64,000 nucleotides of DNA from Oegoconia quadripuncta (Eukaryota > Arthropoda > Insecta > Lepidoptera > Autostichidae), in the NCBI GenBank assembly GCA_949316235.1, contig OX438747.1, positions 35,975,601 through 36,039,600 on the forward strand. The letters are read 5' to 3'. Below are positions 1-64,000 of this stretch, one piece after another. Position 1 is the stretch's first letter. Every line of letters starts with the position of its first letter. The translations under genes were made by a program, and so were the position numbers. The notes beneath the pieces are model-generated. The model saw only the letters and a program-made list of their open reading frames with translations. It searched no databases and was not told the origin of the DNA.

Positions 1-300
1 CGTCTATTCTATTAATTGACGGTCGGTTCAGGAAATTACGCCACTACGCTATTGAGGCCTGTGCCCTCGATCTCTTAGCTTCGTGCTTGAGTGATGGAGT
101 TCGGAAGGATGATGTAACTGGTGAGAAATCATCTTAGGTGTTCCACGGGGCTCAACTCTCGGACCGTTCCTGTTTCTTGTTTATACTACTGATTGTATAG
201 ACGGCAAACGTGAGATAATGATATTTGCTAATGACACTTCTTCGCTAAAGGCAAATAAGGACTAACATCTCTTGATGACGTAAATAATAAAGCGTATTTG
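1..300 (+). pseudogene. Decayed LINE reverse-transcriptase fragment
   Basis: Broken frames give RKLRHYAIEACALDLLAS, then GVPRGSTLGPFLFLVY and an AND-DTSS remnant of the RT active-site region. Same family as the copies at 1690 and 10300 (CR1/jockey group), older and with stops. Confidence 0.6.
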
Positions 301-479
301 ATTGATTGATAATGCTTTCTCTAAAATGGTCGAATAATTCACATCAAATAAACTTTTCAATGAAAAAAAAACCCTATACAATCTCACTACGTTACGTCAA
401 ACATCTACTGTTTTAGTAAAAAAACAACAAAAAAATGTATTCGTATATACTGCGTTAATATAATCATCATAATTTTATG

Positions 480-840
480 ATATTTTCCAGTTCACCTCCG
501 GTCTCCGTACAACCGCCATTTTCCCGCGTGTACTCACACCAATTAGAATTAAATTAATTTTACATGCTGCTGGTACAACGTCGTGAAATAGCAGACCTGG
601 TATACCTCCTAAAGCTAACGTCCAGTGCCATCGACTGTCCAGAACTTGTGTCAAAGATCTCGGTAAGAGCCCCAGCCAGAATCCTTAGGTTCAAATCCCT
701 TTTGGATCTCCCACCGTGCTCCACCAACTACAGGCAGAATGTGTTTGTGCAGCGAGCGAGTAAGAATTTTAATTTACTAGCAACGAGTTTCATTTGGACC
801 TGTTTTGTACTAACGTTACATCGGCAAGGAACACATTAAA
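480..840 (+). pseudogene. LINE ORF2 C-terminal fragment
   Basis: The frame from 564 to 839 ends with IDCPELVSKI, STNYRQNVFVQRASKNFN, resembling the terminal part of a LINE ORF2. A sister fragment at 27951-28201 has VDCNELLSNI and RTNYRQNLFLIRASNSFN. Confidence 0.55.
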
Positions 841-1044
841 TAGACGTTTTTTGGCCAAAAAGTAACCTAATACTGCTGTGACCCGGTTATTTTTTGGATT
901 GGCGATGCAAGGATATCCTATCTATAGATTGTTTATAATTAGATTAATTTTCCAACCGTTCTCTAATTGCAATGTATAGTTTTTTTATTTTTTATGAAGT
1001 TTAAGTAGGTTCCTTCAGTAGAAACCTCTAATTGGCGTTCAGTT

Positions 1045-1570
1045 TTTTAGTTTAAGTGATAATTTGTAAAACATCTGTTGGTTTTCCCAAGAAAATAAAA
1101 CAAATAAATACTAATTTCATTTATTTTTATATTATTTGTTATACTGTATTTTTGTTCTGCAGAAACGAACGGTTCGATTTTAGAAGTCACATTCTTTCTC
1201 AGGGGAAAATTGCCTTTTGAACAAGCAGTAGCTTTAAAAATGTAAAATCTAACTATTTTAAGTGTACCCTGTGTACCTACAAAATAAAACATTTTTGATG
1301 ATTGATTTGACTTTAACTTAATATTAAAATTACTGACATTATTGCTCTTTCACAACACTGACTCCCTAGAGAAAAACGATCAAGAAACTCAGGGGTTGCT
1401 CGTAGGTTACCAGTAGGCTTTGTGTTTGTGTAATATTATATTGTATAATTACTCTAGAACCCTAGAGTGTCTCTTAGGAATAAATTTAAGTAAATCAATA
1501 CATTAACATTAGTATAGAAATATATTTACGAAAACTTAATGTATGTAAGAACAAATCTAGAATAGTTTAA
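1045..1570. mobile_element. Two abutting LINE 3'-UTR fragments in opposite orientation
   Basis: 1130-1290 (plus) matches 40080-40230 (AAGCAGTAGCTTTAAAA to the AAAATAAA...CATTTTTGA end). 1297-1570 (minus) matches the CR1/jockey-like 3' UTR at 30060, 41990 and 63890 (TTATTGACATTATTGCTC and AAGAAACTCAAGGGTTGCTC). Confidence 0.5.
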
Positions 1571-1689
1571 GAAAAACTGTCACTTAACAATTGCCGTCTC
1601 TAGTAAACATACTTCCCAAATACACAAATTCCCCTCATCTTTAACTATCATAACATTACATTCAATCATATTAAGAAATTACTACAGGA

Positions 1690-2945
1690 TTTTCTTCAAA
1701 ATTTGACCTACGAGGATGCAGAGAAGTTATTGACTGTCTTGAAGTAATCTTTAAGCATAGATCGAGTCGGTCGGGTCGAGCTCTTACAACATATTTTTGA
1801 AGCTTGGGAAGATTCTTTGGATGCAATAGAAGTATTCTGCGACTTGTCCAAGGCATTTGATTGCGTTCATCATGACACCTTAATGAGGAAATTACGTCAT
1901 TATGGTGTAACAGGTTGTGCTATTGACCTTTTGAATTCTTATATGAGTGGCAGAGTTCAGAGGGTTAATATCAGTGGCAACACATCGTCAGGGTCCACAG
2001 TCTGCATGGGCGTCCCACAGGGTTCCATACTCGGGCCATTTTTTTTTGGTCTATATAAATGACTTGCCTAACCTTTTAAAGGATAATAAACAGGAAATAG
2101 TATTGTTTGCAGATGATACCTCCGTATTATTTAAAAGTAAACAGACAAAAATTAAGCCATGACGATGTGAAAAATGCTATTTTTGAAATAGTAGGATGGT
2201 TTACGGCAAATAATTTGCTACTTAATGAGAAAAAAACTAAATGTGTGAAATTTGTACCGCCTAATGGCAGGGAGGTGCCCACAAATATAATGATAAAAAA
2301 TGCCACTTCAGATGTCGTAGATTCTACTGAATTTTTGGGCATTACTTTAGACGCCAAAATGCAATGGGGTCCTCATATACATAAATTGGCGAAAAGGCTC
2401 AGCTATGCAGCGTACGCAGTCAAAAAAATTCGATAAATATCAGATATAAATACTGCTACATTAGTATATTTTAGTTATTTCCATAGCCTGATGTCTTACG
2501 GTATCTTGCTGTGGGGAAATGCCGCGGATATAAATACAATCTTTGTTTTACAAAAACGAGCCGTTCGCGCAATTTATCAATTGAGACCTGCAGTGTCACT
2601 TAGAGACAGATTTAAAGTGTATAACATTGTAATCTTTTCGTCACAGTACCTTTTTGAAAATGTAATGTATATCAAAAAATATATAGCATCATTTAGGAAA
2701 AATAGTGATAAACATAATGTCAATACAAGAAATAAAGATACATTTGCAGGTCACAAAGTCGCCTCCGCAAAGTCAGTAATTCATTCAAAGGGCTATGTAT
2801 ACGCTTTTTCAATAAGGTTCCAGTTGATATACAAAATCTTCCTCTCCGTAAATTTAAAGATACCATAAAACAAAAACTTATTAACAAGGCATATTATAAA
2901 ATATCAGACTATTTAGATGATAATCATCCCTGGACATAATCAAAT
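1690..2945 (+). pseudogene. CR1/jockey-group LINE reverse transcriptase, frameshifted
   Basis: Reads through three frames: IEVFCDLSKAFDCVHHDTL, GVPQGSILGPF, a poly-T tract at about 2040 with a frame change, INDLPNLL, FADDTSVLFK (RT motif with FADD), FLGITLDAKMQWGPHIHKLA, a stop at about 2435, MSYGILLWGNAADINTIF and a late KAYYKISDYLDDN end. Typical of non-LTR RT plus C-terminal domain. Inactive. Confidence 0.85.
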
Positions 2946-2984
2946 CGTTCGCATGCCAGGCTATTTCACAATTACACACTTTAT

Positions 2985-3190
2985 GTAAAATTTGATACGC
3001 CGCAGGTTATCCTAACTTGTTTCCAGAATAACTTCTTGTTCTTGTGAAAGTTGTTTTGGAAACTCCTATCATACTTCACTTTCTTTAGTTTCTTTCGTCT
3101 TTCAACGCCTTCTTTAGCTTTCCGCTTAGCATCAGCATACTGTTAACTCGCTCTATATCTTCATCCGTGATTATTCCTTTCATTTTTTTT
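2985..3190 (-). pseudogene. Short LINE fragment (linker before RT)
   Basis: The minus strand gives ITDEDIERVN, KRKAKEGVERRKKLKKVKYD and NNFHKNKKLFWKQVR in adjoining frames. The KN(R/K)KLFWK(E/Q)V phrase recalls the endonuclease-RT linker of RTE-like LINEs. Weak. Confidence 0.35.
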
Positions 3191-3297
3191 TTGTTGCTTT
3201 GTGAATAAGCAGTAATGTCAATAATTTTAATATTAAGATAACAATTCGGTTTTCAAGTGATTATTTTATCGTACGACAAAGTATATTTCAATACAAG

Positions 3298-3412
3298 TGC
3301 GGAAAGCCTGTCATTGCAAAGAGTTCCGACAAATGTCACCCGAGCCGAGGCGCAGCCGAAGGTGAGGGTTGACAGTCGGAACGAGTTGCAATGACGGTTC
3401 CGCACGTGTACT
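3298..3412. repeat. Foldback hairpin (MITE-like)
   Basis: GTGCGGAA...TGTCATTGCAA...GTTCCGACA is followed, across a GAGCCGAGGCGCAGCC centre, by its imperfect inverse TGTCGGAAC...TTGCAATGACGG...CCGCAC as TGACAGTCGGAACGAG and onward. A non-coding hairpin of about 50-bp arms. Confidence 0.55.
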
Positions 3413-3423
3413 GAACGACTATT

Positions 3424-3976
3424 TTTAATACAGTTGCGAAAAAATTAAGCAATTTAATAAAATAATAAAAACACAATAAACTCAACTAACTAATCATTTA
3501 TTTCTTACAAAAGTTATAATTCACATATACATTGAAATTGGTACAGTTTTTTATAGTAACTGGGGAAGTTTTAGGTTGCATATTTACTGTTTGAGACAAA
3601 CTATTAAAATTGGAAAATGGCGCCAACTGTAAAAGAATACAAGCAGAGACTATGGCAGTATACGTCATACAGCCAACTTTTTTATATTTATAAATTTAAT
3701 TTGGCCGATACTAATATTAATTTAATGTTTAAATTTCAATTAAAATTACTTTTAAATCTGACATTGAAACAAATTAGTAGCTTTTTTTAGAAATATTTGC
3801 ATAAATCATAAAAACTTCTATGAATTTTTTTAGTAAAAACTTCATGGTTGGTTTTTTCTTTCTAATAGACATTATTTTGACAGTTTGCAAAGAAAAAGCA
3901 CTAGTTCGGGAAATCCCACTTCCCGCACGCTACACGTCCCTGCAATATGCCACTTTTTGAGCAACTGTATTAAAAA
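3424..3976. mobile_element. TTAA-flanked MITE-like element
   Basis: Ends are TACAGTTGC... and ...GCAACTGTA, each directly flanked by TTAA, as for piggyBac-type target sites. Interior AT-rich, with one short unassigned frame (MAPTVKEYKQRLWQY near 3617). Family uncertain. Confidence 0.4.
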
Positions 3977-4434
3977 AATCTTTTTTAATTTGAATATTGC
4001 ATATTTCACCAATATCATATTGCTCGTTTATGTCAATATTCTTCATATAGTACATCAAATTTAACTTAATAACTGTTTATTTGATGTCACTTGAGTCCAT
4101 TAGTACATAAGAGATATATGTACGGTCTACCAGATGGCATTTTTGTGTAGATTGGAATCCCACTATCGACCTGTTAATATGTTAAGCGTTTAATGTAGGT
4201 ACAATGGTTGCTTGGTCAACGTGTGGTGGACTGTACATGACTGTACATGATTCTCAGCGACCATATGCTGAGTTACAGACTTTTTTGTCATAATTACAAA
4301 GTCATTTTATATTTTAGTTTTTACTGTTTTCTTGGCAAATAAAGAATATTATTATTTTTTAAAACTACGTCGGTTCACAAGGTGCTATGGTTAGCGATAA
4401 GCGACAAGCGCAACAACTCATCTTTTAAATTGGT

Positions 4435-4792
4435 TTCCATGTTTACAATAATATTACAATTTATTATAACATATCACAAAACAAAAGCAATTAACATAAC
4501 GACCAGATAACACCAGACCTCTTTACTGCCTAATAATCATCTATCCTGTAATAACCCTTCTTACACAGAGTTTCTTTAATGTGACGTTTAAATTTCTGCT
4601 CTGTTAAACTCAATACATGTTCTGGTATTTTATTGTAAAAGCGTATGCTGTGTCCCACAAAGGATGTGCTAACCTTGCTAAGTCTAAATTGTGGAATTTC
4701 AATTTTATTTTTGTTTCTAGTATTCAAATTATAATTATCAGAATGTTTACGAAATAGGCATATATTTTTGCGTACATACATTATACGGTCAT
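4435..4792 (-). pseudogene. LINE ORF2 C-terminus and 3' UTR
   Basis: The 83-codon frame 4530-4781 includes MYVRKNICLFRKHSDNYN, NTRNKNKIEIP, VGHSIRFYNKIPEHV and KKGYYRIDDY, the usual tail of CR1/jockey-like ORF2. Nothing is recognisable from 3977 to 4434 except a possible 3' end with AATAAAG near 4340. Confidence 0.65.
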
Positions 4793-5365
4793 ATAATATG
4801 TCGCAGATACCGATAAATTAGCGATAGAATTCATTATTCAAACGGTCAACTGACTATCATAATACGCGGTTTGCTGTGGGAACTAAACTTGGTGGCGCTG
4901 GTATCACCGGAAACGGCACCGTGACGACGTTAACGTTAATATAAGGTCTGCACATCGAAAATGACAGGGATTTTGCTACCAGCCTTCAAACGAGTCGGAG
5001 CTCCACTGAACACATCAACGACTGTCAGTGATTTGATTATTATCACCGACGCTTGGAAGAATCCGGTGAGTCGTTAGCTAATAAGAAGTCGATCATGGGA
5101 TTTGAGCAAGGAGGAATTGAAGACCAGGTCCGGTTGAATTCCACAGACTGCACGCGGGGGCCAAGTTGTATGGCATGAGGGGCGTGCAAATGTTTCCTAT
5201 TCAACAGAAAGCATCTCAGGTTTCATGGTCATAATCGAATGTGAATACGTTGTCGATTTTCTATAGTAGCTTGCAATAGTATCGCTTTTGCCCGAGCCAC
5301 CCTTACCACGCGACTGGCAACGTCTCGGTCGCTAGCAACGCCCACCCCCGAACCCACCATCTTAT
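4793..5365 (+). mobile_element. MITE copy 1 (TATGTCGGAGA family)
   Basis: About 85-90% similar by eye to 6512-7071 and the 5' part of 11461-11830. Shared anchors: CGATAGAATTCATTATTC, AGTCGGAGCTCCACTGAACA and GACGCTTGGAAGAATCCGG. Its right end lacks the terminal repeat seen in the 6512 copy. Confidence 0.6.
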
Positions 5366-5415
5366 TTATTTAGATTATGGAATTTCAACTAGGCTTATTC
5401 GTAATATGCACCTAC

Positions 5416-5568
5416 CTTCTCGTAGTTCTCCTTGGAGGGCATATGCTCGAGGTCCAGGTAGTCGTCAGCGAAGAACTCGTCGTACGTGATCCGTTCGTCA
5501 GGGTCGTGCTGCAGCAGCCGCGCCAGCAGCGAGCTGCAGCCGGCGCTGATCGAGGAGTTGCGGGGGAT
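5416..5568 (-). CDS. ULK3: ULK3-like exon 8 (end of kinase domain)
   Basis: Codes 51 residues beginning IPRNSSISAGCSSLLARLL, with QHDPDERITYDEFF and DLEHMPSKENYEK, between a CAG acceptor and a GTAGGT donor in phase 0. Human ULK3 ends its kinase domain with ERDPSRRISFQDFF and DLEHMPS. A donor follows, so more exons exist; none is recognisable between 1 and 5415. Confidence 0.9.
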
Positions 5569-8500
5569 CTGGGGCGGACAGGCGGAAACGACTCAAATAA
5601 ACCATTGCTCAGGATACGTCCCGCTGTATGAACGCTTGAGTGGAAGGGATCGATATTCTAATCTATAATAAATATCTTTGCACATACACACAGCGCCATC
5701 TAGTTCCACACTAAGCAACTAGGCTTGTATTATGGATACCAGATGGTTGATAAACTACACAAATACATTTTTTTTTGTAAATAAATACACATATAAATGA
5801 AAAACATCTATACATCGAGAACACATGTCTGTATTTATCATACAAACATATGCCCCTAACGGGATTCGAACCCGCGACCTTTTGATATAGCAGTCAGAGT
5901 TTTTAACCACTACACCAAACAGGTCGCTGCCATTCTAATTCTGTTCAAATTCCATTCAGTGTGTGCGCTCTCACCTCGATGGGAGCCTGCCGCTGTATCT
6001 TGTCGACGAGCTCCTGCAGCGTGCGGGAGCAGTAGGGCGCGCGACCGAACAGGCACTCGTACATTATCACACCTACAGTACAACAGATATACATACTCTT
6101 ACAAACCACAAGTGAAATAGCTTAAAACAAATAAGACACAAACAACCTGAACCGACTGTACGGTCGAACACGTACATTTTGGACCTCGGTCGCTGCGGCC
6201 GGCGCGTGCAGCCTAATTACCTGAATCTTAAAGTAATTCCGCTGACTAAGCGTGGCCGCGTCACCAAGTATATCATAGTTTTAAGTCAGTTACGTATAAC
6301 TCACCAACAATTTAACATCTCTCTAACATCACTTTGGAACAATTAACTTATAAACATACAATTACTATTCAACATATATCTCAATTAATTACAAAATAAC
6401 ATTAACATACCAATCTGTATATAAGTCAGTAAACTATTAACTGTAATATTTTACATTCATTCCACAAATCCCCGCCTATCTGTGAAGCGCCGCGCGCGTA
6501 CCACGGATAATTATATGTCGGAGATAGCGACAAATTAGCGATAGAATTCATTATTCGAACGGTCAACTGACTATCATAGTACGCGGTTAATGTGAACTAA
6601 ACTTGGTGGCGCTCGTGTCGCGGAAACCGGGCGGTGACGACTTTAACGGTAATATAAGGTCTGCACATCGAAAATGACGGACACCTTTTGCTACCGGCCG
6701 TCGAAGGAGTCGGAGCTCCACTGAACACATCACGACTGTGAGTGATTTGATTATTATCACCGACGCTTGGAAGAATCCGGTGAGTCGTTAGCTAATAAGA
6801 AGTTGATCATGGGATTTGAGCAAGGAGGAACTATAGACAAGGTACGGCTGAGTTCCACAGAGTGCACGCGGGGGCCAAGTTGTATGACACTCTTCAGCAG
6901 AAAGCATCTCAGGTTTCATGATCATAATCGAATGTGAATATCTTGTCGATTTCGTAAAGTAGCTTGCAATAATGTCGCTATTGCCCGAGCACCCTTTACC
7001 ACGCGACTGGCACGCGTCCCGGTCGCTAGTAACGCCCACCCCCGAACCCGCCACCATCTCTCCGACATATATGTAAGGGTCGTTATCCCTTTCACCGACT
7101 TTAATTTGGAAAAATAATATCACAAAGACAACCACGTGGTAATTATATCCAACAACGCAAAATGATAATCTAAGTGCGTAACTAAAATTACACTGACTAC
7201 TAATGAAAAACAAAGAAACAAATATACAGTCCCCTATACATCCGTCGCTGACCAACGCTGCGCAAAAAGTGAGCCCGAAGGACGACGACTAGGAGACCCC
7301 CCGAGGCCGTACGCCAGCGCCCTCCGATACTGCGTTTCCCACAAGGGGAACCGCGAGGCTCGGCTCAGCCTCCTGCCCACAACCCCGTTTTCCCCTGCCC
7401 AAGGGGTGACAGCTAGGGCGACCACCGCTTGGGGCGGATTTGCAAGAACGCATTCGTATTAGTTGTGATTGTGAAACAAAAGGGACCTAGAACCCGCAGT
7501 GAAAACTGCGCGGCGGTCCCTATACGTAGTAACGTATGCCACGTTATATCAGTCGACGCGGCCGGCCGCGGAGTGACGCTACCGACGCGGGAGCATGCGG
7601 ACGGGTGTTGGCCGGCGTTGGGAGGCAGGGGTGGAGGGTGGAGGGGGGAGGCACTGACCCACGCTCCACAGGTCGGCCCGCGCGGCGGGGGGAGGGGTGG
7701 AGGGGGGAGGGGGGAGGCACTGACCCACGCTCCACAGGTCGGCCCGCGCGGCGGGGGGAGGGGTGGAGGGGGGAGGGGGGAGGCACTGACCCACGCTCCA
7801 CAGGTCGGCCCGCGCGGCGGGGGGAGGGGTGGAGGGGGGAGGGGGGAGGCACTGACCCACGCTCCACAGGTCGGCCCGCGCGGCGGGGGGAGGGGTGGAG
7901 GGGGGAGGGGGGAGGCACTGACCCACGCTCCACAGGTCGGCCCGCGCGGCGGGGGGAGGGGTGGAGGGGGGAGGGGGGAGGCACTGACCCACGCTCCACA
8001 GGTCGGCCCGCGCGGCGGGGGGAGGGGTGGAGGGGGGAGGGGGGAGGCACTGACCCACGCTCCACAGGTCGGCCCGCGCGGCGGGGGGAGGGGTGGAGGG
8101 GGGAGGGGGGAGGCACTGACCCACGCTCCACAGGTCGGCCCGCGCGGCGGGGGGAGGGGTGGAGGGGGGAGGGGGGAGGCACTGACCCACGCTCCACAGG
8201 TCGGCCCGCGCGGCGGGGGGAGGGGTGGAGGGGGGAGGGGGGAGGCACTGACCCACGCTCCACAGGTCGGCCCGCGCGGCGGGGGGAGGGGTGGAGGGGG
8301 GAGGCACTGACCCACGCTCCACAGGTCGGCCCGCGCGGCGGGGGGAGGGGTGGAGGGGGGAGGGGGAGGCACTGACCCACGCTCCACAGGTCGGCCCGCG
8401 CGGCGGGGGGAGGGGTGGAGGGGGGAGGGGGGAGGCACTGACCCACGCTCCACAGGTCGGCCCGCGCGGCGGGGGGAGGGGTGGAGGGGGGAGGGGGGAG

Positions 8501-11500
8501 GCACTGACCCACGCTCCACAGGTCGGCCCGCGCGGCGGGGGGAGGGGTGGAGGGGGGAGGCACTGACCCACGCTCCACAGGTCGGCCCGCGCGGCGGGGG
8601 GAGGGGTGGAGGGGGGAGGGGGGAGGCACTGACCCACGCTCCACAGGTCGGCCCGCGCGGCGGGGGGAGGGGTGGAGGGGGGAGGCACTGACCCACGCTC
8701 CACAGGTCGGCCCGCGCGGCGGGGGGAGGGGTGGAGGGGGGAGGCACTGACCCACGCTCCACAGGTCGGCCCGCGCGGCGGGGGGAGGGGTGGAGGGGGG
8801 AGGGGGGAGGCACTGACCCACGCTCCACAGGTCGGCCCGCGCGGCGGGGGGAGGGGTGGAGGGGGGAGGGGGGAGGCACTGACCCACGCTCCACAGGTCG
8901 GCCCGCGCGGCGGGGGGAGGGGTGGAGGGGGGAGGGGGGAGGCACTGACCCACGCTCCACAGGTCGGCCCGCGCGGCGGGGGGAGGGGTGGAGCGCAGCA
9001 GCTCGGGCGCCATGTAGAGCGGAGAGCCCCGCAGGCCGCGCGCCGGGCCGTCCCGCAGGTGCAGCGCGAACCTGTAGCCCAAATGGGGTGGTCAGAGATG
9101 TCCCAAACGTTAAAGTATAACGGTACATGAAAGGGAACGGTACGTGTGTGACTGACGAAAGAAATACATGCTTCATCGGTGCTTTCTTTTATGATTAACT
9201 GGATACGCGTTTGACCACGATCCCATCGGATGGAGAGTGACGATGTGACAGAAGATGAAGCAAGGAATCCGGAATCAGTGACTACGTGTATTATCTCAGC
9301 CTGCCCCTTAACAGTGTTGTTTATATACTTCATATAACAAAGTCAATCAGTGACTACGTGTATTCTCAGCCTACCCCTTGACAGTGTTGTTTATATACTT
9401 CATATACGAGTAACAAAGTCGATCAGTGACTACGTGTATTATCTCAGCCTACCCCTTGACAGTGTTGTTTATATACTTCATATACGAGTAACAAAGTCGA
9501 TCAGTGACTACGTATATTATCTCAGCCTACCCCTTGACAGTGTTGTTTATATACTTCATATACGAGTAACAAAGTCGATCAGTGACTACGTGTATTATCT
9601 CAGCCTACCCCTTGACAGTGTTGTTTATATACTTCATATAACAAAGTCGATCAGTGACTACGTGTATTATCTCAGCCTACCCCTTGACAGTGTTGTTTAT
9701 ATACTTCATATAACAAAGTCGATCAGTGACTACGTGTATTATCTCAACCTGCCCCCTAAGAGTGTTGTTCGCATACTTATAAAGCCTTATACTTGTAAAG
9801 CCTGCCTACCTACCTACGTACCTGCGATAGTTTTCCTTTCAGCTTCGTTATACTACTGCCGTGAATTTTTTTCACGTCCAAAAAGCAACTGTTTAGCTGA
9901 CAGGGAGGAGGAACAATAATAATTGAGTAACAAAAATTTGCAGTTTACAGCCTAATATTATTTAAACAGATCCTTGAATCGATAAACTGTTTAAGATAAT
10001 GTTGACATATTCTCTGAAAAAATTGGTTCATTCAAAAGAAATATTGAGAAGAGTTGCCTGACTCGCTGACACTAGTTTACAGAAATGACTTGCCAAACCT
10101 TGTAAGGGATAAACATGAAATAGTATCGCCTGTTGACGATACCTCTGTATTGTTTAAAATAAATAGACTAAAATTAAATTATGACGATGTGAACAACGCT
10201 ATTTCTCAAATAGTAGAATGATTTACGGCAAATAATTTGTTACTTAATGAGAAAAAAACTGAATGTGTTTTGTACTGCTTAATGTCATTAGGTCCCTGAC
10301 ATTAGGTGTCGAGCTCTTACAATATATTTTTGAGGCTTGGGAAGATGCGCAGGATGCAATAGGAATATTTTGCGACTTGTCCAAAGCCTTTGATTGCGTT
10401 CATTATGACACTTTAATCAGGAAATTACGTCATTATGGTGTAACCGGCCGTGCTCTCGAACTTTTGAATTCTTATTTGAGTAATCGAGTTCAGAGGGTTG
10501 ATATCAGTGGCAATATATCGTCAGGGTCGACAGTCTGTATGGGCGTCCCACAAGGCTCCATTCTCGGACCATTTTTGTTTTTGGTTTACATAAATGACTT
10601 GCCAAACCTTGTAAAAGATAAACATGAAATAGTATTGTTTGTTGACGATACCTCTGTATTGTTTAAAATAAATAGACTAAAATTAAATAATGATGACGTG
10701 AACAACGCTATTCCTCAAATAGTAGAATGGTTTTCGGCAAATAATTTGTTACTTAATGAGAAAAAAACTAAAAGCATTAAATTTGTACTGCCTAATGTCA
10801 GGGAGGTTTCCACAAATATGATGAAAAAAAATGTCACTCTAGACCTTGTTGATTCCACTGTATTTTTGGGCATTACTTTGGACGCCAACTTACAATGGGG
10901 TCCTCATATCCATAAATTGGCGAGGAAGCTCAGCTCTGCAGCGTATGCAGTCAAAAAAATTAGACAAAAATCGGACGTAAATACTGCTACATTAGTATAT
11001 TTTAGTTATTTCCATAGCCTGATGTCTTACGGTATCTTGCTGTGGGGAAATGCCGCGGATATAAATACAATCTTTGTTTTACAAAAACGAGCCGTTCGCG
11101 AAATTTATCAATTGAGCAGTGTCACTTAGAGATAGGTTTAAAGAGAGCCTATAGTTGCTTACTGTGGAACTAGATGGCATTGTGTGTATATCCAAGGATA
11201 TTTAAATGTATATTTTATATTATTTATATCTATAGCATATAAATCAATGGTTATATGGGGTAATTTTTTGAATTGGTAACACTGTTTAAAAATTTAATAT
11301 CATACAAGTCACTCACCCGAAGTCGGCGACCTTGAGCGTATATTTCCCCTCGGAGCTCTTCTGCAGCAGCAGGTTGTGGGGCTTGAGGTCCATGTGGGCC
11401 ACACCTGGTAACAATATCCACATATTTACCTACAATCAGCTGTTTCGTTAAAAGCATCTTACATATGTCGGAGATAGCGATAAATTAGCGATAGAATTAA

Positions 11501-14500
11501 TTATTCGAACGGTCAACTGACTATCATAATACGCAGTTAATGGGAAGTAAACCTGGTGGCGCTGGTATCGCCGGAAATGCCGCGGTGACGACGTTAATAT
11601 AAGGTCCGCACATCGAAAATGAGAGGAACTTTACTACGAGCCTTCAAAGGAGTCGGAGCTCCACTGAACACATCTACGACTGTGAGTGATTTGATTACCA
11701 TTATCACCGACGCTTGGAAGAATCCGGTGAGTCGTTATCTAATAAGAAGTTGATCATGGGATTTGAGCAAGGAGGAATTGAATACCAGGTTGAATTCCAC
11801 AGACTGCAATGGCCTGAGGAGTGTGCAAATGTTTACTATCTCAGTCTAGTATCCATAGTACAAGCTTTGTTTAGTTTGGGACTAGATGATTGGTGTAAGT
11901 GCCCCAAATATTTATTTATTTATTAATAAACCTAACTTGAGATCTGAAACGCACGTGCATACTCAAGCAGTACTCACTTGAGAGGTGCGCGTATTAATAA
12001 ACGAAACTCAAGATTATCATTCATTCGCCGCTAAGGCTAAGGCTGTATTTTAGGGCACTTAGTTGTAATCTGTGCTTTAGTTTAATTTCCCAGTGTTTTT
12101 CCGCGTGTTGTGTCATGCATAGTAATATGTCAAACTATATAATTGGCTTTATAAGTACGTAATTAAATTTTAAGTAATATATAAGGATACACTGTAAGGT
12201 GTGTTGAAAATAAATCAATAAAGACAGAGAGAGAGAAAGAACAAGAGTTCAAATTTTGAATTTAAATATTATGATTTAACCGAAAAGAAAAAAACAAGGA
12301 GAATACTGAAGGAGCCACCCTCTCCCGGGCCGCGTCCGCCCGCTCCGGGGGGAGCCACCCTCTCCCGGGCCGCGTCCGCCCGCTCCGGGGGGAGCCACCC
12401 TCTCCCGGGCCGCGTCCACCCGCTCCGGGGGGAGCCACCCTCTCCCGGGCCGCGTCCGCCCGCTCCGGGGGGAGCCACCCTCTCCCGGGCCGCGTCCGCC
12501 CGCTCCGGGGGGAGCCACCCTCTCCCGGGCCGCGTCCGCCCGCTCCGGGGGGAGCCACCCTCTCCCGGGCCGCGTCCGCCCGCTCCGGGGGGAGCCACCC
12601 TCTCCCGGGCCGCGTCCGCCCGCTCCGGGGGGAGCCACCCTCTCCCGGGCCGCGTCCGCCCGCTCCGGGGGGAGCCACCCTCTCCCGGGCCGCGTCCGCC
12701 CGCTCCGGGGGGAGCCACCCTCTCCCGGGCCGCGTCCGCCCGCTCCGGGGGGAGCCACCCTCTCCCGGGCCGCGTCCGCCCGCTCCGGGGGGAGCCACCC
12801 TCTCCCGGGCCGCGTCCGCCCGCTCCGGGGGGAGCCACCCTCTCCCGGGCCGCGTCCGCCCGCTCCGGGGGGAGCCACCCCCTCCCGGGCCGCGTCCGGC
12901 CGCTACATAGCCCCGAGAGTAGTCGCCCGCGACCCTCGGGCGACGCCCGTATCATCCTACTCTCGTCCTACGCGCTCGTAGATCACCTACATCTGTCTGA
13001 TAAAGAATTACTGGCTTACATGCCCATTTTCTAACGTTTCGCCCAACAAAATTTTATGAACAGCGCCCTAAAAATTTTAATTAGGAGTCGAAACCCCTAT
13101 TGGCGCCTCTACGTCATAACTGGGGCCCAATTTATTTTTACCTTTCTCCCTGAGGAACTTCAACGCCGAAGCGAGCTGCTGCAGGAAGTATAGCACCTGG
13201 CGCAGAGAAAGGGAAGAATTACTCACAAAGATTCTGTTGATAATTTAAATATTAATGCATATAATTCTAACTTCGAGCATTTATGTCAATGTGTGATAGA
13301 TAAAGCGTTTATTTACATACATTTTGGACTTCCATGATAAAAGGTGGTTTCAGAATGGTCTACTTTTATTTTATTTTAAGAACACAAACAGTCAAAGCAT
13401 AATACAAGAAACATATTGGTAAAATAATAATTCTTTACCAAACAGTGTCCACAGATAAAAAATTTCAGAAAACATATTCATTTAACACCACCAGAACTAT
13501 AACAGACGAATACATCGACATGCCCAAAATAGTATATTATGCAACTAGTGAATAAAGGACGGATTTAAAGCGAGGGCCGTAGATGAGTCACGAGCAAGTG
13601 AAGGATTCTAACGATTGAATCACGAGCGCAGCGAGTGATTCAACTGTTAGAATCCTGAGCGACGCGAGTGATTCATGGCCCTCGATATAAATTCGTACTT
13701 TATTCAGGAGTTGCATACTACACTTTATACCATGACTACGAGAAAAAGACAATTTAAGCGAAAATAGAAATTTAATCAAGAAATAATAAATGTTACATTA
13801 ATTGAAATGGACATTAAAATTAGAGCAATGACTGAATTTAAGCGTAATTTTCTTATTATTATCATTAGGGTGGTCAACTTGTGAAACAATATTTATTTTC
13901 TATAATGGCAGCAAAGAACACAAAACAGTTTTTAATCTAATGCCAAACTCCTTGTCGCAAATATCGACCAATCAAATCTCGAGAATTTATTTGCACCAAA
14001 GAGTTTGAATTTCGAATCTTAGCGCAAGGAGTTTGTGTAAGCATTGAAATGGAGATCGGATATATTTTGTGTTCCAAATTCAAACACCAAAATAGTGAAT
14101 AAAAACAAAACAGTGAATAAAAGGCCTTTTTATTCACTGATTTGCGTGAATAAAATAAGCTTTTTAGAGTAGGTGTGGTATAAAAATATATTTTAATGTA
14201 CCTATATGCAATGGATCCCAAAAGTGCACGAACAACCACACCGGCTTCTCTGTTTTTTTTTAATCATTTTTTATGTAAATTATATATTATTCTTGTGCAG
14301 TAACTTCATGAGAATAATACTCGATTCTTGCCATAAACAAAAAAAGTGTTTGATAAATCATAATACAGGGAGCCAGTGATACCCACGCACTTCTGTGGAT
14401 TACCATACCATTCAACCATAACATAATGCACACAAAAAGAGACTAACTACAATCACTTAAGAAAAACACGAAATAAATCTGCACTTTCCGTAAAAATACC

Positions 14501-17500
14501 AATTATATCGTGGATATAGGTATACCTACATATTACAACTCGTAACATTTTTCTGATTTTTTGTATTATAGCTGTAGTCGTGTTCATTCATTATATCCAT
14601 AGATAATTATATTCCCGTAGCTATTGCTTTTCACAGATTACAAATACACCCAGTAGAAGAGTATCTATAAACGTTTTTAACACCGCAGGTATTTTCGAAA
14701 ATATGACAGGCGCACCGAGATACTTGACCCTTAAGACTTTTTGCGTGGGAACGGGCGACAGAGAGGTTAACTAAACAAACTTAATTAATTTGTACTGGAA
14801 GCTATTTTGCTGACTTTTGACTTGTATTGACCCAATGAAGAATCGAAATTTTTTTGATCGTATTCTGCTATGGTTCTTAGCGGAAAGTCGTTCGTAATGA
14901 GGAGGGGAGTGACCAGTTAACAGGAATTAAATATAACGCTGTATATCAAACTTGGATATCTGTACAGTCAACTAGCTATTTTGAGTATCGCTGTAAACTC
15001 TGTGTGGTGTCTTGCCACAATTCACTATTAATGTAGCTGTATTGTGGACGTGTCGTATGCTGTAATAGCTAGCTGACGTTACATGAATATTGAATGGGCA
15101 ACTGTACCTTACACACACAGATTACCCCCAATAGATACCGCATACAGGGCCTACGGCGCGCGCCACTCATCTATGATTTTGCACTGATACAAATAATTAC
15201 TTGATTAAGCCACTTCAGTACCGACCAAGTATTGGATCTGTGTGCACGTAATTTTAAATAACTTTCTTACGTATTTTTTGAGCTTTGAATTGCTGAAAAA
15301 TGTCAACCTGTGCCGTAAAATGGTGTGGAAAGAACTCGAGGACGTCCAGCTTCAAGAAGGATAACATTACTTTCCATCGGTAAGTAAAATTATTATTTAT
15401 TTTATATTTCGCGGAGATCGAGTTATAATGGACATAAAACGGTTGCAGATGAAAAATTTTAGCTCGCGTTGATGTCTTTCTTGAATGATCCCTTTCTCTC
15501 ATTACTATAATTACTATGTTCATCTTTTTTTGTCATTGGCGCGTGTAACGCTAGTGTAGGTAGTCGGATGGGTTATGATCGCTATCGATATTCTACTTGT
15601 AAAATAAATTAAGGCTAGGATGAAAGTGGTCGATCGAAAGTATTTCAAGCTTTTATTTAGTTTCATTCACCTATCCCGGTGGTGTCTGTCTGTGTTATAT
15701 AAAATCATACAAGTTACATTTGATACATTTCCTGGTATTCGATTGAGTTAGAACTTGGTATATAGGTACATATACAGCCTGTTTCATATCCCCTAATGCC
15801 GAAAGGGGATGATTGTACCCATCAATATGAACAACTTTTACTATGGGACCATCGAATTCGCGAAAAAAAAATCAGCTGTTCCATACATTTTTGTCGAGTA
15901 GGTATGAACTTTTTCTATGGAACAGTAGATTTTTTTTCGCGAATGAAAAGTTGTTCATATTCGATCAAATCGCGGGCGCCGACTTCCTCGTCATCGCCGC
16001 CACTATCGCTTCCCTACTTGCTGTCGGTTGTCCAGTTTGTGGCCTTAAGGCTCGTTCAGGGAAACGGGGCAATGCACAACGCGTGGAGCCACGCGTCGCC
16101 CAGTCAAATTAAACCTAATGCTATTATATGTGAGCGTTCATGAGCTGGTCGCTCGCTACGTGCGACATGAACCCTCTCATAGTATAGCATTTGTTTTATT
16201 TGCCCCGCGTCTCCCTGAATTATCCCAAAGAATGAATTCGCACGAATGCACGAATTTGCGAGTCGACCCTCGGTCTCATTTCGCACCGTCCTCTTTGACA
16301 CTCGATCTTTTAGACTTCTACGCCTATGTGAATAGAGTCTATAATTTTAAAACATTGACGCACGAAATAGCGCGCTCAGTGTGAATTCCACCCCAAATTG
16401 ACCCTATCCTTTTATAATATACGTGTAAAAAAATATCGACATTTTTTATTACACAGTCACATCACTGTCACATCACTACGGAGTAGTGTAACCTTGACAT
16501 AGCCAATCACGTCGCATTTGTTTCGTCTCCCGCAACCGGTACCTACCGCCTAAAATGGTCACTTCATGCAAGTACAAATTGTCCATCATGCGGAATCTAT
16601 TGGGGGTAATCTGTGCTTACACACAACCCTAATTACCTAACAGCCTAGCCCTAGCCATATATATATACTCTTGATAAATAAATAAATAGTACGGGACGTC
16701 TGCTACCGTGCGACCTAAGGCAGTAGACGGAAGTTGGGAAGGATATGGGGGTGTGCACGTCGTGCAATATGCACAGGACAGGATTGTCTCACTGCCAGTC
16801 AACCGGCCTCTGCTGACGGATCTACTGATGGCTAGGGGTGGCAAAAAGAACTGACACCTCCTCCTAAACAACTTCGATTCGGAGGTCACGGGTTCGATCC
16901 CCAGCGAGGTATATATTTAGGACTCGGTTTGGTTGGCTACAACCATCTTATCTAAATCTGCCGCCAAACTGCAATGTTAATAGCAATGCTTGTGTTCCGG
17001 TTGTCAGAGATAAGATAGACAGTCCCCCAAATGTGTTGGGGTTTCCGGGTCACTATGCTTACACCTTCGACCTCATCTTCACTTAACATCAGGTATGATT
17101 GAGGTCAAGTACGAACCCGTTATGCATAAAAAAAAACGTGCGCTGAGAGACGTGCGTTTAGTGACGTGCGCTTAGTGACGTGCGTTTAGTGACGTGCGCT
17201 TAGTGACGTGCGTTTAGTGACGTGCGCTTAGTGACGTGCGTTTAGTGACGTGCGCTTAGTGACGTGCGCTGAGAGACGTGCGCTTAGTGACGTGCGTTTA
17301 GTGACGTGCGCTTAGTGACGTGCGCTGAGAGACGTGCGCTTAGTGACGTGCGCTTAGTGACGTGCGCTGAGAGACGTGCGCTTAGTGACGTGCGTTTAGT
17401 GACGTGCGCTTAGTGACGTGCGCTGAGAGACGTGCGCTTAGTGACGTGCGCTTAGTGACGTGCGTTTAGTGACGTGCGCTTAGTGACGTGCGCTGAGAGA

Positions 17501-20500
17501 CGTGCGCTTAGTGACGTGCGCTGAGTGACGTGCGCTTAATGACCTGCGCTTAGTGACGTGCGCTTAGTGACGTGCGCTTAGTGACGTGCGCTGAGAGACG
17601 TGCGCTTAGTGACGTGCGTTTAGTGACGTGCGCTTAGTGACGTGCGCTGAGAGACGTGCGCTTAGTGACGTGCGCTTAGTGACGTGCGTTTAGTGACGTG
17701 CGCTTAGTGACGTGCGCTGAGAGACGTGCGCTTAGTGACGTGCGCTGAGTGACGTGCGCTTAATGACCTGCGCTTAGTGACGTGCGCTTAGTGACGTGCG
17801 TTTAGTGACGTGCGCTTAGTGACGTGCGCTGAGAGACGTGCGCTTAGTGACGTGCGCTGAGTGACGTGCGCTTAATGACCTGCGCTTAGTGACGTGCGCT
17901 GAGAGACGTGCGCTTAGTGACGTGCGCTTAATGAGCTACGCTTAGTGACGTACGCTGAGTGACGTTGCACAAATTACTGCGGCACATGTATTCTATTTTT
18001 TTGGCGCCCGAATGGAGACATGACATACCCGCGTTTCCGGCACCCGCCCGTACCGGTGTATGTACTTGGAGAGGTCTCCGCCGCAGCAGTACTCCATTAT
18101 GATGTATATATTCCTGGAATAAGAGAACTACTTCAACATCAAACATTCCTACACGACTCTATAGTAGCGATACTCAACTCCGAATGACACTAAAGTCCCG
18201 TATTCATGGTAAACATGTTGCAGTGTGAAACCTAGTGTGGACACTATTAACCGCCTCCGTGGCTTAATGTAAACAACATTGGGTTTACGATTCGGAGGTC
18301 GCGGGTTCGATCCCCAGCGGGGTACATGTTTAATTACTCGGTTTGGTTGGTGGTAGGGCATTTTACATGTCCGCCTGGCTAGCTACCACCATCTCATCTA
18401 AATCTGCCGCCAAGCAGCAATGTTAATAGCATTGTTGTGTACCGGTTGTCAGAGATAAGATAGCCAGTCCCCCAAATGTGTTGGGTTTTCCGGTTTTCCG
18501 GGTCAGTACGCTTCGACCTCATCTTCACTTAACATCAGGTGTGATTGAGGTCAAGTACGAACCAACATGTTATTTCAGATACCTTTTAATATAATGTATT
18601 TGTAATTGACCAACCAAAGTGACCGATATAGCCCGACGAATTGCTAAACTTAAGTGACATTGCTCGTAGGACCGATGGTCGTTTGGGGACGCTGCCCCCC
18701 GACCCCGATTTGGTAAAGATAGCTGGATGTGGACAGCACAGGACCGATCATTGTGGAGGATCTTTGGGGGATGCCTTTGTCCAGCAGTGGACGTCTTTCG
18801 GCTAATATGATGATGATTTGTAATCGACTGTAAAATGTTTCGTCTGAAGTACGGAAAGAATCTAGTGGTCACCCATCTATAAACTTACCATGCCAGATGT
18901 ACGATCTAGCGCTTAGTTGACGGCAATAGTTCATACATCGGCAGATTGGGATGTTGAGGTTGTTGGACCACAGTAGAGACGAGAGGATGACGAAGTAGTA
19001 TGAGATAAGTTTATTGTATTAAGTAAGTCTGAATTAGTTATGGTTAAGTTATAGTTAAGTTAAGATGAGTTTAAGATTCCTTCTCTAGATGTAGTTGATA
19101 GATAGATAGATAGATAAAAAGTTTATTGCATAAACTGGCACACATACAAAGGAGAAACATGAACAAATAAGAAAACAAGAGATATACAATTTTTAACAAA
19201 TACAAACAGATATAAACAAATATACCATAACATTAAAAATTAAAAATTAAAATAGAGTATATGTGGGTATGTGTGCAACAGTCATGCAACAAGGCCATAG
19301 CTCAGCGCATTAAAAATGCTCAATAAATGAGCAGGCACTGATTTTCAGCTATCACCCAGGAGGCGCGCGGGAACAAGCATAAAAATTAAAAAAGAAAAGA
19401 AAAGTATGCAGAGGATAATGTGTAGTGTATGTAGTGGTGCGCTGAGGTGAATGGAACCGTATTATTCCGTCTACGAGAAGTGCTTAGGAATACCCAGTTT
19501 TTGAATCACGAGAACAATTGCAAAGGCAAATTAAAAATCACAATATCAGCAATGCACAGCGATTTCACTATTAACACCGATGTATTGATAATGAGAAGTC
19601 TTATCAATAATTTGCCAAATCAAAGTTTCCAAAAACCATCATGGCCATATCTAGAAGGTATCCAGCTTGCGGACCCAACCTTCAACATCAGTCGCCCAAT
19701 AGACCTATTATTGGGCGCGGACATTTACCCAACTATCATCCTCAGCGGTATGATAAGAGAAGTTGACTCACTGCCCATAGCACAACAAACACGCTTTGGG
19801 TGGATATTATGTGGTAATGTCAAATCATATCAGTGCAATGTCATAATAAACAACATAGACGAGATTCAAAAATTCTGGGCAATAGAAGACATCGCTGACA
19901 ACCCTGATAACTTATCTACAGAAGATCAGCATTGTATGGAGCAATTTAAATCAGAAACCAAACGCCATGAGGATGGTCGATACATTGTAAGGCTACCCGT
20001 GAAACCAGAGATCAGGGAAAAATTGGGAGAATCACGATCAAAGGCAGTAGCACAATTTCATCAATTGGAGAAAAAATTTATTAAGCACGATAACATAGCA
20101 ATCAATTATAAAACATTCATGAATGAATATATCCAATTAGGTCATATGCGCGAGTGTGAAAGAAATAAGACACCGCCACTACATTGTTATCTACCGCATC
20201 ATTGTGTGCAGCGCCCCGACTCATCGACAACCGCACTCCGGGTCGTTTTTAATGGGTCAGCAAAAACGTCATCGGGTTATAGTCTCAATGATTTGATGTA
20301 CAGTGGGCCAAACTTACAGCAAGATTTGTTCTCACTAATTATTAAGTGGAGGCAGTACAAGTACGCCTTCACCGCGGACATAGAAAAGATGTTTCGCCAA
20401 ATTCTTTGCCACGAAGATGACCAGCACTATCAAAAAATCATATGGAGGGAGTCTATCGATCAGCTGTTGAGTGAATATGTGCTAACCACAGTAACATATG

Positions 20501-23500
20501 GCACTAAAGCAGCACCATTCTTAGCAATGATGACATTAAAACAATTGGCTATTGATGAGTTCCATAAATATCCAGAGGCAGCCAAAGTACTGTCAGAAGA
20601 TTTTTATATGGACGACGTGGTCACAGGAAGTCATGATATCAGATTCATAAAGCAATTACAAGCTGACCTGACAGCTTTGTTAAAATTAGGAGGGTTTAAT
20701 TTGCGTAAGTGGACGGCAAATAAGCCTGAGCTAATGGAGAACGTTAGCAAAGAAAATAATAGCAATCAGCAAGCATTTGATTTTAAGCATCAGGAATCAG
20801 CAAAAGCACTGGGACTGCGCTGGCATCCACATTATGATCAGTTCACCATCGAGCTGAAAATCAACGCATCATCGTCATCAAAATCAGCAACCAAACGATC
20901 TCTGTTATCCGAGATATCAAAAGTTTTCGATCCATTGGGGTGGTTGTCACCAGTCACTGCAAAGTTGAAACTCTTATTTCAGAAAGTTTGGTCACTTGAA
21001 CTTCAGTGGGATGACTATCTACCTGAAGACATAAAAGCTGAATGGTCATTAATCAAGCAAGATCTACAATATATAAATCACATCAAGATACAAAGATGGT
21101 TAGAAATTCACGAAAATGACGTCATTGAACTACATGGGTTCAGTGACGCATCGATCAGGGCTTACGCTTGCGTAATATACTGTAAGATTAACAAGCAACA
21201 TGAAAAACAACCATCTTCAGTCGTTTTAGTAGCAGCAAAAACAAGACTTGTACCGTTAAACAAAAACGTATCGCTGCCTAGACTAGAACTATGTGCAGCA
21301 CTCTTACTATCAAGACTGATAAAAACCGTCCAACAATGTTGGCCAGCACATACAATCAAGATTCACGGATGGTCAGACTCCACAGCAGTACTCGGCTGGC
21401 TTCAAGGTGACCCGAAGCGCTGGAAACCATTTGTAGCAAACAGAGTTGAACAGATCACTACCACCATACCTTCAGATTGCTGGCGTTACGTCAAATCTGG
21501 GGACAACCCTGCTGACTGCGCAAGCCGAGGCTTATCAGTAGAGCAACTGAAACAACATACTCTGTGGTGGAGCGGACCAACTTGGCTTCCAACACTTCAA
21601 GCAGATTCCGAAGCAAAAGAGCATCCTCTCTATGTCACAAATGAGGAAATCAAAAAATCTGTACAATCAAATATCACAACGCTCCAAAATCACGACAATA
21701 TCATAGGTGACATATTAAATAAATATAGCTGGCTCGCTCGCGCAACACGTGTTATCGCCTGGGTGTTACGTGTAGCTGTACGCGGCGAGTACAAACAATC
21801 ATACCTAACTATTAACGAGTTAAGGAGAGCCAAAAATATGCTTATCAAATATCAACAACAATTAGACTTTTCCGAGGACATCGACAGTTTAAAAAAGCAC
21901 AGCAAGGTCGAATCAAAGAGCAAATTATTAAATCTGACCCCATTTCTCGATGAAGATGGATTATTGAGAGTTGGAGGAAGACTCAAAAATGCAAACGTCA
22001 ATCAAAGCATGAAGCATCCCCTGATCATACCACACAGCAGCCACCTTACTAGTCTTCTCATCGATGAAGCACACAAAACGACATTCCATGGTGGACCACG
22101 TCTAACCCTGGCCAGCCTTAGGCAGCAATATTGGATAATCGGTGGAAACAGAGCAGTAAAGAAGCGGTTACGCACCTGTGTGAGATGCAGGAGAAATGAT
22201 CCTGTAAAGCAACATCAAATAATGGGCGACTTACCTGCAGCCAGATGTAATCCGACCCGACCATTCTATCATACCGGCGTCGACTATACGGGATACGTAG
22301 ACGTGAAGTTTAATAAAGGCCGCGGAGCAAAAACAACCAAGGGCTATATCGCGGTGTTCGTATGCATGGTAACAAAGGCAGTTCACCTCGAAATAGTCTC
22401 GGATTTATCATCATCAGCATTTCTGGCCGCGCTGCGCAGAATGGCCGCACGGCGAGGCGCTCCACATCACATATATAGTGATAACGGAACCAATTTCGTT
22501 GGAGCTAACCGATGCCTACAAAAGGAATTTATAGACTTACAAAACACCCTGGACCACGATTTCTTCTCCGCCATCAGTGATATGAAAATCCAATGGTCCT
22601 TTACAGCCCCTTCTTGGCCCAGTTCTGGTGGTCTGTGGGAATCCGCTGTAAAAAGTCTAAAGCATCATCTCCGCAGAGTAGTGGGAGAGCAGAAACTGAC
22701 ATTTGAGGAGTTCACAACTCTACTAGCACAACTTGAAGCATGCCTCAATGCCAGACCACTCTGTGCCTTAAGCGAAGATCCAGAAGATATAGAATATCTC
22801 ACACCGTCTCACTTTCTGGCAAGTGGCCCAACCCTCACTATCATTGAGACGGAAAGAGATGAACGGACAAGATGGCAACTCACACAAAAAATCTTTAACG
22901 ATATTTGGAAAAGGTGGCGCACCGAATATTTATCACAATTATCAACAAGAAGCAAATGGCGCCAACCTCAAACAAATTTAAAGATTGAGGATATTGTCAT
23001 CATAGATGAAGCAAATATGCCAGCAGGGAAGTGGGCCCTTGGTCGTGTGGTCGAAGTCCACCCTGGCAAGGACGGATATGTCCGTGTAGCATCCGTTAAA
23101 ACAAAAAACGGTATCATCAAAAGACCTATCGTTAAACTTTCTGTCTTACCGATCAACGACACATGGCACAATGAAGGCAATCAGAAAGATAAACAAAATG
23201 TTCAACAAAACGACATAGCGCCCGAACGGCCGATATCAAATAACAATATGAAACGATCACGACAGAAAAGATCATGCAACTTATTAGCTATGACACTACT
23301 ATTATGTATAGCTATAATAACTCCGGTTCAATGTACCTATAATCTACTGAGCTTACAAAACAATCAGAGCATCTATTTGGATAAAGTTACAAGCATGCGC
23401 TTAGTACGAGATGAATGGAAATTGATCGTCTACTACGATATGAATCCATACTGGGAAGGCTCTACTTTATTACTAAAATATATTAATAACTTAGAAAACA

Positions 23501-26500
23501 TATGCATGAAATCAAACCGGAAATCACAATGTGACATAGTCATATTACAACTACGTCACGGGTATACCGAATTAGATCACTATAACCGCATGTTACTTGG
23601 TCAGCAATTCTACACGCGCACGCGACAGCGACGCGGTCTTATCAACGGCGTGGGTTATGTGGCTCACAGCCTCTTTGGAGTATTAGACGAACAATTTGCC
23701 GAACAATATCAACAGGATATCGAGTTACTCAGAAAAAATCAGAAACATCTGGCCTTGCTCTGGCGAAATCAAACATCTGTAGTTGAGGCAGAGTACAATT
23801 TAATAAAGCGAGTGGAAGACGTGATAGATAAACAACATAAAATATATAATCAACATTTAAACGAGTTAGAAACGGCCGCTAGCACTTTGAATAATGAGAT
23901 CAAAAACATTGAAGATATCACAGACTTCACCTTGTCATCAATCATCGCGAACAGCATACTGGTGAACCTGAAAAACATACAAAATACATTATTAGACACA
24001 GTAACAAACATACAATACGGAAAATTTAATATTCACTTGTTGACACCCGAGCAGTTACGTGACGAGTTGAATATAATTTCAGGTCAAATTGCAAAGGATT
24101 TATCTATCCCTATAGAAAATATTCAGACAGATCTATCAAAACTATATCATTTACTACAAGTGAGAGCCAGAATGACAAAACAATTTTTCATTTTTGAAAT
24201 CAAAGTCCCTCTTATGGGCCGAGACAATTACAAAATATATAAAATCATCGCAATACCTCAACAAATAGATAACAACATGATGAGAAGCGTTATCCCGATT
24301 GCGGATCACGTTGCAATCAACATACAGAAGGATTCATACTTACCTATAACGGAAGGTGAACTCCAACGGTGCCTGCAATATGATACAGATATTCAGCTGT
24401 GTCCCTTGCAGAGGCCGATTTATCATATGAAGTCAGATAATAGTTTATGTATCAAAGATCAAGCATCCAATCAGTGCAAGGTCAATACCATGACCTGTAC
24501 TAGCACATGGACCAGGCTGACAAAGACAAACACACACCTGTTTTTCTGTTGCGACCAATGCACGGTTCGAATATTATGTGAGCATCAAGTTACCGCTGAG
24601 CGACTCACTAAGGCAGGCATTATCACTTCGAGCAGCGATTGCGTCATCAAAGGGGAAGACTTTACGATTATTTCGCATAAGTTACAAAAGAATGAAATAA
24701 ATACTCAACCCGACCGACGTTATCAAAATAGAGGTTCCATCAATTAATAATGTCATAAACCTATCCATACCGGTTCACAGATTAGAAGTCGAAGACGAGA
24801 GCAATCAAAAGTATTTGAAAGATATCAAGGACGGAATAAATCAGATGAAAGCTAGTGAATCAGAAGGTATACTAGAAGATCGTATGTCATATCATGACGT
24901 ACATCACTATGCCGTCATCTACTGTCTGGTAGCAGCAGCAGGACTGGCGGGTGCACTGTACGCGTGGAGACAGTGGCGCGCGCGCCGCAGCCTCTCAGTG
25001 CAGCTGCCGCGAGCTGTCGCCCTAGCCGCCAGCGTTGACTGCGAGAGACGCGTCAGCGTGCAATACCGCAAGAAAGCCGAACAAACTAGTATTCCGCGTC
25101 ACGATCATGATGAAACTACTCCCAGTGGTAAAGAGCAAGTGCTCAGTGCGCGCGTACTGGATAAGGCAACATCGCCTATCTTTCGTAATCATTTTAGCAA
25201 GTAGTAACTAACATTGAGTTAAGCAATATTGTTAATCACCTTGTAATTAGATAAGTCCATTCTAACATCAGCATTTCATCAACCTCATCATCTTCTCTCG
25301 CCGGCAGCATGTACGGTGCAATACCGCACATACCACCGGCGCGGCGGCGGCGTCAGCAGTTTACGTCATAATACATTTCTTTCATTCGCCTTTCAAATCA
25401 GTCCACGTTTAGCAAGCAATCATCATACTCGTGTACTCATTAGCATCATCATTATTATAAGTTTATATCATTAAATCAGTGTCTTAAGTATCAAAATATT
25501 ATCATTTTTACATCATTTAAAGATTGTGCGGTAAGCAACCGTACAACTTTATCGCTTATCACCAAAAACTACGCCTCTGCTTCGCTGTCTTGGCAACCCT
25601 AATTGCTGGGCGGCGTTTTCGGTGATAAGCGAGGTTTGGGAACCTTGGTCGATTAGGGCCCGCATGTTTAGATACGTGCCGTCAACTGATCGGACTTTGA
25701 TTTGTGCTGTGGCCAGGAGAATTTCGGCAATATTGTCCTGTGACACGTGGGTGACATTTTTACGACTATTTTGTGCCGTCGAAGTTGAGCTGGTGGTTAA
25801 GTCACTCGCCGTTGTCGCGTAGGTATCATGCAATAGGGTGTTATGATTACCTTGACACTGTCTGCACCTTTTTTGCGATATACATTGCTGGCCATTATGA
25901 TCATACAGACAATTTTTGCATAAATTTAATTGTGCAACAGTTTTGCGCTTCGCTTCCGGCTTTGATTCTAAAAACATTTTGCAATGAAATAAACCATGGT
26001 TGTTGCTGCAGACTGGGCATTTCTGAATTGATGTGTTATAATTTTTGATTGTTGAATAATTGTTGAATGGTTTTTTCCAAGATAGGTTGCTGATCGGCTT
26101 TTGAAAATGTGCCTTTTTGCCGGGCGATGTGTCCTGTTGATTAGTTTGCTGAGTTGTTTTTGACGTATCCTGTTTACGTCGTGATGATTCTAGAGAAGTA
26201 AATTTATTTTCTAGGAATTCAATAAATTCTGATAGGGTTGGTAACTCCCTTGGATTTTTTAGCGACTCTATGTAGTCGTTGTGAGTCTCGGAGTCCAATT
26301 TCTGTGCTAATATATGGACCACAAGGGGGTCCCATGTTGATATATCAACGCCCAGATTTTTTATAGAATTCAAGCACTCATTAGTAGTGTCATGAATTTT
26401 CTTGATTGATGCTGCCGATTGTTGTTGTATCGTTGGTAAACTAAGGAGAATATTGATGTGTGAGCTAAAAATCAACTTTGTGTTATTATATCTGTGGTTT

Positions 26501-29500
26501 AAAATATCCCAACAGACTTGATAATTTTCTGTGCTGATGTGTAGATGCTGTATTAATTTTTCTGCTTCTCCCCTTAGCTTGCTTTTCAAAAACTGCATTT
26601 TTTGTGCATTTGATATTGATTTATTGTTGTGTATGGATTCTTGGAACAGATCCTTGAATGATATCCATTGATGATAGTTCCCACTGAATGTAGGGATATC
26701 CATCCTTGGTGTTGATGTTTCTCTATGGGACACTGCCCACATTTTGCTATTTATTAGCTTTTTTATGTTGTTGTACTGCATTTCGTACTTGCTAAATGAA
26801 TTTTCATAATCCATGTTGTCTTCATAGAGCTCACTATCGATCTGCCAATGCAAGGAGTCGATCGCTGCCCAACGAGAATGAATAGTTTTCAAAGTATCCT
26901 CGAATTCCCATTTCTCAGATATGGTTTCGAGGTCAACGTTATTGATGGTGCGAGAAAATGCCTTAAAATTACTGCTTTGCTTTCGTAACATTTCCTCCAA
27001 TTTACTTCCGATGCCTTGTGAGGTTTTGGGAGTGGGAAGCGTTTGATTTCTTCCCGACTGATCTGATGATGTTTCTCCGACCTTTTGCACTTCAGTAAAT
27101 GTTGCTGGTTTTAAAACAAATTCCTCTTTCTTAGGGATTGTATTTGAATAATGCTGTATTTTTATTCGTGACTCCTCATAATATTTCTTGGTCTTCTGAT
27201 AATAATTATCCGCATAATATATATGATTTTTGTCCTCAGATGAGCACAAATTGATGTGGTTGGTCTGGAATTCTTGCCAATAGAGGTCTAAGGTGTCCAA
27301 TCGCTTTTTAATATAGGCAGGAGTCTTGCGTTCACCTCCATCTTTTCTGAAATTAGCCATGAGTTGGTCTATGGCTTCCATGAGTTGATTTTGATTTGCC
27401 AGGAGGTCTTCCATTTTGATAGTAAGTGATTATAAAATAGAAAAAACCTTACTTGATTGGTGTTTTCTTGTAGATGCTATGGCGATAGTAATGATGATAC
27501 AATTGCCACTGATATTGATCACAGTAAAATGTAAACTGTATAAATTGGTTATACTTGCTTGCTGTTCCTCCCCAATGTGAGTGCGCCCTATGCACAGTAT
27601 ATGCGCCTTCTCAAATCAGCCGGTGAGACCCGCTTGTGGGAGGCCGACCAATCCGATTCGCTACTGCACTTAGTAACACAAAACACTAAGGTCAAACTCG
27701 AAGGACCATAAAGTTGTACGGTTGCTTACCGCACAATCTTTAAATGATGTAAAAATGATAATATTTTGATACTTAAGACACTGATTTAATGATATAAACT
27801 TATAATAATGATGATGCTAATGAGTACACGAGTATGATGATTGCTTGCTAAACGTGGACTGATTTGAAAGGCGAATGAAAGAAATGTATTATGACGTAAA
27901 CTGCTGACGCCGCCGCCGCGCCGGTGGTATGTGCGGTATTGCACCGTACATCTCCTATCTGATGAATATTACTAAGGGCAAAGTTGATTGTAATGAACTG
28001 CTTTCTAATATAAGGCTGAAAACAGACCAGTTAGGTCTTCGGGATCGGCCACTGTTATGTGTTCCTTTATCGAGGACAAATTACAGGCAGAATTTATTTC
28101 TGATACGCGCTAGCAACAGCTTCAACAGCATATGCAATGACCTTGACATTGACCTATTTTGCACGAGTACTTCAACAGTGAGACGTGTAGGTACTCACTA
28201 AAGATTTTTATGACTGCGTGGAGGGTGACACGTAAGTGAACCATTGTTATTGTGGCTGACTGTACCTACTATTGTTATCTATTTAATGTTTTTTCTTTTT
28301 AACTTTCCTAATTTACATGTGGGAACTTGTAATTGTCATTTTTATATTAGCTGTAAGTTCTCCTAAAAGCAAATAAAAAAATTTAATAAATAAATAAAAT
28401 AAATATTGTCGCGCGTTGTGACGTATGAAAGTAGGTCGTGGAAAATGTATGCTGCAGATCGTACACCAGACGTAGTTTAACTTCGTTATTCGAAAACAGT
28501 AATTGCGACACGGCCATGGATAACTTCTAGATCCGTTATATCTATCAAAACAAAAGTATAAGCAGAAATCTAAATACTTGTGATCCCAGGTGAAGTTCTT
28601 CATCTCAACCACATGAGGGTGTACGAGGGTCTTGAGTAGCCGGATTTCTGTGACCAGGTTGTCGACGGCCGAGCCGGACTGCTTCACCCGGCTCTTGTCC
28701 ACGCATTTGATCGCCACTACGGACCGACCACCCACCTGTGAGCAATGCTCAATATGAATAATGGCCAATATGAGTAACAGATTAGACTATTTATTTATTA
28801 AAGTAACCAAAGGAATTTTATAATTTGAATGAATACTTTAATAAATTTTGACTCTTTGTTTGACTTCGTAAATTTTGACATTTTGATTTAATTTTTTGTA
28901 ACCTTGACATTCAACTGATCGAGTGACATAATGTAATAATATTTTATTGTTAATTATTCTATCTTATAATTTTAATGGATACTTTGAAAGTTAATTTTGA
29001 CTCTTTATTTTAAATTTTGTAACCTTCATATTTAACTTATCTAGTGACATGTTTGTAATATTTCTAAATTGTTAATTATTATATTTTATACAATGAAATA
29101 AGTTGCACACCCTAAATGGGTAAACTGTATAAGTACCTACCAATTAATGTGACAACATCTTTGTAACACAGTTGTATGCAATAAATAAATTCTAATTCTA
29201 ATTCATTTTGTTAGAATTGCAATATTATAAATTGTTCAGCATGTGTTGACGGAATGTGTTCGGGGCGTATCTCGACGCTATTCAGACGATGTAGGATATT
29301 ACAACAGTATACTCTCCTCTCCAATATCGGTGCAAGCTAAAGCAGTGTAGCTTTTTTTTTATGCACGACGGGTGTCATTGTGTCACCTCAGTGAAGATGA
29401 GGTCGAAGGTGGAAGCGTACTGACCCAGAAACCCGAATACATTTAGGGGACTGGCTATCTTATCTCTGACAACCGGAACACAACAATGCTATTAACATTG

Positions 29501-31110
29501 CTGCTTTTTTTACTTGTAACTAACACCTATGGATTTATTTGTCCGAAATAAAAGTGATTTGATTTGATATCCAACAGTGGCGTGCCTTTTTGCTTTTCAG
29601 GACAGGATTATTTTTGTAGTTTTTACATTATTAAATTAAGTTAGTATATTTATTGCCCATTTCTGTTCATTGTGCAAGGTCATAATTGTCAAGGTTTTCC
29701 AAATTTTTGGTCAGCAAAAATATGCGGTAAACTTATTGGAATGGGAACAGCCAACAATCTAATGTCCATTGATTAATATTCCTGATCAAATTTTTCTAGT
29801 AAGGCAAGCCGGGCTTTTGGGCTTATATGAAGATACCGCCACTGATATCCAACTAATATTATAAAGTTTATTTGTTACTCATCTCAGCCCATAAACATCC
29901 CACAACATTTATAATTATCCAAAACCATTCAAAATGTTTTCAGAAAACTTAATTGGTATTACGCAGGCCTGTAAAGGTTGACCTGCTTCAGTCTATACAG
30001 TAAGGAATAAAGAATAAGAGAAACCAGAACAAGTGTCAAGAATAATGTTGCAATCTGCAAATCAAATCAAAGAAATATTTATTTCGTAGGATAAAAATTA
30101 TCACTTGAAAACGTCACATTTTTTATTTTATTATTAAAGTTTTTGACATTATTTCTCATTCACAAAGCTGATTCCCCAGAGAAGAACGAGAAAGAAACTC
30201 AAGGGTTGCTCTTTTAAATAAGTTTAGGTTACAATTATATTATATTGTATAATTAGACTGAATATCGCCGAGCGGTCTATGTCCATGCTTGCTTATCATC
30301 CAGATAGTCAGAAATTTTATGATAGCCTTTGGTAAATAATGTCTGTTTTATGATGGTTTTGAATTCATTTTAAGGTAAATTTTGAATGTCCACTGGAACC
30401 TTCGTATTCGTTGGCGGGCCGGTCTCCGCAACTCGACGTCTGAATGCGCCTATTTTGCGTACGGGGGAATACCTAATACTGCCACCCAGGTTCTTGGAGG
30501 AATCCGGCCCTTATTAAATGGCTTAGTGACTTTATGTAAACAGCTGACATGAACAGCAAGTTTATTTTTATATCTGGTATTAACATTATGTATATCACTA
30601 TTTTTCTTAAGCGATTCTATATTTTTTCTTACATACATTAAGTTTTCGTAAACATATTGCGATGCTAATGTTAATATACTAATTTCTTTAAATTTATTCC
30701 TAAGAGACTGCAGTTAGTGTCGATAAGGGGGCGCAAGAAAAGGGTAAAAAGTTTTTCTTTTGCTTCAGTATCCTTAACGACATCCTAACCTTATCTGCTC
30801 ATCAAGTAATCTAGAATAAACAATGAATACTAAGCAAACCAGGACAAAGAAAAATATATTCAGGCAACTGCTTTAACATAGCATAACATTAGTACAACAG
30901 CTCGCTTCTGTAAAACAAAGTTTAACACGTCTTTTGGTGTTTAAAATCGCATCAGACAATCATAAACTGATGATAAAATAGCGTAATAAATTTGTTACCT
31001 AGATAAAATTGCGCTTTGTTTACCTTTGTATAAGCTTTATATACGGTGGAATAGCTCCCAGATCCGAGCTTCTCTGTAACGATGTATCCCTCGATTTTAG
31101 GGAAAGCCAT
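5416..31110 (-). CDS. ULK3: ULK3/Aduk-like serine/threonine kinase (partial gene, 8 exons, 3' end outside window)
   Basis: This is the only host gene I can rebuild. Coding segments: 31024-31110, 28578-28735, 18029-18113, 13142-13196, 11317-11404, 8950-9071, 5975-6072 and 5416-5568. All introns are GT-AG, the phases agree, and the sum is 846 nt (282 codons). The product shows a Gly-rich loop (GSGSYSTV), the VAIK lysine, an alpha-C glutamate (TEIRLLK), a hinge followed by GGDLSKYIH, the loop HMDLKPHN, DFG, MAPE and DLWSVG. The non-RD loop (human ULK3 has HLDLKPQN) and the phrase GSPLYMAPE match ULK3 better than ULK1/2. ULK3 acts in autophagy, Hedgehog signalling and abscission through C-terminal MIT domains; those exons are absent here and should lie left of position 1. 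Exons are GC-rich in AT-rich surroundings. Assignment by recalled similarity. Confidence 0.9.
5668..5930 (-). mobile_element. tRNA-headed SINE (family B)
   Basis: On the minus strand: a tRNA-like head GGTGTAGTGGTTA and GGGTTCGAATCCCG (B box), then GATGAATACAGACATGTG, ACCATCTGGTATCC, AACTAGATGGCGCTGTGTG and a tail of ATTTATTTA type. Same family as copies at 38208, 43449, 45058 and 58903. It may belong to the Metulj group of lepidopteran SINEs; that name is from memory. Confidence 0.75.
5975..6072 (-). CDS. ULK3: ULK3-like exon 7 (kinase C-lobe)
   Basis: Codes (G)VIMYECLFGRAPYCSRTLQ, then ELVDKIQRQAPIE, between a TAG acceptor and a GTGAGA donor. Matches the alpha-F/alpha-G region of ULK3 (VILYEALFGQPPF). 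Confidence 0.9.
6512..7071 (+). mobile_element. Full-length MITE (TATGTCGGAGA ends)
   Basis: Starts TATATGTCGGAGA and ends TCTCCGACATATA, giving 13-bp perfect terminal inverted repeats with a probable TA target duplication. No coding capacity: the 155-codon minus frame over its right end has no recognisable domain. It lies in intron 6 of the ULK3-like gene. Confidence 0.7.
7625..8998 (-). repeat. Minisatellite of exon 6 3' end plus splice donor, 21 copies
   Basis: In transcript sense each unit reads (C/T-rich tract)-CCGCCGCGCGGGCCGACC-TGTGGAGCGTGG|GTCAGTGCC. The donor motif (plus-strand GCACTGACCC) starts at 7651 and recurs 21 times, last at 8942, mostly at 66-bp spacing, with five 59-bp spacings and one of 65 bp. 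The sense strand stays open in the exon-6 frame from 9071 to 7544. The opposite strand carries runs of four to six G in every unit. All the long frames here on both strands are by-products of a stop-free repeat. Confidence 0.95.
8950..9071 (-). CDS. ULK3: ULK3-like exon 6 (activation segment), 3' end merged into a minisatellite
   Basis: Codes FALHLRDGPARGLRGSPLYM, then APELLRSTPPPAARADLWSV plus one base of the next glycine codon, up to the first GTCAGT donor (8949). The next exon restores SVG-VIMYECLFG, as in human SMG-VILYEALFG. From about CTCCACCCC onward the exon sequence belongs to a 59-66 bp unit repeated 21 times downstream. Between MAPE and DLWS it has one residue more than human ULK3 and a PPP run, so the array has probably altered the exon. 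Which donor is used in vivo cannot be told from DNA. Confidence 0.88.
9185..9262 (-). mobile_element. LINE 3' tail fragment
   Basis: Minus strand: TCACATCGTCACTCTCCATC, then GATGGGATCGTGGTCAAACGCG and an A-rich end. Same tail type as 47640-47705 and 61290-61335. Confidence 0.45.
9275..9795. repeat. 72-78 bp tandem repeat, 7 copies
   Basis: TCAGTGACTACGTGTATT recurs at 9275, 9347, 9423, 9501, 9579, 9651 and 9723. Longer units carry an extra CGAGTA. The 189-codon plus-strand frame across it (repeating YYLSLPLDSVVYILHI) is a consequence of unit lengths divisible by three and has no sign of function. Intron 5. Confidence 0.9.
10080..10295 (+). pseudogene. Truncated LINE RT piece, repeats part of the next copy
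   Basis: NDLPNLVRDKHEIV, then VDDTSVLFKINRLKLN and NNLLLNEKKTE, corresponding to 10590-10800 of the adjacent copy. It carries a stop in place of the W of VEW. Confidence 0.6.
10296..11142 (+). pseudogene. CR1/jockey-group LINE reverse transcriptase fragment
   Basis: An open frame to 11129 with FCDLSKAFDCVHYDTL, GVPQGSILGPFLFLVYIND, FVDDTSVLFK, FLGITLDANLQWGPHIH and YGILLWGNAADI. It lacks endonuclease, the N-terminal RT and the C-terminal tail. The active-site box reads FVDD where the sister copy at 2107 reads FADD. 5'- and 3'-truncated in intron 5; no promoter. Confidence 0.85.
11143..11232 (+). mobile_element. SINE family B tail fragment
   Basis: AGCCTATAGTTGCTTACTGT, then GGAACTAGATGGCATTGTGT and an ATTTA-rich end, joined directly to the LINE fragment. 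Confidence 0.55.
11317..11404 (-). CDS. ULK3: ULK3-like exon 5 (catalytic loop, DF of DFG)
   Basis: Codes GVAHMDLKPHNLLLQ, then KSSEGKYTLKVADFG, with the final glycine split across the GTGAGT donor. Holds the catalytic aspartate and asparagine (DLKPHN) and the metal-binding aspartate. Confidence 0.92.
11461..11830 (+). mobile_element. MITE copy 3 (TATGTCGGAGA family), 3'-truncated
   Basis: Begins TATGTCGGAGATAGCGATAA and follows the other two copies to about 11820, where a SINE tail takes over. Intron 4 of the ULK3-like gene. Confidence 0.6.
11833..11928 (+). mobile_element. SINE family B 3' fragment
   Basis: AGTATCCATAGTACAAGCTT, TTAGTTTGGGACTAGATGAT and CCCCAAATATTTATTTATTT. Matches the tails at 43280, 53850 (minus) and 58330. 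Confidence 0.6.
11929..12240. repeat. Relic of the GGCCCG-ended MITE family and unassigned AT-rich DNA
   Basis: 11929-12030 is an inverted match of 56460-56560 (GCGCGTATTAATAAACGAAA and CTCACTTGAGAGGTGC). 12040-12240 is AT-rich with an AATAAA near 12210 and a GAGA run; nothing else seen. Confidence 0.4.
12311..12910. repeat. 40-bp GC-rich tandem repeat, 15 copies
   Basis: GGAGCCACCCTCTCCCGGGC, then CGCGTCCGCCCGCTCCGGGG, starting every 40 bp from 12311 to 12871. Nearly perfect: one CCGCC to CCACC change near 12417 and a variant last unit. Stop-free frames of 178-228 codons on the minus strand are artefacts. Intron 4, about 230 bp from exon 4. Confidence 0.95.
13142..13196 (-). CDS. ULK3: ULK3-like exon 4 (alpha-E helix)
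   Basis: A 55-bp microexon coding VLYFLQQLASALKFLREK plus one base, between a CAG acceptor and a GTAAAA donor. The spacing from PE to QQLASAL equals that of human ULK3, confirming the junction with exon 3. Confidence 0.88.
13538..13717. mobile_element. Foldback MITE
   Basis: TATGCAACT...GTGAATAAAG...GGATTTA...GCGAGGGCC on the left is mirrored by GGCCCTCG...TAAATTC...CTTTATTCA...AGTTGCATA on the right, with inner arms AGGATTCTAAC/GTTAGAATCCT. Almost the whole 180 bp folds on itself. Confidence 0.65.
13718..15107. other. Intron 3 stretch with little recognisable content
   Basis: AT-rich. A TACAGGGTG-type MITE relic lies at about 14815-14950 (TTCGTAATGAGGAGGGGAGT, GACCAGTTAACAGGAATTAA), related to 41866-41975. 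I see no coding exon, RNA gene or long repeat in the rest. 13200-13537 likewise shows nothing. Confidence 0.5.
15108..15115. repeat. 8-bp target site duplication, left
   Basis: CTTACACA, exactly repeated at 16616-16623 on the other side of the 1500-bp element. Confidence 0.85.
15300..15379 (+). CDS. THAP-domain first exon inside the P-like element
   Basis: ATG at 15300 opens MSTCAVKWCGKNSRTSSF, then KKDNITFHR, ending at a GTAAGT donor in phase 2. The C-x4-C spacing followed by ITFHR matches the start of the C2CH THAP DNA-binding domain (C-V-x-x-C ... SFHRFP). The remaining zinc ligands (C and H) would be in a following exon that I cannot find, so the copy is probably not functional. Confidence 0.7.
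15800..15968. repeat. Nested hairpin MITE within the P-like element
   Basis: ATATGAACAACTTTT, then TTCGCGAAAAAAAAATC and CTGTTCCATA, mirrored by TATGGAACAG, GATTTTTTTTCGCGAA and AAAAGTTGTTCATAT. Confidence 0.65.
16616..16623. repeat. 8-bp target site duplication, right
   Basis: CTTACACA, matching 15108-15115. Confidence 0.85.
16872..17137 (+). mobile_element. HaSE-type SINE (family A), 5'-truncated
   Basis: GATTCGGAGGTCACGGGTTC (B-box region), CTCGGTTTGGTTGG, TAAATCTGCCGCCAA, CCGGTTGTCAGAGATAAGAT, CATCAGGTATGATTGAGGTC and a poly(A) tail. 16624-16871 before it is unassigned repetitive-looking DNA. Confidence 0.75.
17138..17965. repeat. 14-bp tandem array, about 59 units, with higher-order structure
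   Basis: Units GACGTGCGCTTAGT, GACGTGCGTTTAGT and GACGTGCGCTGAGA are interspersed. A marked pair (CTGAGTGACGTGCGCTTAAT) occurs at 17521, 17745 and 17857, that is 16 and 8 units apart. The array starts directly at the poly(A) tail of a SINE and stops about 63 bp short of exon 3. Confidence 0.95.
18029..18113 (-). CDS. ULK3: ULK3-like exon 3 (hinge region)
   Basis: Encodes NIYIIMEYCCGGDLSKYIH and then RYGRVPETR between a CAG acceptor and a GTATGT donor, phase 2 in and phase 0 out. The hinge and GGDLS stretch is typical of ULK kinases. A 14-bp tandem array begins only about 63 bp downstream of its donor. Confidence 0.9.
18251..18566 (+). mobile_element. HaSE-type SINE (family A), near full length
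   Basis: Complete tRNA-like head (CCGCCTCCGTGGCTTAATGT to GGGTTCGATCCCCAGCGGGG), body and CATCAGGTGTGATTGAGGTC tail; poly(A) lost. The 70-codon minus frame over it is spurious. Confidence 0.8.
18630..18835 (+). pseudogene. RTE-like LINE C-terminal fragment
   Basis: Reads TDGRLGTLPPRPRFGKDSW, then TAQDRSLWRIFGG, the well-known end of RTE-type ORF2 (AQDRxxWR), with a GATGATGAT tail. Confidence 0.65.
19087..19480 (-). mobile_element. LINE 3' UTR with GATA tail
   Basis: On the minus strand it ends TTATGCAATAAACTTTTTATC, then (TATC)n. The inner part (GGGTGATAGCTGAAAATCAG) resembles 42480-42550. The BEL/Pao pol half begins at its right edge. Confidence 0.5.
19447..24747 (+). CDS. BEL/Pao pol-env polyprotein (5'-truncated, one open frame)
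   Basis: 1766 codons; the first ~20 are probably flanking DNA, since retroelement similarity starts near residue 22. Order: protease C-terminal part (LLGADIYPTIILSGMI, 87-102); RT with FTADIEKMFRQI at 308 and FYMDDVV (YMDD 387-390); RNase H with GFSDASIRAY (D567) and DSTAVLGWL (D644); integrase with an H2C2 finger (H881, C911, C914) and catalytic D946, D1012, E1065; a DUF5641-like C-terminal module (about 1179-1225); then env. Env has an inner Met at 1268, a hydrophobic signal-like segment (about 1281-1298) and a furin-type site RQRR|G at 1393-1396 before LINGVGYV, the layout of baculovirus F and errantivirus envelopes. The frame closes early at 24747 (see next entry). Confidence 0.88.
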   Translation: MNGTVLFRLREVLRNTQFLNHENNCKGKLKITISAMHSDFTINTDVLIMRSLINNLPNQSFQKPSWPYLEGIQLADPTFNISRPIDLLLGADIYPTIILSGMIREVDSLPIAQQTRFGWILCGNVKSYQCNVIINNIDEIQKFWAIEDIADNPDNLSTEDQHCMEQFKSETKRHEDGRYIVRLPVKPEIREKLGESRSKAVAQFHQLEKKFIKHDNIAINYKTFMNEYIQLGHMRECERNKTPPLHCYLPHHCVQRPDSSTTALRVVFNGSAKTSSGYSLNDLMYSGPNLQQDLFSLIIKWRQYKYAFTADIEKMFRQILCHEDDQHYQKIIWRESIDQLLSEYVLTTVTYGTKAAPFLAMMTLKQLAIDEFHKYPEAAKVLSEDFYMDDVVTGSHDIRFIKQLQADLTALLKLGGFNLRKWTANKPELMENVSKENNSNQQAFDFKHQESAKALGLRWHPHYDQFTIELKINASSSSKSATKRSLLSEISKVFDPLGWLSPVTAKLKLLFQKVWSLELQWDDYLPEDIKAEWSLIKQDLQYINHIKIQRWLEIHENDVIELHGFSDASIRAYACVIYCKINKQHEKQPSSVVLVAAKTRLVPLNKNVSLPRLELCAALLLSRLIKTVQQCWPAHTIKIHGWSDSTAVLGWLQGDPKRWKPFVANRVEQITTTIPSDCWRYVKSGDNPADCASRGLSVEQLKQHTLWWSGPTWLPTLQADSEAKEHPLYVTNEEIKKSVQSNITTLQNHDNIIGDILNKYSWLARATRVIAWVLRVAVRGEYKQSYLTINELRRAKNMLIKYQQQLDFSEDIDSLKKHSKVESKSKLLNLTPFLDEDGLLRVGGRLKNANVNQSMKHPLIIPHSSHLTSLLIDEAHKTTFHGGPRLTLASLRQQYWIIGGNRAVKKRLRTCVRCRRNDPVKQHQIMGDLPAARCNPTRPFYHTGVDYTGYVDVKFNKGRGAKTTKGYIAVFVCMVTKAVHLEIVSDLSSSAFLAALRRMAARRGAPHHIYSDNGTNFVGANRCLQKEFIDLQNTLDHDFFSAISDMKIQWSFTAPSWPSSGGLWESAVKSLKHHLRRVVGEQKLTFEEFTTLLAQLEACLNARPLCALSEDPEDIEYLTPSHFLASGPTLTIIETERDERTRWQLTQKIFNDIWKRWRTEYLSQLSTRSKWRQPQTNLKIEDIVIIDEANMPAGKWALGRVVEVHPGKDGYVRVASVKTKNGIIKRPIVKLSVLPINDTWHNEGNQKDKQNVQQNDIAPERPISNNNMKRSRQKRSCNLLAMTLLLCIAIITPVQCTYNLLSLQNNQSIYLDKVTSMRLVRDEWKLIVYYDMNPYWEGSTLLLKYINNLENICMKSNRKSQCDIVILQLRHGYTELDHYNRMLLGQQFYTRTRQRRGLINGVGYVAHSLFGVLDEQFAEQYQQDIELLRKNQKHLALLWRNQTSVVEAEYNLIKRVEDVIDKQHKIYNQHLNELETAASTLNNEIKNIEDITDFTLSSIIANSILVNLKNIQNTLLDTVTNIQYGKFNIHLLTPEQLRDELNIISGQIAKDLSIPIENIQTDLSKLYHLLQVRARMTKQFFIFEIKVPLMGRDNYKIYKIIAIPQQIDNNMMRSVIPIADHVAINIQKDSYLPITEGELQRCLQYDTDIQLCPLQRPIYHMKSDNSLCIKDQASNQCKVNTMTCTSTWTRLTKTNTHLFFCCDQCTVRILCEHQVTAERLTKAGIITSSSDCVIKGEDFTIISHKLQKNEINTQPDRRYQNRGSIN
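24748..25204 (+). pseudogene. Env C-terminal part, out of frame with the preceding ORF
   Basis: After about 24710 the env-like reading continues in the neighbouring frame to a stop at 25204. It includes a membrane-spanning stretch (VIYCLVAAAGLAGALYAW, about 24915-24970) followed by a basic RQWRARR tail, as expected for the membrane anchor of a fusion envelope. A single-base frameshift near 24710 therefore separates ectodomain from anchor. Whether it is a mutation or a sequencing error cannot be told here. Confidence 0.65.
25310..25545 (+). repeat. LTR, plus orientation (236 bp)
   Basis: Begins TGTACGGTGCAATACCGCAC and ends GTGCGGTAAGCAACCGTACA; the two ends are imperfect inverts of each other. 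Identical by eye to the reverse complement of 27715-27950. No obvious polypurine tract precedes it (CTCTCGCCGGCAGCA). Confidence 0.9.
25549..27414 (-). CDS. BEL/Pao gag with start of protease (truncated)
   Basis: 621 codons. N-terminal helical part, then a DUF1759-like gag core (MDIPTFSGNYHQWISFKDLF onward, about 240-410), a Cys/His-rich zone (CPVCSNNHGLFHC, CKNCLYDHNGQQC, CRQCQGNHNTLLH; about 460-530) and the start of the aspartic protease with ALIDQGSQTS (D near 589). The frame ends at the LTR junction right after VVFGDKR, so the rest of the protease is missing here; the matching part opens the plus-strand pol frame. Same strand as the host gene. Confidence 0.9.
   Translation of the reverse strand: MEDLLANQNQLMEAIDQLMANFRKDGGERKTPAYIKKRLDTLDLYWQEFQTNHINLCSSEDKNHIYYADNYYQKTKKYYEESRIKIQHYSNTIPKKEEFVLKPATFTEVQKVGETSSDQSGRNQTLPTPKTSQGIGSKLEEMLRKQSSNFKAFSRTINNVDLETISEKWEFEDTLKTIHSRWAAIDSLHWQIDSELYEDNMDYENSFSKYEMQYNNIKKLINSKMWAVSHRETSTPRMDIPTFSGNYHQWISFKDLFQESIHNNKSISNAQKMQFLKSKLRGEAEKLIQHLHISTENYQVCWDILNHRYNNTKLIFSSHINILLSLPTIQQQSAASIKKIHDTTNECLNSIKNLGVDISTWDPLVVHILAQKLDSETHNDYIESLKNPRELPTLSEFIEFLENKFTSLESSRRKQDTSKTTQQTNQQDTSPGKKAHFQKPISNLSWKKPFNNYSTIKNYNTSIQKCPVCSNNHGLFHCKMFLESKPEAKRKTVAQLNLCKNCLYDHNGQQCISQKRCRQCQGNHNTLLHDTYATTASDLTTSSTSTAQNSRKNVTHVSQDNIAEILLATAQIKVRSVDGTYLNMRALIDQGSQTSLITENAAQQLGLPRQRSRGVVFGDKR
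27415..27714 (-). promoter_or_regulatory. Retroelement leader with probable primer-binding site
   Basis: Read on the minus strand, the LTR is followed by ACTTTA and then TGGTCCTTCGAGTTTGAC (27691-27708). TGG matches the complement of a tRNA CCA end; I cannot name the tRNA. About 280 nt of leader precede the gag ATG. Confidence 0.6.
27715..27950 (-). repeat. LTR, minus orientation (236 bp), 5' LTR of the gag half
   Basis: Reverse complement equals 25310-25545 along its whole length as far as I can read. TG...CA ends. Followed at 27951 by an interrupted LINE frame. Confidence 0.9.
27951..28410 (+). pseudogene. LINE ORF2 C-terminus and 3' UTR, cut by the retroelement
   Basis: SYLMNITKGKVDCNELLSNI, then RTNYRQNLFLIRASNSFN, stop at 28201, UTR ending in AAATAAA repeats (TAAA)n near 28400. 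It starts in mid-frame exactly at the LTR edge, so the LTR element inserted here. Confidence 0.65.
28578..28735 (-). CDS. ULK3: ULK3-like exon 2 (VAIK lysine, alpha-C helix)
   Basis: Follows a CAG acceptor and ends in phase 2 at a GTATTT donor. It contains the beta-3 lysine in VVAIKCVDKS and the alpha-C glutamate in LVTEIRLLK, then HPHVVEMKNFTWDHK, which parallels HPHIVQLKDFQWD of human ULK3. Confidence 0.9.
28770..29205 (+). mobile_element. LINE 3' UTR with (TTCTAA)n tail
   Basis: AT-rich, ends GCAATAAATAAATTCTAATTC, then ATTC repeats. It contains a doubled segment (TGACTCTTT...GTAACCTT...TGACAT, at 28850 and 29000). No coding part left. Intron 1. Confidence 0.4.
29352..29505 (-). mobile_element. 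HaSE-type SINE (family A), 3' part
   Basis: Minus-strand tail and body: GTGAAGATGAGGTCGAAGGT, GACTGGCTATCTTATCTCTG and CAATGCTATTAACATTGCTG. 5' part absent. Confidence 0.7.
30055..30705 (-). pseudogene. CR1/jockey-group LINE 3' end
   Basis: 3' UTR (GAAAACGTCACATTTTTTAT, AGAAACTCAAGGGTTGCTC) and ORF2 tail; the 30450-30638 frame has MYVRKNIESLKKNSDIHN and NTRYKNKLAVH. A sister copy is at 41990-42310. 29510-30054 is AT-rich with no feature I can name. Confidence 0.65.
31024..31110 (-). CDS. ULK3: ULK3-like exon 1 (start codon, Gly-rich loop)
   Basis: Encodes 29 residues from an ATG at 31110: MAFPKIEGYIVTEKLGSG and then SYSTVYKAYTK, ending in phase 0 at a GTAAAC donor. Human ULK3 has the equivalent [22 protein letters not shown] close to its own start, which supports this start codon. 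Confidence 0.88.
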
Positions 31111-32295
31111 TGTGTGATGACTTATCTATATTTTGTAGACATTTTTCAGGAAAATTTGCATTTTCTAAGTTTTCAAGTTAAGAAGCAAACAGTGTGAGTG
31201 TGACCATCTTCTAATTACGAATACTGCCACATAAAACCTACCAAAACCTGCCAAGCCCACCAAAGAAAATGTCAAATTAAAGTCGTCTTTATTACAGGTG
31301 AATAGAAGCGTAATTTTATTAACATTATCAAATATTATTGGGTACTCAGTGGGATTAATAATAATATAATTGGTTTTTTAAAAAAGTCACAAATTATAAC
31401 ATTATCACAAATCAAAAATTTCGTAACCGCTAAGTTGCTACGGGAAACTGCAGTTGCCAGCGGCGCGAGCGAGCTTTGCCACTGGAAACTACAGTTTCTA
31501 AGATTCCGCGCTACCTATTTTCTGCTCTCATTTAAATTATCGCTCATGTATCTGTGGTTTTAGTGTGGGATTATTGAAATTAGGCACTGGGCAACACTAT
31601 TTCAGTCAATTCTACCAACTTAATAGCAAGAAATCAACAATTTTGTGTAACACTGGATTGAATATCTCGCGCGATCTAGAGGCGATTTGTACGGATTGTA
31701 AAATAATGTGACACAATTATTAACGATTTTTGAATTTTTTTTCCCATCGATTATATATTTTTTTTGACTAGATAAAAAGACAATCTCATCTACTTTCTAT
31801 TTCTATATAAAAAAGTATATGTTATCGATTTAGATTTCGAATTAAATCAAATTTCCTTAAGTGATTCGAATTTTTTGTTGTCCTCAACTTTACAAGCAGA
31901 TTGTAAAATAAATTACTACTCAACGTGGTTGAATAAACGCTTGAAATAAATTCTACGGTTGTTTAACTATGGGACACAGTGGTTTTTTTGTTAAGTGTTT
32001 ACTCAAGAGAGCCATAAATTAAGTTTTTATGAGCGCGACCCACTTGGTCGCGATCGACGGCGGGGAGCGTGGCAAGTGTCGTGAAAAAAACTGGTTTGGG
32101 TGGCACTGAGTCGATAAGTATGAATAATGTTTAATACACTTTGTTTTGGCCATTACTAACTTAATATTATTTCCATAACGTCCATATCCGTCTCCGTAGG
32201 TCAACGAAATAACATTATGGAAGGTATACAAAACGTAGGTTGCGAGCAAAGAGTATGTAATTACTACGTTTTAGTTGCGAGTTAGATTAATATCA
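31111..32295 (-). promoter_or_regulatory. Presumed 5' UTR and promoter side of the ULK3-like gene
   Basis: Inferred only from position upstream of the start codon at 31110. AT-rich, no clear TATA box or GC island. A GC-richer imperfect inverted repeat at 31432-31500 (GGAAACTGCAGTT against AACTACAGTTTC) may be a small MITE. Nothing else identified. Confidence 0.25.
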
Positions 32296-32430
32296 GGGTA
32301 CATGTTCAGTACCTACTAAGTTGGGTTGGTGGTAGGGGCATTTTTAAATGTCCACTTGGCTATTTAGCGTGCTTCTACCTTCGGAACATCGGAAGTGATT
32401 GAGGTCAAGCGCTGACGCGGTTGTACATAA
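32296..32430 (+). mobile_element. HaSE-type SINE (family A), internally deleted
   Basis: GGGTACATGTTCAGTAC, GGTTGGTGGTAGGGGCATTT and TGATTGAGGTCAAGCGCTGA; the central NGCCGCCAA segment is missing. Confidence 0.6.
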
Positions 32431-32894
32431 CACACGGACAAAGCACTTTTAGATTCTGCATTATTATCATGACTGGCGCGACAAAGGTTTATGTCGCGCG
32501 TGATAATATTTGTCCTGCCCATTAATTTGGATGAAATATACAACTGTCCCACTCTCATATCACAAGGCGCGCGACAAACGATGTCATGCTACAGGAGCTG
32601 GATTACATTGTGCTATCAGGGATATTTCAATATCACTTGTAAAATATAAAAAATGTTTGTCTTTGTTCAATAATGCTGTCATAAAACGTCAGTCTTCAAA
32701 ATATTTGTATGCCTATACTGGCTGATTACAGAGATCATAGAAATAACAGCAACCATCTGCATGTTACCGGTGTATCACAATAAAATTAAATGATTGATGG
32801 TTAACTGAACCTGCTAGAGACTACAAAAATCCTGCCAAAATGTCAGAAAACTGCCACGTGTTGCCACACTGCTGAAACGTCAACGTTTTTTTTT

Positions 32895-33115
32895 ATTTTA
32901 ATTCACTCCTCTCGGAGAAGGCAAAGGGCTCTAAGCCCATACAGCCACGTCTTATTTCTGATATTTTTTTTCAGTTTAGTGAAATCAGTCTCACCCAAAA
33001 CAAGTCATTCGTCGTATACTTGGCATATTCAGAGTCTAGTCCTGATTAAGTCATTCTTCAATAAAGTGGCAGAATGCTTTACGAAAGATTTTGGCGACTT
33101 CTGTGGGAACCTGAA
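32895..33115 (-). mobile_element. Retroposon-like repeat (family C), minus copy
   Basis: Minus strand: AGTGGCAGAATGC-type block, GACTAGACTCTG, AAGTATACGACGAATGACTT and GGCTGTATGGGCTTAGAGCC before an A-rich end. Other copies at 44480, 56090, 59225 and 60705. 32431-32894 holds nothing I recognise. Confidence 0.55.
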
Positions 33116-34330
33116 GGATTCGTTACGCACTTATACACTTCCCTTCACTTATACACCATCACTGACTATTGCTGCACAATGTTCTACCATTTTAACATAG
33201 CCCTAAGTGTTTGCTGTTGGGTGCACTGTCAAACAATGTCTCAGTCATGTGTGTGATGAGAAAATTTCACATGACAAGGTAGGTAGTCGTGTACAAAATT
33301 CAATTCTTCTTTGCGAGTCAATGGCAAGAGAACCGGCCACACGTATACCTTAGTCCAATAAGGATACACTTGTAACTTCCTATAATCTTAACGGCCGTGA
33401 TTTTTGTGATAGAATAAAAATGTTTTCTAACAAATCGACAGCTTGCTTTAGATATTGTAGGTATAAGTATTTAATCTATCAGGTATCTCTGGGTATCTCT
33501 GATAACTAGGAATAGAAATCAACTTCAAAAAATGACAGCAAACAATATTCCATTTTCTGATGGAATATTTGGTACCTACCTACTAAGGAATATGTCAGTC
33601 GGTTTTTTTTAAAAGCTATTGGGAGAAAATTCCTTTATGAGTCTGCTGGAAAAAAAAGCGAATTTGTGGGGGCGTGAAGCGCATGAATTTAATTTGAATT
33701 TGTAAAATATTATTTTAGCTTGAAGAGCTCTGAAGTTTTAGGTAGGAATAGGGATGATGAAATTAATTGTTTTATTTTTACATTTAACAAAATTGGTTAT
33801 AATTCAAATTAAATTACAATAGAAAAAAAAAATTAAAGTTTGAATACAAAAGCGGCAAAGTGAGTGGTGAAGGATAAAATAGTCGAAGTAAAGACAGCCA
33901 ATGATATTATATTTAAAAAAAAATATCATTAGGAAAAGAGGCGTTCCTTAGCTTGTGCAGTAGATTTTATACTTTGATGAAGCGCCATCTGGCGGGTCTC
34001 GTGTGCATCGTGAAGTTAACGCATTAACTTCATAAATCAATCCAATCTGCTTTCGTATGTGGCCTGTGGTCTATATAGCGGTGGTGTTTTCAATTCATCT
34101 TGATAAATGGCAGCTGCGTCAACAGAATTCCTTGCGAATAATTGTCTAAAGCGGCCTTTTTCGACGCTAACGTAAGCAAGTCCACCTCATTACGAGTAGG
34201 TGTCGATCCCGAGTCTCGCCTCCAAATCCCGTGTTATTGAAAAATAACAACGGATTATATCGAAGTTGAGACACAAAATGTAAACCAGTAATACAAGTTC
34301 AAGCACTAGTGGAGTCGCATTCGCTATTCG
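33116..34330. other. Unassigned intergenic DNA
   Basis: AT-rich, no coding signal. A short inverted repeat AATGATATTATATTT/AAATATCATT lies at 33900-33930. The rest cannot be assigned. Confidence 0.5.
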
Positions 34331-34333
34331 ATA

Positions 34334-34396
34334 TTGATTAGCGAAGTTAAGCAATGTTTGGCGCGCTCAGTCCTTGGAAGGGTGACCACTAGTGAC
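34334..34396 (+). ncRNA. 5S rRNA-derived fragment (pseudogene or 5S-type SINE head)
   Basis: GATTAGCGAAGTTAAGCAAT, GGCGCGCTCAG and CTTGGAAGGGTGACC follow the order and spacing of the 5S internal promoter (GAAGTTAAGCA box A, intermediate element, TTGGATGGGTGACC box C). The 5' quarter and 3' end of 5S rRNA are replaced by unrelated sequence, so it is not a working 5S gene. It could be the promoter part of a 5S-derived SINE or a lone pseudogene. Confidence 0.65.
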
Positions 34397-34399
34397 ATT

Positions 34400-35640
34400 G
34401 AATCGCATATCAATCACCGAAAGGCGCCTGCGATTATGGTTTTGAAAAAAAAAAATAATCGATTTATGCCAATACCTTGTATTTCACTTACCTAATATGC
34501 CCTATTTTTTTTCCTTACGGTAAAAAACCTCATCCAGTATTTATTTCTTGGGCATTTTGTTTTAATCTTACTTTATTTTGGGATTTTTATCCTTTTAGAT
34601 ATGTCAATCCCATTATACCTAATCTAAATAGCGAAAGAGAGAATTATTGATAACAAGCGTTCATCAGACTACACCAGGACAAAGTTGCGTCAGAAGTAGG
34701 AACAACTAATATGCTTTGAATAATGCCTACATCGAGTCTGTTCACGTTAAATTTTCTAATAAACATAATGTCTCTCTCTACTGTTCTTGGCACACATTTC
34801 TCAGTCATGTGCGAGGCATGGACCTAGTTGAGTTACTGGTTTCTGTTTACTTGGCAGGTTAGGTAGGACCTTACTTCGCATAACACAAATATTACGTTAA
34901 GCTCGCCCGGGGCCTTGCTTTTTCTTATTACATTTTGTTTTGTTTAGAGTTCAGTGAGTCAAATGTTATATAATATCTTATGCAGGTAGTTAAATCGTTA
35001 AATGGAACATGCAAGTAAAAACATAATTGATTTATTTAAAAACAGTAACAAATAAAGAGATGGAATTTAAATATAAATTAGAACTTAATGTAAAAAATTG
35101 GGGCCGCGAGGCAAGGTACCCGAAACGCTGGCAGCGTTTCCTCGTATGCAGATACTTAAGCGTTGAGCGATGTTAACGCCGCAGTTAAGTTTAATGTTTT
35201 CCTTCATGTATTTAGTTTAAGTAGAATCCGCTAGATGTCGTTGTTCAAAATTAAAACGCGGTATCAACTTGTGCACTGCAAATCGTTATATTTGATTTTA
35301 AGGTTCAGTTCAATACAGCTTACTTACCCAAGATTCTTGTTGTTTTATTCACTTCCAACACGGGAAGAGTTGTGCCTTGCGGCATTTTCAGGCTTTTGTA
35401 CAAGCGAGGAAACAACCAGCTCTCAGGTCACTAGTGACGTCGACTAAGCGCTTTGAAATATTAAATTGGCCATTCCAAACTGCATGTGATACGATGACAT
35501 TTATTTATTTATTCATGAGTGTGGTATTGGCTCAATGTAAACTGTCGCGGGTGACATCTTTAGTAACCCGCGTGTTGGCTAGGGTTTTAATATGGTGATA
35601 TTTTTTTTCGAAATCTCATGTTTTTTTATTATTATTATTA
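34400..35640. repeat. Dispersed repeat fragments shared with 54140-54410
   Basis: 34490-34560 (CCTAATATGCCCTATTTTTT) and 35160-35305 (GTTAACGCCGCAGTTAAGTT, CTAGATGTCGTTGTTCAAAA) match, in inverse orientation, one contiguous block at 54230-54400. A small palindrome CGAAACGCTGGCAGCGTTTC is at 35126. The remainder is unassigned. Confidence 0.45.
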
Positions 35641-35868
35641 TTTTTTTATGTACAACGGGTTGGTACTTGACCTCAATCACACCTGATGTTAAGTGAAGAT
35701 GAAGTCGAAGGTGGAAGCGTTACACGGAAACCCCAACACTTTTGGAGGACTGGCTATGTTATCTCTGACAACCGGAATATAACAATGCTATTAACATTGC
35801 TGCTTGGCGACAGATTTAGATAAGAATCGTAAACCCAATGTTGTTTACATTGAGCCACGGGGGCGGTT
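35641..35868 (-). mobile_element. HaSE-type SINE (family A)
   Basis: Minus copy with tail, body and part of the head (CGTAAACCCAATGTTGTTTA); deletion between TTTAGATAAG and the head. Confidence 0.75.
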
Positions 35869-35887
35869 TTTTTTAAATTACCGATTA

Positions 35888-36120
35888 GTGGTAGGGCATT
35901 TTAAATGTCCGCCTGGCTAGCTACCACCATCTTATCTAAATCTGCCGCCAAGCAGTTACAATGCTATTACATTGTTGTATTCCGGTTGTCAGAGATAAGA
36001 TAGACAGTCCCCCAAATGTGTTGGGGTTTACGGGTCACTATGCTTCCACCTTCCACCTCATCGTTACTTAACATCAGCTGTGATTGACCTCAAGTACGAA
36101 CCCGTTGTGCATAAAAAAAA
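35888..36120 (+). mobile_element. HaSE-type SINE (family A), head missing
   Basis: GTGGTAGGGCATTTTAAATG to a poly(A) end at 36120. Forms an inverted pair with the preceding copy. Confidence 0.75.
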
Positions 36121-36212
36121 TGCTTCCATTTTGATAGGTATAAGCACGGTATAAGTAAATTCTTTTCCAGAGAAATTGTCAATGTAATAAATTATCTTAA
36201 AATTATCTTATC

Positions 36213-36681
36213 TTAACCGGACAAACGTTGCAGAGTGTATGTATAGGACATACCTATTACGACCAAAATAAAAAATAAAACAATAGATTTTATTCAAAAA
36301 ATTAAATTTAGAAATGTAAATTTTATGAGTTGGACCTTAATGGCCGCGCTCTCTAAGTACTTTGACACAGTATCTTTGAAGACGCCGAAAGGCGACCAAT
36401 CGCCGCTCGCCGCCGGCGCTTGTCCCGGCGCACTTACTGTGATTATTGGTTGCCCCGCCACCCCCTTTGGCGTCTTCCACATGAACGTAGCCTTTTTTTC
36501 TCATCGATAAAATAAGGTACAATCGAAATGAAGTAAGTCTGTTAATTTGTATTTTCATTTGCACTTACATCTAATTTTTTTACTCGGAAACAAAATTTTT
36601 AAGGTTAGTTTTTTTAATGAATATATTATTTTATTGTCATGTACGTGCAATTGCCAAAGTTTGTCGGGTTAATTTTGTTAG

Positions 36682-36736
<55 letters not shown>

Positions 36737-37537
36737 CTTAGTTTAGTATTAGATAATTGGTGTAACTGTCCAAAATGTTTACCACTATTTAATGTTGTTG
36801 ACGGGTCGCATCCTCCACAAGAGATGGAATTGTCTCCGTTTTTGTCGGGATCCCACAGAGAGCCTGCAGTTGTGACGTCATCAATTCGAGGCTTTTTGTA
36901 CGGGACCCTCGTCTATTCCTGAGGCGCGCCTGACACTTTGCGACGCGGTCATACACATAGTGTACCCAAAGCACAGTAATGGGAGTCTCATTTTAGTAGT
37001 GAGTGACTAAAAAACGTTATACATTTAAATTAAAATCAAGCACTTCACGCCCCAACAATGTAACAGAGAATTTCTTAGATTTAACTGTTTCATAGGTAAT
37101 ACAATATTTTCCAGATATTGATGGATTGGTTATATAGGGTCTAACAAAATTAACCCGACAAACTTTGGCAATTGCACGTACATGACAATAAAATAATATA
37201 TTCATTAAAAAAACTAGCCTTAAACATTTTGTTTCCGAGTAAAAAAATTAAATGTATTAACAGACTTACTTCACTTCGATTGTACCTTGTTTTATTAATG
37301 AGAAAAAACTGGCAACGTTCCATTGATATGGAAGACGCCGATGGGGGTGGCGGGGCACAGGGCAAACACAGTTGTGTTGTGGCAAAGTACTTAGAGCGCG
37401 CGGCCGTTAATGTCCAACTCACAAAATTTACATTTCTTTTTATTTTTTGATTTTCCGTTAACTTTAATGTTTTATTTTTTATTTTTTTCGTAATAGGTAC
37501 ATTCTATACATACACTCTGCAAAGTTTGTCGGGTTAA
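36213..37537. mobile_element. Long foldback element flanked by TTAA
   Basis: Arms of roughly 400-480 bp: left begins TTAACCGGACAAACGTTGCA, right ends GCAAAGTTTGTCGGGTTAA. Inner arm ends are 36660-36690 and 37130-37160 (GACCCTATA / TATAGGGTC). Shared blocks include TGAGTTGGACCTTAATGGCC against GGCCGTTAATGTCCAACTCA. The left arm has a second, nested hairpin (GAAGACGCC...GGCGTCTTC). The 440-bp centre has a (TA)n run and unassigned sequence. TTAA ends suggest piggyBac-type mobility; no transposase. Confidence 0.65.
36683..36734. repeat. (TA)n microsatellite
   Basis: About 25 perfect TA units in the centre of the foldback element, followed by a 45-bp SINE family B tail fragment. Confidence 0.95.
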
Positions 37538-37667
37538 TTGTTTTGCGACGCCCTAGTTAGAGCCGAGTTTGCTCGGAACAGTCTGGGAGTTGGGCTACTG
37601 TTTTTAATAGATGCTGTGCCGTGACTGCAGTTGGTCCGAGAAAATATTCTGTCACGCAAGTACATAA

Positions 37668-38008
37668 TACAGGGTGTCCCTGGAAGTATGGATCAAATCG
37701 AACAGGGGCATGGGGAAGGTCATTCCCAAACTTTTTAACCCTATGAATGTCGGTGCCATTTTTTACGGTTCAAAAGTTATGATCAATTTTTTACATTTTC
37801 ATATTATCGAATAGTGCTTATACAAAAAAATTTTTTAAAAGAAAACTAGCAAAGCTATCAGCTTAATTTTTTAATTAAAAATAATTTTTTTTTTTTTTTT
37901 CTTATTTTTTTTTTTTTTTATTATTTTTTTTTTTTTCAGCTTAAGTTTGGGAATGACCTTCCCCATGCCCCTGTTCGATTTGATCCATACTTCCAGGGAC
38001 ACCCTGTA
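37668..38008. mobile_element. MITE with TACAGGGTGTCCC ends
   Basis: TACAGGGTGTCCCTGGAAGT and its inverse ACTTCCAGGGACACCCTGTA bound 340 bp; inverted arms extend about 70 bp (GATCAAATCGAACAGGGGCA). TA target site and CAGGGTG ends are typical of Tc1/mariner-type MITEs. Core is poly-T rich. Confidence 0.8.
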
Positions 38009-38044
38009 TAAATTATACTGTAATTAGTATCTACAGTAATACAT

Positions 38045-38165
38045 GGTATCTAACTAATATTATAAATGCGATAGTTTGGATGTTTGTTTGTTGGTCAATC
38101 ACGGTGAAACGGATGAACGGATTTGGATGAAATTTCGTATAGAGATACATAGGTAGGTTCGTATA
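38045..38165 (+). mobile_element. Dispersed repeat of the GGATTTGGATGAAATTT family
   Basis: CTAACTAATATTATAAATGC, GACGGATTTGG-like block and GATGAAATTTCGTATAGAGA. Related segments: 39195-39390 (minus), 47970-48180 and 48190-48330. A widespread insect non-autonomous repeat, possibly Helitron-like. Confidence 0.5.
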
Positions 38166-38207
38166 CCTTTGACTAAGATAAGCATATTTCTTATCTTTTT
38201 TAGGATG

Positions 38208-38475
38208 TCCTGTTTAGTGTGGTGGTTAGAAACTGTGACCACTATACCCAAAGGTCGCGGGTTCGAATCCCGCTAGGGGCATATGTTTGTGTGATGAATA
38301 CGGACATGTGTACCCGAGTTATGGATGTTTTCATTTTTAGTAAGTATTTATTTACAAAAAAAAATGTATTTGTGTAATATATCAACCATCTGGTATCCAC
38401 AACACAAGCCTATAGTTTCTTAATGTGGAACTAGATGGCGTTGTGTGTATGTCCAAGGATATTTATTATTTATTT
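38208..38475 (+). mobile_element. tRNA-headed SINE (family B)
   Basis: CCTGTTTAGTGTGGTGGTTA (A box), GCGGGTTCGAATCCCGCTAG (B box), then body and ATTTATT tail. Confidence 0.8.
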
Positions 38476-39190
38476 ACATAGAATTAACAGCATTATTACA
38501 AATTCTTATACGGAAAACCAATACCTACCAAACTTAAGCCAATTAGAGATTCTTGTTTATTGATATAAGTTGGCTTGCTCACTAATGTACCATATTTTCT
38601 CCGCTGCTATTAAAGCACTATTAATGTATTTTTGCATCTACGGAGCACTATTTGAGCACTAATCATAAACATAGATCATACACGTGCAGCCGTGTTAACT
38701 TGACGTCAAGGTGGCTTGTTCAGTGAAATACCTAAATATCTCTTAAAATGCAGTATGGTTGGTTATGTCCATGAAGATCATCATATAAATAGTCCGTTTT
38801 CAATTTGTACTTAAAATCCTTGTATAATAACTATTTGATTCCTCAGATTTCTCTCTTGACTACTGCGTCCGTATTTCCTGCCTGTAATCCTGTCCACTGT
38901 ACATTTGCGTACTCAATAGAGAATAGTAACCTGTATTCGTTGGCAATAAGGTGGTACTCTCGATAACGCAGCGGCAAGTATGTTGGTCAGCAGGATGCTG
39001 CAATGGGGAATGTACTTGTGGCAGAGTTTTCGTTGAGTTTCACAATGAAGCGCTTGCAGCGCTATTTTCAGCGTGAAATTAATTTGAAAATCTTGTGTGT
39101 GGGAAAACCTTTTTTAAGCATTCTGGAAATAATATCAGGCTGCTGTGAAGCTCACAGTTAGTGGTCGCAAAAATGGCTTCGCTTTTTAAA
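38476..39190. other. Unassigned intergenic DNA
   Basis: No coding frame, RNA gene or repeat that I recognise. Confidence 0.5.
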
Positions 39191-39194
39191 AATA

Positions 39195-39455
39195 AATTTA
39201 TTTTAATAATAGCTATCCATCCGCGGCTTCGCCTGCATGGAATAATTTTATCGCGGATATGTTTAATTTTCCCGCGGCAACAAAAATAGCCTGTTTAAAA
39301 TAGGGTATGTTCTACGTATATCCGAAATTTCATCCAAATACGTTCATCCGTTTCGCCGTGACTGAACAAACAAACAAACATCCAAACTTAATCAGGTGTG
39401 GAGTCACCAGTGAACAGGAATTGCAACAATTAATTTTCACCCTGTATAGAACGAA
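39195..39455 (-). mobile_element. GGATTTGGATGAAATTT-family repeat fused to a TACAGGGTG MITE end
   Basis: 39195-39390 is the inverse of the 47970 copy type (CGAAATTTCATCCAAATACG, CGTTCATCCGTTTCGCCGTG). 39398-39451 (GTGGAGTCACCAGTGAACAG to CACCCTGTA) is a single MITE end related to 41866. Confidence 0.45.
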
Positions 39456-39539
39456 GTTAAAAGTAAACCTATCACAGCTGCGTAGACTTTACAAGTTAAT
39501 AATCAAAAATAAAAACTCGTTCTAATGCCAGGCGATTTC

Positions 39540-40015
39540 ACAATTAATAGATAGATTATATACGTCACTGCGTTTATACAGACACACTATTTTTAAATTA
39601 CAAAGAAATATATGTACATATAAAAGTAAAGAATAGAAAATACAAAGAGCGAGTGTGTGCCGCAGTAGCACAAATGGATGACCCATTTGTGCTACTGCGG
39701 CTCAGTTTGGCACATCATTCAAAGAGCGAGTTTTCAACAACCTACAAGTACGAGTGCATAAAAGTATGCGCATGTTCCCGTCTGCGTGTCCATTTGTGGT
39801 CAATCGTGAGTGAAAAGTGTCGGTTGTTGATACAGCTAGTGTTGAGTAGTAATTATGATAACTAGTTAAATGAATGATAATGATGTGACAAAAGGAAAAG
39901 AGAAGTGAATAGGAAGTTCCACTACAGAGAACGCTTTGGAATTCATTTTTTTTTATTTTTCCATTAAATGTGCCCTAAGGTGTTTTTTGAACAAGCTTAA
40001 TGATAATAATGAAAA
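39540..40015 (-). mobile_element. LINE 3' region, copy 1 (paired with 47090-47945)
   Basis: Matches 47090-47945 in inverse orientation (TTTGTGGTCAATCGTGAGTG, AGTGTCGGTTGTTGATACAG, CCCTAAGGTGTTTTTTGAAC). The GATA-like end at 39547 fits a LINE 3' tail. It contains the 19-bp-arm hairpin at 39659-39701. Confidence 0.5.
39659..39701. repeat. Perfect hairpin, 19-bp arms, 5-nt loop
   Basis: GCCGCAGTAGCACAAATGG, ATGAC, and CCATTTGTGCTACTGCGGC. Absent as a hairpin from the sister copy at 47795-47815, which has only one arm. Confidence 0.95.
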
Positions 40016-40079
40016 TAAATAAAAATAATGAAATTTTTTTTTTTTAATTATTGTGCCTTTTGTAATATAAAAACCTGTT

Positions 40080-40235
40080 TTTAAAAAGAGCAACCGTTCG
40101 AGTTACTTGCTTGTTCTTCTCAGGGGAAAAGTGCCTTTTGAGCAAGCAGTAGCTTTAAAATTCTAAAATCTGACTATTTTAAGTGTACCCGGGGTGTACC
40201 TACAAAATAAAGCATTTTTGAGTTTGAGTTTATTA
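40080..40235 (+). mobile_element. LINE 3' UTR fragment
   Basis: AAGAGCAACCGTTCGAGTTA, GCAAGCAGTAGCTTTAAAAT and CCTACAAAATAAAGCATTTT. Same as 1130-1290. Confidence 0.5.
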
Positions 40236-41317
40236 TAGTCTATTATTATGACTATATTATAGTCGAAAAAGTTAGAATAGTTACTTTACGTTGAATTTGT
40301 TTATCAAACAAAACAACCCTCTAAATTCGTATATTGTGACGGGCAAGTACGGAACCCTACACCGTGGCCCTACGCGCACTTGGCCAGCTTTTCCGTCAAA
40401 GCAGCGCTGTATCGCTTTAGGAAGCATTAACTTGTACGCGCAGTGTGTGCACGGGCCTCTAGCGCGAGTGTCGCCTGTCGGTGGGCATCATAACTGTGTA
40501 TTCCTTAGCTATACGCATAAAAAATCGTAAATATAAATACGACGGACGTCATAAAAGATTTAAAAAAAATTATAACTTTCGTTTTACCCGACTGCCGAAA
40601 GGAGGGTAATGTTTTTTGAGTTTAAGTATCAAAAAATGTTTTGTTAGAATTTTTATTTGTTTCATATAGATTTTGCCTAAACAGCTTGACCGAATTTGAA
40701 AGTGTAGTTACAGGATGACACTATGCATGTTTTCTCTAATTAATATTTTAACATATTAGACAAATATGTTGATATTGATGAAAAAAATATGTTGATGTTC
40801 CAAATAAATAAATAAGTATACCGGGTGTCAATTTAGAAAGAAAAAACTTTATTCGCATTATAGATAAATTTTATTCGCATGACAAATAAACTTTATTCGC
40901 ATTACAGTTATACATACAAAACAAAAATAGATTAAAAACTAATATAACAAATTAGAAGACATGGTACAGCAAAATCATGTGTGTGCCGTAGTAATTCAAA
41001 AGGCTTATAGCTCCGACTTATTTTTTTTAAATTTATTTATTTAGGTTCACAGGCGATTGTTTACGCAATTATTATTACACAAAATTTCTTAACACCACTT
41101 AAACGTAACAATCATTTATGTAAACACTGCTTCCACTATGTAATTATACGGTAGGTTCATATTTACCCAATACCAGGGTTAAACAGTAATATTGACTAAT
41201 AGACATTAATTGAATTAACTAATTTTTTATTTGTAATATAATATTACTTATTATGTAAATTATTTATTATTTAGTTTGCTTTTTGAGAACCGCACTTTTG
41301 TGTTCTTCACAATTTAA
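40236..41317. other. Unassigned DNA with small repeat pieces
   Basis: 40335-40410 has the common lepidopteran phrase GTACGGAACCCT and CGCACTTGGCCAGCTTTT. 40580-40620 (CCCGACTGCCGAAAGGAGGG) is shared with 52640-52690 and 54445 (minus). 40845-40920 has four short CTTTATTCGCAT repeats. No gene. Confidence 0.45.
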
Positions 41318-41647
41318 CCGCCTCCGTGGCTCAATGTAAACAACATTGGGTTTACGGTTCGGAGTTCGCGGGTTCGATCCCCAGCGGGGTACATATTTAG
41401 TACTCGGTTTGGTTGGTGGTAGGGTATATTAAATGTCCGCCTGGTTAGCTACCACCATCTTATCTAAATCTGCCGCCAAACAGCAACGTTAATAGCATTG
41501 TTGTGTTCCGGTTGTCAGAGAAAAGATAGCCAGCCCCCCAAATAAGATGGGGTTTCCGGGTCAGCACGCTACCACCTTCGGCCTCATCTTCACTTAACAT
41601 CAGGTGTGATTGAGGTCAAGTGCTAACCCGTTGTAGATAAAAAAAAA
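41318..41647 (+). mobile_element. HaSE-type SINE (family A), complete
   Basis: Best copy in the window: tRNA-like head CCGCCTCCGTGGCTCAATGT with B box GGGTTCGATCCCC, GCGGGGTACATATTTAGTAC, body, CATCAGGTGTGATTGAGGTC, GTTGTAGAT and poly(A). Confidence 0.85.
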
Positions 41648-41865
41648 CAATTGAAGAAAATATAGGCGAACATAAAAGAAAGATAGATAAATCGTTTATT
41701 TGTATCTCCAGTCACACACATACCATAAGTTCCAAAGCAATTGGATAAACATATTTTATAACAATCCATAAAAGTAACATCAGCATACATTAGAGTATGT
41801 GGATGTGTATGCATGCAAACGAACGTAGAACTCCTTTTTTGGGTCGGCTATAAATTGGTTTATAC

Positions 41866-41995
41866 AGGGTGAATTTAATTCGTGGAATTCCTGTTTACTG
41901 CTGACTCCACTTTATTACGAACACCTTTTCCCGAGGAACCGTAGCCGAATACGATCAAAAAAATTTTCGATTACATATACAAAGTAAAGTCAAAG
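41866..41995 (-). mobile_element. TACAGGGTG-ended MITE relic
   Basis: TACAGGGTGAATTTAATTCG, then CTGACTCCACTTTATTACGA. Related to 14815-14950 and 39398-39451 and, more distantly, to 42670-43035. Confidence 0.4.
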
Positions 41996-42660
41996 TCAAA
42001 GTCAAAAAAATATTTATTTCGTAGGATAAAGATTATCACTTGAAAACGTCACATTTTTTATCTTAACATTAAAATTATTGACATTATTGCTCATTCGCAA
42101 AGCAGATTCCCCAGAGAAGAACGAGCAAGAAACTCAAGGGTTGCTCTTTTAAATAAGTTTGGGTTACAATCATATTATATTGTATAATTAGGCTGAATAT
42201 CGCCGAGCGGTCTATGTCCATGCTTGCTTACCATCCAGATAGTCAGAAATTTTATAATAGCCTTTGGTAAATAATGTCTGTTTTATGATGGTTTTGAATT
42301 TATTTAAGAAAGAAAGTAAGAAAGAAAGAAATCATTTATTTCGGACTTTGAGGTCCATACATTATAAAATAAAATACATACACATAAATATACAAAAGTG
42401 TTAGTACCAAACAACTTAATAACTATGTCAGTAAAATTTAAAATGCTCATTGGATGCCACATGCATCGACATCCAGTGAGCGAGAACAGGGCTGTCTATT
42501 CTCTCGGCTATCACCCTCAGGAGACTGTTGTTACCGCCGTTACCGTTGTTAAAGGTAAATTTTGTATCTCCACTGGAACCTTATTATAAAAGCGTTAAAC
42601 CATTCTAAAACCACCTTTTGTAGGAAGTGCCACAATTCAGCTGAACTCTGCTATTCTTTC
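41985..42660 (-). pseudogene. Two or three stacked LINE 3' ends (minus)
   Basis: 41985-42310 equals the 30055 LINE 3' end. 42310-42550 is a second LINE 3' UTR with a (TTTC)n tail (GAGGTCCATACATTATAAAA). 42550-42660 resumes the first type (TCCACTGGAACCTTATTATA), so one LINE may have inserted into the other. Confidence 0.5.
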
Positions 42661-42664
42661 TAGT

Positions 42665-43040
42665 TCCTAGTGTATAGTTGTTCGTAATGAAGAGTGGAGT
42701 AACCAGCCGGAAATTTTTGGAAGTTGGTTTCAGAGGGCGGAGTGTGTTTTGTTTCGACGTAACTTTACTACCGCGTTCACGTTCACGTGACGATTTGTAT
42801 GAAGAAATGTGCAGCGCCTCTAGCGGATAGTTTGCAAAACGATTTATTTCATAGATACTTTTTGCGTAAACGCGAACGCGATGGTAAAGTTAAAAGCGAG
42901 ACAAAACTCGCACTTCGCACACTGAACGGTTTACTTTCTATGGGTAATCGAAAATTTTTTGATCGAATTCGACTATGGGGAAAATTGTTCGTAATCAATA
43001 ATGGCGTCGCCAGTTAATGGGAATTACACGAATTCAAATT
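42665..43040 (+). repeat. Dispersed repeat (pair with 48470-48655)
   Basis: CGCGTTCACGTTCACGTGAC, TGCAGCGCCTCTAGCGGATA and GTTTGCAAAACGATTT recur inverted at 48560-48650. The 76-codon frame here has no known domain. Confidence 0.5.
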
Positions 43041-43078
43041 AACTTTATATCAATCAATCAATCAAATACTCTTTATTC

Positions 43079-43309
43079 CCGATTGGTGTAGTGGACAGTA
43101 ACCCTGTCAGCAAAACCAACGGTTGCGGTTTCGAATCCCGCGAGAGTTAAATATTTGTGTGATGAATACAAACATTTATTCCCGACTCATGGATGCTTAT
43201 GTAAATATTTATGTATGTTTATCCATTATCTAGATACAATAGCACAAGCTTTGCTTAGTTTGGTGACTAGATGATTGGTGTAAGTGTCCGAAATATTTAT
43301 TTATTTATT
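43079..43309 (+). mobile_element. tRNA-headed SINE (family B, second subfamily)
   Basis: CGATTGGTGTAGTGGACAGT, GTTTCGAATCCCGCGAGAG, TGATGAATACAAACATTT and a GTCCGAAATATTTATTTA tail. Confidence 0.75.
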
Positions 43310-43448
43310 GCATAATTAACAAAAGCTACATGAAGAATAAAGAGTACATAATTAATCGCACAAAAAGGCGGCCTTATCGCTAACGGCGATCTCTTCCAGC
43401 AAACCTTAGCGTAAAGATACAAGCTACCATATTCTATACCATCAGATT

Positions 43449-43687
43449 TATATTAATTCATATCACACAGCGCCATCTGGGTCCACAAAAAGCATCTAGG
43501 CTTGTGGTTGATAAACTACACAAATATTTTTTTTTATAAATAAATACATGTATAAATGAAAAATATCCATAACTCGGGAACACATGTCTGTATTCATCAT
43601 ACAAACATATGCCCCTAGCGGGATTCGAACCCGCGACCATTTGATATAGTAGCAGGGTTGCTAACCACTACACCTAACAGGTCGTGT
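43449..43687 (-). mobile_element. tRNA-headed SINE (family B)
   Basis: Minus copy: GCCCCTAGCGGGATTCGAAC, ACTACACCTAACAGGTCG. Full head. Confidence 0.78.
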
Positions 43688-43759
43688 ATACGCTACAATA
43701 GCTACTACCATTATTCATTGTCGTCAACAAAGTTAGCTTTAACCAAAAGACATCCGCAT

Positions 43760-44425
43760 TTTTGGGCCAGTGTTTTGTCACCTAATAAAAGGTACACCTA
43801 AAAAAAGCCGGTACTAAAGACTATCAACTTAGCTATTCAAAAGAATTTTTGGAACCTTAGTATAGTTATAAGAAATATTTGAAAATATCGCTCTCAGAAA
43901 ACATTTTGGCTCACAAACTATACATAAACTAAATTCTTTCCAAAAAAAAAAAATAGACAAGTGACAACTGACAACTGACATTTTTGACTGTGAGGTTATA
44001 ATTTAAGTAGGGATAACCATGGACGTAACAATCAAACTGTTACGTCCATGGGGATAACAGCAACAGCGAGCGAGCGACGGACGACTTTTTTTTTTTTTTT
44101 TTTTATATGAGAGAGCGGCAAACGAGCATGCGGGTCACCTGATGGAAAGTAATCACCGCCGCCCATGGACACCCGCAACACCAAAAGACTCTGAAAAGAA
44201 AGAACAATTTTTCTTTGGCCTAGCATCTTGTTTCCATGCGTGAGAATGCATGTGGTTAATGTTGCCAGTATATAATTTCAAAGTTCCCCAAACCATATTT
44301 CAAACCTCTTTTGTTCTTTTCTAAAGTCCTTTAAAAATATATGTGTTAGGTTTTTAGCACGTCTGGTACTAAGAGTTCAAGACTATATTTATTAATTGAA
44401 GTGACAACAAACTGGCCCAAAGATG
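43760..44425. mobile_element. Possible DNA element with TTTGGGCCAGT ends
   Basis: TTTTTGGGCCAGTGTTTTGT, CAC at 43763 is mirrored by GTGACAACAAACTGGCCCAAA (split here: GTGACAACAAAC TGGCCCAAA) near 44401-44421. Inside: an exact hairpin CCATGGACGTAACA/TGTTACGTCCATGG (44017-44051) and a retroposon tail (44083-44190). Weak assignment. Confidence 0.4.
44083..44190 (-). mobile_element. Poly(A) retroposon tail (family D)
   Basis: Minus strand GTGTTGCGGGTGTCCATGGG, CGGCGGTGATTACTTTCCAT and CAGGTGACCCGCATGCTCG, then poly(A). Same as the ends at 52886 and 57680. Confidence 0.65.
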
Positions 44426-44479
44426 TTTGGAACTGTGCTGTTGTCCTTTCAAACACTGTATAAATAAGTTTGGTTTGGC

Positions 44480-44800
44480 TTTTTGGCGGGAACTCGGCGA
44501 GTGAAGTAGCATTTTTCTTTATAAGTCTTAAAATTTGTGCATTCTAACTTTTGAAGCTTAATAATGGCAGAATATTGTGCAGCAAACGTTAGTGTTGGTG
44601 TACAGGTGAAGGGAAGTGTAAATTAAAGTGCGTAACGGAGCTTTCGGGTTCCCACAAGAAGCCGCCAAAATCTTTTGTAAAGCATTCTGCCACTTTACTG
44701 AAGAATGACTTGACCGTGACTGTGACTAGACTCTGTATACGACGAATTACTTGTTTTGATTGAGACTGACCTATAAACTGAAGAAATAAGATAAATAAAA
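44480..44800 (+). mobile_element. Retroposon-like repeat (family C)
   Basis: AATAATGGCAGAATATTGTG, GTGCGTAACGGAGCTTTCGG and CTGAAGAATGACTTGACCGT, near-identical to 59320-59560. Confidence 0.6.
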
Positions 44801-45057
44801 ATTTTCACTCGAAACTGGCAGTAATGTCCCTCGACAATGAGGTTGACTGGTTGCCATCCTCAAAAATAAGAAGAAGAAGAAGTTTGGTTTGTCCACAGCT
44901 CAACTATAATAGGTGACACAGCTCGGTTCACTTAGGGCCATTAGCACATTTAAACAAAATTGTATTTTGTTAAATTATCAAATTAACTTGCCCTTTGGTG
45001 GACGAGCTGCTCCATCGTACCTGCGTTGACGTGGCGACAAACCTATTATATTATATT

Positions 45058-45313
45058 GGCACTTTTGTGTTTGGTGAAACACTGACCACTATACCAAAAC
45101 GTCGCGGGTTCGAATACCGCTAGGGGCATATGTTTGTATGATGAATAAAGACACGTGTTCCCGAGTTATGGATGTTATATTATGTATTTATTTACAAAAA
45201 GAAAATGTATTTGTGTAATTTATCAACCATCTGGTATCCATAACACAAGCCTCGATGCTTACTGTGGACCTAGATGGCGCTGTGTGTATGTGCAAAGATA
45301 TTTATTTATTTAT
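45058..45313 (+). mobile_element. tRNA-headed SINE (family B)
   Basis: Head with a decayed A box (TTTGGTGAAACACTGACC), CGCGGGTTCGAATACCGCTA, body and ATTTATTTA tail. Confidence 0.75.
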
Positions 45314-45559
45314 ACTGCTTCCCCATAAATTACCTGTATAAATATTCAATATAAAAGCTATATGCAACTGTTATATTTAGTTATGTAAATGGATTTGCAA
45401 ACTAATCCAACATTCCGCATCACATCGGAGGCTCTTGACGTTGGGCTCCCTCTGAAAACCAGCGCTGTAACAATTAAACCATTCTTTATTGCAAATAAAC
45501 ACAAAAGATACATTTGTCAGATACAAACAACAAAACAGAGATATAGTGACATAACAGAG

Positions 45560-45948
45560 ATATAGTAAGGTAATAAATTGTATTTTTATTTTATTAGTGT
45601 ATTTAAATAGCAAGGTATTGATAATGTTCTCTCTTGTTTTTGACATTTTAAAATTATTTACAATTAGAAAACGTGTGCTAGTTGTGATTGTATTTTGACA
45701 TTTTAACGCTATATTTTGACCTTAATTAATTGGAAATTGTATACTTATTGACATTGTAAATTTTATTTGTAACATAATTAATTGAAAATTGTTTATTGTA
45801 TTGCACTACATTTTAAATTTTTATTGACATATGCACGCCACAACTGGCAGATTGTGATGGAAACATTTTAATTTAAGACCGTTATTGTACCCATGATCCT
45901 GCAAATAAAGTTTCATTTCATTTCATTTCATTTCATTTCATTTCAAAC
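45560..45948 (+). mobile_element. LINE 3' UTR with (TTTCA)n tail
   Basis: AT-rich, ends CCATGATCCTGCAAATAAAG, then six TTTCA units (45911-45945). No ORF left. 45314-45559 includes another LINE-type end in inverse orientation. Confidence 0.5.
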
Positions 45949-46165
45949 GTGAGCTTATCTCTAAGAGCAATTGCTACAGCATATGCTAAGATGGAGTTCA
46001 TTTTCGACAACACACTGCACTCACCGCATTTCAAAATATCCCTGTTTTCTGTATATTGTAGTAATTTTCTTGACTTTATTAATATTGTTGTTGCTATAGT
46101 GTGGATGTCAAATAAATATATGTCATGTTTAAGTAAGTAAGAGCTCATGTAAAAACAATGCTAAT

Positions 46166-46546
46166 AAAATAAATAAATAAATATTTCGGACGCTTACACC
46201 AATCATCTCGTCCCAAACTAAGCAAAGCTTGTGCCATGGAAACTAGATAACGGATAAACATACATATGTAGGAATAAACAAACATTTACCCCTCGCGGGA
46301 TCGTTGCGTTGGATCGATCCCCAGCGTGGTACATGTTTAAGTACTCGGTTTGGTTGGTGGTAGGGCATTTTAAATGTCCTTATCTAAATCTGCCGCCAAG
46401 CTACAATGTTAATAGCATTGTTGTGTTCCGGTTGCCAGTCCCCCCAAATATGTTGGGGTTTCCGGGTCATACACTTCCAGCTTCGGTCTCATCTTCACTT
46501 AACATCAGGTGTGACTGAGGTCAAGTGCTAACCCGTTGTGTATAAA
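46166..46546. mobile_element. Head-to-head chimera of SINE family B (minus) and family A (plus)
   Basis: 46166-46301 is a minus family-B tail and body up to CCCCTCGCGGGAT; 46312-46546 is a plus family-A copy from the B-box region CGATCCCCAGCGTGGTAC on. Both are cut inside their tRNA-like heads and meet over about 10 bp. Confidence 0.65.
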
Positions 46547-47089
46547 GAAACCTTGACATTTCGTATTTTCATTAAAGTAATAGCCACTTGCTGCCAAACT
46601 AGATGTGAATAAGAGGATATAAAATTTTAGAATTTGCCAAGTTATGTGAAATATTAGATATTATATAAGCTGAGCCTCCCCGCGGCGCACCCTGGAAGCA
46701 GCTAGGTCCTGCAACGCAGGTCCTAGGCTGATCAATCCTTTCACCACGATGGCAAGTTCTAAAATGTGAAATTTGAAACTTGCCTCGACACGAAAAGAAG
46801 AAGAGCTGAAATTCAAAATTGCAAGGAAAAGCAAAATTAAACTAAGAATTAAATGCATCTTTTTAGTTGTAGTACTGCTTGTGTCTGCACTGTGGTCGCT
46901 GCGCAACAGGCTCCTAACGTACCAACAACTTATCTATTCCATTAAAGTTGATGAAACCAGTGACGTTGTGAGATTCGGTGCTTTATTGCATACAGTTAAG
47001 AGGGTTTAACCCGTCCAGTGGCGCCCTCATTGAATAAATTAAGTTTTTTATAAAATCCCAACTAATAATAACATTTGAACATTGAGCTT

Positions 47090-47945
47090 GTTCAAAAAAC
47101 ATCTTAGGGCACATTTAATGGAAAAACAAAAAATTGGAATTCCAAAGCGTTACCTGTAGTGGAACTGCCTATGCACTTCTCTTTTTCTTTTTGTCACATC
47201 ATTGTCATTAATTTAAATTACTACACAACACTAGCTGTATCAACAACCGACACTTTTCACTCACGATTGACCACAAATGTGCACGCAGACGTGAACATGC
47301 GCGCGATTCTGTGGAACGACGCGCCATAAGACTCATAGGCGATGACTCAACAGTCACCGGCAAATTGCAAAGCCTTGAACACCGCCGTAGGGTCGCATGC
47401 CTTTCAGTGTTTTACAGGATACATTTCGGTGAGTGTGCGATGGAATTGCATGATCTTAATCATGATCCAGATTAAGGTCAAGAGCGATCCCATTCTAAAT
47501 AAAAAAAAAAATAAAAAAATAAGATCTTATTCCACCGTCCCCTTTCCATCTTCGGACAACCAGGCGCGGGGGGGGTTTCCATCCATATGTTGTCAACATA
47601 CGGATACGGTGTACGGTGCGCGTGATGCATCTTCGGCTACATCGTCACTTTCCATCAGGTGAGATTGTGGCCAAACGCGAAACCAGTTTTTAATAAAAAA
47701 AAAAAAAAAACTTTTATGCACTCGTACCTACTTGTAGGGGTTGTAACTGAAAACCAGTGTTTCGCTCTTTGAGTGATGTGCCACACTGAGTTATAGCCCA
47801 TTTGTGCTACTGCGGCACACACTCGCTCTTTGTATTTTCTAGTCTTTACGTTTATTTGTATGTATATTTCTTTGTAATTTAAAAATTGTGTAATTGTGTG
47901 AACGCAGTGGCGTAAATAAATGCTTTATCGATCTATCTATCTAAT
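47090..47945 (+). mobile_element. LINE 3' region, copy 2, interrupted by another LINE
   Basis: Inverse match of 39540-40015, ending AATAAATGCTTTATCGATCT, (ATCT)n. Interrupted from about 47300 to 47710 by the poly(A) LINE of the next entry. Confidence 0.5.
47300..47712 (+). pseudogene. LINE C-terminus with poly(A) tail
   Basis: RDSVERRAIRLIGDDS, then KLQSLEHRRRVACLSVFYRI and HFGECAMELHDL resemble the HRR-x5-SVFYRIYFGECSEEL motif at the end of many insect LINE ORF2s. UTR ends CCATCAGGTGAGATTGTGGC, then a 16-A tail. Confidence 0.65.
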
Positions 47946-47969
47946 ATTATTCTTATTATTATAATCCCA

Positions 47970-48335
47970 ATCCCAACTAATATTAAAAATGCTAAAGTTT
48001 GTGTGTATGCCTGTATGTGTGTTTGTTACCTCTTCACGCCTATGCGGCTGGACGGATTTGGATGAAATTTGGTGGGTAGACAGATTAGGACCTGGATTAA
48101 TATATAGGCTATTTTTTTTGCTAAACTGATTTTGATAAAATCTTCCACGCGGACGAAGTAGATAGCGGAAAGCTAGTAAATTGTAAATGCGAAAGTTTGT
48201 GTGTATGTGTGTTACCTCTTCATGCCTAAACGGCTAGACGGATTTGGATGAAATATGGTTGGTAGATATATTAGGACCTGGATTTAGGCTAATATGTTTT
48301 TGAACCGATTTTGTCTAATCAATATGATAAATCAG
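47970..48335 (+). repeat. Two tandem copies of the GGATTTGGATGAAATTT repeat
   Basis: CCTCTTCACGCCTATGCGGC, GGACGGATTTGGATGAAATT, ending GGAAAGCTAGTAAA, then a second partial copy from 48188. Confidence 0.55.
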
Positions 48336-48469
48336 TAATGTTGCTCTGATCTGCATTCGAAAAGTCTTAAACCTAATTAAATTATAAATATTACCTAAAT
48401 AGATTTAATTACGGTTAAAATGAGTAATTGAGATTGTGAATTCTGGAAAATAATCCCCATCGAAGCTAT

Positions 48470-48655
48470 TTACGCTTCTCGAATGCAGGTCTGTGTGCGA
48501 AGTCCGAGTTTTGCCTCGTTTTTAATCATCGCGTTCGCGTTTACGAAAAAAGTCCCTATGAAAAAAATCGTTTTGCAAACTATCCGCTAGAGGCGCTGCA
48601 CATTTCTCCATACAAATCGTCACGTGAACGTGAACGCGGTAGTAAAGTAATAAAT
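48470..48655 (-). repeat. Dispersed repeat (pair with 42665-43040)
   Basis: Inverse copy: CAAACTATCCGCTAGAGGCG and GTCACGTGAACGTGAACGCG. 48656-49134 is unassigned intergenic DNA. Confidence 0.5.
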
Positions 48656-49134
48656 AATAATAAATAAAAATTGTTTATTTTCTCACCACAAATGACGCTT
48701 TACAAAGTGATTTTAGGACTAGGTAATACATAGAACACATTTGTGGGAAGACTGGTGCCTGAAAAGGAAGAACCAGAATTACAGGTCACCAGGCCCCCCA
48801 GCTATGGACATAGTGTATTAGAGCAGAGATATGGTGATTGAGGAAGAAACACTTAAGGAAAGATACAAGCGAGAAGGAAATCACGAAACATAAGACCTGG
48901 TTCTTGGAGTGGAGTTGTAGTGTTGTGCACTGTTTTTAACCCCCGACGAAAAACCACGGGTGTTATGTGTTTGTTGGCGTTATATGTGTATGTATGTCCA
49001 GTCTCTGTCCGCAAGCAATAAGCGGTCCAGTTGGAATGATGTTAAGTCAAGTCGAAACAAAACTTACACTCCGCCCTCAGCGTTTGATCGAGATACTGCA
49101 TCGATACCTACTGCCTTCACCTTCGAAGTAGCGT

Positions 49135-49531
49135 TATCACACTAGCGAGTTGCGAGCGAGTGGGAAGCGGGGCGAGTGCGCAGCCAGCACGCCGCGAGTT
49201 CACGACGTGTGCGTGGCGAACACGCCGCGGGTGCGCAGCGAGCTCAAGGCGAACCGCGCTGTTGACGCCAGTCGATAACTTGATAATGGGTCCTCCCATA
49301 TTCGTCATTTTATCTGCTTTTGTCTTCATTTCCGTCTTCGGAGTAACAAAGCTAACAGCAGTGTTTCCTCGTCGTAATCCATTCTGGCACTGAATGTACA
49401 AAACTAGAATCGCACGCCGCGAGCTCGCTGCCTACCCGCGGCGAGCTCGCTGCGCATACGTCGCGAACTCGCGGCAAGCTCGCTGCGCACTCGCCCCGCT
49501 TTCCACTCGCTCGCAACTCGCTAGTGTGATA
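49135..49531. mobile_element. GC-rich MITE with long inverted ends
   Basis: TATCACACTAGCGAGTTGCG, then AGCGAGTGGGAAGCGGGGCG at left; the inverse at right with one mismatch (GGAAAG). Arms of 50 bp or more carry repeats of GCGAGCTCGCTGCGC. The middle (about 150 bp) is ordinary AT-rich sequence. Flanked by TA. Frames here are spurious. Confidence 0.7.
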
Positions 49532-49599
49532 AATCCCTGTGCTCATTCTTCCTTACAGCATCCTTTAAGTCCACAGCACTCTTATACTTACACGAACGA

Positions 49600-50543
49600 T
49601 TTTTTTTATGCACAACTGGTTGGTCCTTGATCTTAACCACACCTGATGTAAGTGAAGATGAGGTCGAAGGTGGAAGCGTACTGACCCGGAAACCCTAACA
49701 CACTTGGGGGACTGGCTATCTTATGTCTGACAACCGGAACACAACAATGCTATTATCATTGCTGCTTGGCGGCAGATTTAGATAAGATGGTGGTAGCTAG
49801 CCAGGCGGACATTTAAACACAACAATGCTATTAACATTGCTGTTTGGCGGCAGATTTAGATAATATGGTGGTAGCTAGCCAGGCGGACATTTAAACACAA
49901 CAATGCTATTAACATTGCTGCTTGGCGGCAGATTTAGATAAGATGGTGGTAGCTAGCCAGGCGGACATTTAAACACAACAATGCTATTAACATTGCTGCT
50001 TGGCGGCAGATTTAGATAAGATGGTGGTAGCTAGCCAGGCGGACATTTAAACACAACAATGCTATTAACATTGCTGCTTGGCGGCAGATTTAGATAATAT
50101 GGTGGTAGCTAGCCAGGCGGACATTTAAACACAACAATGCTATTAACATTGCTGCTTGGCGGCAGATTTAGATAAGATGGTGGTAGCTAGCCAGGCGGAC
50201 ATTTAAACACAACAATGCTATTAACATTGCTGCTTGGCGGCAGATTTAGATAAGATGGTGGTAGCTAGCCAGGCGGACATTTAAACACAACAATGCTATT
50301 AACATTGCTGCTTGGCGGCAGATTTAGATAAGATGGTGGTAGCTAGCCAGGCGGACATTTAAACACAACAATGCTATTAACATTGCTGCTTGGCGGCAGA
50401 TTTAGATAAGATGGTGGTAGCTAGCCAGGCGGACATTTAAACACAACAATACTATTAACATTGCTGCTTGGCGGCAGATTTAGATAAGATGGTGGTAGCT
50501 AGCCAGGCGGACATTTAAAATGCCCTACCACCTAGCAAACCAA
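49600..50543 (-). mobile_element. HaSE-type SINE (family A) with an internally amplified core
   Basis: Minus-strand tail (49605-49738) and the segment next to the head (50519-50543, AAATGCCCTACCACC) bracket a 78-bp segment of the SINE body present 10 times (next entry). Confidence 0.8.
49739..50518. repeat. 78-bp tandem repeat, 10 copies, made from SINE core
   Basis: Starts at 49739, 49817, 49895, 49973, 50051, 50129, 50207, 50285, 50363 and 50441. Unit: ACACAACAATGCTATTAACA...GGCGGACATTTAA. Only a few point differences (AAGAT/AATAT). Confidence 0.95.
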
Positions 50544-50901
50544 TTTTAATCTAATAGTGTATGTTTTATTACTAAATACCTATATCTAAAACAAGCTACC
50601 GATTTGTTCAGAAAACATTGTTATTCTATCACTGACAGGTACCTACTCTATCCATGTGCAGAACATCACGGCCTTTAAGATTACAGGAAGTTAAAACTGT
50701 ATCCTTAATGGACTATGTGTAAATCTCATTGTATACATTCAAATTGTTTTATAAATTTATTACTGAAAATTGTTTTTTAACAATAAATTCATACAAATAA
50801 TAAAATCTTTTTGGCGTGTGCGGTGTACGCGGCCCACAGTGCAGCAGTGAGTCCGCAGTGCCGGTATAAGACACAGTGTGACCATAGAGCAGTGAGCCAA
50901 C

Positions 50902-50973
50902 ATGTACGGAGTGGTTGCTGGACAGAAGGCCAGCGGGCGGTCACGGCCGACCCAGCACCGGGACCGGGAACAG
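50902..50973 (+). CDS. Candidate first coding exon, unknown gene
   Basis: ATG at 50902 opens MYGVVAGQKASGRSRPTQHR, DREQ (24 codons) and ends in phase 0 at CAG|GTGAGAC, a strong donor. The region 50810-50980 is much GC-richer than its surroundings. No family recognised and no second exon found: a Tc1-like element starts 30 bp downstream. It could equally be a repeat fragment. Confidence 0.25.
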
Positions 50974-51001
50974 GTGAGACACAATCAGTATGGTTTACAA
51001 C

Positions 51002-52045
51002 TACAGGGCGTCCCACGGCTATGCCACATGGAGGGAAAGTACCTTGAATTTTGTAGATGGAACATTTTACTGAAAGAAGACATTATTTTAATTTAAAAAA
51101 CAATTTAAACTGCATTCATAGATTTTTAAATAAGTACATGGTTGAACCGGGAATCGAACCATTTATTTATAAAAAAAAATACCATGTAACTTTATCATAC
51201 CGATCGAAAGGCTTCATCATAAGGATTATTTTTTGCTAAATAACATATTGTCAGAAATAAAAGGAAGACCATGACTTTTAACATTAGATGTTCAATTTTG
51301 TTCAGAAAAATGAAAAGCTGACATTGCCGTAAGGACATACAACTGACATTATCATTACTAATACTAATTACCCACTCGAGAAGTATGCATCATTTCCCTA
51401 TTATAATTTAAGTTCATGATAAAATGATAAAGAGATACGTAATTAGTAAGTAGGACTATCTCAATGAACATTTTCTTTCCTGGATCGGGACAAATGGACG
51501 AAAAAATGGCCGCCGAGATCCCCAGACCTAACCCCGTTAGATTTTTTTTATGGGGTTATGTAAAAAATTTACTTTACAAGAACCAGTGTCAAAGTGTCCA
51601 CGAGCTACAAACTGAACTTCGACGTATTATTCTAAATATCCACCACAACATGATCAAAAAATCGACAGGGAGCGAAATAATCAAAAGAGTGCGACTTTGT
51701 ATTGAACAGGATGGGACTCATTTTGAGCATTTGATAAATTTGATTAATTTTGTATTAAAAATGTTAAAATTCATGGTCTTCCTTTTATTTCTGACACTAT
51801 GTTATTTAGCAAAAAATTATCCTTATGATGAAGCCTTTCGATCGGTATGATAAAGTTACATGGTAATTTTTTTTTTATAAATAAAGGGTTCGATTCCCGG
51901 TTCAACCATGTACTTATTTAAAAATCTATGAATGCAGTTTAAATTGTTTTTTAAATTAAAATAATGTCTTCTTTCAGTAAAATGTTCCATCTACAAAATT
52001 CAAGGTACTTTCCCTCCATGTGGCATAGCCGTGGGACGCCCTGTA
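51002..52045. mobile_element. Tc1/mariner-like element with about 280-bp inverted repeats
   Basis: TA-CAGGGCGTCCCACGGCTATG at left, its inverse CATAGCCGTGGGACGCCCTG-TA at right; arms 51004-51285 and 51762-52043 are near-identical. Between them lies a transposase remnant. Both arms contain a tRNA-like phrase (GGTTCGATTCCCGGTTCAAC). Confidence 0.75.
51464..51760 (+). pseudogene. Tc1/mariner transposase C-terminal remnant
   Basis: PRPNPVRFFLWGYVKNLLYK, then IKRVRLCIEQDGTHFEHLI. The FFLWGYVK phrase and the RL/CI-x-x-G-x-HFEHL end are typical of IS630/Tc1/mariner-type transposases. The catalytic first two aspartates and the DNA-binding part are absent; SPD before the FFLWG motif is degenerate. 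Confidence 0.65.
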
Positions 52046-52410
52046 TAATGTCATTTAGGAAAATTAGTCATAAACTTGATGTCAAACAAAACTGTTCCAG
52101 GGTAATAGATTTAAATCAGAATTAAATAATTTTTTATTGGATAAGTGCTTTTATAGTCTTAAGGAATATTTGAAGTTCAATTAGAATATATAAAGTTAGT
52201 AGTTAGTGAAATGCGGCTCTTGTAATAATGACAATGATAATAATTACATAGATTATTATTATTATTAGTTTTTAAATTAATGTTATTTTTTATTTTATAA
52301 ATATTTGCACACCTGCTTGCAGGTTGGATACATTTACTGGAATTCTCAATTTTATATCTTTAAATTGTATGTATTCTTGCAAATAAATGATTGATTGATT
52401 GATATACCGA
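52046..52410 (+). pseudogene. LINE ORF end and 3' UTR with (TGAT)n tail
   Basis: NRFKSELNNFLLDKCFYSLK-like codons (52095-52170), UTR ending TTGCAAATAAATGATTGATT. Confidence 0.5.
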
Positions 52411-52639
52411 CTGGCGGGGGCTTCGCCGCCCGGGGCAAGTGTCCCTTCTCGCCCCCCCTAGATCCGGGACAGAGTATCACTCCCCTGAGTGCGACACTCA
52501 AGCTTCATAAACCAACGTGTACCCAAACTTGAAGGTGATCACATAAAATTTAATTATTACACGTTATGTTTTGAACCGTTCCTTTAATTCAGCTGGGAAA
52601 TTAAAACGGTTGCTTTGTGATACACAATCATGACCTTTT

Positions 52640-52860
52640 TACCCAACTTTCCAAGGAAGGAGGGTAATGTTTTTCGAGTTTATGTATGTATGTCCGTTCG
52701 TTCCGTCCTGTAGCCTAAAAGCCTTGACCGATTTCGAAGTGCATGGTGTCGTTAGATACGTGGAGTGTCATAGGATACATTTTATGGTGAAAAATCCAAC
52801 ATGGCGTCCGCAAAGTACTTTTAGTTTAGTTTTTAAATACTTATATAGTTATTAAAAAGT
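52640..52860 (+). repeat. Dispersed repeat (GGAGGGTAATGTTTTTCGAG family)
   Basis: AAGGAGGGTAATGTTTTTCG, AGTTTATGTATGTATGTCCG. Shared with 40585 (plus) and 54440 (minus). 52411-52639 unassigned. Confidence 0.5.
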
Positions 52861-52871
52861 CTGTTACTGTT

Positions 52872-53222
52872 TGTAAGGGCATATGTTTGTTTTTTTTTTT
52901 TTGTATATAAGAGGGCGGCAAACGAGCATGCGGGTCACCTGATGGAAAGCAATCACCGCCGCCCATGGACACCCGCAACACCAAAAGGGTCACAGATGCG
53001 TTGCCGGCCTTTGAGGAAGGTGTCCACCCCAGAATAAGTGTGTAATAATAAGAATAAGAATGTGTACCCGAGTTATGGATGTTTTCATTTATAATAAGTA
53101 TTTATTTACAAAAAAAAAGTATTTATGTAGTATATCAACCATCTGGTATCCACAACACAGCCTATAGTTGCTTGCTGTGGAACTAGATGGCGCTGTGTGT
53201 ATGTCTAAGGATATTTATTTAT
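52872..53222 (+). mobile_element. SINE family B interrupted by a family D retroposon tail
   Basis: GGGCATATGTTTG (52878) stops at a T-run; 52886-53039 is a minus family D tail (GCAAACGAGCATGCGGGTCA); the SINE resumes with ATGTGTACCCGAGTTATGG at 53058 and ends in ATTTATTTA. Confidence 0.65.
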
Positions 53223-53840
53223 TGAAAAAAAGATTTTTGCCTTTGTGTAGTTTCCAGTATTGCTACCGATAAAATGTATTAATTATATTGTGCATTTAAT
53301 ATTTCAATATAATTAGGTGTGCATTTAGCTCGTTAAGGTTTCATATATGTTTAGTTATGTATCGTAGAGATACAAAGATTAAATAAGATGCTCTTGAATT
53401 TAGCTATATCACTATATTGACTAATTCGCTTAAATTAAGTACAGAGATCTTTTGTGTAGGGGTATATTGAAAGTATGCAATGGCGGACAGTGTCTAGCGA
53501 GTGGGGTGTACCTACCGGCCAATACAAGAGTCATAGGTCATGCGTGAGGAAGTGTAATTGGATGTGTGAATGTGTGTGTGCCCAACAGTGTACCTGTACA
53601 GTACGTATGCATGTGTGTGTAGTAGATTGGTCTGTCGAAGCACTAGCGTAGACAATTATGTCTATATTAGTGCAAAGTCTGTTGGTGAATCAATAAATAA
53701 TTTAAGAATTAAAAACAAAAAATCCACCAGCTAATTTTGTATTTTTACGAACGGACATACATACATACATACATCATATACCGGTGAGTTTTTTTGTCGT
53801 AAGGACAAAAATAGGGCATATATAGGTAAGTGAAATAATA
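53223..53840. other. Unassigned intergenic DNA
   Basis: Contains GT-rich stretches (53560-53625), an AATAAATAAT near 53695 and a (CATA)n run at 53757. No coding or RNA gene seen. Confidence 0.5.
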
Positions 53841-53842
53841 AT

Positions 53843-54073
53843 AATAATAAATATTTCGGACACTTACACTAATCATCTAGTCCCAAACTAAGCAAAGCTT
53901 GTACTATGGATACTAGATAACGGATAAACATACATAAATATTTATATAGACATCCATGACTCAGGAATAAATGATCATATTCATCACACAAACATTTACC
54001 CGTCGCGGGATTCGAACCCGCAACCGTTACTAGGGTATTAGGGTCACTATCCACTACACCAATCGGTCCAAAC
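53843..54073 (-). mobile_element. tRNA-headed SINE (family B, second subfamily)
   Basis: Minus copy: GTCGCGGGATTCGAACCCGC, CCACTACACCAATCGGTC; tail AATAAATATTTCGGACAC. Confidence 0.78.
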
Positions 54074-54139
54074 CAAATAGAAGGCATTGGCATAGGTAGT
54101 TTACCTTTTTATTTTCTTCAAAACCATAAAATATAATAA

Positions 54140-54480
54140 AACGTTGTGTCATTTGACGGTCGCGTATGTAGCCTACAAGCCGATAGGCTTTTTACAGCGT
54201 CGCCGGACGGGTGGGCGAGAGGACTTTTTAAAATCAAATATAACGATTTGCAGTGCACAAGTTGATACCGCGTTTTAATTTTGAACAACGACATCTAGCG
54301 GATTCTACTTAAACTAAATACATGAAGGAAAACATTGAACTTAACTGCGGCGTTAACACCTAATATGCCCTATTTTTTTCCTCACGGTAAAAAAACTCAT
54401 CCGGTATAATAAATACATGCATACACTCGCAAAACATTACTCTCCTTCCTTGGATAGTCGGGTAAAAATAAAATATCTTA
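54140..54480 (-). repeat. Dispersed repeat (shared with 34490-35305)
   Basis: CAGTGCACAAGTTGATACCG, CTTAACTGCGGCGTTAACAC, CTAATATGCCCTATTTTTTT. The outer end has GGAGAGTAATG near 54445. Confidence 0.5.
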
Positions 54481-54659
54481 CACTAAATGAGGAACTATAG
54501 TTCTAAATAACATAAACGATTTATCTCAAAGATAAAGATTAGGTTGGTTTTAACGGTGCGGATTATATTATCTATTATGTGAAGTAATGAGCCTTCATGA
54601 GCACATTCCGCTTCTTGGAACTGTTCCAGGGTGTGTGGAGCTGAGTATTTTTAGAAAAT

Positions 54660-55815
54660 GTTAGAGTTATAACGAACAATGTTAAAGGGGAAGAATTTTT
54701 TAATAAGCTTTTACAATAAGGTTCCTCCGGTGGACATTCAAAATTTGCCTTTAAATCAGAGATGTACAAAATACCCTGTACAAAGTATCTGCAATACAAA
54801 ATGCAAGATACTTTTAAATAAAGTATTTCAGATACCAGATACAAAATACTTTCGAGAATAGTATCTGAAATACTAAATACCAAATACGTATCTTCTAAAT
54901 ACTTCTTAAGATACAAATACTTTTGTAAGAAAACAAGATTTTATTTTAATGAATTCTAAGTTTATTTTTCTTAATTGACATAACACGAGCATAACACGAT
55001 AACATAACACACACGTTACATAACATAACACGATTTATTCGTAAATAACTTAATGTTATTTACGTATGTAAATAACTTAACATTAAGTTATTTACGAATT
55101 ATTCGTAAATAACTTAATGTAATGTAATATATACAAAAAGACGGTCATCTTCTCAAATGAAATTACATTTCAGTTTTTTTTTTTAATTGTTTGGCTCGCA
55201 CGACTTGTGCATTTGCCACATCTTGTATAGATACAGGCCAGTGCAGTGCAAAGAAAGAGTCGCCATCTACCAATGTGATGTTGGACTAATAATGACATGC
55301 TCAATTTTACGCATTTATTTTATATATTTCTACTAATATATTACTAAAAGTATTTTATCAGAAAAAGTATTTATAAAATACTAAGATACCAAACAAAATA
55401 TATTTAAATACAAGATACAAAATGATTTTTTAAAAAGTATTTTAGATACAAAATGAAAATACGTATCTTGCATCTTGTATCTGTATTTCAGATACTTGTA
55501 TCTTAGATAAGTCACACCTCTGCTTTAAATAAATTTAAAACAACCATTAAACGGAAACTATGTGCCAAAGGCTATTATAAAATTTCTGACTATCTGGATG
55601 ATAAGAATGCGTGCACATGAACCGCTCAGCAATATCCAGTATATTTTATTCTTATTTTTCAAATTGTATTTGTATTGACTTATTTAAAAAGAGCAACCCC
55701 TGAGTAACTTGCTTGTTCATCTCTGGGGAGACTGGCTAGTGAATGAGCGATAACTGTATGCCATGACGATTTCAAATGTTATTCTTATAACTTACGAAAT
55801 AAAACATTTTTGATT
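54660..55815 (+). pseudogene. CR1/jockey-group LINE 3' end split by a hAT-like element
   Basis: 54680-54756 (FNKVPPVDIQNLPLN) continues at 55523 (NKFKTTIKRKLCAKGYYKIS, DYLDDK) to a 3' UTR with CTTGCTTGTTCATCTCTGGG and a TTTGATTTGATTT tail. Confidence 0.65.
54757..55522. mobile_element. hAT-like non-autonomous element (766 bp)
   Basis: Starts CAGAGATGTACAAAATAC, ends TAAGTCACACCTCTG (CAGAGGTG inverted), with an exact 8-bp duplication CTTTAAAT at 54749-54756 and 55523-55530. Both sides are crowded with variants of AGATACAAAATAC. Central palindrome TTCGTAAATAACTTAATGTT (55037-55098). No transposase. Confidence 0.75.
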
Positions 55816-56089
55816 TGATTTGATTTAATTTAATATTTTAAGAGATTTTGACGGCTATCCCGTGAGTGGCATTGCATTTTCACTCACGACGATGTGAATA
55901 TTACGTTGTCAGCGCCATTAACAGTGATTATAATGTAAATTGATTTGCTATCAACAGTATCGGTGAAATTGTTTCTCTGTATTCTGAAATCTGTATTATG
56001 GAAATTTTGGTATCCACGACATAAGCCTAGCCTAGTGTCGAAGTTACAGCAAATGTATAATTATGTATGGTCCTTTTTGGTAAATAAGT

Positions 56090-56305
56090 CTCATCTTATA
56101 ATAGCTATCTCATATTTTGTAAAGCAATCTGCCACTTTACTGAAGAATGACTTGACCGTGACTAGACTCTGTATACGCCAAGTATACGACGAATTACTTG
56201 TTTTGACTGAGACTGACTAATAAATTGAAGAAATAAGACATGGCTGTATAGGCTTAGATCCCTTTGCCTTCTCCAAAGGAGTGAATAAACCGAAAAAAAT
56301 TTACA
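56090..56305 (+). mobile_element. Retroposon-like repeat (family C)
   Basis: CTGCCACTTTACTGAAGAAT, GACTAGACTCTGTATACGCC, GACATGGCTGTATAGGCTTA and an A-rich end. Confidence 0.6.
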
Positions 56306-56313
56306 TAGCCATA

Positions 56314-56640
56314 GGCCCGTTAAACCAAACTCAATACAAGTCTTGAGGCTGTATCACCCGAGATGCGTCTTAAGCAGTTGACGCTATCTCAAGCTCCGTA
56401 CTAATTTATAAACCAATCTTGAGGTCTACTCAGCTGAGATCACTTCCCAAGTATTCGCCTCAACGGCGAGTGAATGATGGTCTTGAGTTTCGTTTATTAA
56501 TACGCGCACCTCTCAAGTGAGTACTGTTTGAGTATGCACGTGCTTTTTAGGTCTCAAGTTCGGTTTATTAATCAACACGTTTATTTGAGACCGGTCACAA
56601 GACTGTTCTCAATCTTGAGAATGGTTTATTAATACGGGCC
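56314..56640. mobile_element. MITE with GGCCCG ends
   Basis: GGCCCGTTAAACCAAACTCA at left, TGGTTTATTAATACGGGCC at right; several internal CTCAAG/CTTGAG inverted pairs. A relic of the same family is at 11929-12030. Confidence 0.55.
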
Positions 56641-56954
56641 TTAGTAAAGTTCACGTCGAAATCTTCCGACCACAAGTTACGGGAGTTACACGTACTGACA
56701 TTGAAGAGGCGGACCCGAATGGACGTAACTGGGAATAATTGGACATTGTGGTAACTAGTGTCCACGTCCACGACTTCGAGTGACAATTTGGGTATGTCTT
56801 TTGGGCTTATCTTTTAAAAATAAATTATACTAAATTTATAAATCCGTATTAAGACCTGTTGTAATGTATGGATTTTTTTGGGCCATGAAGAAGACAGTTA
56901 TTAATACGGCCTTAATTTTTAAATTACTCACAATAATAATACATAGGTACTTTA

Positions 56955-57050
56955 GTGAGCGTGTGTATGTGTGAGGAGTATGTGTATGGTGTGTGGGGAG
57001 TGTGTGTGTGGGGGTGTTTGTGTTTGTGTGTGTGTAGCGCGTGTGTGACG
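56955..57050. repeat. GT-rich low-complexity tract
   Basis: Runs of GTGTGTGG and TGTGTGTG. The 74- and 76-codon frames over it are spurious. 56641-56954 holds nothing recognised. Confidence 0.85.
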
Positions 57051-57174
57051 ATACACGCACGCGCAATTAAATTTAAAACAGTGAACTTTTTTTTTTTTTT
57101 TAATCTTATTTTAAGGAGCTTAGTCGAAAGCGACTATGCCGGTCCATTGGTACAGCTTACTTATGTACTAGACG

Positions 57175-57682
57175 GCTAATTCCTCCGTCGCACAGCAATT
57201 TTATATAAATTATACATATTTTTGGCTGCTAGAGACGCAGGGTGTGCTAGAGCCCTATTGCATCCACCTAGTGTAGTGGTAGAGTCACGCTGTAAGCTAT
57301 TAGCTTGCAGCATGAATGGGCCGGCTCGACCGGGGAAGTACCACCCTCTCGCAGAAGACCGACGTCTGAGTAGTGGCATTTTGCCACTGCGCTTCGTCCG
57401 GTGAGCGAGGGCGCCGGAGGCCCACCTTCCAGTCTCTCTCCAGAATGGTAGCGGTATTTAAAGAGTTAGTACCCCAGGAGGGTACCAGCACTGCTGGAGA
57501 ATCCCTCATCGCTCAGGCTGCCCTACTTATTCTGGGGTGGACACCTTCCTCAAAGGCCGGCAACGCATCTGTGACCCTTTTGGTGTTGCGGGTGTCCATG
57601 GGCGGCGGTGATTGCTTTCCATCAGGTGACCCGCATGCTCGTTTGCCGCCCTCTCATATAAAAAAAAAAAAAAAAAAACCTA
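57175..57682 (+). mobile_element. Poly(A) retroposon (family D), longest copy
   Basis: GC-richer 500 bp: GTAGTGGTAGAGTCACGCTG, ACCGACGTCTGAGTAGTGGC, CAGCACTGCTGGAGAATCCC, CATCAGGTGACCCGCATGCT, then an 18-A tail. GTAGTGGTAGAG looks like a Pol III A box. Copies of the last 100-150 bp are at 44083 and 52886. The frames here show no domain. Confidence 0.65.
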
Positions 57683-58130
57683 ATACCCGTATATTATTGT
57701 TTATAACAACTTCTCTTCTATATTCCTCGTTACGAACACATTCTATCAGCACGTATCCTCCACCAGTGAACGTTTTAATTTGTTACATATTTTAAAATAT
57801 TTGTATTTAATAGTGATGTTCAACAACAACCACAATAGTTGATCTTGTCGTAGATTTTCTAAGTCTTCAATTTATAGTAATTCAAGCGAGCCTGGTGTAG
57901 GAAACAGAACAATGTAACAAGAAACACAGAAACTAAAGAAATTAAACTTTGTATTAGTATTACTCTCAACGCGCTGCGCTCTGGGAAATATTTAAAACAG
58001 CTTTGAGTTTGTTCCCGCTAGGGTTGGCGTCTTTGTGAATTTGTGCGGCGGCCTTGAGGCTATGGTCCACCAACTAGAGATCGACGAGCCTGAATTTGTC
58101 GGCTACTTCACAATTAATAATGAAATTGAC
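57683..58130. other. Unassigned intergenic DNA
   Basis: No gene, RNA or repeat recognised. A slightly GC-richer patch at 58010-58090 gives no credible exon. Confidence 0.5.
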
Positions 58131-58372
58131 GACCGATTGGTGTAGTGGATAGTGATCCTATCAGCGAAACCAACGGTTGCGGGTTGGAATCCCGCGAGGG
58201 GTAAATGTTTGTGTGATGAATACGAACATGTATTCCCGAGTCTTGGATGTTTATATAAATATTTATGTATGTTTATCCGTTGTCTAGTATCCATTGCACA
58301 AGCTTTGCTTAGTTTGGGACTAGATGATTGGTGTAAGTGTCCGAAATATTTATTTATTTATTTATTGAAATA
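58131..58372 (+). mobile_element. tRNA-headed SINE (family B, second subfamily), complete
   Basis: CGATTGGTGTAGTGGATAGT, GCGGGTTGGAATCCCGCGAG, TTAGTTTGGGACTAGATGAT and (ATTT)n tail. 58410-58520 then repeats a segment also found at 43315-43410 (CACAAAAAGGCGGCCTTATC). Confidence 0.8.
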
Positions 58373-58902
58373 CAAATTAAAATGAATCAATAAATCTAAC
58401 ACTCTATATTGCACAATTAACAAAAGCTACTTGAAGAATACAGCGTACATCATTAATCGCACAAAAAGGCGGCCTTATCGCTAATAGCGATCTCTTCCAT
58501 GCAAACCTTAGGGTAAAGATACAAGCTACCAGTAGGTGAGGTTTGCACTAATAGTAGCAATACGTGTGCATAAAATATACAACATATAAACGACTATTTT
58601 AAAGTGTACCCTGTGTACCTACATTGTTATCCTAAGGATGAAAGTAACTTATTTAAATAACTAAATAAGTCTTTAACTTAAGGTAAAATAAAAACATGAG
58701 TTAACAAATACACAGTATAGTCAAAACTCTACAACTAGAAAAAACAAAATTAAGATCTGTTTTGTTTTTTTTTCTGTTTATTTGCATCATTGAAAAAATG
58801 GTAAATGTTTTGTACAAATTTATGTTATTTTAAATAAATAGTTGAAACTAAATTATAATAAAGCGATTTAAAAAAATATAATCTTTAATTTAATACTTAA
58901 CT

Positions 58903-59165
58903 TGTTTGGTGTAGTGGTTAGCAACTCTGACCACTATACCAAAAGGTTGCGGGTTCGAATCCCGCTAGGGGCGTATGTTTGTGTGATGAATACGGCCATG
59001 TGTACCCGAGTTATGGATGTTTTTATTTATAATAAGTATTTGATTACAAAAAAAAAAATATTTATGTATTATATCAACCATCTGGTATCCACAACACAAG
59101 CATATAGTTGCTTAATGTGGAACTAGATGACGCTGTATGTATGTCTAAGGGTATATCTAAGGGTA
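58903..59165 (+). mobile_element. tRNA-headed SINE (family B)
   Basis: GTTTGGTGTAGTGGTTAGCA, GCGGGTTCGAATCCCGCTAG, full body; tail TATGTCTAAGGGTATATC. Confidence 0.8.
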
Positions 59166-59224
59166 TATAACTTTATGTTATTTCAATTATACGTCGTGCT
59201 GTAATTGAGTAGCTGTAGAGAATG

Positions 59225-59650
59225 TTGGAGCGTGGTTCATTGGAAAGGATATAGAAGGCTTTTCGGCGGGATCTCGGTGAGTGAAGTTGCTTTTATGTTT
59301 ATAATTCTTATAATTCGTGCATTCTAACTTTCAAAACTTAATAATGGCAGAATATTGTGCAGCAAACGTTAGTGATGGTGTACAAGTGAAGGGAAGTGTA
59401 AATTAAAGTGCGTAACGGAGCTTTCGGGTTCCCACAAGAAGCCGCCAAAATCTTTTGTAAAGCATTCTGCCACTTTCCTGAAGAATGACTTGACCGTGAC
59501 TAGACTCTGTATACGCCAAGTATACGACGAACTACTTGTTTTGACTAAGACTTACTTATAAACTAAAGAAATAAGAGAATAAGACATGGCTGTATGGGCT
59601 TAGATCCCTATGCCGTCTCCGAGAGTGTGAATAAAACGAAAAAAAAATTG
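59225..59650 (+). mobile_element. Retroposon-like repeat (family C), longest copy
   Basis: From CGGGATCTCGGTGAGTGAAG to GGCTGTATGGGCTTAGATCC and GAATAAAACGAAAAAAAA. No tRNA-like head visible. Confidence 0.6.
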
Positions 59651-59689
59651 GAAATAGAACTAGATTTTTTAATTTGACAGCTGTCAGTT

Positions 59690-60010
59690 GAAAAGTCCTT
59701 AGGGCTGAAAAGTATTACTTTCAAACCGCTCAGGTAACTTACGATTATGAGTAATGAAAAAATATTTTTCCTCTTTTGACTTTGACGCTCTCGAGTGACA
59801 CGGGATCGGTTCGTGGAACTCCGCATAACCTTCGTCCACCAATGGACTCTCACATTTTCTACCCAAAAACGGAACGTGCGTAAACATAGAGCACTACCGC
59901 ATGCAATCCGCGCAAGTCCATTGTTAGAAATTTTCAAGAAAAGAGTAAAAGAGCATTATTTGTCTTTATGATTTCTCCTCAGTATTATACTTACTAATTA
60001 TTTAATTATT
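59690..60010 (+). pseudogene. Possible LINE ORF tail
   Basis: NVRKHRALPHAIRASPLLEI, then FKKRVKEHYLSL (59868-59970) resembles the last residues of a LINE ORF2. Weak. 60011-60400 is AT-rich with no call. Confidence 0.3.
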
Positions 60011-60403
60011 TATCATAATATGAGTGTTGATAATGTATATACTTGTTTATACTTCGTACTAATATGTATATTGGATAGGTTATGTGGTATATTTATTTAT
60101 ATATATTATTTTTTTATTTTATTTTTTTATAAAATAATTTTCAATTGTTGTGTACACTATTTTCTGCCCAATCTAATAAAGACTATGTATCTCTAAGGTT
60201 TGCTGGTAGAAAATCTATCGAAGTTAAGCTCGCCTTTGTACATTTTATATTCAATGCATATTTCTGCAACAATTTTGTGTACAATAAAGATATTAAGATA
60301 GTGACCAGTTGTACTATCATCCGAAATAATTTTACCTACTTCCAGTACGTTATAGCAAGTGAGAGCAACACTCCTTGTCCTGGCCCTTGGATTGTCCCTT
60401 CAC

Positions 60404-60547
60404 CTTGGAGATATTGTCGCATAACCCCCCGACGAGGCCCATGCCGGCAGCTGGCGCGTTAATATTGAAGACACACGCGACGACCCCCCGGGGGGCCAGC
60501 GCGTAGAATGGTGTACTCCCATTGTCTCTCATCAGCCGTCGTGCCAT
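60404..60547 (-). CDS. Candidate coding exon, unknown gene
   Basis: ATG at 60547 opens 48 codons (MARRLMRDNGSTPFYALAP, then RGVVACVFNINAPAAGMG, LVGGLCDNISK) ending in phase 0 at AAG|GTGAAG. Clearly GC-richer than its surroundings, with coding-like composition. No family recognised; no partner exon found on the minus strand. May be a first exon or a retrocopy. Confidence 0.3.
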
Positions 60548-60704
60548 GTAAAAAATTACTGAACTGATTATACCGAAATTTCAATGGGACGAACTTGACG
60601 GTAACGTCATTCTTTAATCGACTTCAAAAAGGAGGAGTTTGTCAATTATTTACGAAAACAATCACCAAATCAGCCGCCGAATCTGGGAGTTATCGGTGAA
60701 TAAC

Positions 60705-60872
60705 TTCTGCCACTTTACTGAAGAATGACTGGAGTCTAGATACGTTATATATACGACCAATGACTTGTTTTGAGTGAGATTGGCTTCAGTAAATTGAAGA
60801 AATAGGATAAATAAGACATGGCTGTATGGACTTAGATCCCTTTACCTTCTCCGTGAGTGAATTAAAACATAA
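60705..60872 (+). mobile_element. Retroposon-like repeat (family C), 3' part
   Basis: CTGCCACTTTACTGAAGAAT, GACATGGCTGTATGGACTTA and an A-rich end. Confidence 0.55.
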
Positions 60873-61220
60873 AAAATGTCTATGGACAGAGTGGAGATGA
60901 GAATACACCGGCGGCTGACGTGTTCATTAGTTTGTTGGCCGTTGTGCTCTAATCTCCTGCTCACGTATTCATGGGGCGTGGATTTATTCACATGTAATAT
61001 GGATTGTAATACACTTACCAAGGGTAATCAGAGGAAGGGTGTACAGTCTATTCTAGGCCGTATGAATAAATCGATCTGGAAATTAAGATCGTCTCTCAGT
61101 CTCAATACAATTTTTTTTTTAACTGAGATACGTACGTCGTACCAAGAGGTTAAAACGAGGGCGGAAAGTAGAGAGACGTGGTCGTTGCTCCACCGACAAG
61201 AGCATAGCTCTTAAATTGAA
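60873..61220 (+). pseudogene. RTE-like LINE RT C-terminal fragment
   Basis: RVEMRIHRRLTCSL, KSIWKLRSSLSLNT and ETRAES-like codons (EVKTRAESRETWSLLHR) recall the thumb region of RTE-type RT (YGAETRAETKETxxLL). Degenerate, with a poly-T insertion. Confidence 0.5.
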
Positions 61221-61284
61221 GAAGATATTAATATGGGCCTAAACCATGTTGCGGAATGGTGCATCCAGATTTTATCAAACAATT

Positions 61285-61336
61285 GGTGTTTTTTTTTTTA
61301 TGATTGCCTGGATTCGCGTTTGACCGCAATCTCACC
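61285..61336 (-). mobile_element. LINE 3' tail
   Basis: GGTGAGATTGCGGTCAAACG, then CGAATCCAGGCAATCATAAAA on the minus strand; same tail type as 47640-47710. Confidence 0.5.
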
Positions 61337-62085
61337 TTTTTTTTATGCCTCACGGGTTAGCCCTTGACCTCAACTGAGCGTACTGACCCGGAAACCCCAA
61401 CATATTTAGAGGCCTGGCAGATTTAGATAAGATGGTGGTAGCTAGCCAGGCGGACATTTAAAATGCCGTACCACCAACCAAACCGAGTACTTAAACATGT
61501 ACCCCGCTGGGGATTCGTAAACCCAATGGAGACCGCCTCCGGCTCAATTTAAACCCAATATTGTTTAAATAGAGCCACGGAGACCGCCTCCGGCTCAATT
61601 TTAACCCAATGTTGTTTAAATTGAGCCATGGAGACCGCCTCCGGCTCAATTTAAACCCAATATTGTTTAAATAGAGCCACGGAGACCGCCTCCGGCTCAA
61701 TTTTAACCCAATGTTGTTTAAATTGAGCCATGGAGACCGCCTCCGGCTCAATTTAAACCCAATATTGTTTAAATAGAGCCACGGAGACCGCCTCCGGCTC
61801 AATTTTAACCCAATGTTGTTTAAATTGAGCCATGGAGACCGCCTCCGGCTCAATTTAAACCCAATATTGTTTAAATAGAGCCACGGAGACCGCCTCCGGC
61901 TCAATTTTAACCCAATGTTGTTTAAATTGAGCCACGGAGACCGCCTCCGGCTCAATTTTAACCCAATGTTGTTTAAATTGAGCCACGGAGACCGCCTCCG
62001 GCTCAATTTTAACCCAATGTTGTTTAAATTGAGCCACGGAGACCGCCTCCGGCTCAATTTAAACCCAATGTTGTTTAATTAAATT
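61337..62085 (-). mobile_element. HaSE-type SINE (family A) with an internally amplified head
   Basis: Minus copy, truncated in the body; CGGTTTGGTTGGTGGTACGG and CCCCAGCGGGGTACATG are intact, then the head segment is repeated 11 times (next entry). Confidence 0.75.
61528..62080. repeat. 51-bp hairpin tandem repeat, 11 copies, made from SINE head
   Basis: GGAGACCGCCTCCGGCTCAA starts every 51 bp from 61528 to 62038. Each unit holds an inverted pair GGCTCAATTTAAAC/GTTTAAATtGAGCC. A and B variants (CAATATT/CAATGTT) alternate in the first part as a 102-bp dimer. The 188-codon minus frame (17-residue repeat SRRRSPWLNLNNIGLKL) follows from 51 being divisible by 3. Confidence 0.93.
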
Positions 62086-62189
62086 AAATTGCTGATGACC
62101 TACACAAGCCTTATTTTTTTTATTTGTCCCTTTTCCGGGCCCCACGCTGTATACATGTAGTATATTATGTTACTGCAGTGGTCGATGAG

Positions 62190-62425
62190 GGTTATCTGTT
62201 GACCCGATAAAGGCGCCTTAATATATGGTGTGGCAATGCACCAAAGCGTTTATGGATACTCATTATTGGACCTGCAGTATACTGGATGAGATTTTGACCG
62301 AATGAATTCAAAAATAAACTTTTTAAAAAGCAGGTGTTTGCATATTTTCTAGAGAAGGGTTATTATTCAGTATCGGAATTTCTGAGCGACAAGTAATTTA
62401 TTTTTCTTTTTATTGCATATTTTCT
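62190..62425 (+). pseudogene. LINE ORF2 C-terminal fragment
   Basis: Reads ...VFAYFLEKGYYSVSEFLSDK and stop at about 62397, a jockey-type tail. 62086-62189 unassigned. Confidence 0.55.
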
Positions 62426-62509
62426 GACTTTGAAATTAATTAATTTATCGTTATTAATGAATACTAATTTGACTTGTTTAATAATTTACTATAGTTAGTT
62501 AGTTTGCGG

Positions 62510-62935
62510 CGCTTGCAGTGGAGACTTTGGGCCCGTGGTCTCCTGACACGAAACATTTTGTAAAGGATTTATCCGTTAGACTGGTCCACGCCTCTGGAGA
62601 TATGAGAGCTGGTGCCTACTTTGCTCAGCAGCTGAGCTCATGCATTCAGGGGGGTGATAGCGCTAGCGTACTAGGTACCTACTATGCCTCACGGAAGCGA
62701 GTTGGACGGCGTATTTTTTCTATAAGATATAGGTATTTTTAATTGTGTTTTATAAATTTGTTGTTTCATTTACTACTTATATATTTAATATTATGCTTAA
62801 AGACAATGATATTTGCACGTCATAAATGGCAGAATATGCGAACGCGCTGTATTAACTATATGTATTTAAAGATAAATTTTATTGTTGGACCATATTCTTG
62901 TGAATAAATATTTAATTTCATTTAATTTTTTACCT
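62510..62935 (+). pseudogene. LINE C-terminus (GPW...TGD...RAG...SVLGT type) and 3' UTR
   Basis: VETLGPWSPDTKHFVKDLSV, then ASGDMRAGAYFAQQLSSCIQ and GGDSASVLGTYYASRK: the conserved end of certain LINE ORF2s (LGPWG...TGD-RAG-FL-QRIS-AIQRGNAASVLGT). Short 3' UTR with ATTTCATTTAATT. Confidence 0.65.
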
Positions 62936-63078
62936 TCATACCTGTCATAGAATAAAGCGTTAATTGTGTCATTTGACGGTTCCCTTTGTAGCTTATTCTA
63001 CATAATTATATCATTAAATTAAATAAATAAAGATAACTTGGAGATAATATGAGTTCCAAATATGAAGGCCTTCCGTCG

Positions 63079-63518
63079 TATATGAAGGAGTATGGGCCAT
63101 AGTCCGCCAGGCTGGCCGAATGCGGGTTGGGGACTTATCTTATATGAAGGAGTATGGGCCATAGTCCGCCAGGCTGGCCGAATGCGGGTTGGGGACTTAT
63201 CTTATATGAAGGAGTATGGGCCATAGTCCGCCAGGCTGGCCGAATGCGGGTTGGGGACTTATCTTATATGAAGGAGTATGGGCCATAGTCCGCCAGGCTG
63301 GCCGAATGCGGGTTGGGGACTTATCTTATATGAAGGAGTATGGGCCATAGTCCGCCAGGCTGGACGAATGCGGGTTGGGGACTTATCTTATATGAAGGAG
63401 TATGGGCCATAGTCCGCCAGGCTGGTCGAATGCGGGTTGGGGACTTATCTTATATGAAGGAGTATGGGCCATAGTCCGCCAGGCTGGCCGAATGCGGGTT
63501 GGGGACTTATCTTATATA
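63079..63518. repeat. 62-bp tandem repeat, 7 copies, from an RTE-type LINE end
   Basis: TATGAAGGAGTATGGGCCAT begins at 63081 and every 62 bp to 63453. The unit GCCATAGTCCGCCAGGCTGG, then CCGAATGCGGGTTGGGGACTT (split), is the inverse of a common lepidopteran LINE 3' end. Single-base variants in units 5 and 6. Confidence 0.92.
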
Positions 63519-63889
63519 ATAAGCGACATTTAAATAGAAATAAAACATCATAGTAACCCTACTGTAAGCAGATAATAAAAAACTATAATTCCATAGCTAA
63601 TCGATTTATTTTTTATAAATATAGTTTTATTGTGTCGTGATATTCGCCCTCGGTGAAATTTTCCATAAATATAAAGAAGTTATTGATCGATTTATTTGAA
63701 ATTAGTTACAGGAGTCCTAAGTAAATTCTCCGATGCAATGAAATTCACAGTTGTAATTTTAAACATACATAGTCTATGTTTCATTACTAAATCTAAGTCT
63801 ACCGTACCTAAACTATCTATACCTACTACTTATATCTAAGAAAAGATAAGATAAAAAAAGAAAAGAAAAGATAAGATGAGACGAGACGA
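63519..63889. other. Unassigned AT-rich DNA
   Basis: Ends in A/G-rich low-complexity sequence (GATAAGATGAGACGAGACGA). No gene. Confidence 0.5.
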
Positions 63890-63894
63890 GACGT

Positions 63895-64000
63895 CAAAGT
63901 CAAAGTCAAGTCAAAAAAAGATTTATTTCGTAGGATAAAGATTATCACTTGAAAACGTCACATTTTTTATCTTAATATTAAAATTATTGACATTATTGCT
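63895..64000 (-). mobile_element. CR1/jockey-group LINE 3' UTR, runs off the window
   Basis: GTCAAAGTCAAAAAAAG-type tail, then TTTATTTCGTAGGATAAAGA and GAAAACGTCACATTTTTTAT, as at 41985 and 30055. Confidence 0.6.

Follow-up and report, generated by a model that had tools for sequence, protein, structure and literature searches.

A minisatellite across an exon-intron boundary repeats a splice donor 21 times in the ULK3/Aduk kinase gene of the moth Oegoconia quadripuncta

We found that the ULK3/Aduk gene of Oegoconia quadripuncta carries a minisatellite that spans the boundary between exon 6 and intron 6, and that every unit of this array bears the exon end and a splice donor. The window, the whole stretch of DNA that was analyzed, is 64,000 nucleotides long; the gene lies on its minus strand, and positions below refer to it. 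A second donor-bearing array is located on exon 9. From the sequence and its comparisons, we consider it probable that a recent minisatellite expansion occurred in these two GC-extreme exons and was tolerated through sufficient use of the first donor.

The gene model begins with an ATG in exon 1 (31024..31110; MAFPKIEGYIVTEKLGSGSYSTVYKAYTK) and continues through exon 2 (28578..28735, its end CACAA/GTATTT set by phase, a slash marking the junction), exon 3 (18029..18113), exon 4 (13142..13196), exon 5 with the HMDLKPHN catalytic loop and DFG (11317..11404), exon 6, exon 7 with the alpha-F start VIMYECLFG (5975..6072) and exon 8 with the end of the kinase domain (5416..5568). Up to the first donor, exon 6 (8950..9071; FALHLRDGPARGLRGSPLYMAPELLRSTPPPAARADLWSVG) has 122 nt, enters in phase 2 and leaves in phase 1, with ggctacag/GTTCGC at its acceptor and GAGCGTGG/gtcagt at its donor. 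Exons 3-8 form a single open frame once joined, and exons 1-10 are open and joinable. The best PDB match of the kinase was ULK3 (6fdy, E 9.6e-60), identity with lepidopteran ULK3 reached 83%, and the ULK-type kinase domain (Pkinase, 210.4 bits) is followed by an MIT domain (48.4 bits), as in ULK3/Aduk. The sequence-only reading had proposed a ULK3-like kinase, a phase across exons 5, 6 and 7 that joins them, and an intact kinase from the first donor; all three agree with these results, the first donor giving the unextended product. No second ULK3 locus was present among the scored candidates (90 of 187), matches elsewhere having at most 52% identity, suggesting that this copy presumably must be spliced. 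The position of intron 6 may be conserved, judging from two apparently read-through gene models, WSVG/EM in Brenthis (P0057) and WSLG/KT in Plutella (P0090).

The array (7627..8993, minus strand) was called by TRF as one array with a period of 66, 21.2 copies and 96% matches. It is 80% GC and has 21 donor-bearing units, each 66-nt unit combining 44 nt of exon-6 end with 22 nt of intron-6 start; the last 44 nt of exon 6 (8993-8950) are its first unit. GTCAGT occurs 21 times on the minus strand, and the upstream 25 nt and the first 15 nt are identical at every donor; the sequence-only reading had noticed that each unit repeats the exon end and the donor. The spacing between donors is 66 in 15 of 20 cases, 59 in four and 65 in one; variation among the 20 units between donors (1291 bp) is confined to C-run length, with zero substitutions. 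A chance origin was rejected from the TRF array and this unit identity. An assembly artefact, with a wrong number of units or a mis-assembled array, has in its favor that GC-rich homogeneous arrays are difficult to assemble, but we regard it as highly improbable: the 66-, 59- and 65-bp units stand in irregular order, the exon-9 array has a different, regular one, the array is, at 1.4 kb, short relative to long reads, and the 25-mer GCCGACCTGTGGAGCGTGGGTCAGT is matched exactly 21 times across the 622.6-Mb assembly, each time inside the exon-6 array. The 10-bp word CTCCACCCCT is present at both edges, with an exon copy at 8984..8993 and an intron copy at 7627..7636 (both minus strand); a partial last unit in any array would also give a shared edge word of this kind. 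There are 16 G-quadruplex (G4) motifs on the plus (template) strand and none on the other, and in yeast the instability of a GC-rich minisatellite is reported to depend on G4 (PMC3486850). The unit is free of stops in all minus-strand frames. Selection for open frames was rejected as the cause, because 71% of 20,000 base-shuffled units were likewise stop-free, indicating composition rather than selection. An Rfam scan of the window gave nothing at gathering scores.

Donor 1 (8944..8949) is the sole donor that yields the unextended kinase. Donors 2-9 (8437..8883) start at 8883, 8817, 8751, 8692, 8633, 8567, 8508 and 8442; donors 2, 3, 4, 8 and 9 are in frame and would add 22, 44, 66, 147 and 169 aa, respectively. 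Among donors 10-21 (7653..8376), donor 10 is in frame (+191 aa), and donors 11-21 are out of frame and run into a stop at or past the junction of exons 6 and 7. The frame is thus kept by 7 of the 21 donors and shifted by 14, so that the "21 equivalent donors" described earlier match one another as sequence and differ in the frame that they produce. The computed U1 pairing of the exon-6 donor (-5.9 kcal/mol) is weaker than that of nine of the ten other donors as set here; this donor is therefore weak, which is counted against use of the first donor. In classic experiments with duplicated 5' splice sites, the donor closest to the acceptor can win, which is counted against it as well.

The second array (L009:8934-9607) is carried by exon 9, which lies 272 bp outside the window (L009:9728-9574, C6:35975329-35975175, minus strand). 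It contains 11 donors, ACACG/GTGAGG, and is unrelated to the exon-6 array; its spacings are 58 in 7 of 10 cases and 65 in 3, in a regular 58/65/58 order. Here all ten donors after the first (2-11) lead to a stop, directly after the 52 residues preceding the first donor. These data bear on whether choice among the 21 exon-6 donors governs how long a Pro-rich loop between APE and alpha-F becomes and thereby tunes kinase output. Such a device is suggested by the 66-nt unit, which corresponds to 22 codons ending at ADLWSVG/G, so that donors 2-4 rejoin alpha-F correctly after their additions; moreover, Pkinase scores the form with +22 aa at 208.1 bits vs 210.4, though in two stretches. We nevertheless judge it very unlikely, given that 5 of the 20 exon-6 spacings are not divisible by 3, that two thirds of the donors shift the frame and that the later exon-9 donors yield stops only. 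From the letters alone, it had been proposed that the choice of donor, the length of the array and the output of the kinase could be linked; the same spacings and stops argue against a tuned device of this kind.

The loop itself is unusual. Between APE and DLWSVG, STPPPAA stands in place of the usual G-x-Y-D-type loop, a feature that is usual for ULK3/Aduk, not strictly defining. Exact G-x-Y-D was found in 41 of 60 homologues and STPPPA in none; the remaining 19 have related forms, e.g. G-x-H-D or K-x-Y-D, with the exception of P0052, which could not be aligned there. Nor did any of the 60 (P0052 again being unalignable) have a loop insert comparable to those that the later donors would produce, which also argues against a tuned device.

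Exons 6 and 9 are the GC extremes of the gene (0.80 each), the other nine exons ranging from 0.43 to 0.66, and their unique parts are similarly rich (0.78 and 0.81). Because both exons encode many G/A/R/P residues in other Lepidoptera, too, the high GC may predate the arrays. The same exons are among the most diverged: exon 6 had the second lowest mean identity of 48, and the array-overlapping part of exon 9 the second lowest of 47. The whole kinase was 5th lowest of 48, and low ranks were also obtained for exon 9 before the array (4th of 47), exon 5 (7th of 48) and exon 2 (9th of 48), so the divergence is not confined to the arrays. This pattern, together with the weak exon-6 donor, would fit a gene in degradation, in which two donor arrays cause mis-splicing and ULK3 function is being lost in the lineage. 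We consider this unlikely, as the exons remain open and joinable and both the kinase and MIT domains are recognized, exons 1, 3, 4, 7 and 8 show ordinary conservation (13th-48th of 48), and no replacement copy was found among the scored candidates.

Minisatellites are dense at this locus, with 11 arrays in 94 kb vs none in 200 kb from 20 random 10-kb stretches. One of them, a 40-bp GC-rich minisatellite of 14.9 copies (TRF; 12311..12904, plus strand), lies in intron 4, off the exons. Of the gene span, 11% is occupied by arrays, and two of ten donors fall within them (P = 0.30); excluding both donor arrays, the cover is 5.4% (P = 0.10). An excess of arrays on donors in the ULK3 gene was therefore not demonstrated, and with minisatellites this dense, two donors inside arrays are not clearly above chance. 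A distance of about 320 kb separates the window from the end of contig C6 (36.36 Mb), and an effect general to chromosome ends was considered for this reason. It was rejected, since two 5-kb stretches at a similar end distance on C1 and C2 were without qualifying arrays; one of three 10-kb neighbors (L011) was also array-free, and we claim only a local dense domain. In a bolder proposal, a local GC-linked mutational process would preferentially amplify GC-extreme exon 3' ends with their 5' splice sites; it would have struck two exons, each independently, within a single kinase gene, carried intronic sequence into the loop of the kinase and produced rows of 21 and 11 donors that are nearly identical, the first of each being needed for a working gene, array length possibly being a heritable dial on kinase output. 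Taken as a whole, this seems to us a rather improbable account.

Donor-bearing arrays at exon boundaries are already published as a class, contrary to the earlier statement that no case had been described. In the IFI6 minisatellite (Turri et al.), repeat units are described as serving as splice donors, and two downstream units are said to be used, giving three mRNA species; such downstream use is a point in favor of a tuned device. The moth units likewise carry putative donors; unlike those of IFI6, they belong to a different gene and phylum, are 66 bp long and fall within a conserved kinase's catalytic domain. Most of their downstream donors are out of frame, and the moth gene has a second donor array. 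The human CBS VNTR, c.1444_1467+7(16_21), has a 31-bp unit of 24 nt exon end and 7 nt intron in 16-21 polymorphic copies, with a donor in each copy by its name (PMC2630376), and the title of Lievers et al. 2001 ties it to reduced CBS activity. The moth exon-6 unit similarly combines exon end, donor and intron start, but at 66 bp with length variants, whereas the CBS unit, from a vertebrate, is invariant in length. CBS is not known to carry a second array. These human precedents show that such arrays occur in working genes. In duplicated human genes, internal tandem repeats located at the boundaries of exons and introns are reported to alter gene structure and may create introns (PMC2812944). 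They resemble the moth array in being minisatellite-length repeats at such a boundary, but they have a mean of four units of 30 bp and belong to young paralogues, as opposed to 21 and 11 donors and no paralogue among the scored candidates.

The tolerated expansion that we favor may have proceeded as follows. A recent, G-quadruplex-capable, GC-rich minisatellite would have arisen over the 3' end of the extremely GC-rich exon 6, its first duplication perhaps occurring when strands slipped or misaligned at short direct repeats present in both exon 6 and intron 6, as the shared edge word suggests. The array would then have expanded and homogenized within the minisatellite-dense domain, and exon 9 would separately have gained a similar array of its own. 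Most transcripts would use the first donor, leaving the other 20 copies to act as intron, and any leakage to later donors would extend the loop by Pro-rich stretches of 22n aa or yield mRNA with a shifted frame. What has lastingly changed in the sequence is the coding region: exon 6 now terminates in an array unit, and the C-rich half of this unit encodes STPPPA at the place of the G-x-Y-D-type loop of other Lepidoptera. The direction may also be the reverse of an intron origin of STPPPA, the exon having turned C-rich first.

Arrays of this sort occur in two human genes as well, so the moth case is probably an instability of repeat DNA to which the gene is tolerant, not a new switch. Constructs are the usual means of studying how the spliceosome chooses between identical 5' splice sites in tandem. 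One gene with two natural series of near-identical donors, 21 and 11 long, would be a good natural test of splice-site choice: in the exon-9 series any donor but the first leads to an immediate stop, and in the exon-6 series donors 1-4 would give proteins of graded length. The gene is, in addition, a case in which a minisatellite alters a kinase region that is usually conserved.

The 64-kb window (C6:35975601-36039600) lies on a contig, C6, of 36,358,368 bases in an assembly of 622.6 Mb and 45 contigs, and holds exons 1-8 of the kinase gene; exon 9 onward is found in the adjoining stretch L009 (C6:35965602-35975601). The protein joined from these exons contains both the Pkinase and MIT domains, has ULK3 (6fdy) as its best PDB match, and is up to 83% identical to lepidopteran ULK3; it is by these matches that the source is assigned to the Lepidoptera. 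Searched with Trichoplusia ULK3, the assembly yielded 82 matches; scoring covered 90 of the 187 first-look candidates. Among those 90, the off-locus matches were at most 52% identical and were read as other kinases; thus no second ULK3 locus was seen among them. Within the collection of papers searched, none names ULK3 together with Lepidoptera.

The exon-6 array (7627-8993, minus strand) carries 21 GTCAGT donors, spaced by 66 bases in 15 of 20 intervals, 59 in four and 65 in one. The 66-nt unit joins 44 nt of exon-6 end to 22 nt of intron-6 start, and the length of the C-run is the sole difference among the 20 inter-donor units. A 25-mer spanning the exon end and donor occurs without mismatch 21 times across the assembly, each time within this array, whose G-rich strand bears 16 G-quadruplex motifs. 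The array probably originated by slippage.

We then joined every exon-6 donor in turn to exons 7 and 8. The frame was kept by 7 of the 21, donors 1-4 and 8-10, which add 0, 22, 44, 66, 147, 169 and 191 amino acids, respectively, with the inserts of 147 to 191 residues read in part from other frames. The remaining 14 led to a frameshift and then a stop. The absence of stops from every frame of the unit is what its composition predicts: of 20,000 shuffles, 71% were likewise stop-free. Computed U1 pairing predicts a weak exon-6 donor, at -5.9 kcal/mol; the other ten donors, whose positions we set ourselves, range from -3.4 to -11.2. The first donor is probably the one used in splicing, and later donors may give leakage products.

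A second donor array is present at exon 9 (L009:9728-9574, 272 bp outside the window), which ends in ACACG followed by the donor GTGAGG. Exon and minisatellite together span L009:8934-9728 (C6:35974535-35975329), and the repeated exon end carries 11 donors, spaced by 58 bases in 7 of 10 intervals and 65 in three, in a regular 58-65-58 order. Because read-through of the first donor gives CGG-TGA, all ten of donors 2-11 meet a stop directly after the 52 residues preceding that donor. A third array (L009:5252-4664) begins about 17 bp past the apparent exon-11 donor, which itself lies outside it; this array and another at L009:772-1666 belong to a 32-bp family. Intron 4 contains a 40-bp minisatellite of 85% GC in 14.9 nearly identical copies (12311-12904), and intron 3 a 14-bp repeat in 59 copies (17136-17965), starting about 60 bp downstream of the exon-3 donor.

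Coding sequence is altered in both array-bearing exons. We ranked mean identity of the joined protein and 47 Lepidoptera (48 in all, first being lowest), after removing 13 of 60 rows that were partial, odd or non-lepidopteran. Exon 6 ranked 2nd, the whole kinase 5th, exon 5 7th, exon 2 9th, and exons 8, 7, 1, 3 and 4 ranked 13th, 17th, 20th, 20th and 48th. Among 46 Lepidoptera plus the query (47; 14 rows dropped), exon 9 ranked 5th as a whole, 2nd where it overlaps the array and 4th in its pre-array part; exon 8 came 13th, and the beginning of exon 10 came 24th. For G/A/R/P richness, the query came 1st of 47 in exon 6, 2nd in exon 3 and 4th in exon 9. In Plutella xylostella (homologue P0090), part of the exon-6 sequence recurs after exon 6 with apparent read-through, which may reflect duplication of exon 6 or an error in the gene model.

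In most Lepidoptera, the loop between APE and DLWSVG has nine residues, of the form M-L-x-G-x-Y-D-A-R, ahead of V/A; in the query it reads LLRSTPPPAAR. Exact G-x-Y-D occurs in 41 of 60 aligned homologues and related forms in 18, and one (P0052) is unalignable in the loop; STPPPA occurs in none of the 60. Loop length by itself is not unusual, because the Plutella loop also has 11 residues, yet keeps YD. The coding word CTCCACCCCT has a second copy at the array's far edge, which lies in intron 6, suggesting, though not proving, that intron-type sequence came into the coding region via the array.

Exons 6 and 9 are also the two GC extremes, at 0.80 each, against 0.43-0.66 in nine others (exon 11 read by eye). 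The unique parts of the two exons are equally GC-rich (0.78 and 0.81). Arrays are locally dense: one set of criteria gave seven in the window and four in the adjoining 30 kb, one of whose three 10-kb stretches had none. The same criteria gave none in 200 kb sampled from contigs C1-C6, where looser criteria gave 10 short arrays, and none in a further 10 kb lying close to the C1 and C2 ends. Arrays cover 11% of the gene span, at which two of ten donors within arrays has P 0.30, or 0.10 once the two donor arrays are excluded from the cover; these figures thus show no targeting of donors by arrays. Other long minisatellites in the window, at 49738-50519 (78 bp), 61528-62078 (51 bp) and 63079-63517 (62 bp), may derive from transposons, and intron 2 holds a possibly BEL/Pao-like retroelement (19435-27429) with long open frames of 1770 (+) and 626 (-) aa.

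The moth exon-6 array belongs with the minisatellites across exon-intron boundaries of human IFI6 and CBS. Turri et al. 1995 (NAR 23:1854), as cited in PMC2572611 and PMC3618361, reported an interferon-induced transcript in which a minisatellite supplies several splice donors; in IFI6, according to PMC4526556, two downstream repeat units act as donors, and the CBS VNTR is designated c.1444_1467+7(16_21) in PMC2630376. Repeats at exon-intron boundaries are among the matters treated in PMC2812944, and PMC3486850 deals with GC-rich, G4-forming minisatellites and, according to one section title, with how they cluster at the ends of human chromosomes. Compared with the few cases considered here, two donor arrays in one gene together with a rewritten kinase loop seem unusual.
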